Assembly (NCBI GenBank): GCA_037176725.1 | Contig: JAZBRS010000049.1 | Coordinates: 14,464,001 to 14,528,000 of the forward strand | Source: Posidonia oceanica | Lineage: Eukaryota > Streptophyta > Magnoliopsida > Alismatales > Posidoniaceae | DNA length: 64,000 nucleotides | Direction of reading: 5' to 3' | In this document: positions 1 through 64,000 of the stretch, in pieces | Layout of the letters: each line of letters opens with the position of its first letter | Position numbering within the stretch: the first letter of the stretch is position 1 | Program-made: the position numbers and the translations under genes | Notes under the pieces: generated by a model | The model's database searches: none | Told to the model about the DNA's origin: nothing | The model's input: only the letters and a program-made list of their open reading frames with translations

Positions 1-205
1 TTCATGCCACCCTTAATAACTTATTTTGCATCCGTCCTCTGACACATTTTGTTGTTTTGCAGGTAGGTGCAAGTTCCTCAGTCAGGATCTCGAGCGTCCC
101 TCCTCCTTGTCTTTGAGCTGTCTGTCGTCTCCGACAATAGCTCGTCTTAGGTCTCACGTTTCTGCCTCCAGCCGCAGACCCATTCACACTCACTCACTAT
201 CCGTT

Positions 206-1339
206 ATGGCCCAACATGCCGGTGAGCCCTCTTCCTCTTTGGCGTCAGAGGAGATACCGACTTCGGTCTCTCCTTCCCTTGCTTTGATGTCCCCTGTCTC
301 CTCACTTCTTCTGGTGTAGGAGACTTCTCAGCCCTTCTATCTGGAACAAGGGTCGACCCCAGTTGACCTGGAGCTCGTCACCGAGTCAACCATGGTGACC
401 ACCACTCAGGCTCCAGGAGTGTCGCCTTCTGTTCCCTCCTAGGGCCTTCCCATCTCCGGAACCCAGCCTTCTATGGCTACCTCTTACATAGGGTCTGCTC
501 CTATTGCTTCCTCGATTTCCGTGCCCCCTTTGGCAGACACCCTTTTACGTCCCGACCCATCGATCGACGAGTCCTCTGCCTGGCAAGCACAATGTTTATT
601 GGCTAAGGCCGATAGGCTGCGAAGCATGGCTTTTGCACTCGACCCGACTGCGGCCCACTCTTCCCGTCCGACCCTTGAGGTTCCGGTGCAGCGCACCATA
701 GCTCTGTAGGCTCACCACACAGCATTGCCGCCCTGGCTATCGCCCCAGCTCCTCACATCTCCGGTGATGCGGGCACTTTTTCTACCTCCTACATCTACAC
801 AGCACTATCCACTGCATGCTACTCCATCATTTGGTGGCCAGTCTCTTGGATTGGCAGGAGTGCAGCACCCTCAGAGCCCGTTGCCCGAGGCCATGCTGGT
901 GCAATAGCTGCTACTCCCACACATTACACCTTACACTGCACAGCATGCTATCTATCCATCCCCTTTGCATTAGGTTCAGACCCCAGCATACATCCCACAA
1001 CACTTTTCACCCTCGCACGGGTATGCTGGCCCTCACGCCTCGACACCAGCTGGTGTGATGGTGGATCCGGAGGAGCGCTTTCACGCGACCCATGCAACAT
1101 ACACTGCCCCTGCCTCTGCTGCGCAACCCTTGCCAGCAACAACTTCAAATCCCGTCCTCGCCAGGTTGGGAAATCTGGAAAGAGCACTTCGTCAAGTGCA
1201 AGGCACGAACCGCCAGTCCTACTAATTCCAGGACCTCAGCTACTTTCCAGAGGCGATACTCCTAGCGAAATTCCGCATCCCGGAGTTCGAAAAATACAAT
1301 GGTAGAGGCTACCCCATCTAACATCTGAAGGCATACTGC
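206..1339 (+). pseudogene. gag pseudogene of element Z (5' part)
   Basis: The first ATG (206) begins MAQHAGEP, matching MAQHTSEP in element A (5698) and MTQYVSEP in element C (14510), so the start rests on three-way conservation. Gag is the nucleocapsid/capsid precursor that forms the virus-like particle in the cytoplasm. The frame runs through the proline/serine-rich N-terminal part to the conserved block FRIPEFEKYNGRG, near 1270-1310. It is interrupted by TAG at 317, 440, 707, 905 and 971 and by TAA at 1223 and 1319, with no net frameshift that I can see. All five TAGs stand where A has CAG; the TAA at 1223 stands for CAA. It is cut at 1339 by insertion of element A, before the main capsid domain. 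Confidence 0.85.
1335..1339. repeat. Expected left target-site duplication of element A (ACTGC)
   Basis: ACTGC lies directly before the first base of A's 5' LTR. Ty3/gypsy elements normally duplicate 5 bp. The matching copy should follow A's 3' LTR about 22 bases past the window end, so only one side can be seen. Confidence 0.6.
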
Positions 1340-1570
1340 TGTAGACACCCCATTCTGACACCCCAGAAGTTGGTTGTTTTCTCCTGCAGGCTCGTGTGAA
1401 CTCTGGAATGGCACTCCTTTTTCTAACCCATTTCTACCCCAAAAACCTAGCCAAAACCTTACCCAAAACCTTAAGCCTTTCTACACCCTTTTTTAAACCC
1501 TTTTAGCCCAAGCCCAAGCCCATTTGTAGCCTTTTGCCAACTGAGTGCATTGTACGCTGGAATAGGCAAC

Positions 1571-3703
1571 GTCCAACGTTGGACGCGCCTTGTGCTAGCG
1601 TCCAACGTTGGACGCCCTTTGCTTCGGTGTCCAACGGCTTGGTTGCAGCAGTGGCTGCTCCGTCCCCTTCGGCTCATCGCCCGTCCACTCCACCGCCTCC
1701 CCGCACTTACTACCGTCCCCTCTTCCACTCCACGCCATCCACTACCTTCCAAGCCCAAGTTACTGCCCATCCCTTCCTCATCAGCACCATTCCCGCTCTC
1801 TCTTCTCCTCACTGCCAATCTTCCGCCTCTGTCAGCCACTAGCAGCTCCTTCGCTAGCCGACTGACATGCCCACACCCCCTCCTGCCATCCTCGTGGCCT
1901 CAGCACACTCAAAGCCCCTGCCACCAACTGCAATTGCCAGAATTCGGCCTGCAACCTTGACTGCCAGCACTGGAACCCATGCCATTTGCAACAAAACCGC
2001 AAGTTCCAGCCATTCCAGGACTCACCACACAGAGCCAAGAAGAAATTCGCCACTTCCAGAGCGTAGAGTGCACTCCCATCTCCATCCTCGACTTGTCACC
2101 GACCTCTCCGGTGCTTCCAGCACCTCGTGCGACCTCGCCGGAGTAGCTTCTGCCGCTACATCAGCAACGCCGGCAAGCAAGGTGGAACCGTCGTTCCAGG
2201 CTGCCAAAAGGTAGGCTTCTTATCTCCTAAGGTCATGCATGTCTATTAGCTTGTGTCCATGCATTTTCACTTTTTTTTGAATCTTTTTGGCCGCGATTTG
2301 TGGCCAGAAGGGAGTTCAGTGTGTTGGACGCACTAGCTGGTGTGTCCAATGTTGGACGCGGCATAGGCCGGCGTCCAACACCCTGTCTTACCTTCCTCTT
2401 GTTCTAATGCTTTCCATGCCTTGCTACTGCTTGTTATTTTGTAAATCCATGCTGTATGCCTTCATTGCATGTCCTCTGATACTATGCCATGCCTATTTGC
2501 TTGTTCCATGCTTGCTTGAATCATCTTTGCATGCTCTAAGTTCATCCTGCCATCTGCTTGCGTTGGACGCCTGGGTGAGCTGCGTCCAACGTTGGACGCT
2601 GGTTCACCTAGCGTCCAACACCTTTGTTAGCTGTAGCTTGTTGCCATGCCTACACCTTGCCTATTTTTTATACTCATTCATGATCCATGATTGCTTAGAG
2701 ATGCCTGGCCGCTATGGCAACCATGCTTAGGTTTGCTAGGATCTTTTTAAGTTGCTTGATTCTTTTTGCAAAGTTTTAATCCTATACTCCTATGCATGCT
2801 TTCCTCTTTCTTGCTTTCCATGAGTTAAATGCTTGCTGTGGATGTTTATTTTTGCCCTGGTATGCTTTAGTATGTCTGCATGCATATAGGTGGGGTTAGA
2901 GCAGAGCTCCCCCTTTAGTACAGGTAAGTTGGCATCCTGTAGGCGTTGGACGCCAGAGACTTCAGCGTCCAACATTGGACGCTGCTGTCTCCAGCGTCCA
3001 ACGTCCCTACTCCTCTGCATGCTTTTGGATGCTTGCATGTTGCTCTGATCTTGCTTGTTTACATGACTTTTGTGTTTCCATGCATGTTTAGCTTCCTTTG
3101 CAACTGTTCTTCACCCTTCATTGGATTATTTGCTATTTTATGCAATTTTATTGTGTGTTGTGCCTCCCAGGGCGTTGTACGCTGCTGGTGCAGGCGTCCA
3201 ACATTAGATGCTGGCCTAGCTTGTGTCCAACATCCTGGTTGTGCCTCTGGCCTAGCACATGCTGTAGTTGGTAAGTTTCTGGCTTTCTTGTGTGATCTCA
3301 TGCTTGTATGCTCGGTTTGTGTTTATCCCCAGTAACCCAAATGCATGTTCCTATTTTTGTTTGTTATTTGCATGCTTTTTCTTTTCGTTTCTCTCTGGCC
3401 TGTGTTAGACGCTTGTCCCTCTGGCGTCTAACGTTGGACGCCATGCTTAGGGGCGTCCAACACCCTGCTTGCTTTGATCCTTGATCCTAGCTTGCCCCCT
3501 GCTCTGATTCCTTCTCTAATCCTTTGTTAGGTTTGTCCTGCATGTCATGCACCCATTTTGTTGCATTCATGCATCTGTATTGCATCCATATAGCTAGAAT
3601 GCATTGTTTTCTAAAAGTTGCATGTTGTCTGCCTCCAGTAGGTGTTGGACGCCAACAATGGCAGCATCCAACGTTGGACGCCGCTGTTGCCAGCGTCCAA
3701 CGC
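1571..3703. repeat. Series of about 64-bp imperfect palindromes built on GCGTCCAAC/GTTGGACGC, left LTR of A
   Basis: Modules lie at 1571-1636 (variant form), 2321-2383, 2560-2623, 2942-3006, 3171-3235, 3402-3465 and 3641-3703. Each of the six later modules has four arms in alternating orientation: GTTGGACGC, CGTCCAAC, GTTGGACG, GCGTCCAAC. The two spacers are also partly complementary, so a whole module reads as one long imperfect palindrome. A perfect 18-bp palindrome lies at 1598-1615. In module 3402 the first pair has changed together to GTTAGACGC/GCGTCTAAC. Start-to-start spacing is 239, 382, 229, 231 and 239 bp. Confidence 0.9.
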
Positions 3704-3824
3704 TTGCAGTTGGCTTGACTTAGTTTTAAAGCACTGATTTTGCTTCCTTCGCTGTTTTCCGTGTTTTATGGCTTCTCATGCTTACTGCAACCCCTATGCA
3801 TGTTGCCCAACCCTTTGTTTTGGT

Positions 3825-3965
3825 TTTGCACCCCGTTTTCACCTCGTTTTCCGTGCCTCGCATCGTTTTCCACGCTTTGCACTGTTTTCCGTGTCTTGCA
3901 TCGCTTTCCGTGCTTTGCTTTGCTTTTCGCATTTTGCACCGTTTTCCGCACCTACTTTGCTTTAT
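3825..3965 (+). repeat. Degenerate about 30-bp repeats in LTR A
   Basis: Tandem degenerate units of the type CATCGTTTTCCACGCTTTG. They resemble the GTTTTGCGTGCC repeats in the C LTR (12290-12545) in sequence and in position, just before the conserved 3' LTR block. Confidence 0.75.
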
Positions 3966-4020
3966 CGCTTGCATGTCATTTGCATTGCTTGGTTTTCCCC
4001 GCAGTTTTGTTTTATCACCT

Positions 4021-4330
4021 GCATCTGCATTAGGGTTATGATGCTTACTGCCTAGGAGTTCTCACGAACCAGGGTCCGTCCAGTTCGGAACACTAGCAGC
4101 GTTGCTGAGCACATAGATAGCACGTTTATTTCCCATGTATAGCAGGTAGGCATTCATGGCATTTTGGCATTAGGCTAGCACTTCCCTGCATTAGCGCGCG
4201 AGATTGCCTAAGAAAGACCGATTCTCGGGCGTATCGGGGGTGCCTAATACCTTCCCCGTGCGTAACAGGAGTCCTTGCCCTTTCTCTTGGCTCGCATCAA
4301 CCTTTCCTTTATCCTAGGCATGAGTCATAG
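4021..4330 (+). promoter_or_regulatory. Conserved 3' LTR block shared by LTR A and LTR C
   Basis: This stretch lines up with 12596-12930 of LTR1 while the upstream LTR halves do not. The best-kept part runs from GATTCTCGGGCG to the segment around TAACAGGAGTCCTTGCCC (4211-4297 here, about 12827-12903 in C). It can fold GGTG-CCTAA-CACC in C and GGTG-CCTAA-TACC in A, where G-U replaces G-C. The position suits R/U5 leader RNA. The function is inferred only. Confidence 0.55.
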
Positions 4331-4592
4331 CATGGCGTAGCATTGCATCCCTTTGCCCCTCCTTGCATCCGGTTTTGCATGTCTTTTCATGCTTTACCCT
4401 CGGTTTTCCTTGTCTCCCAATTGAATAGACCTAGTGGCAACTCTGATTTGTCTTATCATTTCTTTTCTTTTGCCAGCGTTTCCGAGTCGAGTTTCTTCCC
4501 TCGGATCCCGCCGCATATAGTGAGCCTATTTTGATCGGTGCACACGAGCTTTGGTATCGTGCATGGACGATCAGAATTCAGGATTACTACAG

Positions 4593-4610
4593 TGGCGACT
4601 CTGCTGGGGA
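4593..4610 (+). promoter_or_regulatory. Primer-binding site of element A
   Basis: TGGCGACTCTGCTGGGGA begins two bases after the LTR end. It is complementary, apart from one base as far as I recall the tRNA, to the 3' end of a plant tRNA-Arg including CCA. tRNA-Arg priming is typical of Ogre/Tat elements. The same sequence follows LTR1 and LTR2 of element C. Confidence 0.85.
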
Positions 4611-5697
4611 GGAGTACTCCGGCTTTCGTCTTGGCCTTCTCACCGCTTGCTTTTGTGTTTTGCTTGCCTTTTGCTTCTGCTTGCCTTACTTGCTTACCTG
4701 CTTGCTTGTTTATTTACCTGCTTTATGCCATGCTTGCTTGCGCTGCTTTATTTGCCTGCATCAAATGTCTAAATAATTGCTTGGCACCATACATGCTTTT
4801 TGGGTGATGAATGCTTTGCTTTGCACATTTGCTATGCCACTGCACACGCACATGCCATGCATGCCTGCTTTTGACATGATAAATGTTTTCTCTTCACTAT
4901 CGTGTCCACATACACTTGCACATACCATGCCCATGCTTTTTGCCTTGCTATGTGAATTGCTTGCATGCCATGACTTCCTGTTTCTCTCCCATTCACATAT
5001 GCCATGCCTAGGATAGTAGAAACTTGCTTGCTTCTCTTTTGCTTAATCTAAAAGCCACAGTAAAGCAAAGTAATAACATCTAAGCACAACTAGAGCCAAA
5101 ACTTGCAATTTTTCCCCCCTGGTTAATAAAACGCTCTAAAGCATTTGCATCAGCATTTTAGAAAGCATGCATTCTTCTCATCTGAGTCAACCCACAGTCT
5201 GAGAAGGATAGTCCCGGTCTCTTGCTCCCAACGCTTTGGCGTGGTGTGAGTAGATCGGTCTGTCCCCCTTGTCCAGGGGTCGCGTCGGTGTCATTGGAGG
5301 GTACCACCCATGCTTCTAGCAGGGTCGAGGCCACCAATGCACCACCCGTTATACCTGAGCTTTGGTAGGGTCGAGACGGGAACCTTTTTCTGATCTGGAG
5401 TCTGCATAATCTCATTACCCCTGAGTGCGTTCTGGTAGGTCATCTACTCGGGACATGGATGGTGAGAGAGTGCTTATTAGGGCATTCATCTGCATTATGC
5501 CACCCCTAATAACACCTTTTTGCACCCAACCTCTAACGCATTTATTTGTTTTGTAGGTAGGTGCGGATTCCCTCAGCTAGAATCTTGAGTGTCCCTCTCT
5601 GTCTCTGGGCTGTCTGTCGCCTCCGACAGTAGCTCTCTTTAGGTCTTGTGTCCTTGCCTTCAGCCGCAGACCTGTTTGCTTTCGCTCGCCGTCCGCT
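4611..5697 (+). other. 5' leader of element A
   Basis: Non-coding leader between primer-binding site and gag. Positions about 5160-5400 match the leader of element C (13917-14160) closely although no frame is open in both. The shared part includes TCTTCTCATCTGAGTC, a CCCC/GGGG stem around GTCC, and GGGTACCACCCATGC. It ends in TTTTGTAG followed by GGTAGGTGCGG (about 5550-5565), as in element Z, which resembles a splice acceptor. Probable roles are packaging and RNA structure (inference). Confidence 0.6.
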
Positions 5698-7561
5698 ATG
5701 GCCCAGCATACCAGTGAGCCTCCTTCCTCATTGGTGTCAGGAGAGTTGTCGACTTCGGTCTCTCCTTCCCTTGCTTTGGCATCCCCCGTCTCCTCTCCAC
5801 TTCTGGTGCAGGAGACCTCCCAGCCCCTTTATCTGGATCAAGGATCAACCCTAGCCGACCTGGAGCTTGTCACCGAGTCTGCCGCGGTGACCGCCACTTG
5901 GGCTCCAGGAGCGTCGCCTCCTGTTCCGTCCCAGAGCCTTCCCGTATCGGGAATCTAGCCTTCTGTGGCTACCCTTCGCGTAGGATCCACTCCTGTTGCT
6001 TCCTTGGCTTCCACGCCTCCTTTGGTGGACACCTCTTCGCATCCCGGCTTGTCGGTCAATGCGTTCTCTGCCTCGCAAGCACAGCGCTTATTGGCTAAGG
6101 CCGATAGGCTGCGAAGCATGGCTCTCGCACTCGACTCGACTGTGGCCTGCTCTTCCCATTCAACCCCTGAGGTTCCGGTGCCGCCCTCAGTAGCCCTGCA
6201 GGTGCACTACACTGCACCCCCGCCCATTCCATCGCCTCGGCTCCTCACGGACTCGGCGATGGGGGTGCATTTTCAGCCTCCTGCACCTGCACAGCACCTT
6301 GCACTACATGCAACTCCTTCCTCTGGTGGCTAGTCTTCTGGATTGGCAGGAGCACAGCACCCCTCAAGCCCGTTGCCTGGCACCGTGCCAGTGCAACAGC
6401 TGCTGCTTCCCCGCACTGCACCTTACACTACACAGCATACTATCTATCCATCTTCCTTGCATCAGGTTCAGACTCTTGCATACATAGCACCGCACTTTGC
6501 ACCCTCGCATGGGTATGCTGGCCCTCACGCTACAACACCAGGTGGCGTGACGGTGGATCCAGAGGAGCGCCCTCGCGCGACCTGCACAGCATACGTGGTC
6601 CCTGCCTCTGCTGCACAACCATCACCAGCAGCAGCCTCAGACACCTTCCTTACCAGGTTGGGTGATCTAGAGAGAGCACTTCGTCAAGTGCAAGGCCAAG
6701 ACCGCCAGTTTTACCAATTTCGCGACCTCTGTCTCTTTCCCGAGGCCGCACTCCTTTCGAAGTTTCGCATCCCAGACTTCGATAAATATGATGGTAGAGG
6801 CTGCCCCATCTCGCATCTGAAGGCATATTGCGGGGATCTTTCTCAGCTTCGGGCTGATGAAAGGCTCCTTATTCGCTTATTCTAGAAGAGTTTAACCGGT
6901 CCCGCGCTCAAGTGGTTCACATCCCTTGACACGGCTGCAGTTCAGACTTGGACTGGTCTTTCCCGGGCTTTCCTTGAGCAATATGCTTTCAACCTCGACT
7001 TGATCCTCAAGATGGAGAATCTCGGTAGAGGCCCCAAGAGCCATTCAGGGAGTATGTCGGTCACTGGCGCTCCACAGCCGCCCAGGTCAAAGATAGGCCC
7101 TCCGAGGAGGATTTTATTGAGATGATCGTCAAAGGAGCGCTGCCAACGACTGGGACTCTGCTTTGCATCCAACACATCATTAGTTTTGCATCGCTGATTA
7201 GGGTTTGCGCCCGCGTGGAAAGCTCACTACAGAGTGGGCATTTCTCCACACTTTCTGCACTGGCTAGGTAGGCCGACAGCACCAGCAATCGCCTCAGCAG
7301 CAACAGTAACAACAACTCCACTTTCGACTGCTCCGAGCAGCACGCCGCCGCATGCGCTGATCCTCTTGAGGTGCCTGCCTTTGCAGAAAGTCTGCCAGAC
7401 CCTTTTCCGCTAGTGCCCGCACCTATTTATGCACCCACTGCACACACTGTCACCGTTGAGCCAGTGCATCACGTTGCACCAGCTCAGCAAGGACAACAGC
7501 CTAGGCAGAGACGAGTTTGCTGTGCTAAGAGCGACTTCACCCCACTTGGTGAGCCACTAAG
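5698..7561 (+). pseudogene. gag pseudogene of element A, 5' part, interrupted by element C
   Basis: The frame begins at ATG 5698 (MAQHTSEP) and aligns to the C Gag. A Pro/Ala/Gln-rich N-terminal part is followed by FRDLCLFPEAALL, the IPDFDKYDGRG block (near 6770-6800), LKAYCGDLSQL, and then the capsid-like region (SLTGPALKWF in C; the same residues here after the stop at 6883). It is broken by TAG at 5956, 6331, 6883 and 7269, each where Z or C has CAG. A small deletion near 7015-7045 shifts the frame. At 7561 it is split by the C insertion, and its codons resume in frame at 56117 once one CTAAG copy is removed. The product would have been the particle protein of the non-autonomous element. 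Confidence 0.88.
7557..7561. repeat. Left target-site duplication of the C array (CTAAG)
   Basis: CTAAG directly precedes TGTTGACACC of LTR1 and is repeated directly after LTR3 at 56112-56116. Removing one copy and the 48.5-kb insert restores a continuous alignment of A gag to C gag across the junction. Confidence 0.93.
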
Positions 7562-7969
7562 TGTTGACACCCCATCTTGGCAGGCTTGGATCCTTGGAGC
7601 CCTCTTGATGATTGCTGGACTCAAACCCAAAACCAAACCCTAATCCTCTTCTTTACCCTCCAAAATCAGCCCATCTTGACCTAAGCCTTTACCCCTCTTC
7701 CCAAGCTCAAAACCTAACCAAAACCCATAGGAAAACCCACCAACACCCACTTAGCAAGCCTACCCAAGAACCCAGAAATTTTCAAACCTAGACCATCCCC
7801 AAAAACCCTAGAAAACCTAGGCAAAACTCTCCTTTTTCTACACCTTGAAACCCCTCCAAAACCTTCTTAGAATCAAACCAAAACTTCAGGACCAACACTA
7901 GAAACCTTAGGCTACCCACTCACCAATTTCCACCCCATTCCAAGACCCTTAAGACCCCCTTTCATCCAA

Positions 7970-9245
7970 ATTATCCTTTTCTCTCTCTGGGATTATCATT
8001 TTCTCTCTCCTCTCTCTCTCCTGATTATCATCTCTCTTTTCATCCCCTTTTTGCCCTTTTTCTGGCCTGGCTGTGGGCCTCCTTTGTACTTCTATCCCTT
8101 CTCTACCTTATTCCTATTTTTATTTTTTTTTAGCCTTTTTTCTGAATTTTAAAAATCATTTCTCTCCAACCTATCTCTTTTCCTTTTATTTCCCTCTTTT
8201 TCCCTTTTCCTTCTTCCTTCTCTTTTCCTTTGCCTTCTCTTGCAAAAATCCATAAAAACCCCTAAAAATCTCTAAAACCCCAAAACATAAAAGAAACAAA
8301 TCAGAACCCTAAGAAAAACAATTAAAAAACATTAAACAAGCAATTAAAAACCCAAACTTAACTAAATCAAGCTAAAAAGAAAATCAAACATACAAACTAA
8401 AAAATGCAAAACAAACCAAAAGAAAATACTGAAAAATCAAGGAAAAAACTAAAATAAAATCAAAACCCACCAAAAGTGAAAACCCTATCAAAAGAATTAA
8501 AAAACAAACCCTAAAAAAAAGTAAAACAATTAATACACTAAGATAAGTAATTAATGAAAGAAAAAGCCTAACTTAGCAAACCTAAGAAAAAACAACCTGA
8601 GAACTTAATTAAAAAGGAAATGAAAAACACATTAAAAAGACTTAAAAACACTCCATCAAAGTAGAGAAACCCAATTAAAAAACATCAAGAAAAATCAACA
8701 AATAAAAATCAAAAACCTAATTCAAAAGACTTAAGAAAGAAAAAACCTAAAAGACTAAAACTAAGAAACCCAAAACCCACTCTAATTAACCTAAAAATAA
8801 ATCTTAAAAATCCTAATTAACATCCTAAGTACTTAACAAGAAAAACACAATTAAAAAAACAATTTAAAAAGATTTAGCAAACACTTAATCAAAATGGAAA
8901 ATGAATTAAAAACAAAAGAGAACCCTAAAACCCTAATCAAGCCCAAAACCCATTTAAACCACACTAATTAACCAAAAGAAGTCATTAAAAAAATCTGATT
9001 AAGATCCTAATTCACAGCACAAGCACCCTAATATTTCTACTTATTTTTAATTTATTTTTTCCTATTTTATTTCTCTTCTTTTCCCTCTCTTTCTTTCTTC
9101 CTTCTCATTTTTATTTCTTTTTTTTCTTACTGGGCCCGTCAGCCCGCTTCTCCCTTTCTTCCTTATTTCTTTTCTTTTTCTTTTCGGCCCACAGTCCGGC
9201 CTCCTTCTTCCTTCTTCTTCCTCAACCTTCTGCGTTTTTCTTTCC
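7970..9245. repeat. Low-complexity, strand-asymmetric part of LTR1
   Basis: CT-rich tracts (7975-8235) give way to about 800 bp dominated by A with C and very little G (8236-9040), then CT/T-rich DNA again (9045-9245). It has no usable reading frame. The same blocks recur in LTR2 (about 29440-30715) and LTR3 (about 50920-52195). Confidence 0.8.
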
Positions 9246-10585
9246 ACCGGTTTTCTCCCGCGGCCAGCAACAGTCCTCCCTCCTTCATTTTTGAATTCAA
9301 GCTTCCATCCTTTCATCTACAGCAGCTCGCCGCTTCTCCTCTATCTCAGCACCATTTCCGGGAGGCATTGAATGCCAATCGCCTCGCCGACGCCCGTCGT
9401 TTCTGCTGCAGTGCCGCCGGTGGAATTCAAACCTCCAGCGCGCCCAGCAGCCTCCGTCCTCTGATAAAAAGCCAGCCCTTCAATCCTCCTTCATCGCTTT
9501 TTGACGCTCCGAGAGAGAGAGAGCTGAAATCCAGAGAATTCTCCAGCAAAACCTTCTTCTTCTCCCTCTGAAAATTCAGCAGAACTTCCCCTTCCTTTTC
9601 CAGCAATCCAAGCCCCTTCCAAGCCTCAACTTCTCTCCCAATTGATCCCCCAAGCTCACCCAGAAACCCAGCAATCTTCCTCCACTCTTCCACGGCCTTT
9701 CCACCACCCAGAACCACCACTAGTTCACCTGAATCCACCGCAGAAGCTAACTGCAAGCCAACTCCAATCCCTCCTGAAATTACCTTCACCACAGTCCACC
9801 GCATCTTCCCAAACCTTCCCCAGATACTCACCTGCACTCCACCTTCCAGAAACACCAGACCTTCAACCCTATCCCTCACCACCGCCTGAGATTTCCACTA
9901 CAAACACCTTGCCTCACTTCTGTCCAGAATCAGCCCGTCTTTCCAATTTCTCGCCACACGCTCCAGAACCCCAATCCAACCATCCAAACCCCTTCGCCGG
10001 ACCTCCAGCAATCCTCCGGAAGGCTCCATCCAAGCCGAGGAGCGACGGACAAGCCTCCCCACCTCCGGCTGTTCACTGTCGACCCACAAACTCCGATCTC
10101 CCGCTCGAGCTGCAGAAGCACCATTCGATCATCTGGGAAGCTCCAGGAGACCACCCCGAGGAGATCCGAACTGTCGCGAGCCGCTGGAAGCCACCTCTGC
10201 GACCGGACGATGACCGCCGGCCATCTCCGATCCTGTTGAGATCGGGGGCACGCTCCGGACACAACCTCAGGTATCTCCTGACCTCCCCCGCTCTCTCTCC
10301 TCCTCCTGCTGCTTTTCCACCGACCAGAAGCCGGTTCCCAGCCCACCAGCTCCGTCTGCAGCTCGCCGGACCCTCCTTCTTCTCCGGCGCCGGTCTCCTG
10401 TTCTCCGAACGCTCTGGCCAGAAGAACGGTCCCTAGGTGATCTCCGGAGTTCCGTGCAGACGCCGACAACCTCCTCCGCCGATCAACACCCCCGCAGCCC
10501 TCCTGTGCTGGTGGTGGTGAGCGCCGGTGGCTCACTGCTACAGTGCCAGCCATCGCCGGCCAAGCACTGTGCTTTTATTTTTCTG

Positions 10586-10594
10586 TTTATATAG
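10586..10594 (+). promoter_or_regulatory. Candidate TATA box of the C LTR
   Basis: TTTATATAG follows the GC-rich, CT-rich part of the LTR and precedes the T/GCAT-rich part. It is identical in LTR2 (32055-32063) and LTR3 (53534-53542). Transcription from here would leave an R/U5 of about 2.5 kb. No start site can be proven from sequence. Confidence 0.3.
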
Positions 10595-10599
10595 TTTCT

Positions 10600-11600
10600 G
10601 TGCTAATATTGCATGTTTGCCTTAAGTTTTTTAATTTTTGCGTTTCAGTCCTCTATCCATTTAATATGCTTAGTTCTTAATTAAAAACCATGCCAAATTG
10701 CAGCTTTTATTCATGCTTTTCTGTATTTGCAATCTAGTCCTTTTACTGTGCTGTGCTGTTGTAACTTTTTGCATTTTAGCCCTTCTGTTTTTTATTTTTT
10801 GCATATAAGTCCTGCCCTAAATCAGTTCATTTAATTGCATGCATTTTACCATATGAAATTGCATTCTGCATCCCTGCATGTTTCTGATTTTGCATATAGG
10901 TCCATGCACTGTAAAACTTAGGTTTTATTTTTTATTTTTGCATACTGCATTGCATATTTTGCCTCCTGTTTTTGCACATTTGCATTTAGGTCCATTTTAA
11001 ATGGACAGTAACTGTTTTCCATGCATTTTAGCCTATTGCATTGCATTTTGGCCCCTGTTTTTTCCAGAAATTGCACATCAGTCCTTTTCAGTGTTTTCAG
11101 AGCATATTTACCATATAAAATTGCATATTTGACCCCTGCATGATTCAAAAATCACACATAGGTCCTTGCATCTTTTAAAAACCATGTAAAAAGACTGTTT
11201 TGCCCCTAAAGTTGCATCTTAGCTCCTATGCTTACAAAATTGCATGTAGACCCTCCACTTGCATTCCCAGACTCCCTAGAACCCTGTTTTCTGGAAAATT
11301 TACATTTTAGACCCTAGTTTTTCCAAAATTGCATTCTGATCTCTTTTGTTTTCAAAACTTCTTCCAATGCATACCCTCTTTTCGAATTAGCTTTCTGAGC
11401 CCAGTCTTTTGCAAAATGACCCTCTGCCCTCTCCTGTTTTCAAAACCCTCCTCTGTGGACCCCATCTTTTGTGAAAATTTGTATTTTAGCCCCTTTTCTT
11501 TTTCAAAAATGCTTTTGAACTCCTGTCTTTTCCAAGTTTGTTCCTCTGTTTTCCCCTTGCTTGTGCATGCATTCTGCATTTATTTAGTCTTGCATTTTGG
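10600..11600 (+). repeat. Degenerate TTGCATTTAGGTCC-type repeats in LTR1
   Basis: About 1 kb of short divergent units on the pattern TTGCATNTTAG-N-CC followed by CT-rich text, for example near 10735, 10790, 10885, 10980, 11085, 11210 and 11320. Units are irregular in length (roughly 40-70 bp). The same stretch is in LTR2 (about 32069-33068) and LTR3 (about 53548-54546). Confidence 0.6.
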
Positions 11601-12289
11601 CATCCCTCTGCACACACTAAGCACTTTTAGCTCCCCTTCACTTGGGAGGACCTTTTACACACCCCTAGGACCTCCTGAACACCTAGATCTGCTCTTCTCC
11701 CCTGTTCTGGCCTTCCTGCCTTGAAGCTGCGATATCTTCCGATCCGGCCGTTGGATCTTCTCAAGCAAGCTGCCCAGGCGACCGCAGCGAAGCGCTCTTC
11801 AGCATGAACCAAGCAGATCTCAGATCAGGCTCCCGGATTTCCAGGTATGTCCTCCTGAACCCCTGCATTGCATGCCATTTGCATAGTTTTCCTCGTTTTC
11901 GATTTCTGTCTCTTTAAGCATGTAGAATAGGACCTCTTCTTCTTGTCTATCAACTCAGATCCCTGTTTCGCGTTCTCCTGTGGACTTTGTGTTGTGTTTT
12001 CCCTGGATTCACCACTTAATGTGACTTTCTTCCCCTTTTTCCACGATCCGATCGCATCGCGAGCTTTGGGCAGCATGCGAGACACACCGTGGAACGGTTC
12101 AGTGGGAAATGGTCGCAAAAGAGGTGGTAATCCCTCCGTTTGCTCACTCTCCCCTTTGTAGGTCTTCACACCTACCCTGGGTGGTCCTAAACAATGTCTG
12201 TTCTTACACACACATTGTTTTGCTCCTCTTTGGCATCTTCTGATCTCTTCTTTGCATTTAGCATTCGCACAGTTTTCCGAGGTTTTATC

Positions 12290-12545
12290 TCGCAGCTTTT
12301 GGCACCGTTTTGCGTGCCCGTTCTCGTTTTGGCACCGTTTTGCGTGCCTGCTTTGTCTTTCGCGTTGTTTTGCGCGCTCGCCCTGTTTTTGGCACAGTTT
12401 TGCGTGCCTGTCACCGTCTTTCGCACCGATTTGCGTGCCGCCTTGCTTTCTCGCCCGTTTTGCGTGCCGACCTTGTCTTTTTGCACCGTTTTGCGCGCTT
12501 TCTTTTTTTTTCGCCTCGTTTTGCGTGCTTTACGCCGTTTTCTCT
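12290..12545 (+). repeat. About 30-bp GTTTTGCGTGCC tandem repeats in LTR1
   Basis: Eight or so degenerate units with core CGTTTTGCGTGCC joined by CTTTGTCTTTCGC-like spacers. LTR2 (33769-34023) has the same number of units. LTR3 (55249-55473) lacks one 30-bp unit near its start. LTR A has related units at 3825-3965. Confidence 0.85.
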
Positions 12546-12595
12546 TGCATGTCGATTGCATTGCATGGTTTTACCGTTGTTTTGCTTTTTCGCTT

Positions 12596-12930
12596 GCATT
12601 TGCATATAGGGCTGTGATGCTTACTGCTTGGAGTTCTCACAAGCTAGGTTTCGCCTGGTTCGGAACACAGACAGCGTAGCTGAGCATTTAGAAAGCACGT
12701 TTACTTTCCTTGCTTTGCCTCTCTCCACTTAGAGCACACATTGAGCATCCATTTAGGCATTTATAGGCACATAGGCATTCAATCCTACATTTCCCTGCGT
12801 ATGCGAGCGTAAGCCTAGAAAGATCGATTCTCGGGCGTGTCGGGGGTGCCTAACACCTTCCCCGCACGTAACAGGAGTCCTTGCCCTGTCTTTTGGCCCG
12901 CAATGACCATACCGCCCTTATCCTAGGCTA
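12596..12930 (+). promoter_or_regulatory. Conserved LTR block of element C (counterpart of 4021-4330)
   Basis: This is the only long part of the C LTR that aligns well to the A LTR. It includes CTGTGATGCTTACTGC, GTTCTCAC, GTTCGGAACAC, and the GATTCTCGGGCGTGTCGGGG segment ending TAACAGGAGTCCTTGCCC. Conservation between otherwise unrelated LTRs points to a cis-acting role in R/U5. Confidence 0.55.
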
Positions 12931-13059
12931 GAGTCATCTCATTTGCATGTATTTGCATTTGTTTCCTTTGCATTGCTTTGCTTTGCATTTCTTGCTTGGT
13001 TTTGCGTGTTAATTCACGCATTTCCCCCGATTTTCCTTGTCTCCCGTTAATAGACATGG

Positions 13060-13070
13060 TGGCGACTCTG
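13060..13070 (+). promoter_or_regulatory. Primer-binding-site-like sequence inside the LTR
   Basis: TGGCGACTCTG lies 125 bases upstream of the true primer-binding site and repeats its first 11 bases. LTR A has it too (4435-4445 with one change; 63861-63870). Confidence 0.5.
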
Positions 13071-13184
13071 ATTTGTCTTATCTTTCTCTTTTCTCCTCGA
13101 TTTCAAGTGTTTTCGAGTCGAGCCTCTTCCTCGGATCCAATCGCCGCTAAATAGCGAGCCTGATTCCGATCGGGATCGCTACAG

Positions 13185-13202
13185 TGGCGACTCTGCTGGG
13201 GA
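13185..13202 (+). promoter_or_regulatory. Primer-binding site of C copy 1
   Basis: TGGCGACTCTGCTGGGGA starts two bases after LTR1. The match is to a tRNA-Arg 3' end, as in element A. Confidence 0.87.
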
Positions 13203-14509
13203 CGCTAGACTCCGGCTTTCGTTCCTGGCTTTTTGCTCGCCTGTTTTCGCAGTTTTGCCTGTCTTGTGTGCCTTCTTTGCCTGTTTTGCTCGCTTTTCTG
13301 TGCAAACTCCTAGAAAGTCGCTTTGTGGCTACTTTGCGTAGGTTTTGCACCTCTTTCGTCTCGATTTGCGCTCCCTTTCGCTTGGCTTTGCTTCTCTGCT
13401 TGTTTATTTACTTATTGTCTTGCTTATGCTCTTACTTCCTTTACAGCTTACTTGTCTTTATTTTCCTTGCCTTACTTGCTTATTACTGCTTTAGTTATCG
13501 CACATTGCATGTCTACATACTTGTTTGGCAACAATACATGCTTTTCGAATGTTGAATGCTTCTTTTACACCTTTGCTATGTCACTACGCACGCACATGCC
13601 TTGCATACATGCCTTTTGACTCGATGAATGTTTTTCTTCACCATTATGCTCACAAACACCTGCACATGCCATGCACTTGCCTTTTGTTTTGTTGTATGAT
13701 TGTCTGCCTACCATTCTTGACTGATTTTCTTCCCTTTCGCACATGCCGTGCCTAGGATAGTAGAAACTTGTTTGCTCTCCCCATGGTTAACTAAAAACCG
13801 CAAGTAAAAAGAACTCCTAGGAGCAACTAGAGACCCTGAACAATCCTTCACTCCCTCTGGTTAATAAAATGTGCAAGATAAAAGACTTTAAGCATTTGCA
13901 TAAGCATCATATAGGGCATGCATTCTTCTCATCTGAGTCCACCTATTAGTCTGCGAAGGACGGTCCCGGCTTCTTGTTCCACCGCTTTGGGCGTGGCACG
14001 AGCTAGTCGGTCTGTCCCCCCCTCGTCCGGGGGTCGTGTCGGTGTTAGTAGAGGGTACCACCCATGCTTTGGCGGGGTAGAGGCCACCAACGCACCACCC
14101 TGTCATTTCCTGAGCTTTGGGCCGGGAGTTAGACAGGGAACCTACTTTTCTGACCTGAGTCGGTGACCCGTACACCCAGGGATACCCGGAGTAGACAACC
14201 TTGCTAGGAAACACTAGTTAGGTAAGGGGGGCATACTAGAAAGCATGCATATCATTCATGCCATTTAACTAACTCATTTGCATTCATCTTTTAGCTTCTA
14301 ACCCTAATTTCCTTCTGTTGTGTCAGCGTGATCGGTAAGCGAGTTTCCCTTCGCTAGAGCTCGAGTATCGGCCCCCGTTGACACCCCTTTGCGACTTCAT
14401 TCGCGACCATTCCCCTTCCGAGCTATCTGCATTCGCGACGATAGCTCCTCTTAGGAAGCACCGCTTGAATACCCGTCGCAGCCCTGTTCTCACGCGATCT
14501 AGGTCAGCA
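13203..14509 (+). other. 5' leader of C copy 1
   Basis: Non-coding leader. Positions 13917-14160 are strongly conserved with the element A leader (5160-5400), including a C-run/G-run stem enclosing TCGTCC and the GGGTACCACCCATGC segment. The phrases TAGGATAGTAGAAACTTG (near 13754) and GGTTAATAAAA (near 13859) are also shared. A pyrimidine tract and TGTGTCAG near 14315-14326 occupy the place of the acceptor-like site seen in A and Z. Confidence 0.6.
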
Positions 14510-17500
14510 ATGACCCAGTACGTCAGTGAGCCTCTTTTCACTCTTGTCACGGAGGGTGTTTCCATTCCGGCCCCTCCGGTTGCTCCTTCTGTCCCCCTTG
14601 TTCCCCCTCCGACGCTAGGGTTTCCTCCCCTGACGTCTCTAGGTTCTCAGTACGTCCCGGGACAGTGGCAAGCATCTCTTCCTCCGGATCCGGTCGCCGA
14701 ATCCATCTTGACGACCGTTACTCGCGTTTCGGAGACGCCACTGCCCCCTCCATCCCAGGGATACGTCGCTCTCGACATCCCTTCCACCGTCGCTGCGACC
14801 TTTGCTGTAGAATCCTTCCCTCCCGGACAATCTGTGTCCGTGCCACTTGTTTCTCAGCCTTCGCCGGCACTGCACTTCAGTGTCCCCACTGGCGAGACGC
14901 TCGAAGCGCAGTACCAGCACCTGATGGAGCTTGCCCAGAAACTGCAGGGCATGGCTCTATCAGTTCGTCCTTCTTCTATTCCTGTCGTTCCTGAGGTTCC
15001 TCTGAGGCCAGTTCCTGCATTCCATGCATCGACCTCCACACCTCCGCCTCGACCATCGTCTCAACTGCTCACGGTTCCGACGATGGGGGCCCGTTTGCCG
15101 CCTCCTGCTGCACAACACTTGGCACAGCATGCTCCACTTCCCTCTGGTGGTCAGTCTTTTGGACCGGCTGGAGCCCAGTACCTCACTGGCTCGTTGTCTG
15201 GCACCCCGCCTGTACAGCAACTGGTGCTCCGTCATCCTACCCCTATCACAGCACAGCATGGCATCTACTCTTCTCCTCTGCATCAGGTCCAGCATCCTGC
15301 ATACACTCCTGCATACACAGTCCCCCAGCACGGATACGCCGGCCATCCCGTTGCTCCACTAGGCGACGCTATGGTAGATCCGGAGGAGCATTTAGGTGCG
15401 ACCCATTCGACGTATGTGCTCGCTACCCCTGCTGATCCCTCTCCTACAGCAGCAATCCCAGACCCCATCAATAACCGGATGGACGTCTTGGAGAAAGCAC
15501 TACGACTAGTGCAGGGTACTGAGCACCAGACCTACCAATTCCGAGACCTCTGCTGCTTTCCAGAGGCGGTACTCCCTCCGAAGTTCAAGATCCCGGACTT
15601 CGAGAAGTATAATGGTAGGGGCTGCCCCGTAGCACACTTGAAGGTGTATTGCGGTGATCTCGCTCAGCTTCAGGCTGACGAGAGGTTGCTGATCCGCTTG
15701 TTCCAGAAGAGTTTGACCGGGCCAGCACTCAAGTGGTTCACATCACTTGATATGTCAGCCATCAAGACTTGGAACGACCTCAGTCAGGCGTTCCTGGAGC
15801 AATACTCCTTCAGCCTCGATCTGGTCCCAAAGAGGGCGGACTTGATCGCAATCAAGCAGAATTCTGGCGAGCCGTTCGGGGAGTACGTCGGCCGCTGGCG
15901 CGCCCTTGCCTCTCAGGTTCGAGATAGACCCTCTGACGAGGAGTCTATCGAGATCGTTATCAAAGGGGCGCAGTCGTCTCTCGGAGCTCTGCTTAGCATC
16001 CAACCAGTCACTACTTTTGCGGCACTCATCAGAGCTGGAGCGCGCGTGGAGAGTTCTTTGCAGAGTGGCAACTTCCCAGCTCTCTCTGCGTTCGCTAAGC
16101 AGGCAGTGATCAGCAGCAACAGTGCCAACAGCAGCGCCTCCACCAACAACAATAGCGGCAGCAGCAACAACCGCCCGAAGAGGAAGGATTCGCCGAAACC
16201 CGCTGTTGCATTCGTCGACTCCTCTGCTGTGCCTGTTCGCTTGCCATCCTGGCCTGCCCCAGCTCAGATGGTGTACGCTCCTGCACCTAGGAATCCACAC
16301 ACACCACACATTACTACCACCGCTAGACCGGACTATCCTGCCGCACCGGTTCAGCAAGGCTCACACCCAAGGCAAAGAAGACCACCTACTGAGAGGCGTA
16401 GTTTCACCCCACTGGTGGAGCCGCTCACGGTCATCTTGCCGAAGGTTGCATCCCTCCTGAAGTTCCCGGAGGTTCGTCCGCCGCCAAGTCCTCTGCCGCA
16501 TTGGTTTAGGTCGGACCTCTTCTGCAATTTCCATCGAAGTGTCGGGCATTCGACAGACAATTGCTTCTCCCTGCGGAACGCAATTCAGGACTTGATCGAA
16601 TCGAGAACGATTGTAATCGACACGCACGAGGCATCCACTCAAGCACACACTCATGCATCTGCACACTCAGCTGTTCCCCCGCATTCTGGCATCGTCCGCC
16701 AACCTTTACCGGAGCACACTTATCCGGGAGGGGTGGGAACCTCAGGCATCCACTCTGTCTTTCCTTCTGGACCTGCTACCTCTGTAGTAGACCCTTCTGA
16801 TCTCATCTCTGACATCTCTGAGCCTTTCCCAGTCAGTCTCTATCTCGCGGCAGTTGCCGGCTCCGAGTCGGGAATTCACCTGATTCGACCGCGTGCCAGG
16901 CCGGAGCGCCCTCTCGCGCCTCCCACCGTGCTTCCCCAGGCTCAATCCCCTGTGCACCTCCTAGCTAGAGCCCAGCCTAGTTCTCCCATCCACCTTTTAG
17001 GGCGGCCTCAGTTACACCTTCTAGGCAGACCTCAATCTGCCCCAGCCTTCCCACCCCGACAACCATGCCCATTAGACAGACCGCAGTATCCAATAGGTCC
17101 CCCTGTAACCTCTCCTGTGCTCGCAGCACGTGTTCCAGTCGTCATTGATTTGACCCTAGACACCCATCGCGTCCCTTACAGCTACGCCACAGAGATGTGC
17201 GCGGAAGTAACGCAATCGGGGAGGGTTTACAGGCCCTCAACACCGGCAATTAGGCCAACTCCCCCTAGACCTGTTATGCCCCCACCCTCTAGTCAACCCA
17301 TAGTAGATCCAACTTCAGATCAGCCTGTAACTAGCCAAATCCCTATCCAGCCTGTAGTAACCCAGCTTCCTGCCACTACTCCCTCAGAACCTGCTAGAAT
17401 CACCCCTCCAGTTGCTAGAAGGAGCCAACCTAAAGCCAACTTGACCTCCCAGCTTAAGAAGGTCAAAGCCGACATTTCTATCTGGGACTTGATCCACACC

Positions 17501-20500
17501 TCTGCCGAACACCGCGAGGCTTTTCTTCGTGTGTTCCAGGCTGCCCGTGTGTCCCAGTCCATTGAGCCTTCTGCCTTGGAGAGCATGGTTGGGTTGATTG
17601 CGGAGCCCCAGGTCATCTCTTTTACAAGCGATGAGCTGCCTCCGGCGGGGATTAATCACAACCAGCCCCTATTCGTCACGATGCAGTTCAAAAACTTTCG
17701 CATTCCCCTAACACTGGTTGATAATGGGTCAGGCCTTAACGTCTGCCCCTTGCGTACTGCAACCAAGCTCGGATTCAAAGTCGAGGACATCACGCCAGCC
17801 GTGAAGGGAATGACAGCCTTTGACAACACTCACCATGACGCTCTAGGGGTTCTGATTATTCCTCTCGCTAATGGCCCGGTTGTCTTCGACGTAGAGTTCT
17901 ATGTCGTCGACTTGCAGCCGAACTTCAATCTTCTGCTTGGGCGCCCTTGGCTCCACAAGCATCAGGTCCTTCCTTCGACCCTCCATCGAATGATAAAGTA
18001 CCGTCGCGGCGACGATGTCATTGTCGTCATGGCGGAGAACTTTGAGAAGGAGCGGATCGAAGCAGTCTCCCCCGTGTCTTCGCAATCTATCCCATTTGAC
18101 CTCGAGACTTCTGAAGCCCTATATCGCGTTAATCGGTGCGAGCCGGTTAACTTCATTCCTGATCTTGAACGCATCAACTCCTTGACCGTTCACAGCAACT
18201 CCTTTCGAATGGTCGAGAATGTATGTCACAGGTGGGGTTACATAAAAGGTACGCCGCTCGAGCGTCACGGCCAGGGGATCGCAGAGCCGATCGTAGCAGT
18301 GGAGCAAAGGAAATCGGAAGGCCTCGGCTACGAGCCCAAGACCAACGAAGATCACTGCTTCCAGCTCAAGGACCATGCATCAGCCATTCCCAGAGACCTC
18401 ACTAACTTTACTAGTGCAGGAACCCTAGGGTCGACCTACGATCAAGACACGGTACCGACAGAGGATTGGGTGTGTGTTGAGGACTACTACTCGGATGAGG
18501 AGCAGTCTGGCACAACAGAGGCAGTCCCAACCAGCACAGCAGAAACAGTAGTCAGAGCAGAGGCCACACAGTCAATCTATTCAGCTCTTCCTCTGGTAGA
18601 AACAGCAGGCAGCTCAGCAGGCCCTGTGGCAGAACTGGCAAGTTCCCACTCTTTTGCAGCCACATCAGCTTCCCAAGTACAGACAGCAGCAGTGCAGGAG
18701 TCAGAGACACTCCTTCTGGCAGAACCAAGCATGCTACCAGCGGTCACAGAAACATCAGTGCCACTGTCCCTATCTCTGGAGGGGCAGTTAATCAATACAG
18801 TCAACAGCGCGGCTCAGCCCGCTTCAGCATCCACATCTCCAGGAATGCAGCAGGCGCAGTCCGCTTCGCATCCTCCTGACAACCAGCAACAGCTCTCATG
18901 GCAAGACCCCATGGCGTCAGAGGCTGCACTCTCTCAGTTACGGCCCGATACAAAAGGCCAACTGAGCACTACACTCTCCGGACCCTTGAGCCCTCTGAAG
19001 AGCACCCCTGCTTACTCTCCAACAGTGACCCTGGCAGCATATCCATCTATGGCACCGCTGACTTGTCTATTTGGGCCTTCTACATCAGAGTTGCCACCAT
19101 CGGACGCGCCCGTGAACCAGATCATGCAGATTCCAAGGGCAGCAATCCGTCTTGCAGCCGGGCCAGTGCCGCAGGCCCCCGGCGCCTACTACGTCGACTC
19201 CCCCTCGGACGAGGAAGAAGGAGTGGCGATAGAAGCCCAGGTCGATTCTTGGATGTCTGACTTAGAGCTGCTCTATCAAGAACAAATCAAGTCGATAGCA
19301 GAAGACCTGGCAGAGCATCAAGCCACAGAAAGGAAAGGGAAAGCCGTGGTTACGGACCCTCCTCTGCAAGAAGACCATGCCTCTATCATGGTCCTGGAAG
19401 AAGACTCAGCAGCACCGGACTCCCCTAGACCAGATGAGCTCATCACTCTTCAACCAGAAGGCGGGTCTAGGTGGTTTGTGCAACCCATGCCTCACTTGAG
19501 TAGTATATCGAGCGGCAGTGCTCAGATCAACCACCAGTCCGGCATATCCTCTGCAGGCACACTAGAAGACCCAGAGGGGGAAGCATCAGCAGTTCATGCA
19601 GCAGCAGTAACAGAGCAGAAAGCAGAATCAGTAACAGAACTGTCAGCAGCCTCAGCGGCAGAACAGTCAGCAGCATCAACAGCAGAATCAGCAAGACCCT
19701 CAGTAGAATCAGCAAAGCACTCAGCAGAATCAGTCAGGCCAGAGCAAACAGCAGAAGGAGTTGCTGAGACGGAGGTCGCGCACCGAGGCTACAAGAACAC
19801 TAGAGTAAGCGTGACCATCCTGAAGCATCACCAGGGCCAAGCAGCGGAACACATGCACTCTTTCGACATCACAAGCCCTTCCTTTGAGAAAGAGATCCTC
19901 TCGGAACTTATTGCTTATGGAGAGGAGGATGATACGGGCATGGATGAGACTGATGAATCATTGCCCGAGTTCCGGCCCTATGACGACGACCCAGAAGGCC
20001 CCAACCTCCATGTTGAAGAAGAAACAGAGGTTGTCAACATCGGCACAGCTGAGGAAGTCAGAGAAGTTCGTATCAGTGCCCAGCTGTCCTCCCAGGCTCG
20101 AGCAGAGTTCATCGCATTCCTGAAAGAATATGCGGATGTCTTCGCCTGGAGTTACGAGGATATGGTCGGCCTTGACATAGAAGTAGTGGTGCACAATCTG
20201 CCCTTAAACCCGGATGCCAAGCCAGTGAAGCAGAAACTAAGAAGATGGAGACCACAGTGGCTGCTCATGATCAAAGGAGAGATAATGAAGCAGCTCAGGG
20301 TCAACTTTCTGAAGGTCGTTCTTTATCCTGAATGGTTGGCAAATATTGTACCTGTGCCCAAGAAAGATGGCCGAATCCGGATCTGCATCGACTACAGGGA
20401 CCTGAACAAGGCGAGTCCCAAGGACGACTTTCCATTGCCTCACATTGATGTCCTAGTCGACAATACAGCGGGCCACAAGATGCTCTCCTTCATGGACGGC

Positions 20501-22702
20501 TTTTCTGGATACAACCAAATCAAAATGGCAGAAGAAGACATGGAAAAGACTTCATTCATCACCCCTTGGGGAGTCTTTTGCTACCAAGTCATGCCGTTCG
20601 GCGTGAAAAATGCTGGTGCAACCTATCAGAGGGCCATGACTGCACTGTTCCACGACCTCATGCACCAAGAAGTAGAGGTCTACGTAGACGACATGATTGC
20701 TAAAAGCAAAGAGCCTGAAGATCATCTTACCTGTCTCAAAAAGCTCTTTGACCGTCTACGGAAGTACAAGCTGCGCCTGAATCCCAAGAAGTGCGTATTC
20801 GGGGTGTCTTCTGGCAAATTGCTCGGCTACATTGTTAGCCAAAGGGGGATTGAGGTGGACCCATTGAAAGCACAAGCTATCGTGGACATGCCACCCCCCA
20901 GGACTGAAAAAGAAGTCAGAAGTCTGCTTGGGCGTTTACAATATATCAGCCGCTTCATTGCACAGCTTACGCCCATCTGCGAGCCCATATTCAAGCTCTT
21001 GAAGAAGAATGCGCAGATTCACTGGAGCGAGGAGTGTCAGGCTGCATTTGCCAAGATCAAGCAGCTGCTGATCAAGCCTCCTGTCCTGGTCCCGCCTACA
21101 CCAGGGAGACCTTTGCTTCTCTACCTTTCTACCACGCAGCATTCCATGGGCGCCGTCTTGGGCCAACATGACGAATCTGGTAGAAGGGAGCGCGTCATCT
21201 ATTACCTGAGCAAGAAGTTTAATGAATGCGAAGCCAGGTACAGTACACTAGAGAAGACCTGTTTGTCCCTTGTCTGGGCTGCACAGAAACTAAGGCACTA
21301 CATGATGGCATACCCAGTACAGCTCTTATGCCGGCATGATCCTATCAAGTTCCTTTTCCAAAAGCCAGCCATGGTGGGCAGATGTGCTAAGTGGCAGGTG
21401 TTATTGTCTCAGTACGACATCACCTTTGTCACACAGAAATCCATGAAGGGTCAGGCCATGGCAGACCATCTTGCTGACCATCCTCTGCCTGAATACCAAC
21501 CCCTCAAGACACAGTTCCCTGATGAAGACATTCTCTTTGCAATGGAGGACTCTGAGCAGAAAGATCCTGAGAAACAAGAGGAATGGCAGCTCTACTTTGA
21601 TGGTGCAGTCAACAAAAAGGGCCGAGGCGTAGGCGCAGTGCTGACCACGCCCCAGGGACAGATGATTCCCTTCGCGAGGAAGCTGACTTTCGCATGCACA
21701 AACAATGAAGCGGAATATGAAGCATGCATCCCAGGGTTGAAAGTCGCCCTCGAACATGAGGCGCAGAAGCTGCATGTGCACGGTGATGCCATGCTGGTAA
21801 TTTCTCAAGTGAACGGCGACTGGAGGACAAAAGACCCCAAGCTTGTGCCGTATCACGAACACCTACTGAGGCTGATGGAAGAATTTGAGAGCATCTGCTT
21901 CACATACATGAACAGAGCCAAGAACGCGTATGCAGACGCACTAGCAACCCTGGCATCCTGGCTCACCATTTCAGAAGATAGCACAGTGGATGTATCAGTC
22001 GCTCGCATCGAGCAGCCTGCATACTGCATGAGCATAGAAGAAGCGGATCCAGCAAAGGGGCAACCCTGGTATCAAGATATAAAATCCTTTCTGGAGTCTG
22101 GTAGCTTTCCTCCTGATACCACGGCAGTAGACAAGAAAACTTTGGCGCGTCTGGCGTCAAAGTATGTGTTGGGGGCTGGGCAGCTGTACAGAAGGTCATA
22201 CAATCAGATGCTACTACGCTGCCTGAACAAATCGGAGGCTGACACGCTGATGCTCCAAGTGCATGCGGGGACCTGTGGCCCGCACATGAACGGCGTCCTC
22301 CTGGCCAAGAAGATTATGCTTCAAGGATATTTCTGGCAGACCATGGAAGCCGACTGCTGCCGGTTCGTGCGTAGATGCCACAACTGTCAGATTCATGGTA
22401 ACTTCATCAAGGCCCCTCCACATCAGCTGCACAACATGTCTTCGCCATGGCCTTTCTCCACCTGGGGGATCGATGTCATTGGCGCCATCCACCCTGCTGC
22501 TTCAATTGGTCATCGTTACATTCTGGTAGCGATCGATTACTTTACCAAGTGGGTGGAAGCAGCCTCTTACAGAACAGTCACCGCTGTGGCAACAGAAAAA
22601 TTTATCAGAAACAATATCGTTGCCCGATATGGGGTCCCGCACTCAGTCATCTCTGATAATGGCACAAACTTCATTGCCAAAAGGATCGAGGAATACCTGT
22701 AG
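14510..22702 (+). CDS. gag-pol: Gag-protease-RT-RNaseH-integrase polyprotein, C copy 1 (ends at a TAG inside integrase)
   Basis: The frame is open upstream to 14378, but the first ATG is 14510 and its MTQYVSEP matches the gag start in A and Z. Residues counted from there: Pro/Ala/Gln-rich N-terminus; Gag block FRDLCCFPE at 344; capsid-like domain about 398-500; zinc knuckle C672-H675-H680-C685; aspartic protease with D1071 in VDNGSGLNV; a G-patch-like stretch about 1241-1275; a long Ala/Ser/Glu-rich linker; reverse transcriptase about 1920-2085 with D1996 (FMDG) and Y-V-D2060-D2061; a first RNase H-like domain (about 2200-2300) lacking the usual first Asp; a second RNase H with D2364, E2402, D2426, D2476; integrase zinc site H2585, H2592, C2623, C2626 and core D2655, D2716. 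The frame ends at TAG codon 2731, before the catalytic Glu. The double RNase H marks the Tat lineage. The protein would copy its RNA in cytoplasmic particles and insert the DNA in the nucleus. Confidence 0.95.
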   Translation: MTQYVSEPLFTLVTEGVSIPAPPVAPSVPLVPPPTLGFPPLTSLGSQYVPGQWQASLPPDPVAESILTTVTRVSETPLPPPSQGYVALDIPSTVAATFAVESFPPGQSVSVPLVSQPSPALHFSVPTGETLEAQYQHLMELAQKLQGMALSVRPSSIPVVPEVPLRPVPAFHASTSTPPPRPSSQLLTVPTMGARLPPPAAQHLAQHAPLPSGGQSFGPAGAQYLTGSLSGTPPVQQLVLRHPTPITAQHGIYSSPLHQVQHPAYTPAYTVPQHGYAGHPVAPLGDAMVDPEEHLGATHSTYVLATPADPSPTAAIPDPINNRMDVLEKALRLVQGTEHQTYQFRDLCCFPEAVLPPKFKIPDFEKYNGRGCPVAHLKVYCGDLAQLQADERLLIRLFQKSLTGPALKWFTSLDMSAIKTWNDLSQAFLEQYSFSLDLVPKRADLIAIKQNSGEPFGEYVGRWRALASQVRDRPSDEESIEIVIKGAQSSLGALLSIQPVTTFAALIRAGARVESSLQSGNFPALSAFAKQAVISSNSANSSASTNNNSGSSNNRPKRKDSPKPAVAFVDSSAVPVRLPSWPAPAQMVYAPAPRNPHTPHITTTARPDYPAAPVQQGSHPRQRRPPTERRSFTPLVEPLTVILPKVASLLKFPEVRPPPSPLPHWFRSDLFCNFHRSVGHSTDNCFSLRNAIQDLIESRTIVIDTHEASTQAHTHASAHSAVPPHSGIVRQPLPEHTYPGGVGTSGIHSVFPSGPATSVVDPSDLISDISEPFPVSLYLAAVAGSESGIHLIRPRARPERPLAPPTVLPQAQSPVHLLARAQPSSPIHLLGRPQLHLLGRPQSAPAFPPRQPCPLDRPQYPIGPPVTSPVLAARVPVVIDLTLDTHRVPYSYATEMCAEVTQSGRVYRPSTPAIRPTPPRPVMPPPSSQPIVDPTSDQPVTSQIPIQPVVTQLPATTPSEPARITPPVARRSQPKANLTSQLKKVKADISIWDLIHTSAEHREAFLRVFQAARVSQSIEPSALESMVGLIAEPQVISFTSDELPPAGINHNQPLFVTMQFKNFRIPLTLVDNGSGLNVCPLRTATKLGFKVEDITPAVKGMTAFDNTHHDALGVLIIPLANGPVVFDVEFYVVDLQPNFNLLLGRPWLHKHQVLPSTLHRMIKYRRGDDVIVVMAENFEKERIEAVSPVSSQSIPFDLETSEALYRVNRCEPVNFIPDLERINSLTVHSNSFRMVENVCHRWGYIKGTPLERHGQGIAEPIVAVEQRKSEGLGYEPKTNEDHCFQLKDHASAIPRDLTNFTSAGTLGSTYDQDTVPTEDWVCVEDYYSDEEQSGTTEAVPTSTAETVVRAEATQSIYSALPLVETAGSSAGPVAELASSHSFAATSASQVQTAAVQESETLLLAEPSMLPAVTETSVPLSLSLEGQLINTVNSAAQPASASTSPGMQQAQSASHPPDNQQQLSWQDPMASEAALSQLRPDTKGQLSTTLSGPLSPLKSTPAYSPTVTLAAYPSMAPLTCLFGPSTSELPPSDAPVNQIMQIPRAAIRLAAGPVPQAPGAYYVDSPSDEEEGVAIEAQVDSWMSDLELLYQEQIKSIAEDLAEHQATERKGKAVVTDPPLQEDHASIMVLEEDSAAPDSPRPDELITLQPEGGSRWFVQPMPHLSSISSGSAQINHQSGISSAGTLEDPEGEASAVHAAAVTEQKAESVTELSAASAAEQSAASTAESARPSVESAKHSAESVRPEQTAEGVAETEVAHRGYKNTRVSVTILKHHQGQAAEHMHSFDITSPSFEKEILSELIAYGEEDDTGMDETDESLPEFRPYDDDPEGPNLHVEEETEVVNIGTAEEVREVRISAQLSSQARAEFIAFLKEYADVFAWSYEDMVGLDIEVVVHNLPLNPDAKPVKQKLRRWRPQWLLMIKGEIMKQLRVNFLKVVLYPEWLANIVPVPKKDGRIRICIDYRDLNKASPKDDFPLPHIDVLVDNTAGHKMLSFMDGFSGYNQIKMAEEDMEKTSFITPWGVFCYQVMPFGVKNAGATYQRAMTALFHDLMHQEVEVYVDDMIAKSKEPEDHLTCLKKLFDRLRKYKLRLNPKKCVFGVSSGKLLGYIVSQRGIEVDPLKAQAIVDMPPPRTEKEVRSLLGRLQYISRFIAQLTPICEPIFKLLKKNAQIHWSEECQAAFAKIKQLLIKPPVLVPPTPGRPLLLYLSTTQHSMGAVLGQHDESGRRERVIYYLSKKFNECEARYSTLEKTCLSLVWAAQKLRHYMMAYPVQLLCRHDPIKFLFQKPAMVGRCAKWQVLLSQYDITFVTQKSMKGQAMADHLADHPLPEYQPLKTQFPDEDILFAMEDSEQKDPEKQEEWQLYFDGAVNKKGRGVGAVLTTPQGQMIPFARKLTFACTNNEAEYEACIPGLKVALEHEAQKLHVHGDAMLVISQVNGDWRTKDPKLVPYHEHLLRLMEEFESICFTYMNRAKNAYADALATLASWLTISEDSTVDVSVARIEQPAYCMSIEEADPAKGQPWYQDIKSFLESGSFPPDTTAVDKKTLARLASKYVLGAGQLYRRSYNQMLLRCLNKSEADTLMLQVHAGTCGPHMNGVLLAKKIMLQGYFWQTMEADCCRFVRRCHNCQIHGNFIKAPPHQLHNMSSPWPFSTWGIDVIGAIHPAASIGHRYILVAIDYFTKWVEAASYRTVTAVATEKFIRNNIVARYGVPHSVISDNGTNFIAKRIEEYL

Positions 22703-23476
22703 AGTCTCAAGATCAAGCATCATCGATCCTCGCCCTATCGGCCACAGATGAACGGAGCTGTGGAGTCTGCAAACAAGAACATTGTCAAGATTCTGAAGAA
22801 AATGGCAGAAACCCACAAGGATTGGCACGACAAGCTCCTGTACGCACTTTGGGCGTACAGGACATCAATCCGGACCTCTACAGGAGACACCCCGTACTCT
22901 CTGGTGTACGGAATGGAAGCGGTGTTACCTGTTGAAGCAGAGATCCCCTCACTGCGGATCCTACAAGAAGTTGAGCTAGAAGAGGCAGAATGGGTCGAAG
23001 ACCGCTGCATCCAACTGAACTTAATTGATGAGCGCAGACTGCAAGCTATGCACAACGCTCACTGCTATCAGAAGCGGATGGCCAGAGCATTCTTGAAGAA
23101 GGTCCAGCCCAGAAACTTTCAGCCAGGGGACCTTGTCTTGCGTGCCATTCACTTGCCTGACGGTCGAGGGAAATTCCGACCCAATTGGCGTGGCCCCTTT
23201 ATGGTCAAGCAGATCTTTTCGGGAGACGCTGCAACTCTTGAGGATATGGACCAGGTCGAGCAGTCTGAGCCCGTCAACCTCTGCTATCTGAAGAAGTACT
23301 ATCAGCAGCCGAAAGCGGCCCCGTTGCAGATGCCCTTCCCCCCACTTGCGCTTGCATTCTCGCCTTCTTGCTTCATCTTTATTTTAAATCATCATCATCA
23401 TCCTTTCAACTCTTGCATCCCTTCCTTTCGAATCATCATCGTCATCCTCTCAAGCATTGTATCTTTGGCCCGGTGA
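22703..23476 (+). pseudogene. C-terminal part of integrase after the in-frame TAG, C copy 1
   Basis: This stays in the same frame as gag-pol, with only the single TAG (22700-22702) between. It holds the catalytic Glu in MNGAVESANK (22763-22765). Counting the TAG as one residue, the spacing to the second Asp is exactly D-X35-E, so the stop is a point substitution with no indel. Later come the GPF motif (GRGKFRPNWRGPF) and YLKKYYQ. The last about 45 codons are low complexity and may not belong to the ancestral protein. Without readthrough the integrase lacks its active site. Copy 1 has TSTGDTPYS where copy 2 has TSTGATPYS; from memory the Ala form is usual in plant Tat integrases. Confidence 0.85.
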
Positions 23477-24607
23477 TGAAAACCGGAAGTGCTTGCCTGC
23501 TCTGGAAAGAGTCACCCTACCTCACCTGGCACTACTCAGATGTCTTAGCTAGTGAGGGAGCCACCACCAACGAGGACAGGCGAACCGCCTAATTTCGCAA
23601 GGACATACACCTCTGAGGGAGAAAAAAAATGTTAGGATGTGAGTCTGGAAAAAGCGAGAGTAGACACCTAGGTTTGGGCACATCCAAGGAACAGAAGACG
23701 AAGACAGAAGCCGACCCTAGAGATAGGGGTGTGCGGTCTAACTCTGCTCCTCCTATCCATCACGCAACAGACCCAAAGCCTAAATCCATTACAATCCAAG
23801 CACCCTTCTTTTGCCACCGAAATGGGGATAGCAAAAGCCTGAAAAAAAAAAGAGAAAAGCAAAACAACAAGCAAAAAAAAAAGAAAAGAGATAGAACAAA
23901 AACCAAAAAAAAAAAAGGAAAAAAAGCAAGCAAAGCAAAAAACAAGAAAAAAGGCAAAATGTAGCCCGAAAAACACAGGCACCGCTATCCCCCATGCCTC
24001 ACTAGAGATCCCCAGCATGTCAAGCCTAAAAGGATCTACCACATCCCTTCAAGAGCGAACACTCACCCTTCTCCTGGCTAGGGGCAGAGAAAGATTGCAT
24101 ACCTATGAGGGAGAAATCAATCAAAAAAAGAGAGCTGAAAGAATAGGTGTAGGTCCTGAGAGTGTGGCCAGTAGCCTGTCCTCACCACACCACCACCTGT
24201 ATAATGCCAACAACCCGTTCCGGAGAGCCACCAGCAAGCCAAGAGTCTAGGTAGAGCCTAGTGAGTCAGGGACCACTCCCTTCCTTTGCAGCAGGCACCA
24301 AAGCACTCCGTATGCTGAGGGCACCTAAGCATACTCATCCATCCCAACATACTACTCATCTTCATAAGCGTATCACCTGCATTATGCATACATGCATCTT
24401 CCTCTTTCATTCCTTTCTCCTTCCACCAATCTCTCCGCTCTGCAACACGCTTCGGCCCTGAGACAGTACTCCTCCCCAGCAGAGCGCGTTGACGACACTC
24501 AAGCTGCGCCGGTCCAGATCTCCAGCCGGCCCTCGCCCCCGCAAGACTGCTACATAATCCCCTTGCCTATTTGTGCTTAATTGCTATGTTCTGTTATCAA
24601 CTGCTGA
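23477..24607 (+). other. Spacer between pol and the second ORF, C copy 1
   Basis: No convincing gene. It contains an A-rich run (about 23840-23960), some GAGGGAG phrases (near 23610 and 24105) and the pyrimidine-rich stretch before the second ORF. The Lys-rich frame through the A-rich run is a composition artefact. Confidence 0.6.
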
Positions 24608-25948
24608 ATGCATATGGAACTACTTTATCAGCCTCGGTTTCTGTTTATTGTCAAAAAATATACGCCTGCGAGATCTGACTGTTTATTGATAGCAGGTACT
24701 TTCAAGCTTTTGCAGCTATCTGCCTGTCCCTCTGCAATCAGCGTAATGGGCTTTCCTACTCTGCTAACTCCTGCACACTGCTCGGAAGCCCTGCGAGAAT
24801 GGATCAGCAGGCTCACTCTACAAGATTGTGAACAGCTGCGCCTGTGGGGCATACCAACCAAGCTGCTGAAGGCCGCTGATGTGGAGGTCAGCCGCCACCT
24901 TCTGTGTGCCGCCGCAAGATTCTGGAAGCCGGCGCATCATGTCTTCCGTTTCAACAAGACTGAGCTGACACCTACACTGGAAGAGGTGCGTCGGATCTGC
25001 GGCTTTTCAAAGATCATGGGGCCACCTATTTTCATGAGGCGCGACGGATACCTCCAGGTCCTGAGCCAGCTAACTGGGCTCCCCACTCGAACCTGTCAAC
25101 AGAAACTAATCTGCACCAGCGGGCCTGAACCTATGCTTCGCCTTGCGCACTTCGATGATATCTTGAACAAGCGCGCAGAACTCGGAGATGAGCTGTGGCT
25201 CCGAGGATTTGTTATCCGCTTCCTGGGCGAACTGATCTTCACCCATGGCCGACTGACAGTGGCCATCGAGGTTGCAGAGATTGCATTAGCAGTGGTGACC
25301 CAACACATAGACCTTGCACCAGTTGTCCTGGCAGAGACCTATCGCGGGCTGGACCGCATCTCTCATCGCTGCCGCCACTTCCACGGTTGCGGAGCACTCA
25401 TACAAGTCTGGCTAACCGCACACTTAGAAATGGACCTTCTGCGCCCTCAAGTGCATGCCTTTGAAGCCTACTGCAGCAGCGCCCGTGCCAAGACAGAAAA
25501 GAGCGTCAAAGAAGAATACGAGAGGCTGTCAGCACTGACTGATGACGCTATAACCTGGCGTATTGTCCCCTCTGCAGCAGAGCCATTCACTGTCTTCTTC
25601 AGCGCGCGTGACATGCGGCTGATCATTCTTCCAGGTTTCTCAGCAGGCGTAGAGTACCATCCAATAAGGGTCATGCGCCAGTTCGGCTTCCGGCAGGGTG
25701 CCTCCATTGACAGTACAGCGCCCCAGCTTCTACAGATGTACCCTCTCAGCACAACTGCCCCAACCAAGAAGCTTGCTAGTCTGATGCAGCATGGGGTCCA
25801 ATCTACAGACATTGCAGCTGTGAGAGGTGTAGGATGCACCCCTGAATATGAAGCTGGAGTCCGACAGCTCTGGCCTATCACTGAAATTCCGCCAGGCAGC
25901 CCTTTGTTTCCCGACTCCCGGCAGTCGAAGAAGGCCCGAGTTGACTAG
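24608..25948 (+). CDS. Second ORF of element C, plant-mobile-domain-like protein, copy 1
   Basis: A 446-codon frame on the same strand as gag-pol, 1.1 kb after it. The first ATG is 24608; the Met at 24746 (MGFPTLLTPAH) is a likelier start because the residues before it look unstructured and a TTTGCAG lies just upstream. The centre (residues about 105-134), FWKPAHHVFRFNKTELTPTLEEV, matches the F-W-x-P...F-x-F...E-L-T-P-T-L-E-E signature that I recall from plant-mobile-domain-like (DUF7745-type) proteins and from extra ORFs of Ogre/Tat elements. Those extra ORFs usually lie before gag, or antisense after pol. The end is basic (SKKARVD). The molecular function is not established. Few changes separate it from copy 2. 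An alternative is a captured host gene. Confidence 0.75.
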   Translation: MHMELLYQPRFLFIVKKYTPARSDCLLIAGTFKLLQLSACPSAISVMGFPTLLTPAHCSEALREWISRLTLQDCEQLRLWGIPTKLLKAADVEVSRHLLCAAARFWKPAHHVFRFNKTELTPTLEEVRRICGFSKIMGPPIFMRRDGYLQVLSQLTGLPTRTCQQKLICTSGPEPMLRLAHFDDILNKRAELGDELWLRGFVIRFLGELIFTHGRLTVAIEVAEIALAVVTQHIDLAPVVLAETYRGLDRISHRCRHFHGCGALIQVWLTAHLEMDLLRPQVHAFEAYCSSARAKTEKSVKEEYERLSALTDDAITWRIVPSAAEPFTVFFSARDMRLIILPGFSAGVEYHPIRVMRQFGFRQGASIDSTAPQLLQMYPLSTTAPTKKLASLMQHGVQSTDIAAVRGVGCTPEYEAGVRQLWPITEIPPGSPLFPDSRQSKKARVD

Positions 25949-26252
25949 GCCCTTGTGCAACCATCATATGGTCTTCTTTCAGACTATGCTGTACATTTCT
26001 GGCCTGCCACAGGCATTGTACCCACCAAGCTTTATCAATGAAAAACTGTTTCTGCTTTCTGCTTGCACATCAAGATTCTTTGCTGTATTGCACATCATTA
26101 TCATCACCATCTTGGGCCCTCAAACCAGACTTGCAGACATCACAACGCAGCAAAGTCCTCAGCACCCAATCTGGAGTCCGGAGCCTCTGCGGACCCGCGT
26201 CGTCAAGCTACGCCATCTGGCGTCCCCAGCTGGTCGCCCCCAGCTGGATCAT

Positions 26253-26421
26253 CATCCTCCTCAGCTGATCATCCCCAGCTGAGTCCCCTGCGGGCTGGCA
26301 CCCCAAACTGCTCGGCGAAAGGTCCGTCAACCTGTCATCCTCCTCAACTGATCATCCCCAGCTGAGTCCCCTGCGGGCTAGTACCCCAAACTACTCGTCT
26401 GACAAGCACGACAATCTTGTC
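26253..26421 (+). repeat. Duplicated two-hairpin cassettes, C copy 1
   Basis: Two copies of a segment that starts with CAGCTGATCATCCCCAGCTG and continues GAGTCCCCTGCGGGCT. Each then has a short hairpin: GGCA (26297) with TGCT (26309), and AGTA (26380) with TACT (26392). In the second copy a further hairpin follows: GACAAG (26401) with CTTGTC (26416). This is the same cassette found repeatedly in element A. Confidence 0.75.
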
Positions 26422-26459
26422 ATCTCCCTCTGCTTTCGATGCCAAGGACGCGTTGGCCA

Positions 26460-26488
26460 GCCCCTGGTGTCATCCTGACACCAGGGGC
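26460..26488 (+). repeat. Perfect 13-bp hairpin, C copy 1
   Basis: GCCCCTGGTGTCA, loop TCC, TGACACCAGGGGC, followed by ATCTTTTG. An upstream GATGCC (near 26439) is complementary to the GGCATC at the 3' foot. Element A has a counterpart at 58932-58961 with a compensatory G-C to A-T change. Confidence 0.9.
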
Positions 26489-26564
26489 ATCTTTTGATCG
26501 CCCTTTGGTATCATTCTTCCCCTCTTTCCCCTATGATATTCCTGGTGTCATAGGATGATTTCTT

Positions 26565-27640
26565 CTCATCATTACCTCATCCCCTCTTTGCCGGCCGATA
26601 AGTCCGATATCTTATCAACCAATCATTCTCATCATTACCTCATCCCCCTCTTCTTCTCATCATTACCTCATCCCCTCTTTGCCGGTCGATAAGTCCGATA
26701 TCTTATCAACCAATCATTCTCATCATTACCTCATCCCCCTCTTTATCTCATCATTACCTCATCCCCTCTTTGCCGGCCGATAAGTCCGATATCTTATCAA
26801 TCAATCGTTCTCATCATTACCTCATCCCCCTCTTTATCTCATCATTACCTCATCCCCTCTTTGCCGGCCGATAAGTCCGATATCTTATCAACCAATCATT
26901 CTCATCATGATCTCATCCCCCTCTTTAGCAGTAATTCTCATCATGATCTCACCCCCTCTTTAGCAATAGTTCTCATCATGATCTCATCCCCTCTTTAGCA
27001 ATAGTTCTCATCATGACCTCATCCCCCTCTTTATCTCATCATTACCTCATCCCCTCTTTGCCGGCCGATAAGTCCGATATCTTATCAACCAATCATTCTC
27101 ATCATTACCTCATCCCCCTCTTTATCTCATCATTACCTCATCCCCTCTTTGCCGGCCGATAAGTCCGATATCTTATCAACCAATCATTCTCATCATGATC
27201 TCATCCCCCTCTTTAGCGGTAGTTCTCATCATGATCTCATCCCCCTCTTTAGCAATAGTTCTCATCATGATCTCATCCCCACTTTAGCAATAGTTCTCAT
27301 CATGATCTCACCCCCTCTTTAGCAGTAATTCTCATCATGATCTCATCCCCCTCTTTAGCAGTAATTCTCATCATGATCTCATCCCCCTCTTTAGCAATAG
27401 TTCTCATCATGATCTCATCCCCTCTTTAGCAATAGTTCTCATCATGATCTCACCCCCTCTTTAGCAGTAATTCTCATCATGATCTCATCCCCTCTTTAGC
27501 AATAGTTCTCATCATGATCTCATCCCCCTCTTTAGCAGTAGTTCTCATCATGATCTCATCCCCCTCTTTAGCAATAACTCTCATCATGATCTCATCCCCT
27601 CTTTATCTCATCATGATCTCATCCTCTCTTATCAAACAAT
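26565..27640 (+). repeat. Tandem arrays with GATAAG hairpins and 36-bp CATCATGATCTCATC units, C copy 1
   Basis: Six units carry GATAAG-N8-CTTATC (first at 26597-26616) in a roughly 90-bp frame with TCATTACCTCATCCCC. They are interspersed with and followed by about 15 units of a 36-bp pyrimidine-rich repeat whose core is TTCTCATCATGATCTCATCC and whose tail is CTCTTTAGCAATAG. Units vary by 1-2 bases. A hypervariable tandem-repeat 3' region is known for Tat-lineage elements. Confidence 0.92.
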
Positions 27641-28475
27641 CAATCACATTCTAGGCTGATATCCGAAACTATCAAACAATCAAGCACTCTCAGGCTGATA
27701 ACCTAAACTATCATCTAGGCCGATCCATGGTTGGCCCACAGTTGTGTTATACGGCTGACATCCAGTAACTGTCCCTTCCAATTGCGGTTTCCAGTTGATA
27801 GGACTGTAAACTATCGTTAGGCTGATATCTTAAACTATCACCAGCAATTGCATTATACGGCTGATATCCAGTAACTATCCCTCATCATTGCGCGTTTCCA
27901 GTTGATAGGTCTGTAAACTATCTGCCAGTTGATAGGTCTGTAAACTATCCGCCAGTTGATAGGTCTGTAAACTATCCGCCAGTTGATAGGACTGTAAACT
28001 ATCACGCGCAATCATGTTATACGGCTGACATCCAGTAACTGTCCCTCGCAATGCCGTTTCCAGTTGATAGGACTGTAAACTATCCTCCAGTTGATAGGTC
28101 TGTAAACTATCCGCCGGTTGACAGGACCGTAAACTGTCGCTCCAGTTGATAGACTGTAAACTATCCGGCATTTGCGTTATACGGCTGATATCCAGTAACT
28201 ATCACTCATGGTTTGTGGCTTCCAGTTGATAGGTCTGTAAACTATCCGCCGGTTGATAGGTCTGTAAACTATCCGCCAGTTGATAGGTCTGTAAACTATC
28301 CGCCAGTTGATAGGACTGTAAACTATCCCACACAACCATGTTATACGGCTGATATCCAGTAACTATCACTCACAACTGCTTCCGGTTGACAGGACCGTAA
28401 ACTGTCATTCCAGGCTGATAACCTAAACTATCACTCCCGGTTGATAGGACCGTAAACTATCCGGACGATAAGCCC
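27640..28475 (+). repeat. Covarying hairpin array, C copy 1
   Basis: Roughly two dozen units of about 27 bp. Two related forms alternate: GATAG-N9-CTATC (e.g. 27797-27815) in CCAGTTGATAGG contexts, and GATA-N9-TATC (e.g. 27863-27879) after TTATACGGCT. Whenever the left arm reads GACA(G) the right arm reads (C)TGTC: 27757/27770, a second TTATACGGCT-type unit near 28027, 28120/28134 and 28388/28402. I found no unit with one arm changed alone. The last unit is GATAAG/CTTATC near 28464. Confidence 0.92.
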
Positions 28476-28960
28476 GTCACCTTATCACCTTTTTTGGCGT
28501 GACCTCGTCCCAGGAAGGCAAAGTCACGCAAACCCCTTTTGCGATAGGAGAATTGGCCTCTCTCCCCTTGCGCCTTTTTTCTTTTTTGCTAGCTTGCTCC
28601 CCGGGCGGGGACAGGCTGCACCCTGTTTTTCCCTCGCTTTGTCGCGCAAGTCTGGCCTCCCTGCCAGATCCTTGCGCCACATCGCGCCTTTTTATCATTC
28701 CTCTTACATCATCTTAGCACCTCCTCAGCTAGCACTGCATATTACTTTAGCATCATCGCTATCACTTGCACAGCATCAGCATCTATTCTAGCTGCACTAA
28801 CTTTTATGCTAACTTCTTGCATTGCATTTGCATTAGCATGCATCGCACTTAGCATCATCCATCTGCACCTAGCATCTTGCATTGCGGCAACGGGCTGCGA
28901 TCTTCGGTGCATCCGCCGAATAAGTAGCTCAAGCCCATAGCAACCCGCTGCTCCCGCCGG
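28476..28960 (+). other. 3' end region of C copy 1 before the polypurine tract
   Basis: GC-rich then AGCAT/GCATT-rich DNA with no gene. From about 28870 it aligns to the same place in element A (60625 onward), sharing CGGTGCATCCGCCG and AGTAGCTCA-like text. Confidence 0.6.
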
Positions 28961-28963
28961 TCA

Positions 28964-29046
28964 GATGGGGTGTCTTGTCAACCCTGAGCAGCGGCCTCGC
29001 TCCGCTTGACCTTGCTCAGGGAGGGGCATCTGTTGACACCCCATCT
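28964..29046 (+). promoter_or_regulatory. Polypurine tract inside a conserved hairpin, C copy 1/LTR2
   Basis: The plus-strand primer AGGGAGGGG (29018-29026) ends four bases before LTR2. It overlaps the 3' arm of a stem, CCCTGAGC (28982-28989) with GCTCAGGG (29014-29021). Upstream, GGGGTGTC (28967) and GTCAAC (28977) are complementary to GACACCCC and GTTGAC at the start of the LTR (29032-29043). The element A version changes both stems in a compensatory way. Confidence 0.8.
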
Positions 29047-32000
29047 TGGCAGGCTTGGATCCTTGGAGTCCTCTTGATGATTGCTGGACTCAAACCCAAA
29101 ACCAAACCCTAATCCTCTTCTTTACCCTCCAAAATCAGCCCATCTTGACCTAAGCCTTTACCCCTCTTCCCAAGCTCAAAACCTAACCAAAACCCATAGG
29201 AAAACCCACCAACACCCACTTAGCAAGCCTACCCAAGAACCCAGAAATTTCCAAACCTAGACCATCCCCAAAAATCCTAGAAAACCTAGGCAAAACTCTC
29301 CTTTTTCTACACCTTGAAACCCCTCCAAAACCTTCTTAGAATCAAACCAAAACTTCAGGACCAACACTAGAAACCTTAGGCTACCCACTCACCAATTTCC
29401 ACCCCATTCCAAGACCCTTAAGACCCCCTTTCATCCAAATTATCCTTTTCTCTCTCTGAGATTATTATTTTCTCTCTCCTCTCTCTCTCCTGATTATCAT
29501 CTCTCTTTTCATCCCCTTTTTGCCCTTTTTCTGGCCTGGCTGTGGGCCTCCTTTGTACTTCTATCCCTTCTCTACCTTATTCCTATTTTTATTTTTTTTT
29601 AGCCTTTTTTCTGAATTTTAAAAATCATTTCTCTCCAACCTATCTCTTTTCCTTTTATTTCCCTCTTTTTCCCTTTTCCTTCTTCCTTCTCTTTTCCTTT
29701 GCCTTCTCTTGCAAAAATCCATAAAAACCCCTAAAAATCTCTAAAACCCCAAAACATAAAAGAAACAAATCAGAACCCTAAGAAAAACAATTAAAAAACA
29801 TTAAACAAGCAATTAAAAACCCAAACTTAACTAAATCAAGCTAAAAAGAAAATCAAACATACAAACTAAAAAATGCAAAACAAACCAAAAGAAAATACTG
29901 AAAAATCAAGGAAAAAACTAAAATAAAATCAAAACCCACCAAAAGTGAAAACCCTATCAAAAGAATTAAAAAACAAACCCTAAAAAAAAGTAAAACAATT
30001 AATACACTAAGATAAGTAATTAATGAAAGAAAAAGCCTAACTTAGCAAACCTAAGAAAAAACAACCTGAGAACTTAATTAAAAAGGAAATGAAAAACACA
30101 TTAAAAAGACTTAAAAACACTCCATCAAAGTAGAGAAACCCAATTAAAAAACATCAAGAAAAATCAACAAATAAAAATCAAAAACCTAATTCAAAAGACT
30201 TAAGAAAGAAAAAACCTAAAAGACTAAAACTAAGAAACCCAAAACCCACTCTAATTAACCTAAAAATAAATCTTAAAAATCCTAATTAACATCCTAAGTA
30301 CTTAACAAGAAAAACACAATTAAAAAAACAATTTAAAAAGATTTAGCAAACACTTAATCAAAATGGAAAATGAATTAAAAACAAAAGAGAACCCTAAAAC
30401 CCTAATCAAGCCCAAAACCCATTTAAACCACACTAATTAACCAAAAGAAGTCATTAAAAAAATCTGATTAAGATCCTAATTCACAGCACAAGCACCCTAA
30501 TATTTCTACTTATTTTTAATTTATTTTTTCCTATTTTATTTCTCTTCTTTTCCCTCTCTTTCTTTCTTCCTTCTCATTTTTATTTCTTTTTTTTCTTACT
30601 GGGCCCGTCAGCCCGCTTCTCCCTTTCTTCCTTATTTCTTTTCTTTTTCTTTTCGGCCCACAGTCCGGCCTCCTTCTTCCTTCTTCTTCCTCAACCTTCT
30701 GCATTTTTCTTTCCACCGGTTTTCTCCCGCGGCCAGCAACAGTCCTCCCTCCTTCATTTTTGAATTCAAGCTTCCATCCTTTCATCTACAGCAGCTCGCC
30801 GCTTCTCCTCTATCTCAGCACCATTTCCGGGAGGCATTGAATGCCAATCGCCTCGCCGACGCCCGTCGTTTCTGCTGCAGTGCCGCCGGTGGAATTCAAA
30901 CCTCCAGCGCGCCCAGCAGCCTCCGTCCTCTGATAAAAAGCCAGCCCTTCAATCCTCCTTCATCGCTTTTTGACGCTCCGAGAGAGAGAGAGCTGAAATC
31001 CAGAGAATTCTCCAGCAAAACCTTCTTCTTCTCCCTCTGAAAATTCAGTAGAACTTCCCCTTCCTTTTCCAGCAATCCAAGCCCCTTCCAAGCCTCAACT
31101 TCTCTCCCAATTGATCCCCCAAGCTCACCCAGAAACCCAGCAATCTTCCTCCACTCTTCCACGGCCTTTCCACCACCCAGAACCACCACTAGTTCACCTG
31201 AATCCACCGCAGAAGCTAACTGCAAGCCAACTCCAATCCCTCCTGAAATTACCTTCACCACAGTCCACCGCATCTTCCCAAACCTTCCCCAGATACTCAC
31301 CTGCACTCCACCTTCCAGAAACACCAGACCTTCAACCCTATCCCTCACCACCGCCTGAGATTTCCACTACAAACACCTTGCCTCACTTCTGTCCAGAATC
31401 AGCCCGTCTTTCCAATTTCTCGCCACACGCTCCAGAACCCCAATCCAACCATCCAAACCCCTTCGCCGGACCTCCAGCAATCCTCCGGAAGGCTCCATCC
31501 AAGCCGAGGAGCGACGGACAAGCCTCCCCACCTCCGGCTGTTCACTGTCGACCCACAAACTCCGATCTCCCGCTCGAGCTGCAGAAGCACCATTCGATCA
31601 TCTGGGAAGCTCCAGGAGACCACCCCGAGGAGATCCGAACTGTCGCGAGCCGCTGGAAGCCACCTCTGCGACCGGACGATGACCGCCGGCCATCTCCGAT
31701 CCTGTTGAGATCGGGGGCACGCTCCGGACACAACCTCAGGTATCTCCTGACCTCCCCCGCTCTCTCTCCTCCTCCTGCTGCTTTTCCACCGACCAGAAGC
31801 CGGTTCCCAGCCCACCAGCTCCGTCTGCAGCTCGCCGGACCCTCCTTCTTCTCCGGCGCCGGTCTCCTGTTCTCCGAACGCTCTGGCCAGAAGAACGGTC
31901 CCTAGGTGATCTCCGGAGTTCCGTGCAGACGCCGACAACCTCCTCCGCCGATCAACACCCCCGCAGCCCTCCTGTGCTGGTGGTGGTGAGCGCCGGTGGC

Positions 32001-34661
32001 TCACTGCTACAGTGCCAGCCATCGCCGGCCAAGCACTGTGCTTTTATTTTTCTGTTTATATAGTTTCTGTGCTAATATTGCATGTTTGCCTTAAGTTTTT
32101 TAATTTTTGCGTTTCAGTCCTCTATCCATTTAATATGCTTAGTTCTTAATTAAAAACCATGCCAAATTGCAGCTTTTATTCATGCTTTTCTGTATTTGCA
32201 ATCTAGTCCTTTTACTGTGCTGTGCTGTTGTAACTTTTTGCATTTTAGCCCTTCTGTTTTTTATTTTTGCATAGAAGTCCTGCCCTAAATCAGTTCATTT
32301 AATTGCATGCATTTTACCATATGAAATTGCATTCTGCATCCCTGCATGTTTCTGATTTTGCATATAGGTCCATGCACTGTAAAACTTAGGTTTTATTTTT
32401 TATTTTTGCATACTGCATTGCATATTTTGCCTCCTGTTTTTGCACATTTGCATTTAGGTCCATTTTAAATGGACAGTAACTGTTTTCCATGCATTTTAGC
32501 CTATTGCATTGCATTTTGGCCCCTGTTTTTTCCAGAAATTGCACATCAGTCCTTTTCAGTGTTTTCAGAGCATATTTACCATATAAAATTGCATATTTGA
32601 CCCCTGCATGATTCAAAAATCACACATAGGTCCTTGCATCTTTTAAAAACCATGTAAAAAGACTGTTTTGCCCCTAAAGTTGCATCTTAGCTCCTATGCT
32701 TACAAAATTGCATGTAGACCCTCCACTTGCATTCCCAGACTCCCCAGAACCTTGTTTTCTGGAAAATTTGCATTTTAGACCCTAGTTTTTCCAAAATTGC
32801 ATTCTGATCTCTTTTGTTTTCAAAACTTCTTCCAATGCATACCCTCTTTTCTAATTAGCTTTCTGAGCCCAGTCTTTTGCAAAATGACCCTCTGCCCTCT
32901 CCTGTTTTCAAAACCCTCCTCTGTGGACCCCATCTTTTGTGAAAATTTGTATTTTAGCCCCTTTTCTTTTTCAAAAATGCTTTTGAACTCCTGTCTTTTC
33001 CAAGTTTGTTCCTCTGTTTTCCCCTTGCTTGTGCATGCATTCTGCATTTATTTAGTCTTGCATTTTGGCATCCCTCTGCACACACTAAGCACTTTTAGCT
33101 CCCCTTCACTTGGGAGGACCTTTTACACACCCCTAGGACCTCCTGAACACCTAGATCTGCTCTTCTCCCCTGTTCTGGCCTTTCTGCCTTGAAGCTGCGA
33201 TATCTTCCGATCCGGCCGTTGGATCTTCTCAAGCAAGCTGCCCAGGCGACCGCAGCGAAGCGCTCTTCAGCATGAACCAAGCAGATCTCAGATCAGGCTC
33301 CCGGATTTCCAGGTATGTCCTCCTGAACCCCTGCATTGCATTCATTTGCATGCCATTTGCATAGTTTTCCTCGTTTTCGATTTCTGTCTCTTTAAGCATG
33401 TAGAATAGGACCTCTTCTTCTTGTCTATCAACTCAGATCCCTGTTTCGCGTTCTCCTGTGGACTTTGTGTTGTGTTTTCCCTGGATTCACCACTTAATGT
33501 GACTTTCTTCCCCTTTTTCCACGATCCGATCGCATCGCGAGCTTTGGGCAGCATGCGAGACACACCGTGGAACGGTTCAGTGGGAAATGGTCGCAAAAGA
33601 GGTGGTAATCCCTCTGTTTGCTCACTCTCCCCTTTGTAGGTCTTCACACCTACCCTGGGTGGTCCTAAACAATGTCTGTTCTTACACACACATTGTTTTG
33701 CTCCTCTTTGGCATCTTCTGATCTCTTCTTTGCATTTAGCATTCGCACAGTTTTCCGAGGTTTTATCTCGCAGCTTTTGGCACCGTTTTGCGTGCCCGTT
33801 CTCGTTTTGGCACCGTTTTGCGTGCCTGCTTTGTCTTTCGCGTTGTTTTGCGCGCTCGCCCTGTTTTTGGCACAGTTTTGCGTGCCTGTCACCGTCTTTC
33901 GCACCGATTTGCGTGCCGCCTTGCTTTCTCGCCCGTTTTGCGTGCCGACCTTGTCTTTTTGCACCGTTTTGCGCGCTTTCTTTTTTTTTCGCCTCGTTTT
34001 GCGTGCTTTACGCCGTTTTCTCTTGCATGTCGATTGCATTGCATGGTTTTACCGTTGTTTTGCTTTTTCGCTTGCATTTGCATATAGGGCTGTGATGCTT
34101 ACTGCTTGGAGTTCTCACAAGCTAGGTTTCGCCTGGTTCGGAACACAGACAGCGTAGCTGAGCATTTAGAAAGCACGTTTACTTTCCTTGCTTTGCCTCT
34201 CTCCACTTAGAGCACACCTTGAGCATCCATTTAGGCATTTATAGGCACATAGGCATTCAATCCTACATTTCCCTGCGTATGCGAGCGTAAGCCTAGAAAG
34301 ATCGATTCTCGGGCGTGTCGGGGGTGCCTAACACCTTCCCCGCACGTAACAGGAGTCCTTGCCCTGTCTTTTGGCCCGCAATGACCATACCGCCCTTATC
34401 CTAGGCTAGAGTCATCTCATTTGCATGTATTTGCATTTGTTTCCTTTGCATTGCTTTGCTTTGCATTTCTTGCTTGGTTTTGCGTGTTAATTCACGCATT
34501 TCCCCCGATTTTCCTTGTCTCCCGTTAATAGACATGGTGGCGACTCTGATTTGTCTTATCTTTCTCTTTTCTCCTCGATTTCAAGTGTTTTCGAGTCGAG
34601 CCTCTTCCTCGGATCCAATCGCCGCTAAATAGCGAGCTTGATTCCGATCGGGATCGCTACA
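29031..34661 (+). repeat. LTR2 (shared middle LTR) of the C array
   Basis: A 5631-bp LTR that is 3' LTR of copy 1 and 5' LTR of copy 2. It matches LTR1 at most sites where LTR3 differs (including the extra 30-bp unit at 33769-34023), but matches LTR3 over LTR1 at its first bases (GGAGTCC) and in a patch equivalent to about 10790-11900 of LTR1, including a 10-bp duplication near 33340. Confidence 0.95.
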
Positions 34662-34662
34662 G

Positions 34663-34680
34663 TGGCGACTCTGCTGGGGA
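34663..34680 (+). promoter_or_regulatory. Primer-binding site of C copy 2
   Basis: Identical to the copy 1 site (TGGCGACTCTGCTGGGGA), starting two bases after LTR2. Confidence 0.87.
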
Positions 34681-35986
34681 CGCTAGACTCCGGCTTTCGT
34701 TCCTGGCTTTTTGCTCGCCTGTTTTCGCAGTTTTGCCTGTCTTGTGTGCCTTCTTTGCCTGTTTTGCTCGCTTTTCTGTGCAAACTCCTAGAAAGTCGCT
34801 TTGTGGCTACTTTGCTTAGGTTTTGCACCTCTTTCGTCTCGGTTTGCGCTCCCTTTCGCTTGACTTTGCTTCTCTGCTTGTTTATTTACTTATTGTCTTG
34901 CTTATGCTCTTACTTCCTTTACAGCTTACTTGTCTTTATTTTCCTTGCCTTACTTGCTTATTACTGCTTTAGTTATCGCACATTGCATGTCTACATACTT
35001 GTTTGGCAACAATACATGCTTTTTGAATGTTGAATGCTTCTTTTACACCTTTGCTATGTCACTACGCACGCACATGCCTTGCATACATGCCTTTTGACTC
35101 GATGAATGTTTTTCTTCACCATTATGCTCACAAACACCTGCACATGCCATGCACTTGCCTTTTGTTTTGTTGTATGATTGTCTGCCTACCATTCTTGACT
35201 GATTTTCTTCCCTTTCGCACATGCCGTGCCTAGGATAGTAGAAACTTGTTTGCTCTCCCCATGGTTAACTAAAAACCGCAAGTAAAAAGAACTCCTAGGA
35301 GCAACTAGAGACCCTGAACAATCCTTCACTCCCTCTGGTTAATAAAATGTGCAAGATAAAAGACTTTAAGCATTTGCATAAGCATCATATAGGGCATGCA
35401 TTCTTCTCATCTGAGTCCACCTATTAGTCTGCGAAGGACGGTCCCGGCTTCTTGTTCCACCGCTTTGGGCGTGGCACGAGCTAGTCGGTCTGTCCCCCCC
35501 TCGTCCGGGGGTCGTGTCGGTGTTAGTAGAGGGTACCACCCATGCTTTGGCGGGGTAGAGGCCACCAACGCACCACCCTATCATTTCCTGAGCTTTGGGC
35601 CGGGAGTTAGACAGGGAACCTACTTTTCTGACCTGAGTCGGTGACCCGTACACCCAGGGATACCCGGAGTAGACAACCTTGCTAGGAAACACTAGTTAGG
35701 TAAGGGGGCATACTAGAAAGCATGCATATCATTCATGCCATTTAACTAACTCATTTGCATTCATCTTTTAGCTTCTAACCCTAATTTCCTTCTGTTGTGT
35801 CAGCGTGATCGGTAAGCGAGTTTCCCTTCGCTAGAGCTCGAGTATCGGCCCCCGTTGACACCCCTTTGCGACTTCATTCGCGACCATTCCCCTTCCGAAC
35901 TATCTGCATTCGCGACGATAGCTCCTCTTAGGAAGCACCGCTTGAATACCCGTCGCAGCCCTGTTCTCACGCGATCTAGGTCAGCA
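34681..35986 (+). other. 5' leader of C copy 2
   Basis: Near-identical to 13203-14509 with a few substitutions and one missing G in the G-run near 35705. It contains the same conserved segment at about 35395-35637. Confidence 0.6.
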
Positions 35987-38900
35987 ATGACCCAGTACGT
36001 CAGTGAGCCTCTTTTCACTCTTGTCACGGAGGGTGTTTCCATTCCGGCCCCTCCGGTTGCTCCTTCTGTCCCCCTTGTTCCCCCTCCGACGCTAGGGTTT
36101 CCTCCCCTGACGTCTCTAGGTTCTCAGTACGTCCCGGGACAGTGGCAAGCATCTCTTCCTCCGGATCCGGTCGCCGAATCCATCTTGACGACCGTTACTC
36201 GCGTTTCGGAGACGCCACTGCCCCCTCCATCCCAGGGATACGTCGCTCTCGACATCCCTTCCACCGTCGCTGCGACCTTTGCTGTAGAATCCTTCCCTCC
36301 CGGACAATCTGTGTCCGTGCCACTTGTTTCTCAGCCTTCGCCGGCACTGCACTTCAGTGTCCCCACTGGCGAGACGCTCGAAGCGCAGTACCAGCACCTG
36401 ATGGAGCTTGCCCAGAAACTGCAGGGCATGGCTCTATCAGTTCGTCCTTCTTCTATTCCTGTCGTTCCTGAGGTTCCTCTGAGGCCAGTTCCTGCATTCC
36501 ATGCATCGACCTCCACACCTCCGCCTCGACCATCGTCTCAACTGCTCACGGTTCCGACGATGGGGGCCCGTTTGCCGCCTCCTGCTGCACAACACTTGGC
36601 ACAGCATGCTCCACTTCCCTCTGGTGGTCAGTCTTTTGGACCGGCTGGAGCCCAGTACCTCACTGGCTCGTTGTCTGGCACCCCGCCTGTACAGCAACTG
36701 GTGCTCCGTCATCCTACCCCTATCACAGCACAGCATGGCATCTACTCTTCTCCTCTGCATCAGGTCCAGCATCCTGCATACACTCCTGCATACACAGTCC
36801 CCCAGCACGGATACGCCGGCCATCCCGTTGCTCCACTAGGCGACGCTATGGTAGATCCGGAGGAGCATTTAGGTGCGACCCATTCGACGTATGTGCTCGC
36901 TACCCCTGCTGATCCCTCTCCTACAGCAGCAATCCCAGACCCCATCAATAACCAGATGGACGTCTTGGAGAAAGCACTACGACTAGTGCAGGGTACTGAG
37001 CACCAGACCTACCAATTCCGAGACCTCTGCTGCTTTCCAGAGGCGGTACTCCCTCCGAAGTTCAAGATCCCGGACTTCGAGAAGTATAATGGTAGGGGCT
37101 GCCCCGTAGCACACTTGAAGGCGTATTGCGGTGATCTCGCTCAGCTTCAGGCTGACGAGAGGTTGCTGATCCGCTTGTTCCAGAAGAGTTTGACCGGGCC
37201 AGCACTCAAGTGGTTCACATCACTTGATATGTCAGCCATCAAGACTTGGAACGACCTCAGTCAGGCGTTCCTGGAGCAATACTCCTTCAGCCTCGATCTG
37301 GTCCCAAAGAGGGCGGACTTGATCGCAATCAAGCAGAATTCTGGCGAGCCGTTCGGGGAGTACGTCGGCCGCTGGCGCGCCCTTGCCTCTCAGGTTCGAG
37401 ATAGACCCTCTGACGAGGAGTCTATCGAGATCGTTATCAAAGGGGCGCAGCCGTCTCTCGGAGCTCTGCTTAGCATCCAACCAGTCACTACTTTTGCGGC
37501 ACTCATCAGAGCTGGAGCGCGCGTGGAGAGTTCTTTGCAGAGTGGCAACTTCCCAGCTCTCTCTGCGTTCGCTAAGCAGGCAGTGATCAGCAGCAACAGT
37601 GCCAACAGCAGCGCCTTCACCAACAACAATAGCGGCAGCAGCAACAACCGCCCGAAGAGGAAGGATTCGCCGAAACCCGCTGTTGCATTCGTCGACTCCT
37701 CTGCTGTGCCTGTTCGCTTGCCATCCTGGCCTGCCCCAGCTCAGATGGTGTACGCTCCTGCACCTAGGAATCCACACACACCACACATTACTACCACCGC
37801 TAGACCGGACTATCCTGCCGCACCGGTTCAGCAAGGCTCACACCCAAGGCAAAGAAGACCACCTACTGAGAGGCGTAGTTTCACCCCACTGGTGGAGCCG
37901 CTCACGGTCATCTTGCCGAAGGTTGCATCCCTCCTGAAGTTCCCGGAGGTTCGTCCGCCGCCAAGTCCTCTGCCGCATTGGTTTAGGTCGGACCTCTTCT
38001 GCAATTTCCATCGAAGTGTCGGGCATTCGACAGACAATTGCTTCTCCCTGCGGAACGCAATTCAGGACTTGATCGAATCGAGAACGATTGTAATCGACAC
38101 GCACGAGGCATCCACTCAAGCACACACTCATGCATCTGCACACTCAGCTGTTCCCCCGCATTCTGGCATCGTCCGCCAACCTTTACCGGAGCACACTTAT
38201 CCGGGAGGGGTGGGAACCTCAGGCATCCACTCTGTCTTTCCTTCTAGGCCTGCTACCTCTGTAGTAGACCCTTCTGATCTCATCTCTGACATCTCTGAGC
38301 CTTTCCCAGTCAGTCTCTATCTCGCGGCAGTTGCCGGCTCCGAGTCGGGAATTCACCTGATTCGACCGCGTGCCAGGCCGGAGCGCCCTCTCGCGCCTCC
38401 CACCGTGCTTCCCCAGGCTCAATCCCCTGTGCACCTCCTAGCTAGAGCCCAGCCTAGTTCTCCCATCCACCTTTTAGGGCGGCCTCAGTTACACCTTCTA
38501 GGCAGACCTCAATCTGCCCCAGCCTTCCCACCCCGACAACCATGCCCATTAGACAGACCGCAGTATCCAATAGGTCCCCCTGTAACCTCTCCTGTGCTCG
38601 CAGCACGTGTTCCAGTCGTCATTGATTTGACCCTAGACACCCATCGCGTCCCTTACAGCTACGCCACAGAGATGTGCGCGGAAGTAACGCAATCGGGGAG
38701 GGTTTACAGGCCCTCAACACCGGCAATTAGGCCAACTCCCCCTAGACCTGTTATGCCCCCACCCTCTAGTCAACCCATAGTAGATCCAACTTCAGATCAG
38801 CCTGTAACTAGCCAAATCCCTATCCAGCCTGTAGTAACCCAGCTTCCTGCCACTACTCCCTCAGAACCTGCTAGAATCACCCCTCCAGTTGCTAGAAGGA

Positions 38901-41900
38901 GCCAACCTAAAGCCAACTTGACCTCCCAGCTTAAGAAGGTCAAAGCCGACATTTCTATCTGGGACTTGATCCACACCTCTGCCGAACACCGCGAGGCTTT
39001 TCTTCGTGTGTTCCAGGCTGCCCGTGTGTCCCAGTCCATTGAGCCTTCTGCCTTGGAGAGCATGGTTGGGTTGATTGCGGAGCCCCAGGTCATCTCTTTT
39101 ACAAGTGATGAGCTGCCTCCGGCGGGGATTAATCACAACCAGCCCCTATTCGTCACGATGCAGTTCAAAAACTTTCGCATTCCCCTAACACTGGTTGATA
39201 ATGGGTCAGGCCTTAACGTCTGCCCCTTGCGTACTGCAACCAAGCTCGGATTCAAAGTCGAGGACATCACGCCAGCCGTGAAGGGAATGACAGCCTTTGA
39301 CAACACTCACCATGACGCTCTAGGGGTTCTGATTATTCCTCTCGCTAATGGCCCGGTTGTCTTCGACGTAGAGTTCTATGTCGTCGACTTGCAGCCGAAC
39401 TTCAATCTTCTGCTTGGGCGCCCTTGGCTCCACAAGCATCAGGTCCTTCCTTCGACCCTCCATCGAATGATAAAGTACCGTCGCGGCGACGATGTCATTG
39501 TCGTCATGGCGGAGAACTTTGAGAAGGAGCGGATCGAAGCAGTCTCCCCCGTGTCTTCGCAATCTATCCCATTTGACCTCGAGACTTCTGAAGCCTTATA
39601 TCGCGTTAATCGGTGCGAGCCGGTTAACTTCATTCCTGATCTTGAACGCGTCAACTCCTTGACCATTCACAGCAACCCCTTTCGAATGGTCGAGAATGTA
39701 TGTCACTGGTGGGGTTACATAAAGGGTACGCCGCTCGGGCGTCACGGCCAGGGGATCGCAGAGCCGATCGTAGCAGTGGAGCAAAGGAAATCGGAAGGCC
39801 TCGGCTACGAGCCCAAGACCAACGAAGATCACTGCTTCCAGCTCAAGGACCATGCATCAGCCATTCCCAGAGACCTCACTAACTTTACTAGTGCAGGAAC
39901 CCTAGGGTCGACCTACGATCAAGACACGGTACCGACAGAGGATTGGGTGTGTGTTGAGGACTACTACTCGGATGAGGAGCAGTCTGGTACAACAGAGGCA
40001 GTCCCAACCAGCACAGCAGAAACAGTAGTCAAAGCAGAGGCCACACAGTCAATCTATTCAGCTCTTCCTCTGGTAGAAACAGCAGGCAGCTCAGCAGGCC
40101 CTGTGGCAGAACTGGCAAGTTCCCACTCTTTTGCAGCCACATCAGCTTCCCAAGTACAGACAGCAGCAGTGCAGGAGTCAGAGACACTCCTTCTGGCAGA
40201 ACCAAGCATGCTACCAGCGGTCACAGAAACATCAGTGCCACTGTCCCTATCTCTGGAGGGGCAGTTAATCAATACAGTCAACAGCGCGGCTCAGCCCGCT
40301 TCAGCATCCACATCTCCAGGAATGCAGCAGGCGCAGTCCGCTTCGCATCCTCCTGACAACCAGCAACAGCTCTCATGGCAAGACCCCATGGCGTCAGAGG
40401 CTGCACTCTCTCGGTTACGGCCCGATACAAAAGGCCAACTGAGCACTACACTCTCCGGACCCTTGAGCCCTCTGAAGAGCACCCCTGCTTACTCTCCAAC
40501 AGTGACCCTGGCAGCATATCCATCTATGGCACCGCTGACTTGTCTATTTGGGCCTTCTACATCAGAGTTGCCACCATCGGACGCGCCCGTGAACCAGATC
40601 ATGCAGATTCCAAGGGCAGCAATCCGTCTTGCAGCCGGGCCAGTGCCGCAGGCCCCCGGCGCCTACTACGTCGACTCCCCCTCGGACGAGGAAGAAGGAG
40701 TGGCGATAGAAGCCCAGGTCGATTCTTGGATGTCTGACTTAGAGCTGCTCTATCAAGAACAAATCAAGTCGATAGCAGAAGACCTGGCAGAGCATCAAGC
40801 CACAGAAAGGAAAGGGAAAGCCGTGGTTACGGACCCTCCTCTGCAAGAAGACCATGCCTCTATCATGGTCCTGGAAGAAGACTCAGCAGCACCGGACTCC
40901 CCTAGACCAGATGAGCTCATCACTCTTCAACCAGAAGGCGGGTCTAGGTGGTTTGTGCAACCCATGCCTCACTTGAGTAGTATATCGAGCGGCAGTGCTC
41001 AGATCAACCGCCAGTCCGGCATATCCTCTGCAGGCACACTAGAAGACCCAGAGGGGGAAGCATCAGCAGTTCATGCAGCAGCAGTAACAGAGCAGAAAGC
41101 AGAATCAGTAACAGATCTGTCAGCAGCCTCAGCGGCAGAACAGTCAGCAGCATCAACAGCAGAATCAGCAAGACCCTCAGTAGAATCAGCAAAGCACTCA
41201 GCAGAATCAGTCAGGCCAGAGCAAACAGCAGAAGGAGTTGCTGAGACGGAGGTCGCGCACCGAGGCTACAAGAACACTAGAGTAAGCGTGACCATCCTGA
41301 AGCATCACCAGGGCCAAGCAGCGGAACACATGCACTCTTTCGACATCACAAGCCCTTCCTTTGAGAAAGAGATCCTCTCGGAACTTATTGCTTATGGAGA
41401 GGAGGATGATACGGGCATGGATGAGACTGATGAATCATTGCCCGAGTTCCGGCCCTATGACGACGACCCAGAAGGCCCCAACCTCCATGTTGAAGAAGAA
41501 ACAGAGGTTGTCAACATCGGCACAGCTGAGGAAGTCAGAGAAGTTCGTATCAGTGCCCAGCTGTCCTCCCAGGCTCGAGCAGAGTTCATCGCATTCCTGA
41601 AAGAATATGCGGATGTCTTCGCCTGGAGTTACGAGGATATGGTCGGCCTTGACATAGAAGTAGTGGTGCACAATCTGCCCTTAAACCCGGATGCCAAGCC
41701 AGTGAAGCAGAAACTAAGAAGATGGAGACCACAGTGGCTGCTCATGATCAAAGGAGAGATAATGAAGCAGCTCAGGGTCAACTTTCTGAAGGTCGTTCTT
41801 TATCCTGAATGGTTGGCAAATATTGTACCTGTGCCCAAGAAAGATGGCCGAATCCGGATCTGCATCGACTACAGGGACCTGAACAAGGCGAGTCCCAAGG

Positions 41901-44179
41901 ACGACTTTCCATTGCCTCACATTGATGTCCTAGTCGACAATACAGCGGGCCACAAGATGCTCTCCTTCATGGACGGCTTTTCTGGATACAACCAAATCAA
42001 AATGGCAGAAGAAGACATGGAAAAGACTTCATTCATCACCCCTTGGGGAGTCTTTTGCTACCAAGTCATGCCGTTCGGCGTGAAAAATGCTGGTGCAACC
42101 TATCAGAGGGCCATGACTGCACTGTTCCACGACCTCATGCACCAAGAAGTAGAGGTCTACGTAGACGACATGATTGCTAAAAGCAAAGAGCCTGAAGATC
42201 ATCTTACCTGTCTCAAAAAGCTCTTTGACCGTCTACGGAAGTACAAGCTGCGCCTGAATCCCAAGAAGTGCGTATTCGGGGTGACTTCTGGCAAATTGCT
42301 CGGCTACATTGTTAGCCAAAGGGGGATTGAGGTGGACCCGTTGAAAGCACAAGCTATCGTGGACATGCCACCCCCCAGGACTGAAAAAGCAGTCAGAAGT
42401 CTGCTTGGGCGTTTACAATATATCAGCCGCTTCATTGCACAGCTTACGCCCATCTGCGAGCCCATATTCAAGCTCTTGAAGAAGAATGCGCAGATTCACT
42501 GGAGCGAGGAGTGTCAGGCTGCATTTGCCAAGATCAAGCAGCTGCTGATCAAGCCTCCTGTCCTGGTCCCGCCTACACCAGGGAGACCTTTGCTTCTCTA
42601 CCTTTCTACCACGCAGCATTCCATGGGCGCCGTCTTGGGCCAACATGACGAATCTGGTAGAAGGGAGCGCGTCATCTATTACCTGAGCAAGAAGTTTAAT
42701 GAATGCGAAGCCAGGTACAGTACACTAGAGAAGACCTGTTTGTCCCTTGTCTGGGCTGCACAGAAACTAAGGCACTACATGATGGCATACCCAGTACAGC
42801 TCTTATGCCGGCATGATCCTATCAAGTTCCTTTTCCAAAAGCCAGCCATGGTGGGCAGATGTGCTAAGTGGCAGGTGTTATTGTCTCAGTACGACATCAC
42901 CTTTGTCACACAGAAATCCATGAAGGGTCAGGCCATGGCAGACCATCTTGCTGACCATCCTCTGCCTGAATACCAACCCCTCAAGACACAGTTCCCTGAT
43001 GAAGACATTCTCTTTGCAATGGAGGACTCTGAGCAGAAAGATCCTGAGAAACAAGAGGAATGGCAGCTCTACTTTGATGGTGCAGTCAACAAAAAGGGCC
43101 GAGGCGTAGGCGCAGTGCTGACCACGCCCCAGGGACAGATGATTCCCTTCGCGAGGAAGCTGACTTTCGCATGCACAAACAATGAAGCGGAATATGAAGC
43201 ATGCATCCCAGGGTTGAAAGTCGCCCTCGAACATGAGGCGCAGAAGCTGCATGTGCACGGTGATGCCATGCTGGTAATTTCTCAAGTGAACGGCGACTGG
43301 AGGACAAAAGACCCCAAGCTTGTGCCGTATCACGAACACCTACTGAGGCTGATGGAAGAATTTGAGAGCATCTGCTTCACATACATGAACAGAGCCAAGA
43401 ACGCGTATGCAGACGCACTAGCAACCCTGGCATCCTGGCTCACCATTTCAGAAGATAGCACAGTGGATGTATCAGTCGCTCGCATCGAGCAGCCTGCATA
43501 CTGCATGAGCATAGAAGAAGCGGATCCAGCAAAGGGGCAACCCTGGTATCAAGATATAAAATCCTTTCTGGAGTCTGGTAGCTTTCCTCCTGATACCACG
43601 GTAGTAGACAAGAAAACTTTGGCGCGTCTGGCGTCAAAGTATGTGTTGGGGGCTGGGCAGCTGTACAGAAGGTCATACAATCAGATGCTACTACGCTGCC
43701 TGAACAAATCGGAGGCTGACACGCTGATGCTCCAAGTGCATGCGGGGACCTGTGGCCCGCACATGAACGGCGTCCTCCTGGCCAAGAAGATTATGCTTCA
43801 AGGATATTTCTGGCAGACCATGGAAGCCGACTGCTGCCGGTTCGTGCGTAGATGCCACAACTGTCAGATTCATGGTAACTTCATCAAGGCCCCTCCACAT
43901 CAGCTGCACAACATGTCTTCGCCATGGCCTTTCTCCACCTGGGGGATCGATGTCATTGGCGCCATCCACCCTGCTGCTTCAATTGGTCATCGTTACATTC
44001 TGGTAGCGATCGATTACTTTACCAAGTGGGTGGAAGCAGCCTCTTACAGAACAGTCACCGCTGTGGCAACAGAAAAATTTATCAGAAACAATATCGTTGC
44101 CCGATATGGGGTCCCGCACTCAGTCATCTCTGATAATGGCACAAACTTCATTGCCAAAAGGATCGAGGAATACCTGTAG
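35987..44179 (+). CDS. gag-pol: Gag-protease-RT-RNaseH-integrase polyprotein, C copy 2 (ends at the same TAG)
   Basis: Same length, same ATG context and same domain order as copy 1, with all catalytic residues listed there present. It ends at the identical TAG (44177-44179). Amino-acid differences are few: Gag reads HLKAYCGDL here, as in A and Z, against HLKVYCGDL in copy 1, so copy 2 keeps the ancestral residue there. Just after the RT, copy 2 reads RTEKAVRSLLG against RTEKEVRSLLG in copy 1; from memory Glu is usual. Eight base changes cluster in 143 bp (39596-39738, the counterpart of 18119-18261). Each copy therefore carries its own lesions on top of the shared stop. Product and role are as for copy 1. 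Confidence 0.95.
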   Translation: MTQYVSEPLFTLVTEGVSIPAPPVAPSVPLVPPPTLGFPPLTSLGSQYVPGQWQASLPPDPVAESILTTVTRVSETPLPPPSQGYVALDIPSTVAATFAVESFPPGQSVSVPLVSQPSPALHFSVPTGETLEAQYQHLMELAQKLQGMALSVRPSSIPVVPEVPLRPVPAFHASTSTPPPRPSSQLLTVPTMGARLPPPAAQHLAQHAPLPSGGQSFGPAGAQYLTGSLSGTPPVQQLVLRHPTPITAQHGIYSSPLHQVQHPAYTPAYTVPQHGYAGHPVAPLGDAMVDPEEHLGATHSTYVLATPADPSPTAAIPDPINNQMDVLEKALRLVQGTEHQTYQFRDLCCFPEAVLPPKFKIPDFEKYNGRGCPVAHLKAYCGDLAQLQADERLLIRLFQKSLTGPALKWFTSLDMSAIKTWNDLSQAFLEQYSFSLDLVPKRADLIAIKQNSGEPFGEYVGRWRALASQVRDRPSDEESIEIVIKGAQPSLGALLSIQPVTTFAALIRAGARVESSLQSGNFPALSAFAKQAVISSNSANSSAFTNNNSGSSNNRPKRKDSPKPAVAFVDSSAVPVRLPSWPAPAQMVYAPAPRNPHTPHITTTARPDYPAAPVQQGSHPRQRRPPTERRSFTPLVEPLTVILPKVASLLKFPEVRPPPSPLPHWFRSDLFCNFHRSVGHSTDNCFSLRNAIQDLIESRTIVIDTHEASTQAHTHASAHSAVPPHSGIVRQPLPEHTYPGGVGTSGIHSVFPSRPATSVVDPSDLISDISEPFPVSLYLAAVAGSESGIHLIRPRARPERPLAPPTVLPQAQSPVHLLARAQPSSPIHLLGRPQLHLLGRPQSAPAFPPRQPCPLDRPQYPIGPPVTSPVLAARVPVVIDLTLDTHRVPYSYATEMCAEVTQSGRVYRPSTPAIRPTPPRPVMPPPSSQPIVDPTSDQPVTSQIPIQPVVTQLPATTPSEPARITPPVARRSQPKANLTSQLKKVKADISIWDLIHTSAEHREAFLRVFQAARVSQSIEPSALESMVGLIAEPQVISFTSDELPPAGINHNQPLFVTMQFKNFRIPLTLVDNGSGLNVCPLRTATKLGFKVEDITPAVKGMTAFDNTHHDALGVLIIPLANGPVVFDVEFYVVDLQPNFNLLLGRPWLHKHQVLPSTLHRMIKYRRGDDVIVVMAENFEKERIEAVSPVSSQSIPFDLETSEALYRVNRCEPVNFIPDLERVNSLTIHSNPFRMVENVCHWWGYIKGTPLGRHGQGIAEPIVAVEQRKSEGLGYEPKTNEDHCFQLKDHASAIPRDLTNFTSAGTLGSTYDQDTVPTEDWVCVEDYYSDEEQSGTTEAVPTSTAETVVKAEATQSIYSALPLVETAGSSAGPVAELASSHSFAATSASQVQTAAVQESETLLLAEPSMLPAVTETSVPLSLSLEGQLINTVNSAAQPASASTSPGMQQAQSASHPPDNQQQLSWQDPMASEAALSRLRPDTKGQLSTTLSGPLSPLKSTPAYSPTVTLAAYPSMAPLTCLFGPSTSELPPSDAPVNQIMQIPRAAIRLAAGPVPQAPGAYYVDSPSDEEEGVAIEAQVDSWMSDLELLYQEQIKSIAEDLAEHQATERKGKAVVTDPPLQEDHASIMVLEEDSAAPDSPRPDELITLQPEGGSRWFVQPMPHLSSISSGSAQINRQSGISSAGTLEDPEGEASAVHAAAVTEQKAESVTDLSAASAAEQSAASTAESARPSVESAKHSAESVRPEQTAEGVAETEVAHRGYKNTRVSVTILKHHQGQAAEHMHSFDITSPSFEKEILSELIAYGEEDDTGMDETDESLPEFRPYDDDPEGPNLHVEEETEVVNIGTAEEVREVRISAQLSSQARAEFIAFLKEYADVFAWSYEDMVGLDIEVVVHNLPLNPDAKPVKQKLRRWRPQWLLMIKGEIMKQLRVNFLKVVLYPEWLANIVPVPKKDGRIRICIDYRDLNKASPKDDFPLPHIDVLVDNTAGHKMLSFMDGFSGYNQIKMAEEDMEKTSFITPWGVFCYQVMPFGVKNAGATYQRAMTALFHDLMHQEVEVYVDDMIAKSKEPEDHLTCLKKLFDRLRKYKLRLNPKKCVFGVTSGKLLGYIVSQRGIEVDPLKAQAIVDMPPPRTEKAVRSLLGRLQYISRFIAQLTPICEPIFKLLKKNAQIHWSEECQAAFAKIKQLLIKPPVLVPPTPGRPLLLYLSTTQHSMGAVLGQHDESGRRERVIYYLSKKFNECEARYSTLEKTCLSLVWAAQKLRHYMMAYPVQLLCRHDPIKFLFQKPAMVGRCAKWQVLLSQYDITFVTQKSMKGQAMADHLADHPLPEYQPLKTQFPDEDILFAMEDSEQKDPEKQEEWQLYFDGAVNKKGRGVGAVLTTPQGQMIPFARKLTFACTNNEAEYEACIPGLKVALEHEAQKLHVHGDAMLVISQVNGDWRTKDPKLVPYHEHLLRLMEEFESICFTYMNRAKNAYADALATLASWLTISEDSTVDVSVARIEQPAYCMSIEEADPAKGQPWYQDIKSFLESGSFPPDTTVVDKKTLARLASKYVLGAGQLYRRSYNQMLLRCLNKSEADTLMLQVHAGTCGPHMNGVLLAKKIMLQGYFWQTMEADCCRFVRRCHNCQIHGNFIKAPPHQLHNMSSPWPFSTWGIDVIGAIHPAASIGHRYILVAIDYFTKWVEAASYRTVTAVATEKFIRNNIVARYGVPHSVISDNGTNFIAKRIEEYL

Positions 44180-44953
44180 AGTCTCAAGATCAAGCATCAT
44201 CGATCCTCGCCCTATCGGCCACAGATGAACGGAGCTGTGGAGTCTGCAAACAAGAACATTGTCAAGATTCTGAAGAAAATGGCAGAAACCCACAAGGATT
44301 GGCACGACAAGCTCCTGTACGCACTTTGGGCGTACAGGACATCAATCCGGACCTCTACAGGAGCCACCCCGTACTCTCTGGTGTACGGAATGGAAGCGGT
44401 GTTACCTGTTGAAGCAGAGATCCCCTCACTGCGGATCCTACAAGAAGCTGAGCTAGAAGAGGCAGAATGGGTCGAAGACCGCTGCATCCAACTGAACTTA
44501 ATTGATGAGCGCAGACTGCAAGCTATGCACAACGCTCACTGCTATCAGAAGCGGATGGCCAGAGCATTCTTGAAGAAGGTCCAGCCCAGAAACTTTCAGC
44601 CAGGGGACCTTGTCTTGCGTGCCATTCACTTGCCTGACGGTCGAGGGAAATTCCGACCCAATTGGCGTGGCCCCTTTATGGTCAAGCAGATCTTTTCGGG
44701 AGACGCTGCAACTCTTGAGGATATGGACCAGGTCGAGCAGTCTGAGCCCGTCAACCTCTGCTATCTGAAGAAGTACTATCAGCAGCCGAAAGCAGCCCCG
44801 TTGCAGATGCCCTTCCCCCCACTTGCGCTTGCATTCTCGCCTTCTTGCTTCATCTTTATTTTAAATCATCATCATCATCCTTTCAACTCTTGCATCCCTT
44901 CCTTTCGAATCATCATCGTCATCCTCTCAAGCATTGTATCTTTGGCCCGGTGA
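44180..44953 (+). pseudogene. C-terminal part of integrase after the in-frame TAG, C copy 2
   Basis: In frame with the polyprotein behind one TAG. It contains the catalytic Glu of the D-X35-E core (44240-44242), TSTGATPYS, the GPF motif and the YLKKYYQ end. No further stop occurs before the TGA at 44951. The nonsense codon is thus the only coding defect of integrase that I can see in this copy. Confidence 0.85.
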
Positions 44954-46084
44954 TGAAAACCGGAAGTGCTTGCCTGCTCTGGAAAGAGTCACCCTACCTC
45001 ACCTGGCACTACTCAGATGTCTTAGCTAGTGAGGGAGCCACCACCAACGAGGACAGGCGAACCGCCTAATTTCGCAAGGACATACACCTCTGAGGGAGAA
45101 AAAAAATGTTAGGATGTGAGTCTGGAAAAAGCGAGAGTAGACACCTAGGTTTGGGCACATCCAAGGAACAGAAGACGAAGACAGAAGCCGACCCTAGAGA
45201 TAGGGGTGTGCGGTCTAACTCTGCTCCTCCTACCCATCACGCAACAGACCCAAAGCCTAAATCCATTACAATCCAAGCACCCTTCTTTTGCCACCGAAAT
45301 GGGGATAGCAAAAGCCTGAAAAAAAAAAGAGAAAAGCAAAACAACAAGCAAAAAAAAAAGAAAAGAGATAGAACAAAAACCAAAAAAAAAAAAGGAAAAA
45401 AAGCAAGCAAAGCAAAAAACAAGAAAAAAGGCAAAATGTAGCCCGAAAAACACAGGCACCGCTATCCCCCATGCCTCACTAGAGATCCCCAGCATGTCAA
45501 GCCTAAAAGGATCTACCACATCCCTTCAAGAGCGAACACTCACCCTTCTCCTGGCTAGGGGCAGAGAAAGATTGCATACCTATGAGGGAGAAATCAATCA
45601 AAAAAAGAGAGCTGAAAGAATAGGTGTAGGTCCTGAGAGTGTGGCTAGTAGCCTGTCCTCACCACACCACCACCTGTATAATGCCAACAACCCGTTCCGG
45701 AGAGCCACCAGCAAGCCAAGAGTCTAGGTAGAGCCTAGTGAGTCAGGGACCACTCCCTTCCTTTGCAGCAGGCACCAAAGCACTCCGTATGCTGAGGGCA
45801 CCTAAGCATACTCATCCATCCCAACATACTACTCATCTTCATAAGCGTATCACCTGCATTATGCATACATGCATCTTCCTCTTTCATTCCTTTCTCCTTC
45901 CACCAATCTCTCCGCTCTGCAACACGCTTCGGCCCTGAGACAGTACTCCTCCCCAGCAGAGCGCGTTGACGACACTCAAGCTGCGCCGGTCCAGATCTCC
46001 TGCCGGCCCTCGCCCCCGCAAGACTGCTGCATAATCCCCTTGCCTATTTGTGCTTAATTGCTATGTTCTGTTATCAACTGCTGA
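44954..46084 (+). other. Spacer between pol and the second ORF, C copy 2
   Basis: Matches 23477-24607 with isolated substitutions and includes the same A-rich run (about 45317-45437). No gene seen. Confidence 0.6.
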
Positions 46085-47425
46085 ATGCATATGGAACTAC
46101 TTTATCAGCCTCGGTTTCTGTTTATTGTCAAAAAATATACGCCTGCGAGATCTGACTGTTTATTGATAGCAGGTACTTTCAAGCTTCTGCAGCTATCTGC
46201 CTGTCCCTCTGCAATCAGCGTAATGGGCTTTCCTACTCTGCTAACTCCTGCACACTGCTCGGAAGCCCTGCGAGAATGGATCAGCAGGCTCACTCTACAA
46301 GATTGTGAACAGCTGCGCCTGTGGGGCATACCAACCAAGCTGCTGAAGGCCGCTGATGTGGAGGTCAGCCGCCACCTTCTGTGTGCCGCCGCAAGATTCT
46401 GGAAGCCGGCGCATCATGTCTTCCGTTTCAACAAGACTGAGCTGACACCTACACTGGAAGAGGTGCGTCGGATCTGCGGCTTTTCAAAGATCATGGGGCC
46501 ACCTATTTTCATGAGGCGCGACGGATACCTCCAGGTCCTGAGCCAACTAACTGGGCTCCCCACTCGAACCTGTCAACAGAAACTAATCTGCACCAGCGGG
46601 CCTGAACCTATGCTTCGCCTTGCGCACTTCGATGATATCTTGAACAAGCGCGCAGAACTCGGAGATGAGCTGTGGCTCCGAGGATTTGTTATCCGCTTCC
46701 TGGGCGAACTGATCTTCACCCATGGCCGACTGACAGTGGCCATCGAGGTTGCAGAGATTGCATTAGCAGTGGTGACCCAACACATAGACCTTGCACCAGT
46801 TGTCCTGGCAGAGACCTATCGCGGGCTGGACCGCATCTCTCATCGCTGCCGCCACTTCCACGGTTGCGGAGCACTCATACAAGTCTGGCTAACCGCACAC
46901 TTAGAAATGGACCTTCTGCGCCCTCAAGTGCATGCCTTTGAAGCCTACTGCAGCAGCGCCCGTGCCAAGACAGAAAAGAGCGTCAAAGAAGAATACGAGA
47001 GGCTGTCAGCACTGACTGACGACGCTATAACCTGGCGTATTGTCCCCTCTGCAGCAGAGCCATTCACTGTCTTCTTCAGCGCGCGTGACATGCGGCTGAT
47101 CATTCTTCCAGGTTTCACAGCAGGCGTAGAGTACCATCCAATAAGGGTCATGCGCCAGTTCGGCTTCCGGCAGGGTGCCTCCATTGACAGTACAGCGCCC
47201 CAGCTTCTACAGATGTACCCTCTCAGCACAACTGCCCCAACCAAGAAGCTTGCTAGTCTGATGCGGCATGGGGTCCAATCTACAGACATTGCAGCTGTGA
47301 GAGGTGTAGGATGCACCCCTGAATATGAAGCTGGAGTCCAACAGCTCTGGCCTATCACTGAAATTCCGCCAGGCAGCCCTTTGTTTCCCGACTCCCGGCA
47401 GTCGAAGAAGGCCCGAGTTGACTAG
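46085..47425 (+). CDS. Second ORF of element C, plant-mobile-domain-like protein, copy 2
   Basis: 446 codons, same start options as copy 1 (ATG 46085; preferred internal Met at 46223). It differs from copy 1 at only a few residues: FTAGVEY for FSAGVEY, LMRHGVQ for LMQHGVQ, AGVQQLW for AGVRQLW. The frame is intact in both copies although integrase carries a stop, and the FWKPAHH...TELTPTLEE signature is unchanged. The copies are too young for conservation between them to prove selection. Function is unknown. Confidence 0.75.
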   Translation: MHMELLYQPRFLFIVKKYTPARSDCLLIAGTFKLLQLSACPSAISVMGFPTLLTPAHCSEALREWISRLTLQDCEQLRLWGIPTKLLKAADVEVSRHLLCAAARFWKPAHHVFRFNKTELTPTLEEVRRICGFSKIMGPPIFMRRDGYLQVLSQLTGLPTRTCQQKLICTSGPEPMLRLAHFDDILNKRAELGDELWLRGFVIRFLGELIFTHGRLTVAIEVAEIALAVVTQHIDLAPVVLAETYRGLDRISHRCRHFHGCGALIQVWLTAHLEMDLLRPQVHAFEAYCSSARAKTEKSVKEEYERLSALTDDAITWRIVPSAAEPFTVFFSARDMRLIILPGFTAGVEYHPIRVMRQFGFRQGASIDSTAPQLLQMYPLSTTAPTKKLASLMRHGVQSTDIAAVRGVGCTPEYEAGVQQLWPITEIPPGSPLFPDSRQSKKARVD

Positions 47426-47729
47426 GCCCTTGTGCAACCATCATATGGTCTTCTTTCAGACTATGCTGTACATTTCTGGCCTGCCACAGGCATTGTACCC
47501 ACCAAGCTTTATCAATGAAAAACTGTTTCTGCTTTCTGCTTGCACATCAAGATTCTTTGCTGTATTGCACATCATTATCATCACCATCTTGGGCCCTCTA
47601 ACCAGACTTGCAGACATCACAACGCAGCAAAGTCCTCAGCACCCAATCTGGAGTCCGGAGCCTCTGCGGACCCGCGTCGTCAAGCTACGCCATCTGGCGT
47701 CCCCAGCTGGTCGCCCCCAGCTGGATCAT

Positions 47730-47898
47730 CATCCTCCTCAGCTGATCATCCCCAGCTGAGTCCCCTGCGGGCTGGCACCCCAAACTGCTCGGCGAAAGGT
47801 CCGTCAACCTGTCATCCTCCTCAACTGATCATCCCCAGCTGAGTCCCCTGCGGGCTAGTACCCCAAACTACTCGTCTGACAAGCACGACAATCTTGTC
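47730..47898 (+). repeat. Duplicated two-hairpin cassettes, C copy 2
   Basis: Counterpart of 26253-26421 with the same GGCA/TGCT, AGTA/TACT and GACAAG/CTTGTC pairs. Confidence 0.75.
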
Positions 47899-47936
47899 AT
47901 CTCCCTCTGCTTTCGATGCCAAGGACACGTTGGCCA

Positions 47937-47965
47937 GCCCCTGGTGTCATCCTGACACCAGGGGC
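47937..47965 (+). repeat. Perfect 13-bp hairpin, C copy 2
   Basis: Identical to 26460-26488: GCCCCTGGTGTCA, loop TCC, TGACACCAGGGGC. Confidence 0.9.
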
Positions 47966-48041
47966 ATCTTTTGATCGCCCTTTGGTATCATTCTTCCCCT
48001 CTTTCCCCTATGATATTCCTGGTGTCATAGGATGATTTCTT

Positions 48042-49117
48042 CTCATCATTACCTCATCCCCTCTTTGCCGGCCGATAAGTCCGATATCTTATCAACCAAT
48101 CATTCTCATCATTACCTCATCCCCCTCTTCTTCTCATCATTACCTCATCCCCTCTTTGCCGGCCGATAAGTCCGATATCTTATCAACCAATCATTCTCAT
48201 CATTACCTCATCCCCCTCTTTATCTCATCATTACCTCATCCCCTCTTTGCCGGCCGATAAGTCCGATATCTTATCAATCAATCGTTCTCATCATTACCTC
48301 ATCCCCCTCTTTATCTCATCATTACCTCATCCCCTCTTTGCCGGCCGATAAGTCCGATATCTTATCAACCAATCATTCTCATCATGATCTCATCCCCCTC
48401 TTTAGCAGTAATTCTCATCATGATCTCACCCCCTCTTTAGCAATAGTTCTCATCATGATCTCATCCCCTCTTTAGCAATAGTTCTCATCATGACCTCATC
48501 CCCCTCTTTATCTCATCATTACCTCATCCCCTCTTTGCCGGCCGATAAGTCCGATATCTTATCAACCAATCATTCTCATCATTACCTCATCCCCCTCTTT
48601 ATCTCATCATTACCTCATCCCCTCTTTGCCGGCCGATAAGTCCGATATCTTATCAACCAATCATTCTCATCATGATCTCATCCCCCTCTTTAGCGGTAGT
48701 TCTCATCATGATCTCATCCCCCTCTTTAGCAATAGTTCTCATCATGATCTCATCCCCACTTTAGCAATAGTTCTCATCATGATCTCACCCCCTCTTTAGC
48801 AGTAATTCTCATCATGATCTCATCCCCCTCTTTAGCAGTAATTCTCATCATGATCTCATCCCCCTCTTTAGCAATAGTTCTCATCATGATCTCATCCCCT
48901 CTTTAGCAATAGTTCTCATCATGATCTCACCCCCTCTTTAGCAGTAATTCTCATCATGATCTCATCCCCTCTTTAGCAATAGTTCTCATCATGATCTCAT
49001 CCCCCTCTTTAGCAGTAGTTCTCATCATGATCTCATCCCCCTCTTTAGCAATAACTCTCATCATGATCTCATCCCCTCTTTATCTCATCATGATCTCATC
49101 CTCTCTTATCAAACAAT
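48042..49117 (+). repeat. Tandem arrays with GATAAG hairpins and 36-bp units, C copy 2
   Basis: Same unit order and number as 26565-27640. The second GATAAG unit reads GCCGGCCGATAAG here and GCCGGTCGATAAG in copy 1. Confidence 0.92.
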
Positions 49118-49952
49118 CAATCACATTCTAGGCTGATATCCGAAACTATCAAACAATCAAGCACTCTCAGGCTGATAACCTAAACTATCATCTAGGCCGA
49201 TCCATGGTTGGCCCACAGTTGTGTTATACGGCTGACATCCAGTAACTGTCCCTTCCAATTGCGGTTTCCAGTTGATAGGACTGTAAACTATCGTTAGGCT
49301 GATATCTTAAACTATCACCAGCAATTGCATTATACGGCTGATATCCAGTAACTATCCCTCATCATTGCGCGTTTCCAGTTGATAGGTCTGTAAACTATCT
49401 GCCAGTTGATAGGTCTGTAAACTATCCGCCAGTTGATAGGTCTGTAAACTATCCGCCAGTTGATAGGACTGTAAACTATCACGCGCAATCATGTTATACG
49501 GCTGACATCCAGTAACTGTCCCTCGCAATGCCGTTTCCAGTTGATAGGACTGTAAACTATCCTCCAGTTGATAGGTCTGTAAACTATCCGCCGGTTGACA
49601 GGACCGTAAACTGTCGCTCCAGTTGATAGACTGTAAACTATCCGGCATTTGCGTTATACGGCTGATATCCAGTAACTATCACTCATGGTTTGTGGCTTCC
49701 AGTTGATAGGTCTGTAAACTATCCGCCGGTTGATAGGTCTGTAAACTATCCGCCAGTTGATAGGTCTGTAAACTATCCGCCAGTTGATAGGACTGTAAAC
49801 TATCCCACACAACCATGTTATACGGCTGATATCCAGTAACTATCACTCACAACTGCTTCCGGTTGACAGGACCGTAAACTGTCATTCCAGGCTGATAACC
49901 TAAACTATCACTCCCGGTTGATAGGACCGTAAACTATCCGGACGATAAGCCC
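49117..49952 (+). repeat. Covarying hairpin array, C copy 2
   Basis: Counterpart of 27640-28475 with the same series of GATAG/CTATC, GATA/TATC and paired GACA(G)/(C)TGTC variants in the same order. Confidence 0.92.
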
Positions 49953-50437
49953 GTCACCTTATCACCTTTTTTGGCGTGACCTCGTCCCAGGAAGGCAAAG
50001 TCACGCAAACCCCTTTTGCGATAGGAGAATTGGCCTCTCTCCCCTTGCGCCTTTTTTCTTTTTTGCTAGCTTGCTCCCCGGGCGGGGACAGGCTGCACCC
50101 TGTTTTTCCCTCGCTTTGTCGCGCAAGTCTGGCCTCCCTGCCAGATCCTTGCGCCACATCGCGCCTTTTTATCATTCCTCTTACATCATCTTAGCACCTC
50201 CTCAGCTAGCACTGCATATTACTTTAGCATCATCGCCATCACTTGCACAGCATCAGCATCTATTCTAGCTGCACTAACATTTATGCTAACTTCTTGCATT
50301 GCATTTGCATTAGCATGCATCGCACTTAGCATCATCCATCTGCACCTAGCATCTTGCATTGCGGCAACGGGCTGCGATCTTCGGTGCATCCGTCGAATAA
50401 GTAGCTCAAGCCCATAGCAACCCGCTGCTCCCGCCGG
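49953..50437 (+). other. 3' end region of C copy 2 before the polypurine tract
   Basis: Matches 28476-28960 (for example CATCCGTCGAATAAG here against CATCCGCCGAATAAG). No gene seen. Confidence 0.6.
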
Positions 50438-50440
50438 TCA

Positions 50441-50523
50441 GATGGGGTGTCTTGTCAACCCTGAGCAGCGGCCTCGCTCCGCTTGACCTTGCTCAGGGAG
50501 GGGCATCTGTTGACACCCCATCT
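50441..50523 (+). promoter_or_regulatory. Polypurine tract inside a conserved hairpin, C copy 2/LTR3
   Basis: AGGGAGGGG at 50495-50503. Stem CCCTGAGC (50459-50466) with GCTCAGGG (50491-50498), plus the same upstream complement to the LTR start as in copy 1. Confidence 0.8.
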
Positions 50524-53500
50524 TGGCAGGCTTGGATCCTTGGAGTCCTCTTGATGATTGCTGGACTCAAACCCAAAACCAAACCCTAATCCTCTTCTTT
50601 ACCCTCCAAAATCAGCCCATCTTGACCTAAGCCTTTACCCCTCTTCCCAAGCTCAAAACCTAACCAAAACCCATAAGAAAACCCACCAACACCCACTTAG
50701 CAAGCCTACCCAAGAATCCAGAAATTTCCAAACCTAGACCATCCCCAAAAACCCTAGAAAACCTAGGCAAAACTCCCCTTTTTCTACACCTTGAAACCCC
50801 TCCAAAACCTTCTTAGAATCAAACCAAAACTTCAGGACCAACACTAGAAACCTTAGGCTACCCACTCACCAATTTTCACCCCATTCCAAGACCCTTAAGA
50901 CCCCCTTTCATCCAAATTATCCTTTTCTCTCTCTGGGATTATCATTTTCTCTCTCCTCTCTCTCTCCTGATTATCATCTCTCTTTTCATCCCCTTTTTGC
51001 CCTTTTTCTGGCCTGGCTGTGGGCCTCCTTTGTACTTCTATCGCTTCTCTACCTTATTCCTATTTTTACTTTTTTTTTTAGCCTTTTTTCTGAATTTTAA
51101 AAATCATTTCTCTCCAACCTATCTCTTTTCCTTTTATTTCCCTCTTTTTCCCTTTTCCTTCTTCCTTCTCTTTTCCTTTGCCTTCTCTTGCAAAAATCCA
51201 TAAAAACCCCTAAAAATCTCTAAAACTCCAAAACATAAAAGAAACAAATCAAAACCCTAAGAAAAACAATTAAAAAACATTAAACAAGCAATTAAAAACC
51301 CAAACTTAACTAAATCAAGCTAAAAAGAAAATCAAACATACAAACTAAAAAATGCAAAACAAACCAAAAGAAAATACTGAAAAATCAAGGAAAAAACTAA
51401 AATAAAATCAAAACCCACCAAAAGTGAAAACCCTATCAAAAGAATTAAAAAACAAACCCTAAAAAAAAGTAAAACAATTAATACACTAAGATAAGTAATT
51501 AATGAAAGAAAAAGCCTAACTTAGCAAACCTAAGAAAAAACAACCTGAGAACTTAATTAAAAAGGAAATGAAAAACACATTAAAAAGACTTAAAAACACT
51601 CCATCAAAGTAGAGAAACCCAATTAAAAAACATCAAGAAAAATCAACAAATAAAAATCAAAAACCTAATTCAAAAGACTTAAGAAAGAAAAAACCTAAAA
51701 GACTAAAACTAAGAAACCCAAAACCCACTCTAATTAACCTAAAAATAAATCTTAAAAATCCTAATTAACATCCTAAGTACTTAACAAGAAAAACACAATT
51801 AAAAAAACAATTTAAAAAGATTTAGCAAACACTTAATCAAAATGGAAAATGAATTAAAAACAAAAGAGAACCCTAAAACCCTAATCAAGCCCAAAACCCA
51901 TTTAAACCACACTAATTAACCAAAAGAAGTCATTAAAAAAATCTGATTAAGATCCTAATTCACAGCACAAGCACCCTAATATTTCTACTTATTTTTAATT
52001 TATTTTTTCCTATTTTATTTCTCTTCTTTTCCCTCTCTTTCTTTCTTCCTTCTCATTTTTATTTCTTTTTTTTCTTACTGGGCCCGTCAGCCCGCTTCTC
52101 CCTTTCTTCCTTATTTCTTTTCTTTTTCTTTTCGGCCCACAGTCCGGCCTCCTTCTTCCTTCTTCTTCCTCAACCTTCTGCGTTTTTCTTTCCACCGGTT
52201 TTCTCCCGCGGCCAGCAACAGTCCTCCCTCCTTCATTTTTGAATTCAAGCTTCCATCCTTTCATCTACAGCAGCTCGCCGCTTCTCCTCTATCTCAGCAC
52301 CATTTTCGGGAGGCATTGAATGCCAATCGCCTCGCCGACGCCCGTCGTTTCTGCTGCAGTGCCGCCGGTGGAATTCAAACCTCCAGCGTGCCCAGCAGCC
52401 TCCGTCCTCTGATAAAAAGCCAGCCCTTCAATCCTCCTTCATCGCTTTTTGACGCTCCGAGAGAGAGAGAGCTGAAATCCAGAGAATTCTCCAGCAAAAC
52501 CTTCTTCTTCTCCCTCTGAAAATTCAGCAGAACTTCCCCTTCCTTTTCCAGCAATCCAAGCCCCTTCCAAGCCTCAACTTCTCTCCCAATTGATCCCCCA
52601 AGCTCACCCAGAAACCCAGCAATCTTCCTCCACTCTTCCACGGCCTTTCCACCACCCAGAACCACCACTAGTTCACCTGAATCCACCGCAGAAGCTAACT
52701 GCAAGCCAACTCCAATCCCTCCTGAAATTACCTTCACCACAGTCCACCGCATCTTCCCAAACCTTCCCCAGATACTCACCTGCACTCCACCTTCCAGAAA
52801 CACCAGACCTTCAACCCTATCCCTCACCACCGCCTGAGATTTCCACTACAAACACCTTACCTCACTTCTGTCCAGAATCAGCCCGTCTTTCCAATTTCTC
52901 GCCACACGCTCCAGAACCCCAATCCAACCATCCAAACCCCTTCGCCGGACCTCCAGCAATCCTCCGGAAGGCTCCATCCAAGCCGAGGAGCGGCGGACAA
53001 GCCTCCCCACCTCCGGCTGTTCACTGTCGACCCACAAACTCCGATCTCCCGCTCGAGCTGCAGAAGCACCATTCGATCATCTGGGAAGCTCCAGGAGACC
53101 ACCCCGAGGAGATCCGAACTGTCGCGAGCCGTTGGAAGCCACCTCTGCGACCGGACGACGACCGCCGGCCATCTCCGATCCTGTTGAGATCGGGGGCACG
53201 CTCCGGACACAACCTCAGGTATCTCCTGACCTCCCCCGCTCTCTCTCCTCCTCCTGCTGCTTTTCCACCGACCAGAAGCTGGTTCCCAGCCCACCAGCTC
53301 CGTCTGCAGCTCGCCGGACCCTCCTTCTTCTCCGGCACCGGTCTCCTGTTCTCCGAACGCTCTGGCCAGAAGAACGGTCCCTAGGTGATCTCCGGAGTTC
53401 CGTGCAGACGCCGACAACCTCCTCCGCCGATCAACACCCCCGCAGCCCTCCTGTGCTGGTGGTGGTGAGCGCCGGTGGCTCACTGCTACAGTGCCAGCCA

Positions 53501-56111
53501 CCGCCGGCCAAGCACTGTGCTTTTATTTTTCTGTTTATATAGTTTCTGTGCTAATATTGCATGTTTGCCTTAAGTTTTTTAATTTTTGCGTTTCAGTCCT
53601 CTATCCATTTAATATGCTTAGTTCTTAATTAAAAACCATGCCAAATTGCAGCTTTTATTCATGCTTTTCTGTATTTGCAATCTAGTCCTTTTACTGTGCT
53701 GTGCTGTTGTAACTTTTTGCATTTTAGCCCTTCTGTTTTTTATTTTTGCATAGAAGTCCTGCCCTAAATCAGTTCATTTAATTGCATGCATTTTACCATA
53801 TGAAATTGCATTCTGCATCCCTGCATGTTTCTGATTTTGCATATAGGTCCATGCACTGTAAAACTTAGGTTTTATTTTTTATTTTTGCATACTGCATTGC
53901 ATATTTTGCCTCCTATTTTTGCACATTTGCATTTAGGTCCATTTTAAATGGACAGTAACTGTTTTCCATGCATTTTAGCCTATTGCATTGCATTTTGGCC
54001 CCTGTTTTTTCCAGAAATTGCACATCAGTCCTTTTCAGTGTTTTCAGAGCATATTTACCATATAAAATTGCATATTTGACCCCTGCATGATTCAAAAATC
54101 ACACATAGGTCCTTGCATCTTTTAAAAACCATGTAAAAAGACTGTTTTGCCCCTAAAGTTGCATCTTAGCTCCTATGCTTACAAAATTGCATGTAGACCC
54201 TCCACTTGCATTCCCAGACTCCCCAGAACCTTGTTTTCTGGAAAATTTGCATTTTAGACCCTAGTTTTTCCAAAATTGCATTCTGATCTCTTTTGTTTTC
54301 AAAACTTCTTCCAATGCATACCCTCTTTTCTAATTAGCTTTCTGAGCCCAGTCTTTTGCAAAATGACCCTCTGCCCTCTCCTGTTTTCAAAACCCTCCTC
54401 TGTGGACCCCATCTTTTGTGAAAATTTGTATTTTAGCCCCTTTTCTTTTTCAAAAATGCTTTTGAACTCCTGTCTTTTCCAAGTTTGTTCCTCTGTTTTC
54501 CCCTTGCTTGTGCATGCATTCTGCATTTATTTAGTCTTGCATTTTGGCATCCCTCTGCACACACTAAGCACTTTTAGCTCCCCTTCACTTGGGAGGACCT
54601 TTTACACACCTCTAGGACCTCCTGAATACCTAGATCTGCTCTTCTCCCCTGTTCTGGCCTTCCTGCCTTGAAGCTGCGATATCTTCCGATCCGGCCGTTG
54701 GATCTTCTCAAGCAAGCTGCCCAGGCGACCGCAGCGAAGCGCTCTTCAGCATAAACCAAGCAGATCTCAGATCAGGCTCCCGGATTTCCAGGTATGTCCT
54801 CCTGAACCCCTGCATTGCATTCATTTGCATGCCATTTGCATAGTTTTCCTCGTTTTCGATTTCTATCTCTTTAAGCATGTAGAATAGGACCTCTTCTTCT
54901 TGTCTATCAACTCAGATCCCTGTTTCGCGTTCCCCTGTGGACTTTGTGTTGTGTTTTCCCTGGATTCACCACTTAATGTGACTTTCTTCCCCTTTTTCCA
55001 CGATCCGATCGCATCGCGAGCTTTGGGCAGTATGCGAGACACACCGTGGAACGGTTCAGTGGGAAATGGTCGCAAAAGAGGTGGTAATCCCTCCGTTTGC
55101 TCACTCTCCCCTTTGTAGGTCTTCACACCTACCCTGGGTGGTCCTAAACAATGTCTGTTCTTACACACACATTGTTTTGCTCCTCTTTGGCATCTTCTGA
55201 TCTCTTCTTTGCATTTAGCATTCGCACAGTTTTCCGAGGTTTTATCTTGCAGCTTTTGGCACCGTTTTGCGTGCCTGCTTTGTCTTTCGCGTCGTTTTGC
55301 ACGCTCGCCCTGTTTTTGGCACAGTTTTGCGTGCCTGTCACCGTCTTTCGCACCGATTTGCGTGTCGCCTTGCTTTCTCGCCCGTTTTGCGTGCCGACCT
55401 TGTCTTTTTGCACCGTTTTGCGTGCTTTCTTGTTTTTTTCGCCTCGTTTTGCGTGCTTTACGCCGTTTTCTCTTGCATGTCGATTGCATTGCATGGTTTT
55501 ACCGTTGTTTTGCTTTTTCGCTTGCATTTGCATATAGGGCTGTGATGCTTACTGCCTGGAGTTCTCACGAGCTAGGTTTCGCCTGGTTCGGAACACAGAC
55601 AGCGTAGCTGAGCATTTAGAAAGCACGTTTACTTTCCTTGCTTTGCCTCTCTCCACTTAGAGCACACCTTGAGCATCCATTTAGGCATTTATAGGCTCAT
55701 AGGCATTCAATCCTGCATTTCCCTGCGTATGCGAGCGTAAGCCTAGAAATACCGATTCTCGGGCGTGTCGGGGGTGCCTAACACCTTCCCCACACGTAAC
55801 AGGAGTCCTTGCCCTGTCTTTTGGCCCGCAATGACCATACCGCCCTTATCCTAGGCTAGAGTCATCTCATTTGCATGTATTTGCATTTGTTTCCTTTGCA
55901 TTGCTTTGCTTTGCATTTCTTGCTTGGTTTTGCGTGTTAATTCACGCATTTCCCCCGGTTTTCCTTGTCTCCCGTTAATAGACATGGTGGCGACTCTGAT
56001 TTGTCTTATCTTTCTCTTTTCTCCTCGATTTCAAGTGTTTTCGAGTCGAGCCTCTTCCTCGGATCCAATCGCCGCTAGATAGCGAGCCTGATTCCGATCG
56101 GGATCGCTACA
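50508..56111 (+). repeat. LTR3 of the C array
   Basis: A 5604-bp LTR with most of the private substitutions among the three, and one 30-bp repeat unit missing near 55265. It ends ...GATCGCTACA followed by the CTAAG duplication. The TATA-like box is at 53534-53542 and the conserved block at about 55525-55855. Confidence 0.95.
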
Positions 56112-56116
56112 CTAAG
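56112..56116. repeat. Right target-site duplication of the C array (CTAAG)
   Basis: Exact repeat of 7557-7561, directly after the terminal CA of LTR3. Confidence 0.93.
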
Positions 56117-56435
56117 CATCGTCTTTCTCCAGGTTGTGTCGCTTCTGAGGCTTCCGGAAACTCGCCCGCCACTAAATCCCCTTTCGAGGTGGTACGATGC
56201 GAGCAAGTATTGCGATTACCATCGAGCCCCAAGGCATTCGACGGATAATTGCCTCACTCTCTGGGATGTCATTCAGGACCTAATTGACAATGGGACCCTC
56301 GTCGTCAGTCCGCAGGAGGCTGCTCACACACTTGCACTTGCACCTGCACATCCTAGCGTAGCTGGCCCTTCCTCTTCTGAGCCTGTGGGCTTCGAGGATG
56401 CCAGAACCTCGGGGGCTTACCCCAATCTTCTTTGA
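56117..56435 (+). pseudogene. gag pseudogene of element A, 3' part with zinc knuckle
   Basis: Continues the A gag frame broken at 7561. The protein aligns to C Gag around LLRLPETRPPL and then the nucleic-acid-binding knuckle CDYHRAPRHSTDNC, whose C-X2-H-X4-H-X4-C spacing matches C (where the knuckle is C672-C685). After LIDNGTLVV the similarity fades and the frame ends at TGA (56433-56435). No protease or polymerase follows. The knuckle is intact despite the stops upstream, which fits recent loss of a gag that was once useful. Confidence 0.85.
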
Positions 56436-56844
56436 ATCCAGCTCTACCCCAGTGGGTCCATCCGATCCCATCGGCACAATCCCCTCTTCCTATCTCTCCC
56501 TGTTTGTCCGGGGGATGCTCGGAAGTGCAATGGCGGAATCAACAGCAAGCTCAGTCCCAACACCGTCCAGGTAAGCTCCTTCTCTAGCATCAGCAGCCCC
56601 AGTGCTCCCTGCACTGCCAGCAGCAGATCTCACCGACAGCATCAGCAGCATAGGGGCAGACGCAGCACTTCCCTCCTGAGATCGCTAACAGGTAAGTCCC
56701 TCTTACCTCTCTTTTGTTTCCTGCACTGTCTTTTCTTTTCGTTTTTGTTTTGTTTTTTCATTTTCTTGCCATGTCAAAAATCATAAAAAGCATAAAAAAC
56801 AGCAAACACCCTAAAAACCTGCATTTCTTTTTTTGCATGCATTC
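56436..56844 (+). other. Element A, region after gag
   Basis: CAGCAG-rich DNA followed by T- and A-rich text, no gene. Two sequences resembling splice donors lie at about 56570 (CAGGTAAGC) and 56690 (CAGGTAAGT). The pol region of C has no counterpart here. Confidence 0.55.
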
Positions 56845-57000
56845 ATCATCACTAGGCTGATACCCCTAATTATCCGACGATAGGTCCGTTAACCTATTAC
56901 CACTGGGCTGGCAGCCCTAAATGCTCGACGATAAGTCCATCAACTTATCATTCGGGCTGATATCCCTAACTATTCGGCGATAAGTCCATCAACTTATCAC
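56845..57000 (+). repeat. Two-hairpin cassettes of element A, first group
   Basis: Three cassettes. First: GATA (56859)/TATC (56871) then GATAGGT (56879)/ACCTATT (56892). Second: GGCA (56910)/TGCT (56922) then GATAAGT (56930)/ACTTATC (56943). Third: GATA (56959)/TATT (56971) then GATAAGT (56979)/ACTTATC (56992). The loop of the second hairpin is CCRTYA throughout. Confidence 0.85.
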
Positions 57001-58434
57001 CTGCACATATCAATCACTTTGCATGCATATCCATCATCCTGCACATATCTGTCATCATGCATTGTCATTTATCGCATGTACATATCATTTCTTGCATCCT
57101 GTAAAGCATAAAGCCAAAAAAATCAAGAAAATAAAAAGCAGCAAAAATATTTTCTTCGCCTTTCTGCTGGTTTTCCCTTTTATGTTTTCCTAAACAAAAA
57201 TCATAAAAATACAAAACCAATGCAAAATCCAAAAACATGTTTGTCCTTTCCCCTGCTAAAATATACAAAACCCACAAACATTTTCATAATCAGAAACCAG
57301 CCTTGGACAAACAAGCAGCGCCTAGAGGATGTCAAGCAATGACAGTCTCAGGCAGGTCTCACCCGAGCAGCGCCATCTCTTGCATGTGGCTACAGAGTGA
57401 GACTAGAGTAGAACAGAGCGACTCGCTGAGCACAATGCTCCCAACGCGAGATCCACCTTAACCAGAGAGTCCACCAAATATGGAGAGGACCAAAGCAGAG
57501 CAGAGCATAGCCAGAGGCTGTCGACACATTGCAGAGGCTGAGGGTATACGCCGATCAGCCGAACGCTCAACGCCTCATCCGGGACTGCTACCCCAAGAGG
57601 GCGAAGACATGCATATCCAAAAGAATAGAGGTCATGTGAGCAAAAGAAATGACAACATGATATGCATGTTGAGCACAAAAGAAAAACGCAGAAAGAAGTT
57701 GAAGAAAGAAGGCGGTCATGAGAGGAGTGACTCGGACGAGTGTCGAAGCCACCTCAGCTATCAGCTTCAAGTGCCACACTGGCAACTGCATGAGATACAC
57801 TATTAGGAGGACTTGGCCCCACCCTTCGAGTGCAGCAGCACGCTCCAATCGCCTCTGCAGACATCTCTACACCCTTGGCAGGCTAGATGCAACTCCAGTC
57901 ACTCATGAGGGGAAAAGAAACATCATTCTGTGAGCGTCAAAAGCGGTAGCTGGTCCCCGAAGAATTGAGACGGAGGCTAAGAAGTTGCATCCAACGCTTC
58001 TGCTACCCTGTAGCCGAAGACTATACTCTGCAAAGCCAAGGCCTCATCCCGAACCAAGAGTGAGAAAGAGAGCTGTCGACCACAACTCGGCATGGCGTCT
58101 CTCGAGGATCGAGATCTCCTGAGTCAGGGACTGCAGGAACACCCTCATGGCATAGCTGCTTTGAGTCCAAAGCCACCAAAACATGCATGCTGTAATATAT
58201 TTTTATCTTCTTCCCTTCTCCCTGTTTTCGAAAACCGGAGCCAAGGACGAGCACTTTTGCCTGCCTCGCTCAGAGGCTCCGCGATTTTCAAAATTTGCCA
58301 TCCACCGCGTGGGTAGGTCCGTGATGACCGGCATGTACCTCGTTTGTCACCTCGTGAAGCCACGAAGCGTGCCCACGTTGAGACCATTGCACGCCAATCA
58401 TGATGGGTTTCCTGTTTCCTTTCTGCATCATTCT
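57001..58434 (+). other. Element A, unassigned internal region
   Basis: AT-rich to about 57300, then mixed composition. No frame shows retrotransposon motifs. GAAAACCGGA near 58219 resembles the stretch after pol in C (23477 onward), suggesting that A lost pol by deletion and resumes here; this is weak. Confidence 0.4.
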
Positions 58435-58910
58435 GCATCCGCGTTGGCAGCCCTAACTGCTCGGTGATGGGTCCGTCAACCTATCATTTTATTGTGCCAT
58501 CATCTCTGCATCCGGGCTAGCAACCCTAACTGCTCGGCGATGGGTCCATCAACCTATCATTTTATCATGCTATCATTTCTGCATCCGGGCTGGCAGCCCT
58601 AACTGCTCGGCGATGGGTCCGTTAACCTATCACTTTGCATTCCTCTACATCGGGTTGGTAGCCCTAACTGCTCGGTTGATGCCCGTTAAAATGTCATCCT
58701 GCATATCTGCGTTGTATTCGGGCTGATATCCCCAACTACTCGGCGATAAGTCCGTTAACTTTTCACCCTGCATTTGCATTATTCCATTGCATCCCCCACC
58801 GTCATTGCACTTCGAATGGTGAGCCCTTACATCCATCTCATTGCATTCGGACTAGTAGCCTTAACTACTCGGCTGACAAACCCGTCAGTGTTGTCTCCGC
58901 CTTGCATTTT

Positions 58911-58964
58911 GATGCCAGGGGCGCTTCGGCTGCCCCCTGGTATCTCACCGATACCAGGGGCATC
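58911..58964 (+). repeat. Three-arm hairpin of element A with two exclusive pairings
   Basis: Arms: GATGCCAGGGGC (58911-58922), GCCCCCTGGTATC (58932-58944), GATACCAGGGGCATC (58950-58964). The middle arm can pair with the first (CCAGGGGC/GCCCCCTGG) or with the third (11 bp), not both. It corresponds to the 26460-26488 hairpin of C. Confidence 0.75.
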
Positions 58965-59027
58965 TTTATTTAGCTGCCCCACGGTATCCCATTTTCATCT
59001 GCATTTGGGCTGACATCCCTAACTGTT

Positions 59028-59077
59028 ACGGGAGCGTCTACGAACCTCTGCCATACCTTCGGGTATGGTATTCCCGT
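59028..59077 (+). repeat. Hairpin with a TTCG tetraloop
   Basis: Outer stem ACGGGA (59028-59033)/TCCCGT (59072-59077). Inner stem CCATACC (59051-59057)/GGTATGG (59062-59068) closed by TTCG with a C-G closing pair, an exceptionally stable RNA loop type. Confidence 0.7.
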
Positions 59078-59250
59078 TGCATTCGTGGTTACAAGTTATC
59101 CCCCTTGTAATCACTCCTCTTGCTTGACAGACTCGCTGGCCTGTCATCGTTTGTGGGCTGATAGCCCCAACTATCCGGTGGTGAGTCCGTTAACTCCCCG
59201 CAGGCTGATAGCCCTAACTATCCAGCGATAGGTCCATTAACCTATCACCC

Positions 59251-60620
59251 ATTTCATCTTAGTGTAATAGCATTTTGTTGCATGGCATTAGCATTTCATC
59301 ATCGCCCGGACATCACGCGACCAGGATCATTTTCCCGGTCTCGTGTGCCCGGCGTTCTATCTAGTTGTACACTGCATTTCACAGCATTTGCATTGTATAG
59401 CATCATATAGCTCCTTTGTATGCCTTGTAGAGTCAGTCCTAGTACTGTATCTCATCATTACACGGACATCGCACGCTTAGGATCCGAACCCCAGGTTCGC
59501 GTATTGCCTATGGCAGCATCTTCGTCGCCCGCATGCTTCTTTTTATACCATTGCCGGCTCGGGATGATGCCCGCAGTAGTGCGTAGCCTAGGATCGCTTT
59601 CTTAGTTCCGCGTGCTCGGCGTTCCGCTGCATACCTTGCATCCCACTGCATAACATCTCATGCATTGTACCCTTATTGCGCTGCCGCTCCTCTGTGGCCC
59701 TTCCATCAACTCCCGCATTCCGCTTTCCCGGGTCTTTTAGTACCCGCCGTTGCATGCACATCCCCTACTTTACTTTTAGCATATTTACTTTCTGCTATAT
59801 CCCATGCACTTGCATCACCATTCGTCTACAGCTAAACTTTGCGAATGGCACCCCCATTGCTTGGCCCACATGCATTGGCCAGCGATAGCATTGCATTGCA
59901 TTTCCACTTTTCCCGCGTGCATGCTCCATCCCGCTTTCCCCCAGAGGAGTTTCAGCGCAATAGGCGTTAGCGTAGGCATACCATTTGCACAGCATTTTAG
60001 TGTTTGCATTCATCTGCATTTGCATTCACTCTCTTGCATTGCTTAGGACCCCCCCCTCTGCATTGCATTGCCCCTTCTACCTCTTCTACCTGTCTGCTGC
60101 CTCGCCTGGAGGCAAGCACTTTCTCCTTCTCGCAGCCTCGCAAGCTCCTGCTTGCTTTACTTGTCCTGAACGGACAAGAGCCCTTGGTCTCCCCTGGACT
60201 AGCAGCCTGCCCAAGCGGCAAGCGCGCTAGCCCTCCCGAAGCAGCTTTTCGCGCAAGCTTGGACAAGCAGCCAACTTGCCGCATTGCCCTGTAGAACCCC
60301 TTCTTCTCCATGCATCACTCTGCACTGCCCCAGCATTGGCACAAGCACGCACAGCATTAGCATTAGCACTCTCAAGCACTAGCACTCTCAAGCATTAGCA
60401 CTCTGCAAGCATAGCAAGCCCCATGCATCAGCATCGGCATTAGTGCCAGCACTCACCATGCATAGCATCTCCCCATGCACAGCACTCGCACGCGCACTAG
60501 TTCATACCATTTCAGTGTCAGCATTCGCATCGCATACCAGTTCTGCACTAACATCTAACCTAACCTTTGCACTAACTTCTGCATTAGCACGCATTGCATT
60601 ACATTAGCATCCTGCATCTG
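59251..60620 (+). other. Element A, distal 3' region
   Basis: No gene. It contains two related segments beginning CGGACATC (near 59307 and 59463), and a long GCATTAGCACT/CAAGCATTAG-type simple repeat at about 60340-60620. Both are typical of the variable 3' region. Confidence 0.55.
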
Positions 60621-60790
60621 CATTTGCATTGTGGCATTGAGTCATGATTTCCGGTGCATCCGCCGGATAAGTGACTCACGTCCACAGCAATTTGCACTCC
60701 TGCCAGCGTTAGGTAGGGTGTCTTGTCTACCCTGAGTAGCAGTCTCACTACGCTTGACCTCACTCAGGGAGGGGCATCTGTAGACACCCC
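60621..60790 (+). promoter_or_regulatory. Polypurine tract inside a conserved hairpin, element A
   Basis: AGGGAGGGG at 60766-60774 precedes GCATC-less spacing of four bases to the LTR, as in C. Stem CCCTGAGT (60730-60737) with ACTCAGGG (60762-60769). Upstream GTCTAC (60725-60730) complements GTAGAC of this LTR (60780-60785), where C has GTCAAC and GTTGAC. Confidence 0.8.
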
Positions 60791-63700
60791 ATTCTGACAC
60801 CCCGGAAGTTGGTTGTTTTCTCCTGTAGGCTCGTGTGGACTCTGGAATGGCACTCCTTTTTCTAACCCATTTCTACCCCTAAAACCTAGCCCAAAACCTT
60901 ACCCAAAACCCTAAGCCTTTCTACACCCTTTTTTAAACCCTTTTAGCCCAAGCCTAAGCCCATTCGCAGCCTTTTGCCAACTGAGTGCGCTGTACGCTAG
61001 AATAGGCAGCGTCCAACGTTGGACGCCCTCTGCTTCGGCGTCCAACGGCTCGGTTGCAGCAGTGGCTGCTCCGTCCCCTTCGGCTCATCGCCCGTCCACT
61101 CCACCACCTCCCGCACTTACTACATGTCCCCTCTTCCACTCCACGCCATCCACTACCTTCCAAGCCCAAGTTACTGCCCATCCCCTCCTCATCAGCACCA
61201 TTCCCACTCTCTCTTCTCCTCACTGCCAATCTGCCACCTCTGTCAGCCACTAGCAGCTCCTTCGCCGGTCGACTGACATGCCCACACCCCCTCCTGCCAT
61301 CCTCGTGGCCTCAGCACACTCAAAGCCCCTGCCACCAACTGCAATTGCCAAAATTCGGCCTGCAACCTTGACTGCCAGCACTGGAACCCATGCCATTTGC
61401 AACAAAACCGCAAGTTCCAGCCATTCCAGGACTCACCACACAGAGCCAAGAAGAAATTCGCCACTTCCAGAGCGTAGAGTGCACTCCCATCTCCATCCTC
61501 GACTTGTCACCGACCTCTCCGGTGCTTCCAGCACCTCGTGCGACCTCGCCGGAGTAGCTTCTGCCGCTACATCAGCAACGCCGGCAAGCAAGGTGGAACC
61601 GCCGTTCTAGGCTGCCAAAAGGTAGGCTTCTTGTCTCCTAAGGTCATGCATGTCTATTAGCTTGTGTCCATGCATTTTCACTTTTTTTTGAATCCTTTTG
61701 GCCGCGATTTGTGGCCAGAAGGGAGTTCAGTGTGTTGGACGCACTAGCTGGTGCGTCCAATGTTGGACGTGGCATAGGCCGGCGTCCAACACCCTGTCTT
61801 ACCTTCCTCTTGTTCTAATGCTTTCCATGCCTTGCTACTGCTTGTTATTTTGTAAATCCATGCTGTATGCCTTCATTGCATGTCCTTTGATACTATGCCA
61901 TGCCTATTTTCTTGTTCCATGCTTGCTTGAATCATCTTTGCATGCTCTAAGTTCATCCTGCCATCTGCTTGCGTTGGACGCCTAGGTGAGCCGCGTCCAA
62001 CGTTGGACGCTGGTTCACCTAGCGTCCAACACCTCTGTTAGCTGTAGCTTGCTGCCATGCCTACACCTTACCTATTTTTTATGCTCATTCATGATCCATG
62101 TTTGCTTAGAGATGCCTGGCCCCTATGGCAACCATGCTTAGGTTTGCTAGGATCTTTTTAAGTTGCTTGATTCTTTTTGTAAAGTTTTAATCCTATACTC
62201 CTATGCATGCTTTCCTCTTTCTTGCTTTCCAGGAGTTAAATGCTTGCTGTGGATGTTTATTTTTGCCCTGGTATGCTTTAGTATGTCTGCATGCATATAG
62301 GTGGGGTTAGAGCTGAGCTCCCCTTTTAGTACAGGTAAGTTGGCATCCTACAGGCGTTGGACGCCAGAGACTTCAGCGTCTAACTTTGGACGCTGCTGTC
62401 TCCAGCGTCCAATGTCCCTGCTCCTCTGCATGCTTTTGGATGCTTGCATGTTGCTCTGATCTTGCTTGTTTACATGACTTCTGTGTTTCCATGCATGTTT
62501 AGCTTCCTTTGCAACTGTTCTTCAGCCTTCATTAGATTATTTGCTATTTTATGCAAGTTTTTTGTGTGTTGTACCTCCTAGGGCGTTGTACGCTGCTGGT
62601 GCAGGTGTCCAACATTGGACGCTGGCCTAGCTCGCGTCCAACATCCTAGTTGTGCCTCTGTCCTGGCACATGCTGCAATTGGTAAGTTTCTGGCTTTCTT
62701 GTGTGATCCCATGCTTGTATACTCGGTTTGTGTTTATCCCCAGTAGCCCAAATGCATGTTCCTATTTTTGTTTGTTATTTGCATGCTTTTTCTTTTCGTT
62801 TCTCTCTAGCCTGTGTTAGACGCCTGTCCCTCTGGCGTCTAACGTTGGACGCCATGCTTAGGGGCATCCAACAACCTGCTTGCCTCGATCCCTGATCCTA
62901 GCTTGCCCCCTGCTCTGATTCCTCCTCTAATCCTCTGTTAGGTTAGTCCTGCATGTCATGCACCCATTTAGTTGCATTCATGCATCTGTATTGCATCCAT
63001 ATAGCTAGAATGCATTGTTTTCTAAAAGTTGCATGCTATCTGCCTCCAGTAGGTGTTGGACGGCAGCAATGGCAGCGTCCAACGTTGGACGCCGCTGTTG
63101 CCAACGTCCAATGCTTGCAGTTGGCTTGACTTAGTTTTAAAGTACTGATTTTGCTTCCTTCGCTGTTCTCCGTGTTTTATGGCTTCTCATGCTTACTGCA
63201 ACCCCTATGCATGTTGCCCAACCCTTTGTTTTGGTTTTGCACCCCGCTTTCACCTCGTTTTCTGTGCCTCGCATCATTTTCCACGCTTTGCACTATTTTC
63301 CGTGCCTTGCATCGCTTTCTGTGCTTTGCTTCGCTTTCCGCATTTCGCACTGTTTTCCGCACCTGCTTTGCTTTATCGCTTGCATGTCGTTTGCATTGCC
63401 TGGCTTTCCCCGCAGTTTTGTTTTATCGCCTGCATCTGCATTAGGGCTATGATGCTTACTGCCTATGAGTTCTCACGAACCAGGGTCCGCCCAGTTCGGA
63501 ACACTAGCAGTGTTGCTGAGCACATAGATAGCATGTTTATTTCCCATGTATAGCAGGTAGGCATTCATGGCATTTAGGCATTAGGCTAGCACTTCCCTGC
63601 ATTAGCGTGCGAGATTGCCTAAGAAAGACCGATTCTCAGACGTATTGGGGGTGCCTAACACCTTCCCCGTGCGTAACAAGAGTCCTTGCCCTTTCTCTTG

Positions 63701-64000
63701 GCTCGCATCGACCTTTCCTTTATCCTAGGCATGAGTCATAGCATGGCGTAGCATAGCTTAGCTTAGCATTGCATCCCTTTGTCCCTCATTGCTTCCGGTT
63801 TTGCATGTCTTTTCATGCTTTACCCCCAGTTTTCCTTGTCTCCCAATTCAGTAGACCTGGTGGCGACTCTAATTTGTCTTATCATTTCTTTTCTTTTCTT
63901 TTGCCAGCATTTCCGAGTCGAGTTTCTTCCCTCGGATCCCGCCGCATATAGTGAGCCTATTTTGATCGGTGCACGCGAGCTTTGGTATCGTGCATGGACG
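60779..64000 (+). repeat. 3' LTR of element A (cut by the window end)
   Basis: Matches 1340-4569, with many substitutions and one 30-bp unit fewer at its first palindrome (61009). The window stops about 22 bases before the expected ...ATTACTACA end. It carries the degenerate repeats (about 63235-63375), the conserved block and the primer-site-like TGGCGACTCT (63861-63870). Confidence 0.93.
61009..63113. repeat. GTTGGACGC palindrome series, right LTR of A
   Basis: Counterparts of the left series, with the same order and spacing. The module near 62815 keeps the paired GTTAGACGC/GCGTCTAAC form. Some arms have decayed singly (for example GTTGGACGG near 63056). Confidence 0.88.

Follow-up and report, generated by a model that had tools for sequence, protein, structure and literature searches.

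The 64,000-nucleotide stretch of Posidonia oceanica DNA analysed here (the window) carries repeated cassettes of two short hairpins in two nested retroelements, and the question it raises is whether these cassettes form an RNA module used by both elements and, if so, what reads it. Element C, a tandem of the order LTR-internal-LTR-internal-LTR (7562-56111) with units that are 99.4% identical, is inserted in element A, whose LTRs lie at approximately 1339-4569 and 60778-64000+ and whose internal parts lie at 4570-7561 and 56112-60777. With its two internal regions and three LTRs, the C tandem inside A is a recombined or tandem retrotransposon. The sole blastn match between the LTRs of A and C comprises approximately the last 640 bases, at 75% identity. 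Window positions 1-1339, directly left of the A 5' LTR, are a 79% copy of the gag-side region of A, and element A may itself have been inserted in another related element. According to the available portion of PMC6317226, a second RNase H (aRH) between RNase H and integrase is a trait of Ogre or Retand elements in the Tat classification, and an extra ORF with a Plant mobile domain occurs in 57% of Ogre elements. Both features are present in C. The Pfam order within its gag-pol ORF was RT_RNaseH (2255-2359), RVT_3 (2420-2538) and an integrase zinc domain (from 2630), and a Plant mobile domain was detected in the extra ORF (Table 1). The second RNase H is thus compatible with either Ogre or Retand, and it is the mobile domain that, by the criteria of PMC6317226, points to Ogre for C. 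A protein search with the Plant mobile domain ORF (7995 candidates scored) returned eight relatives at 52-88% identity, all ENA entries, and no relative of the C RT was found among viral contigs.

The original prediction described a repeated cassette of hairpin 1 and hairpin 2 in A, and the stems it listed could be read directly in the sequence. A holds 12 units within 56853-59250, arranged not continuously but in two separate blocks (56853-57002 and 58440-59250). Hairpin 1 was in frame in all 12 A units and in both C units, with one A.C mismatch in the unit at 58719. Hairpin 2 occupied the standard frame in nine of the 12 A units; those at 58651 and 58848 had variant geometries, and the unit at 59006 had no standard hairpin 2. 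The cassette reported for C was also found, as two units (26291 and 26374), the former with one A.G mismatch and the latter in the GACAAG/CTTGTC form. The mismatches were mostly G-U, as had been claimed, with 13 G.U against four others in hairpin 1 of 14 units and the standard hairpin 2 of 10.

Table 1. Positions in the window of the coding features, cassettes and hairpins of elements A and C ("model" denotes covariance model R1).
Feature	Position	Strand	Description
C gag-pol ORF	14339..22702	+	gag, RT, RNase H, second RNase H (RVT_3), integrase core; Pfam
C extra ORF	24608..25948	+	Plant mobile domain PF10536, E 3e-20; Pfam
A gag remnant	6715..7268	+	left of the C insertion; tblastn
A cassettes a1-a3	56853..57002	+	starts 56853, 56904, 56953; hairpin 1 and hairpin 2, read directly; model 62.1 bits (a1), 74.7 bits (a3), a2 (56904) without separate listing
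A cassettes a4-a8	58440..58768	+	starts 58440, 58513, 58586, 58651 (variant hairpin 2), 58719; read directly and by model
A cassette a9	58848..58899	+	hairpin 2 of GACAA/TTGTC type; apparent positional ortholog of C 26374-26425; model
A long hairpin	58911..58964	+	GATGCC..GGCATC, inner CCTGGTATC/GATACCAGG
A unit a10	59006..59047	+	hairpin 1 GACA/TGTT, without standard hairpin 2; model 24.8 bits
A cassettes a11, a12	59154..59250	+	model and direct reading
C cassette c1	26291..26340	+	model 63.8 bits; second C copy 47768-47817
C cassette c2	26374..26425	+	GACAAG/CTTGTC hairpin; model 33.3 bits; second copy 47851-47902
C long hairpin	26438..26491	+	apparent ortholog of A 58911-58964
C array, six GATAAG..CTTATC units	26592..27177	+	CGG flank, CCG loop; second copy 48069-48654
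C array, GATAG/CTATC and GATA/TATC type units	27652..28490	+	candidate pseudoknots; second copy 49129-49967

Two parts of the prediction did not stand. The cassettes are located in the internal 3' region and not in U3, and they had been taken as a fold conserved without its sequence. Loops, flanks and order are conserved as well as the fold, which argues for common descent. The cassettes of both elements are followed by the same GATGCC...GGCATC hairpin, in which C differs from A by a change from A-T to G-C on both stem sides, and the copies in A and C appear to be positional orthologs, related by descent.

The cassettes far exceeded chance expectation. The hairpin-2 pattern with up to three mismatches matched 24 times in the window, compared to 0.05 matches expected. 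In the host genome (2.96 Gb, the scope of all genome-wide pattern counts), 39,187 exact hairpin-2 cores and 372,179 exact copies of a sister unit were counted, with no match for the reversed control in either case, and four unit patterns together yielded more than 600,000 exact matches. The covariance model that had been called for as a check (R1) was built from other loci, using 41 of 63 usable cassettes. It returned 42 window matches at E up to 1, all of them in the 3' regions of A or C; 41 were on the plus strand, and the single minus-strand match (E 0.048) lay inside the A array. The 17 matches with E<1e-5 were all on the plus strand, in the 3' regions of A and C. Patterns applied to reach a second species did not do so: one in which 17 letters were fixed had 10 single matches, judged to be chance, and two further ones had none.

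The compensatory changes noted in the hairpin stems were evident in the 41 cassettes, in which 40 double-changed cells were counted compared to 12.2 in shuffled data, none of 500 shuffles being as high; the real change events are far fewer than such counts because the unit copies are related. Two of the five covariation measures were weaker in this set (35 and 56 of 500 shuffles). The hairpin stems of these 41 cassettes of other loci were 96.7% paired, versus 21-43% in slid registers. At the most variable hairpin-2 pair, the genome-wide counts were 10,649 for G.U and 315 for A.C, a ratio of 34 to 1, obtained with a pattern that treats the two mismatches alike at that pair. Among the 100 matches listed of the 39,187, the same pair was G-C in 34, A-T in 25, G.T in 39 and A.C in two. 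A set of 73 distinct cassettes, to which the window contributed six, was derived from 93 pattern matches, 74 of which were kept for a loop ending in TTA or TCA. Its hairpin pairs contained 86 G.U and 17 A.C, namely 41 and 10 in hairpin 1, whose frame was present and counted in 67 of the 73 rows, and 45 and seven in hairpin 2. The search pattern behind this set left G.T free and penalised A.C at one hairpin-2 pair (29-42), a bias from which hairpin 1 and the pair tested genome-wide are free. The flank-loop positions of the same 73 cassettes had the opposite bias (20 G.U versus 54 A.C); therefore, mutation bias alone does not make the G.U excess of the hairpins. Positional orthologs were compared in 21 elements, and their hairpin 2 had as its second pair G-C in two, A-U in nine, G.U in 10 and A.C in none. 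That pairing has been kept in the sense strand is strongly supported by these data.

The GGGCT...CTCGG flank noted beside hairpin 1 is present, but as a mere neighbour of that hairpin it is less well described than as the 5' arms of a second, pseudoknot stem, an assignment that is likely for the C-type units and unsupported within the A-type ones. Each hairpin of the C-type array is preceded by one or two pyrimidines, and the three bases upstream of these match the start of its loop; in cassette c2, the flank CGT is complementary to the loop ACG. A second stem of 3 bp would form between the three pre-hairpin bases and the loop start, with 1-2 nt before the hairpin arm, and would be followed by a stretch of 3-6 nt that is often A-rich. 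Among 12 chosen unit classes, 11 were fully Watson-Crick in this stem (permutation p 5e-6; 9e-5 on eight distinct types and 7e-4 without the rarest), and flank and loop had changed in a matched manner between classes (GGG/CCC, AGG/CCT, TGG/CCA, CGG/CCG, CAG/CTG, CGT/ACG). The class with the loop CCNAAAC comprised 61 units and was found in nine of the 11 C-type arrays searched; its outer position was paired in 51 of the 61, with all four Watson-Crick kinds represented, compared to a maximum of 36 in 5000 shuffles, and eight of its 13 distinct rows paired (p 0.0056). Genome-wide, 170,381 matches were obtained, and in the first 100 the outer pair was Watson-Crick in 72, again of four kinds, versus a mean of 40.7 and a maximum of 58 in 20,000 shuffles. 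The 28 exceptions included 17 G.A, each preceded by a T, so that a one-base slide could restore pairing; a T is likewise found ahead of 54 of the remaining 83 units listed. For the GATGA subclass (29,545 matches), the 100 listed were T-A in 78, C-G in 17, T.G in three and C.A in two, and for the middle pair of the second stem of the GATAG unit, the three states counted in the genome were G-C (99,852), A-T (177,871) and A.C (9,667).

The inner pair of the second stem in the 21 positional orthologs was T-A in seven, G-C in four, G.U in three, U.G in two, A-T in one and G.A in four, that is, standard in 17 (p 0.0016; Watson-Crick alone p 0.007), with variation that largely reflects the split between A-type and C-type; all three pairs of the stem together held seven A.C and five G.U in these orthologs. 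In the A-type cassettes the second stem was 87.8% paired versus 87.6% after shuffling, without covariation, and given this result and the A.C excess at the flank-loop positions (54 versus 20), pseudoknot pairing within A-type cassettes was rejected as unsupported. For the commonest unit of the C-type (145 copies), the 35 distinct rows had 10 G.U, 10 A.C and 83 Watson-Crick cells in the second stem, compared to 76.4 on average and at most 88 in shuffles, with the middle pair alone below p 0.05 (0.03). A blind pseudoknot descriptor was discarded as too noisy (28 matches on the plus strand and 20 on the minus strand of the C 3' region, 24 and 25 in that of A). The flank-loop pairing covaries in C-type units and not in A-type units, and we consider the likelihood of an H-type pseudoknot to be roughly evenly balanced.

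Pieces of the C proteins were searched by tblastn (E up to 1e-4) against 28 fetched loci (18 A-type and 10 C-type) and the two halves of A. A gag match lay upstream of the array and on the same strand in nine of the 18 A-type loci and in the A element of the window, at a distance of approximately 1.0-1.6 kb in eight of the loci and 2.8 kb in L020; no gag was matched within the stretches fetched for the other nine. RT, RNase H and the second RNase H had no match in any of the 28 loci or in the A halves. Integrase was likewise without a match in the A halves, and among the 28 loci it matched only in the C-type L029 and, on the opposite strand, in L037. The Plant mobile domain matched in eight of the 10 C-type loci, lying upstream of the array and on its strand in seven and on the opposite strand in L040. 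The array of C is located between the last ORF and the 3' LTR. The A-type family, as seen in L019-L038, looks gag-only: its 3' region is structured, and pol was not detected. With copies this old and decayed, and stretches this short, the missing pol does not prove that the founder lacked it.

The original proposal of an RNA module common to A and C is well supported by the sense-strand G.U excess, the stem covariation and the confinement of model matches to the two 3' regions. As to its function, the reading that we favour, with confidence slightly short of even, is an Ogre-type sense-strand hairpin array with many likely pseudoknots, acting in cis as docking sites, most likely for Gag in packaging. 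The cassettes would be units of a hairpin array in Ogre-type genomic RNA, many of them would fold as H-type pseudoknots, and the array would serve as a multivalent platform that presents repeated docking sites in cis on that RNA. Gag would most likely read the array during packaging, and element A, without detectable pol, would be mobilised in trans. Since the array is kept by an apparently gag-only family that would need mobilisation in trans, it is probably needed in cis, and a cis-acting role appears likely. Gag is our choice of candidate reader, since apart from the array it is gag that the A family retains; nuclear export would be a close rival, with translation or stability third. Whether the 3' repeats are arrays of minimal H-type pseudoknots, making up a multivalent RNA domain common to an autonomous family and its gag-only partner, is in our judgement evenly poised.

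These readings have to be weighed against several others, one of which assigns the cassettes no RNA role at all and regards them as palindromes at the DNA level, that is, slippage tandem repeats, cruciform-prone DNA or transcription factor sites. The folding energies are compatible with it, as the prediction for 50 nt has no sense-strand preference and gave the minus strand the lower energy in 48 of the 73 cassettes. For the hairpin-1 core, the minus strand was lower in 44, the plus strand in nine, and 20 were ties; the hairpin-2 core was divided 36 to 37, with a mean slightly lower on the plus strand. We read the minus-strand advantage as probable loop effects, and a sense-strand advantage is unsupported by these predicted energies. 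A strand-blind process predicts equal numbers of G.T and A.C, whereas 10,649 and 315 were counted and the flank-loop positions of the same cassettes are biased in the opposite direction, which points to the sense RNA, rather than the DNA duplex, as the place where pairing is maintained and leaves the DNA-level reading very improbable. More credible, though still doubtful in our view, is that the stems are real and no pseudoknot forms, the GG before the hairpin and the CC of the loop being protein contacts inherited by descent. The lack of covariation in A-type cassettes and its weakness in the distinct rows of the commonest C-type unit would agree with this, and several matched flank and loop changes between classes, such as GGG/CCC and CGT/ACG, argue against it.

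Other rivals accept a structured RNA and change its reader. An array that promotes the nuclear export of unspliced genomic RNA, bound by a host export factor in the manner of the MusD MTE or IAP RTE, would suit the position of the C array downstream of the last ORF and a need for export that A and C would share. Against it, the stems diversify between subfamilies more than might be expected if a host factor read them, and we regard it as unlikely. A 3' enhancer of translation or stability, resembling a tobamovirus pseudoknot domain or an exonuclease-resistant RNA, has a precedent in the three-pseudoknot domain of TMV, which interacts with eEF1A and has a role in replication and translation (available text of PMC4683447). 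Against this reading, no Rfam family reached its gathering threshold anywhere in the window. At E up to 5, no sense-strand match was found in the 3' regions of A and C, that of A having no match on either strand and that of C five weak ones, all on the minus strand, which belong to xrRNA class 3 and to three families of small nucleolar RNAs. The sole plant-virus family, xrRNA class 3 (RF04326), thus had no sense match, and its minus-strand match (E 1.1) scored 19.2 bits versus a gathering threshold of 31. ARAGORN, which may miss viral tRNA-like forms, predicted no tRNA gene in the window. An enhancer of this kind would be a rather improbable function, though more probable than the purely DNA-level reading.

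The Gag-docking reading can be compared with described systems. Tandem repeats between pol and the 3' LTR vary between Tat, Ogre and Retand families (available portions of PMC7004042, PMC6317226 and PMC11963269), and they share the kind of element and the location with the present arrays. In these extracts they are described as hypervariable and as a source of satellites, whereas the present repeats are structured units. The MTE of MusD, which includes a pseudoknot, and the RTE of IAP are RNA transport elements of mouse elements and likewise structured cis RNAs of LTR elements; unlike the present arrays, they are not composed of many small units, and the likeness is one of description (accessible part of PMC12786077). 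The upstream pseudoknot domain of TMV consists of consecutive small pseudoknots in a 3' region, as the present arrays may, with three located upstream of a tRNA-like structure, whereas many units, their pseudoknots being predicted, lie upstream of the polypurine tract here (PMC4683447, available text). Ty1 requires a pseudoknot for efficient retrotransposition, but it is a single long-range one at the 5' end, unlike the multi-unit 3' arrays (PMC5454406, available text). Among the papers listed by literature searches, none was seen to report a hairpin, pseudoknot or conserved RNA structure for Tat/Ogre or plant LTR elements. According to the accessible text of the Retand paper, neither where such 3' repeats come from nor what they do is known, and such repeats are described in available excerpts as seeding satellite DNA in some plants. 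The arrays are likely handles on the RNA, which would give these repeats a role. Two related families of giant plant elements carry 3' hairpin arrays in which pairing was kept while letters changed, and the stem covariation, together with a sense-strand wobble bias that reaches 34 to 1 at one pair, opens their function to direct tests. If the reading is true, the region from pol to the 3' LTR would be a selected RNA machine, and satellites derived from such repeats would start as structured RNA units.

Two minor features accompany the cassettes. The long hairpin is branched and adjoins the last paired cassette in both A and C, and it was matched on the cassette strand in 15 of the 20 fetched loci L019-L038. 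Its 3' half is repeated downstream, and this repeat might take over the pairing, as in a possible switch. At 59051-59068, A contains a hairpin with a C(UUCG)G tetraloop, which recurs with at most two substitutions in 11 of 20 other loci.
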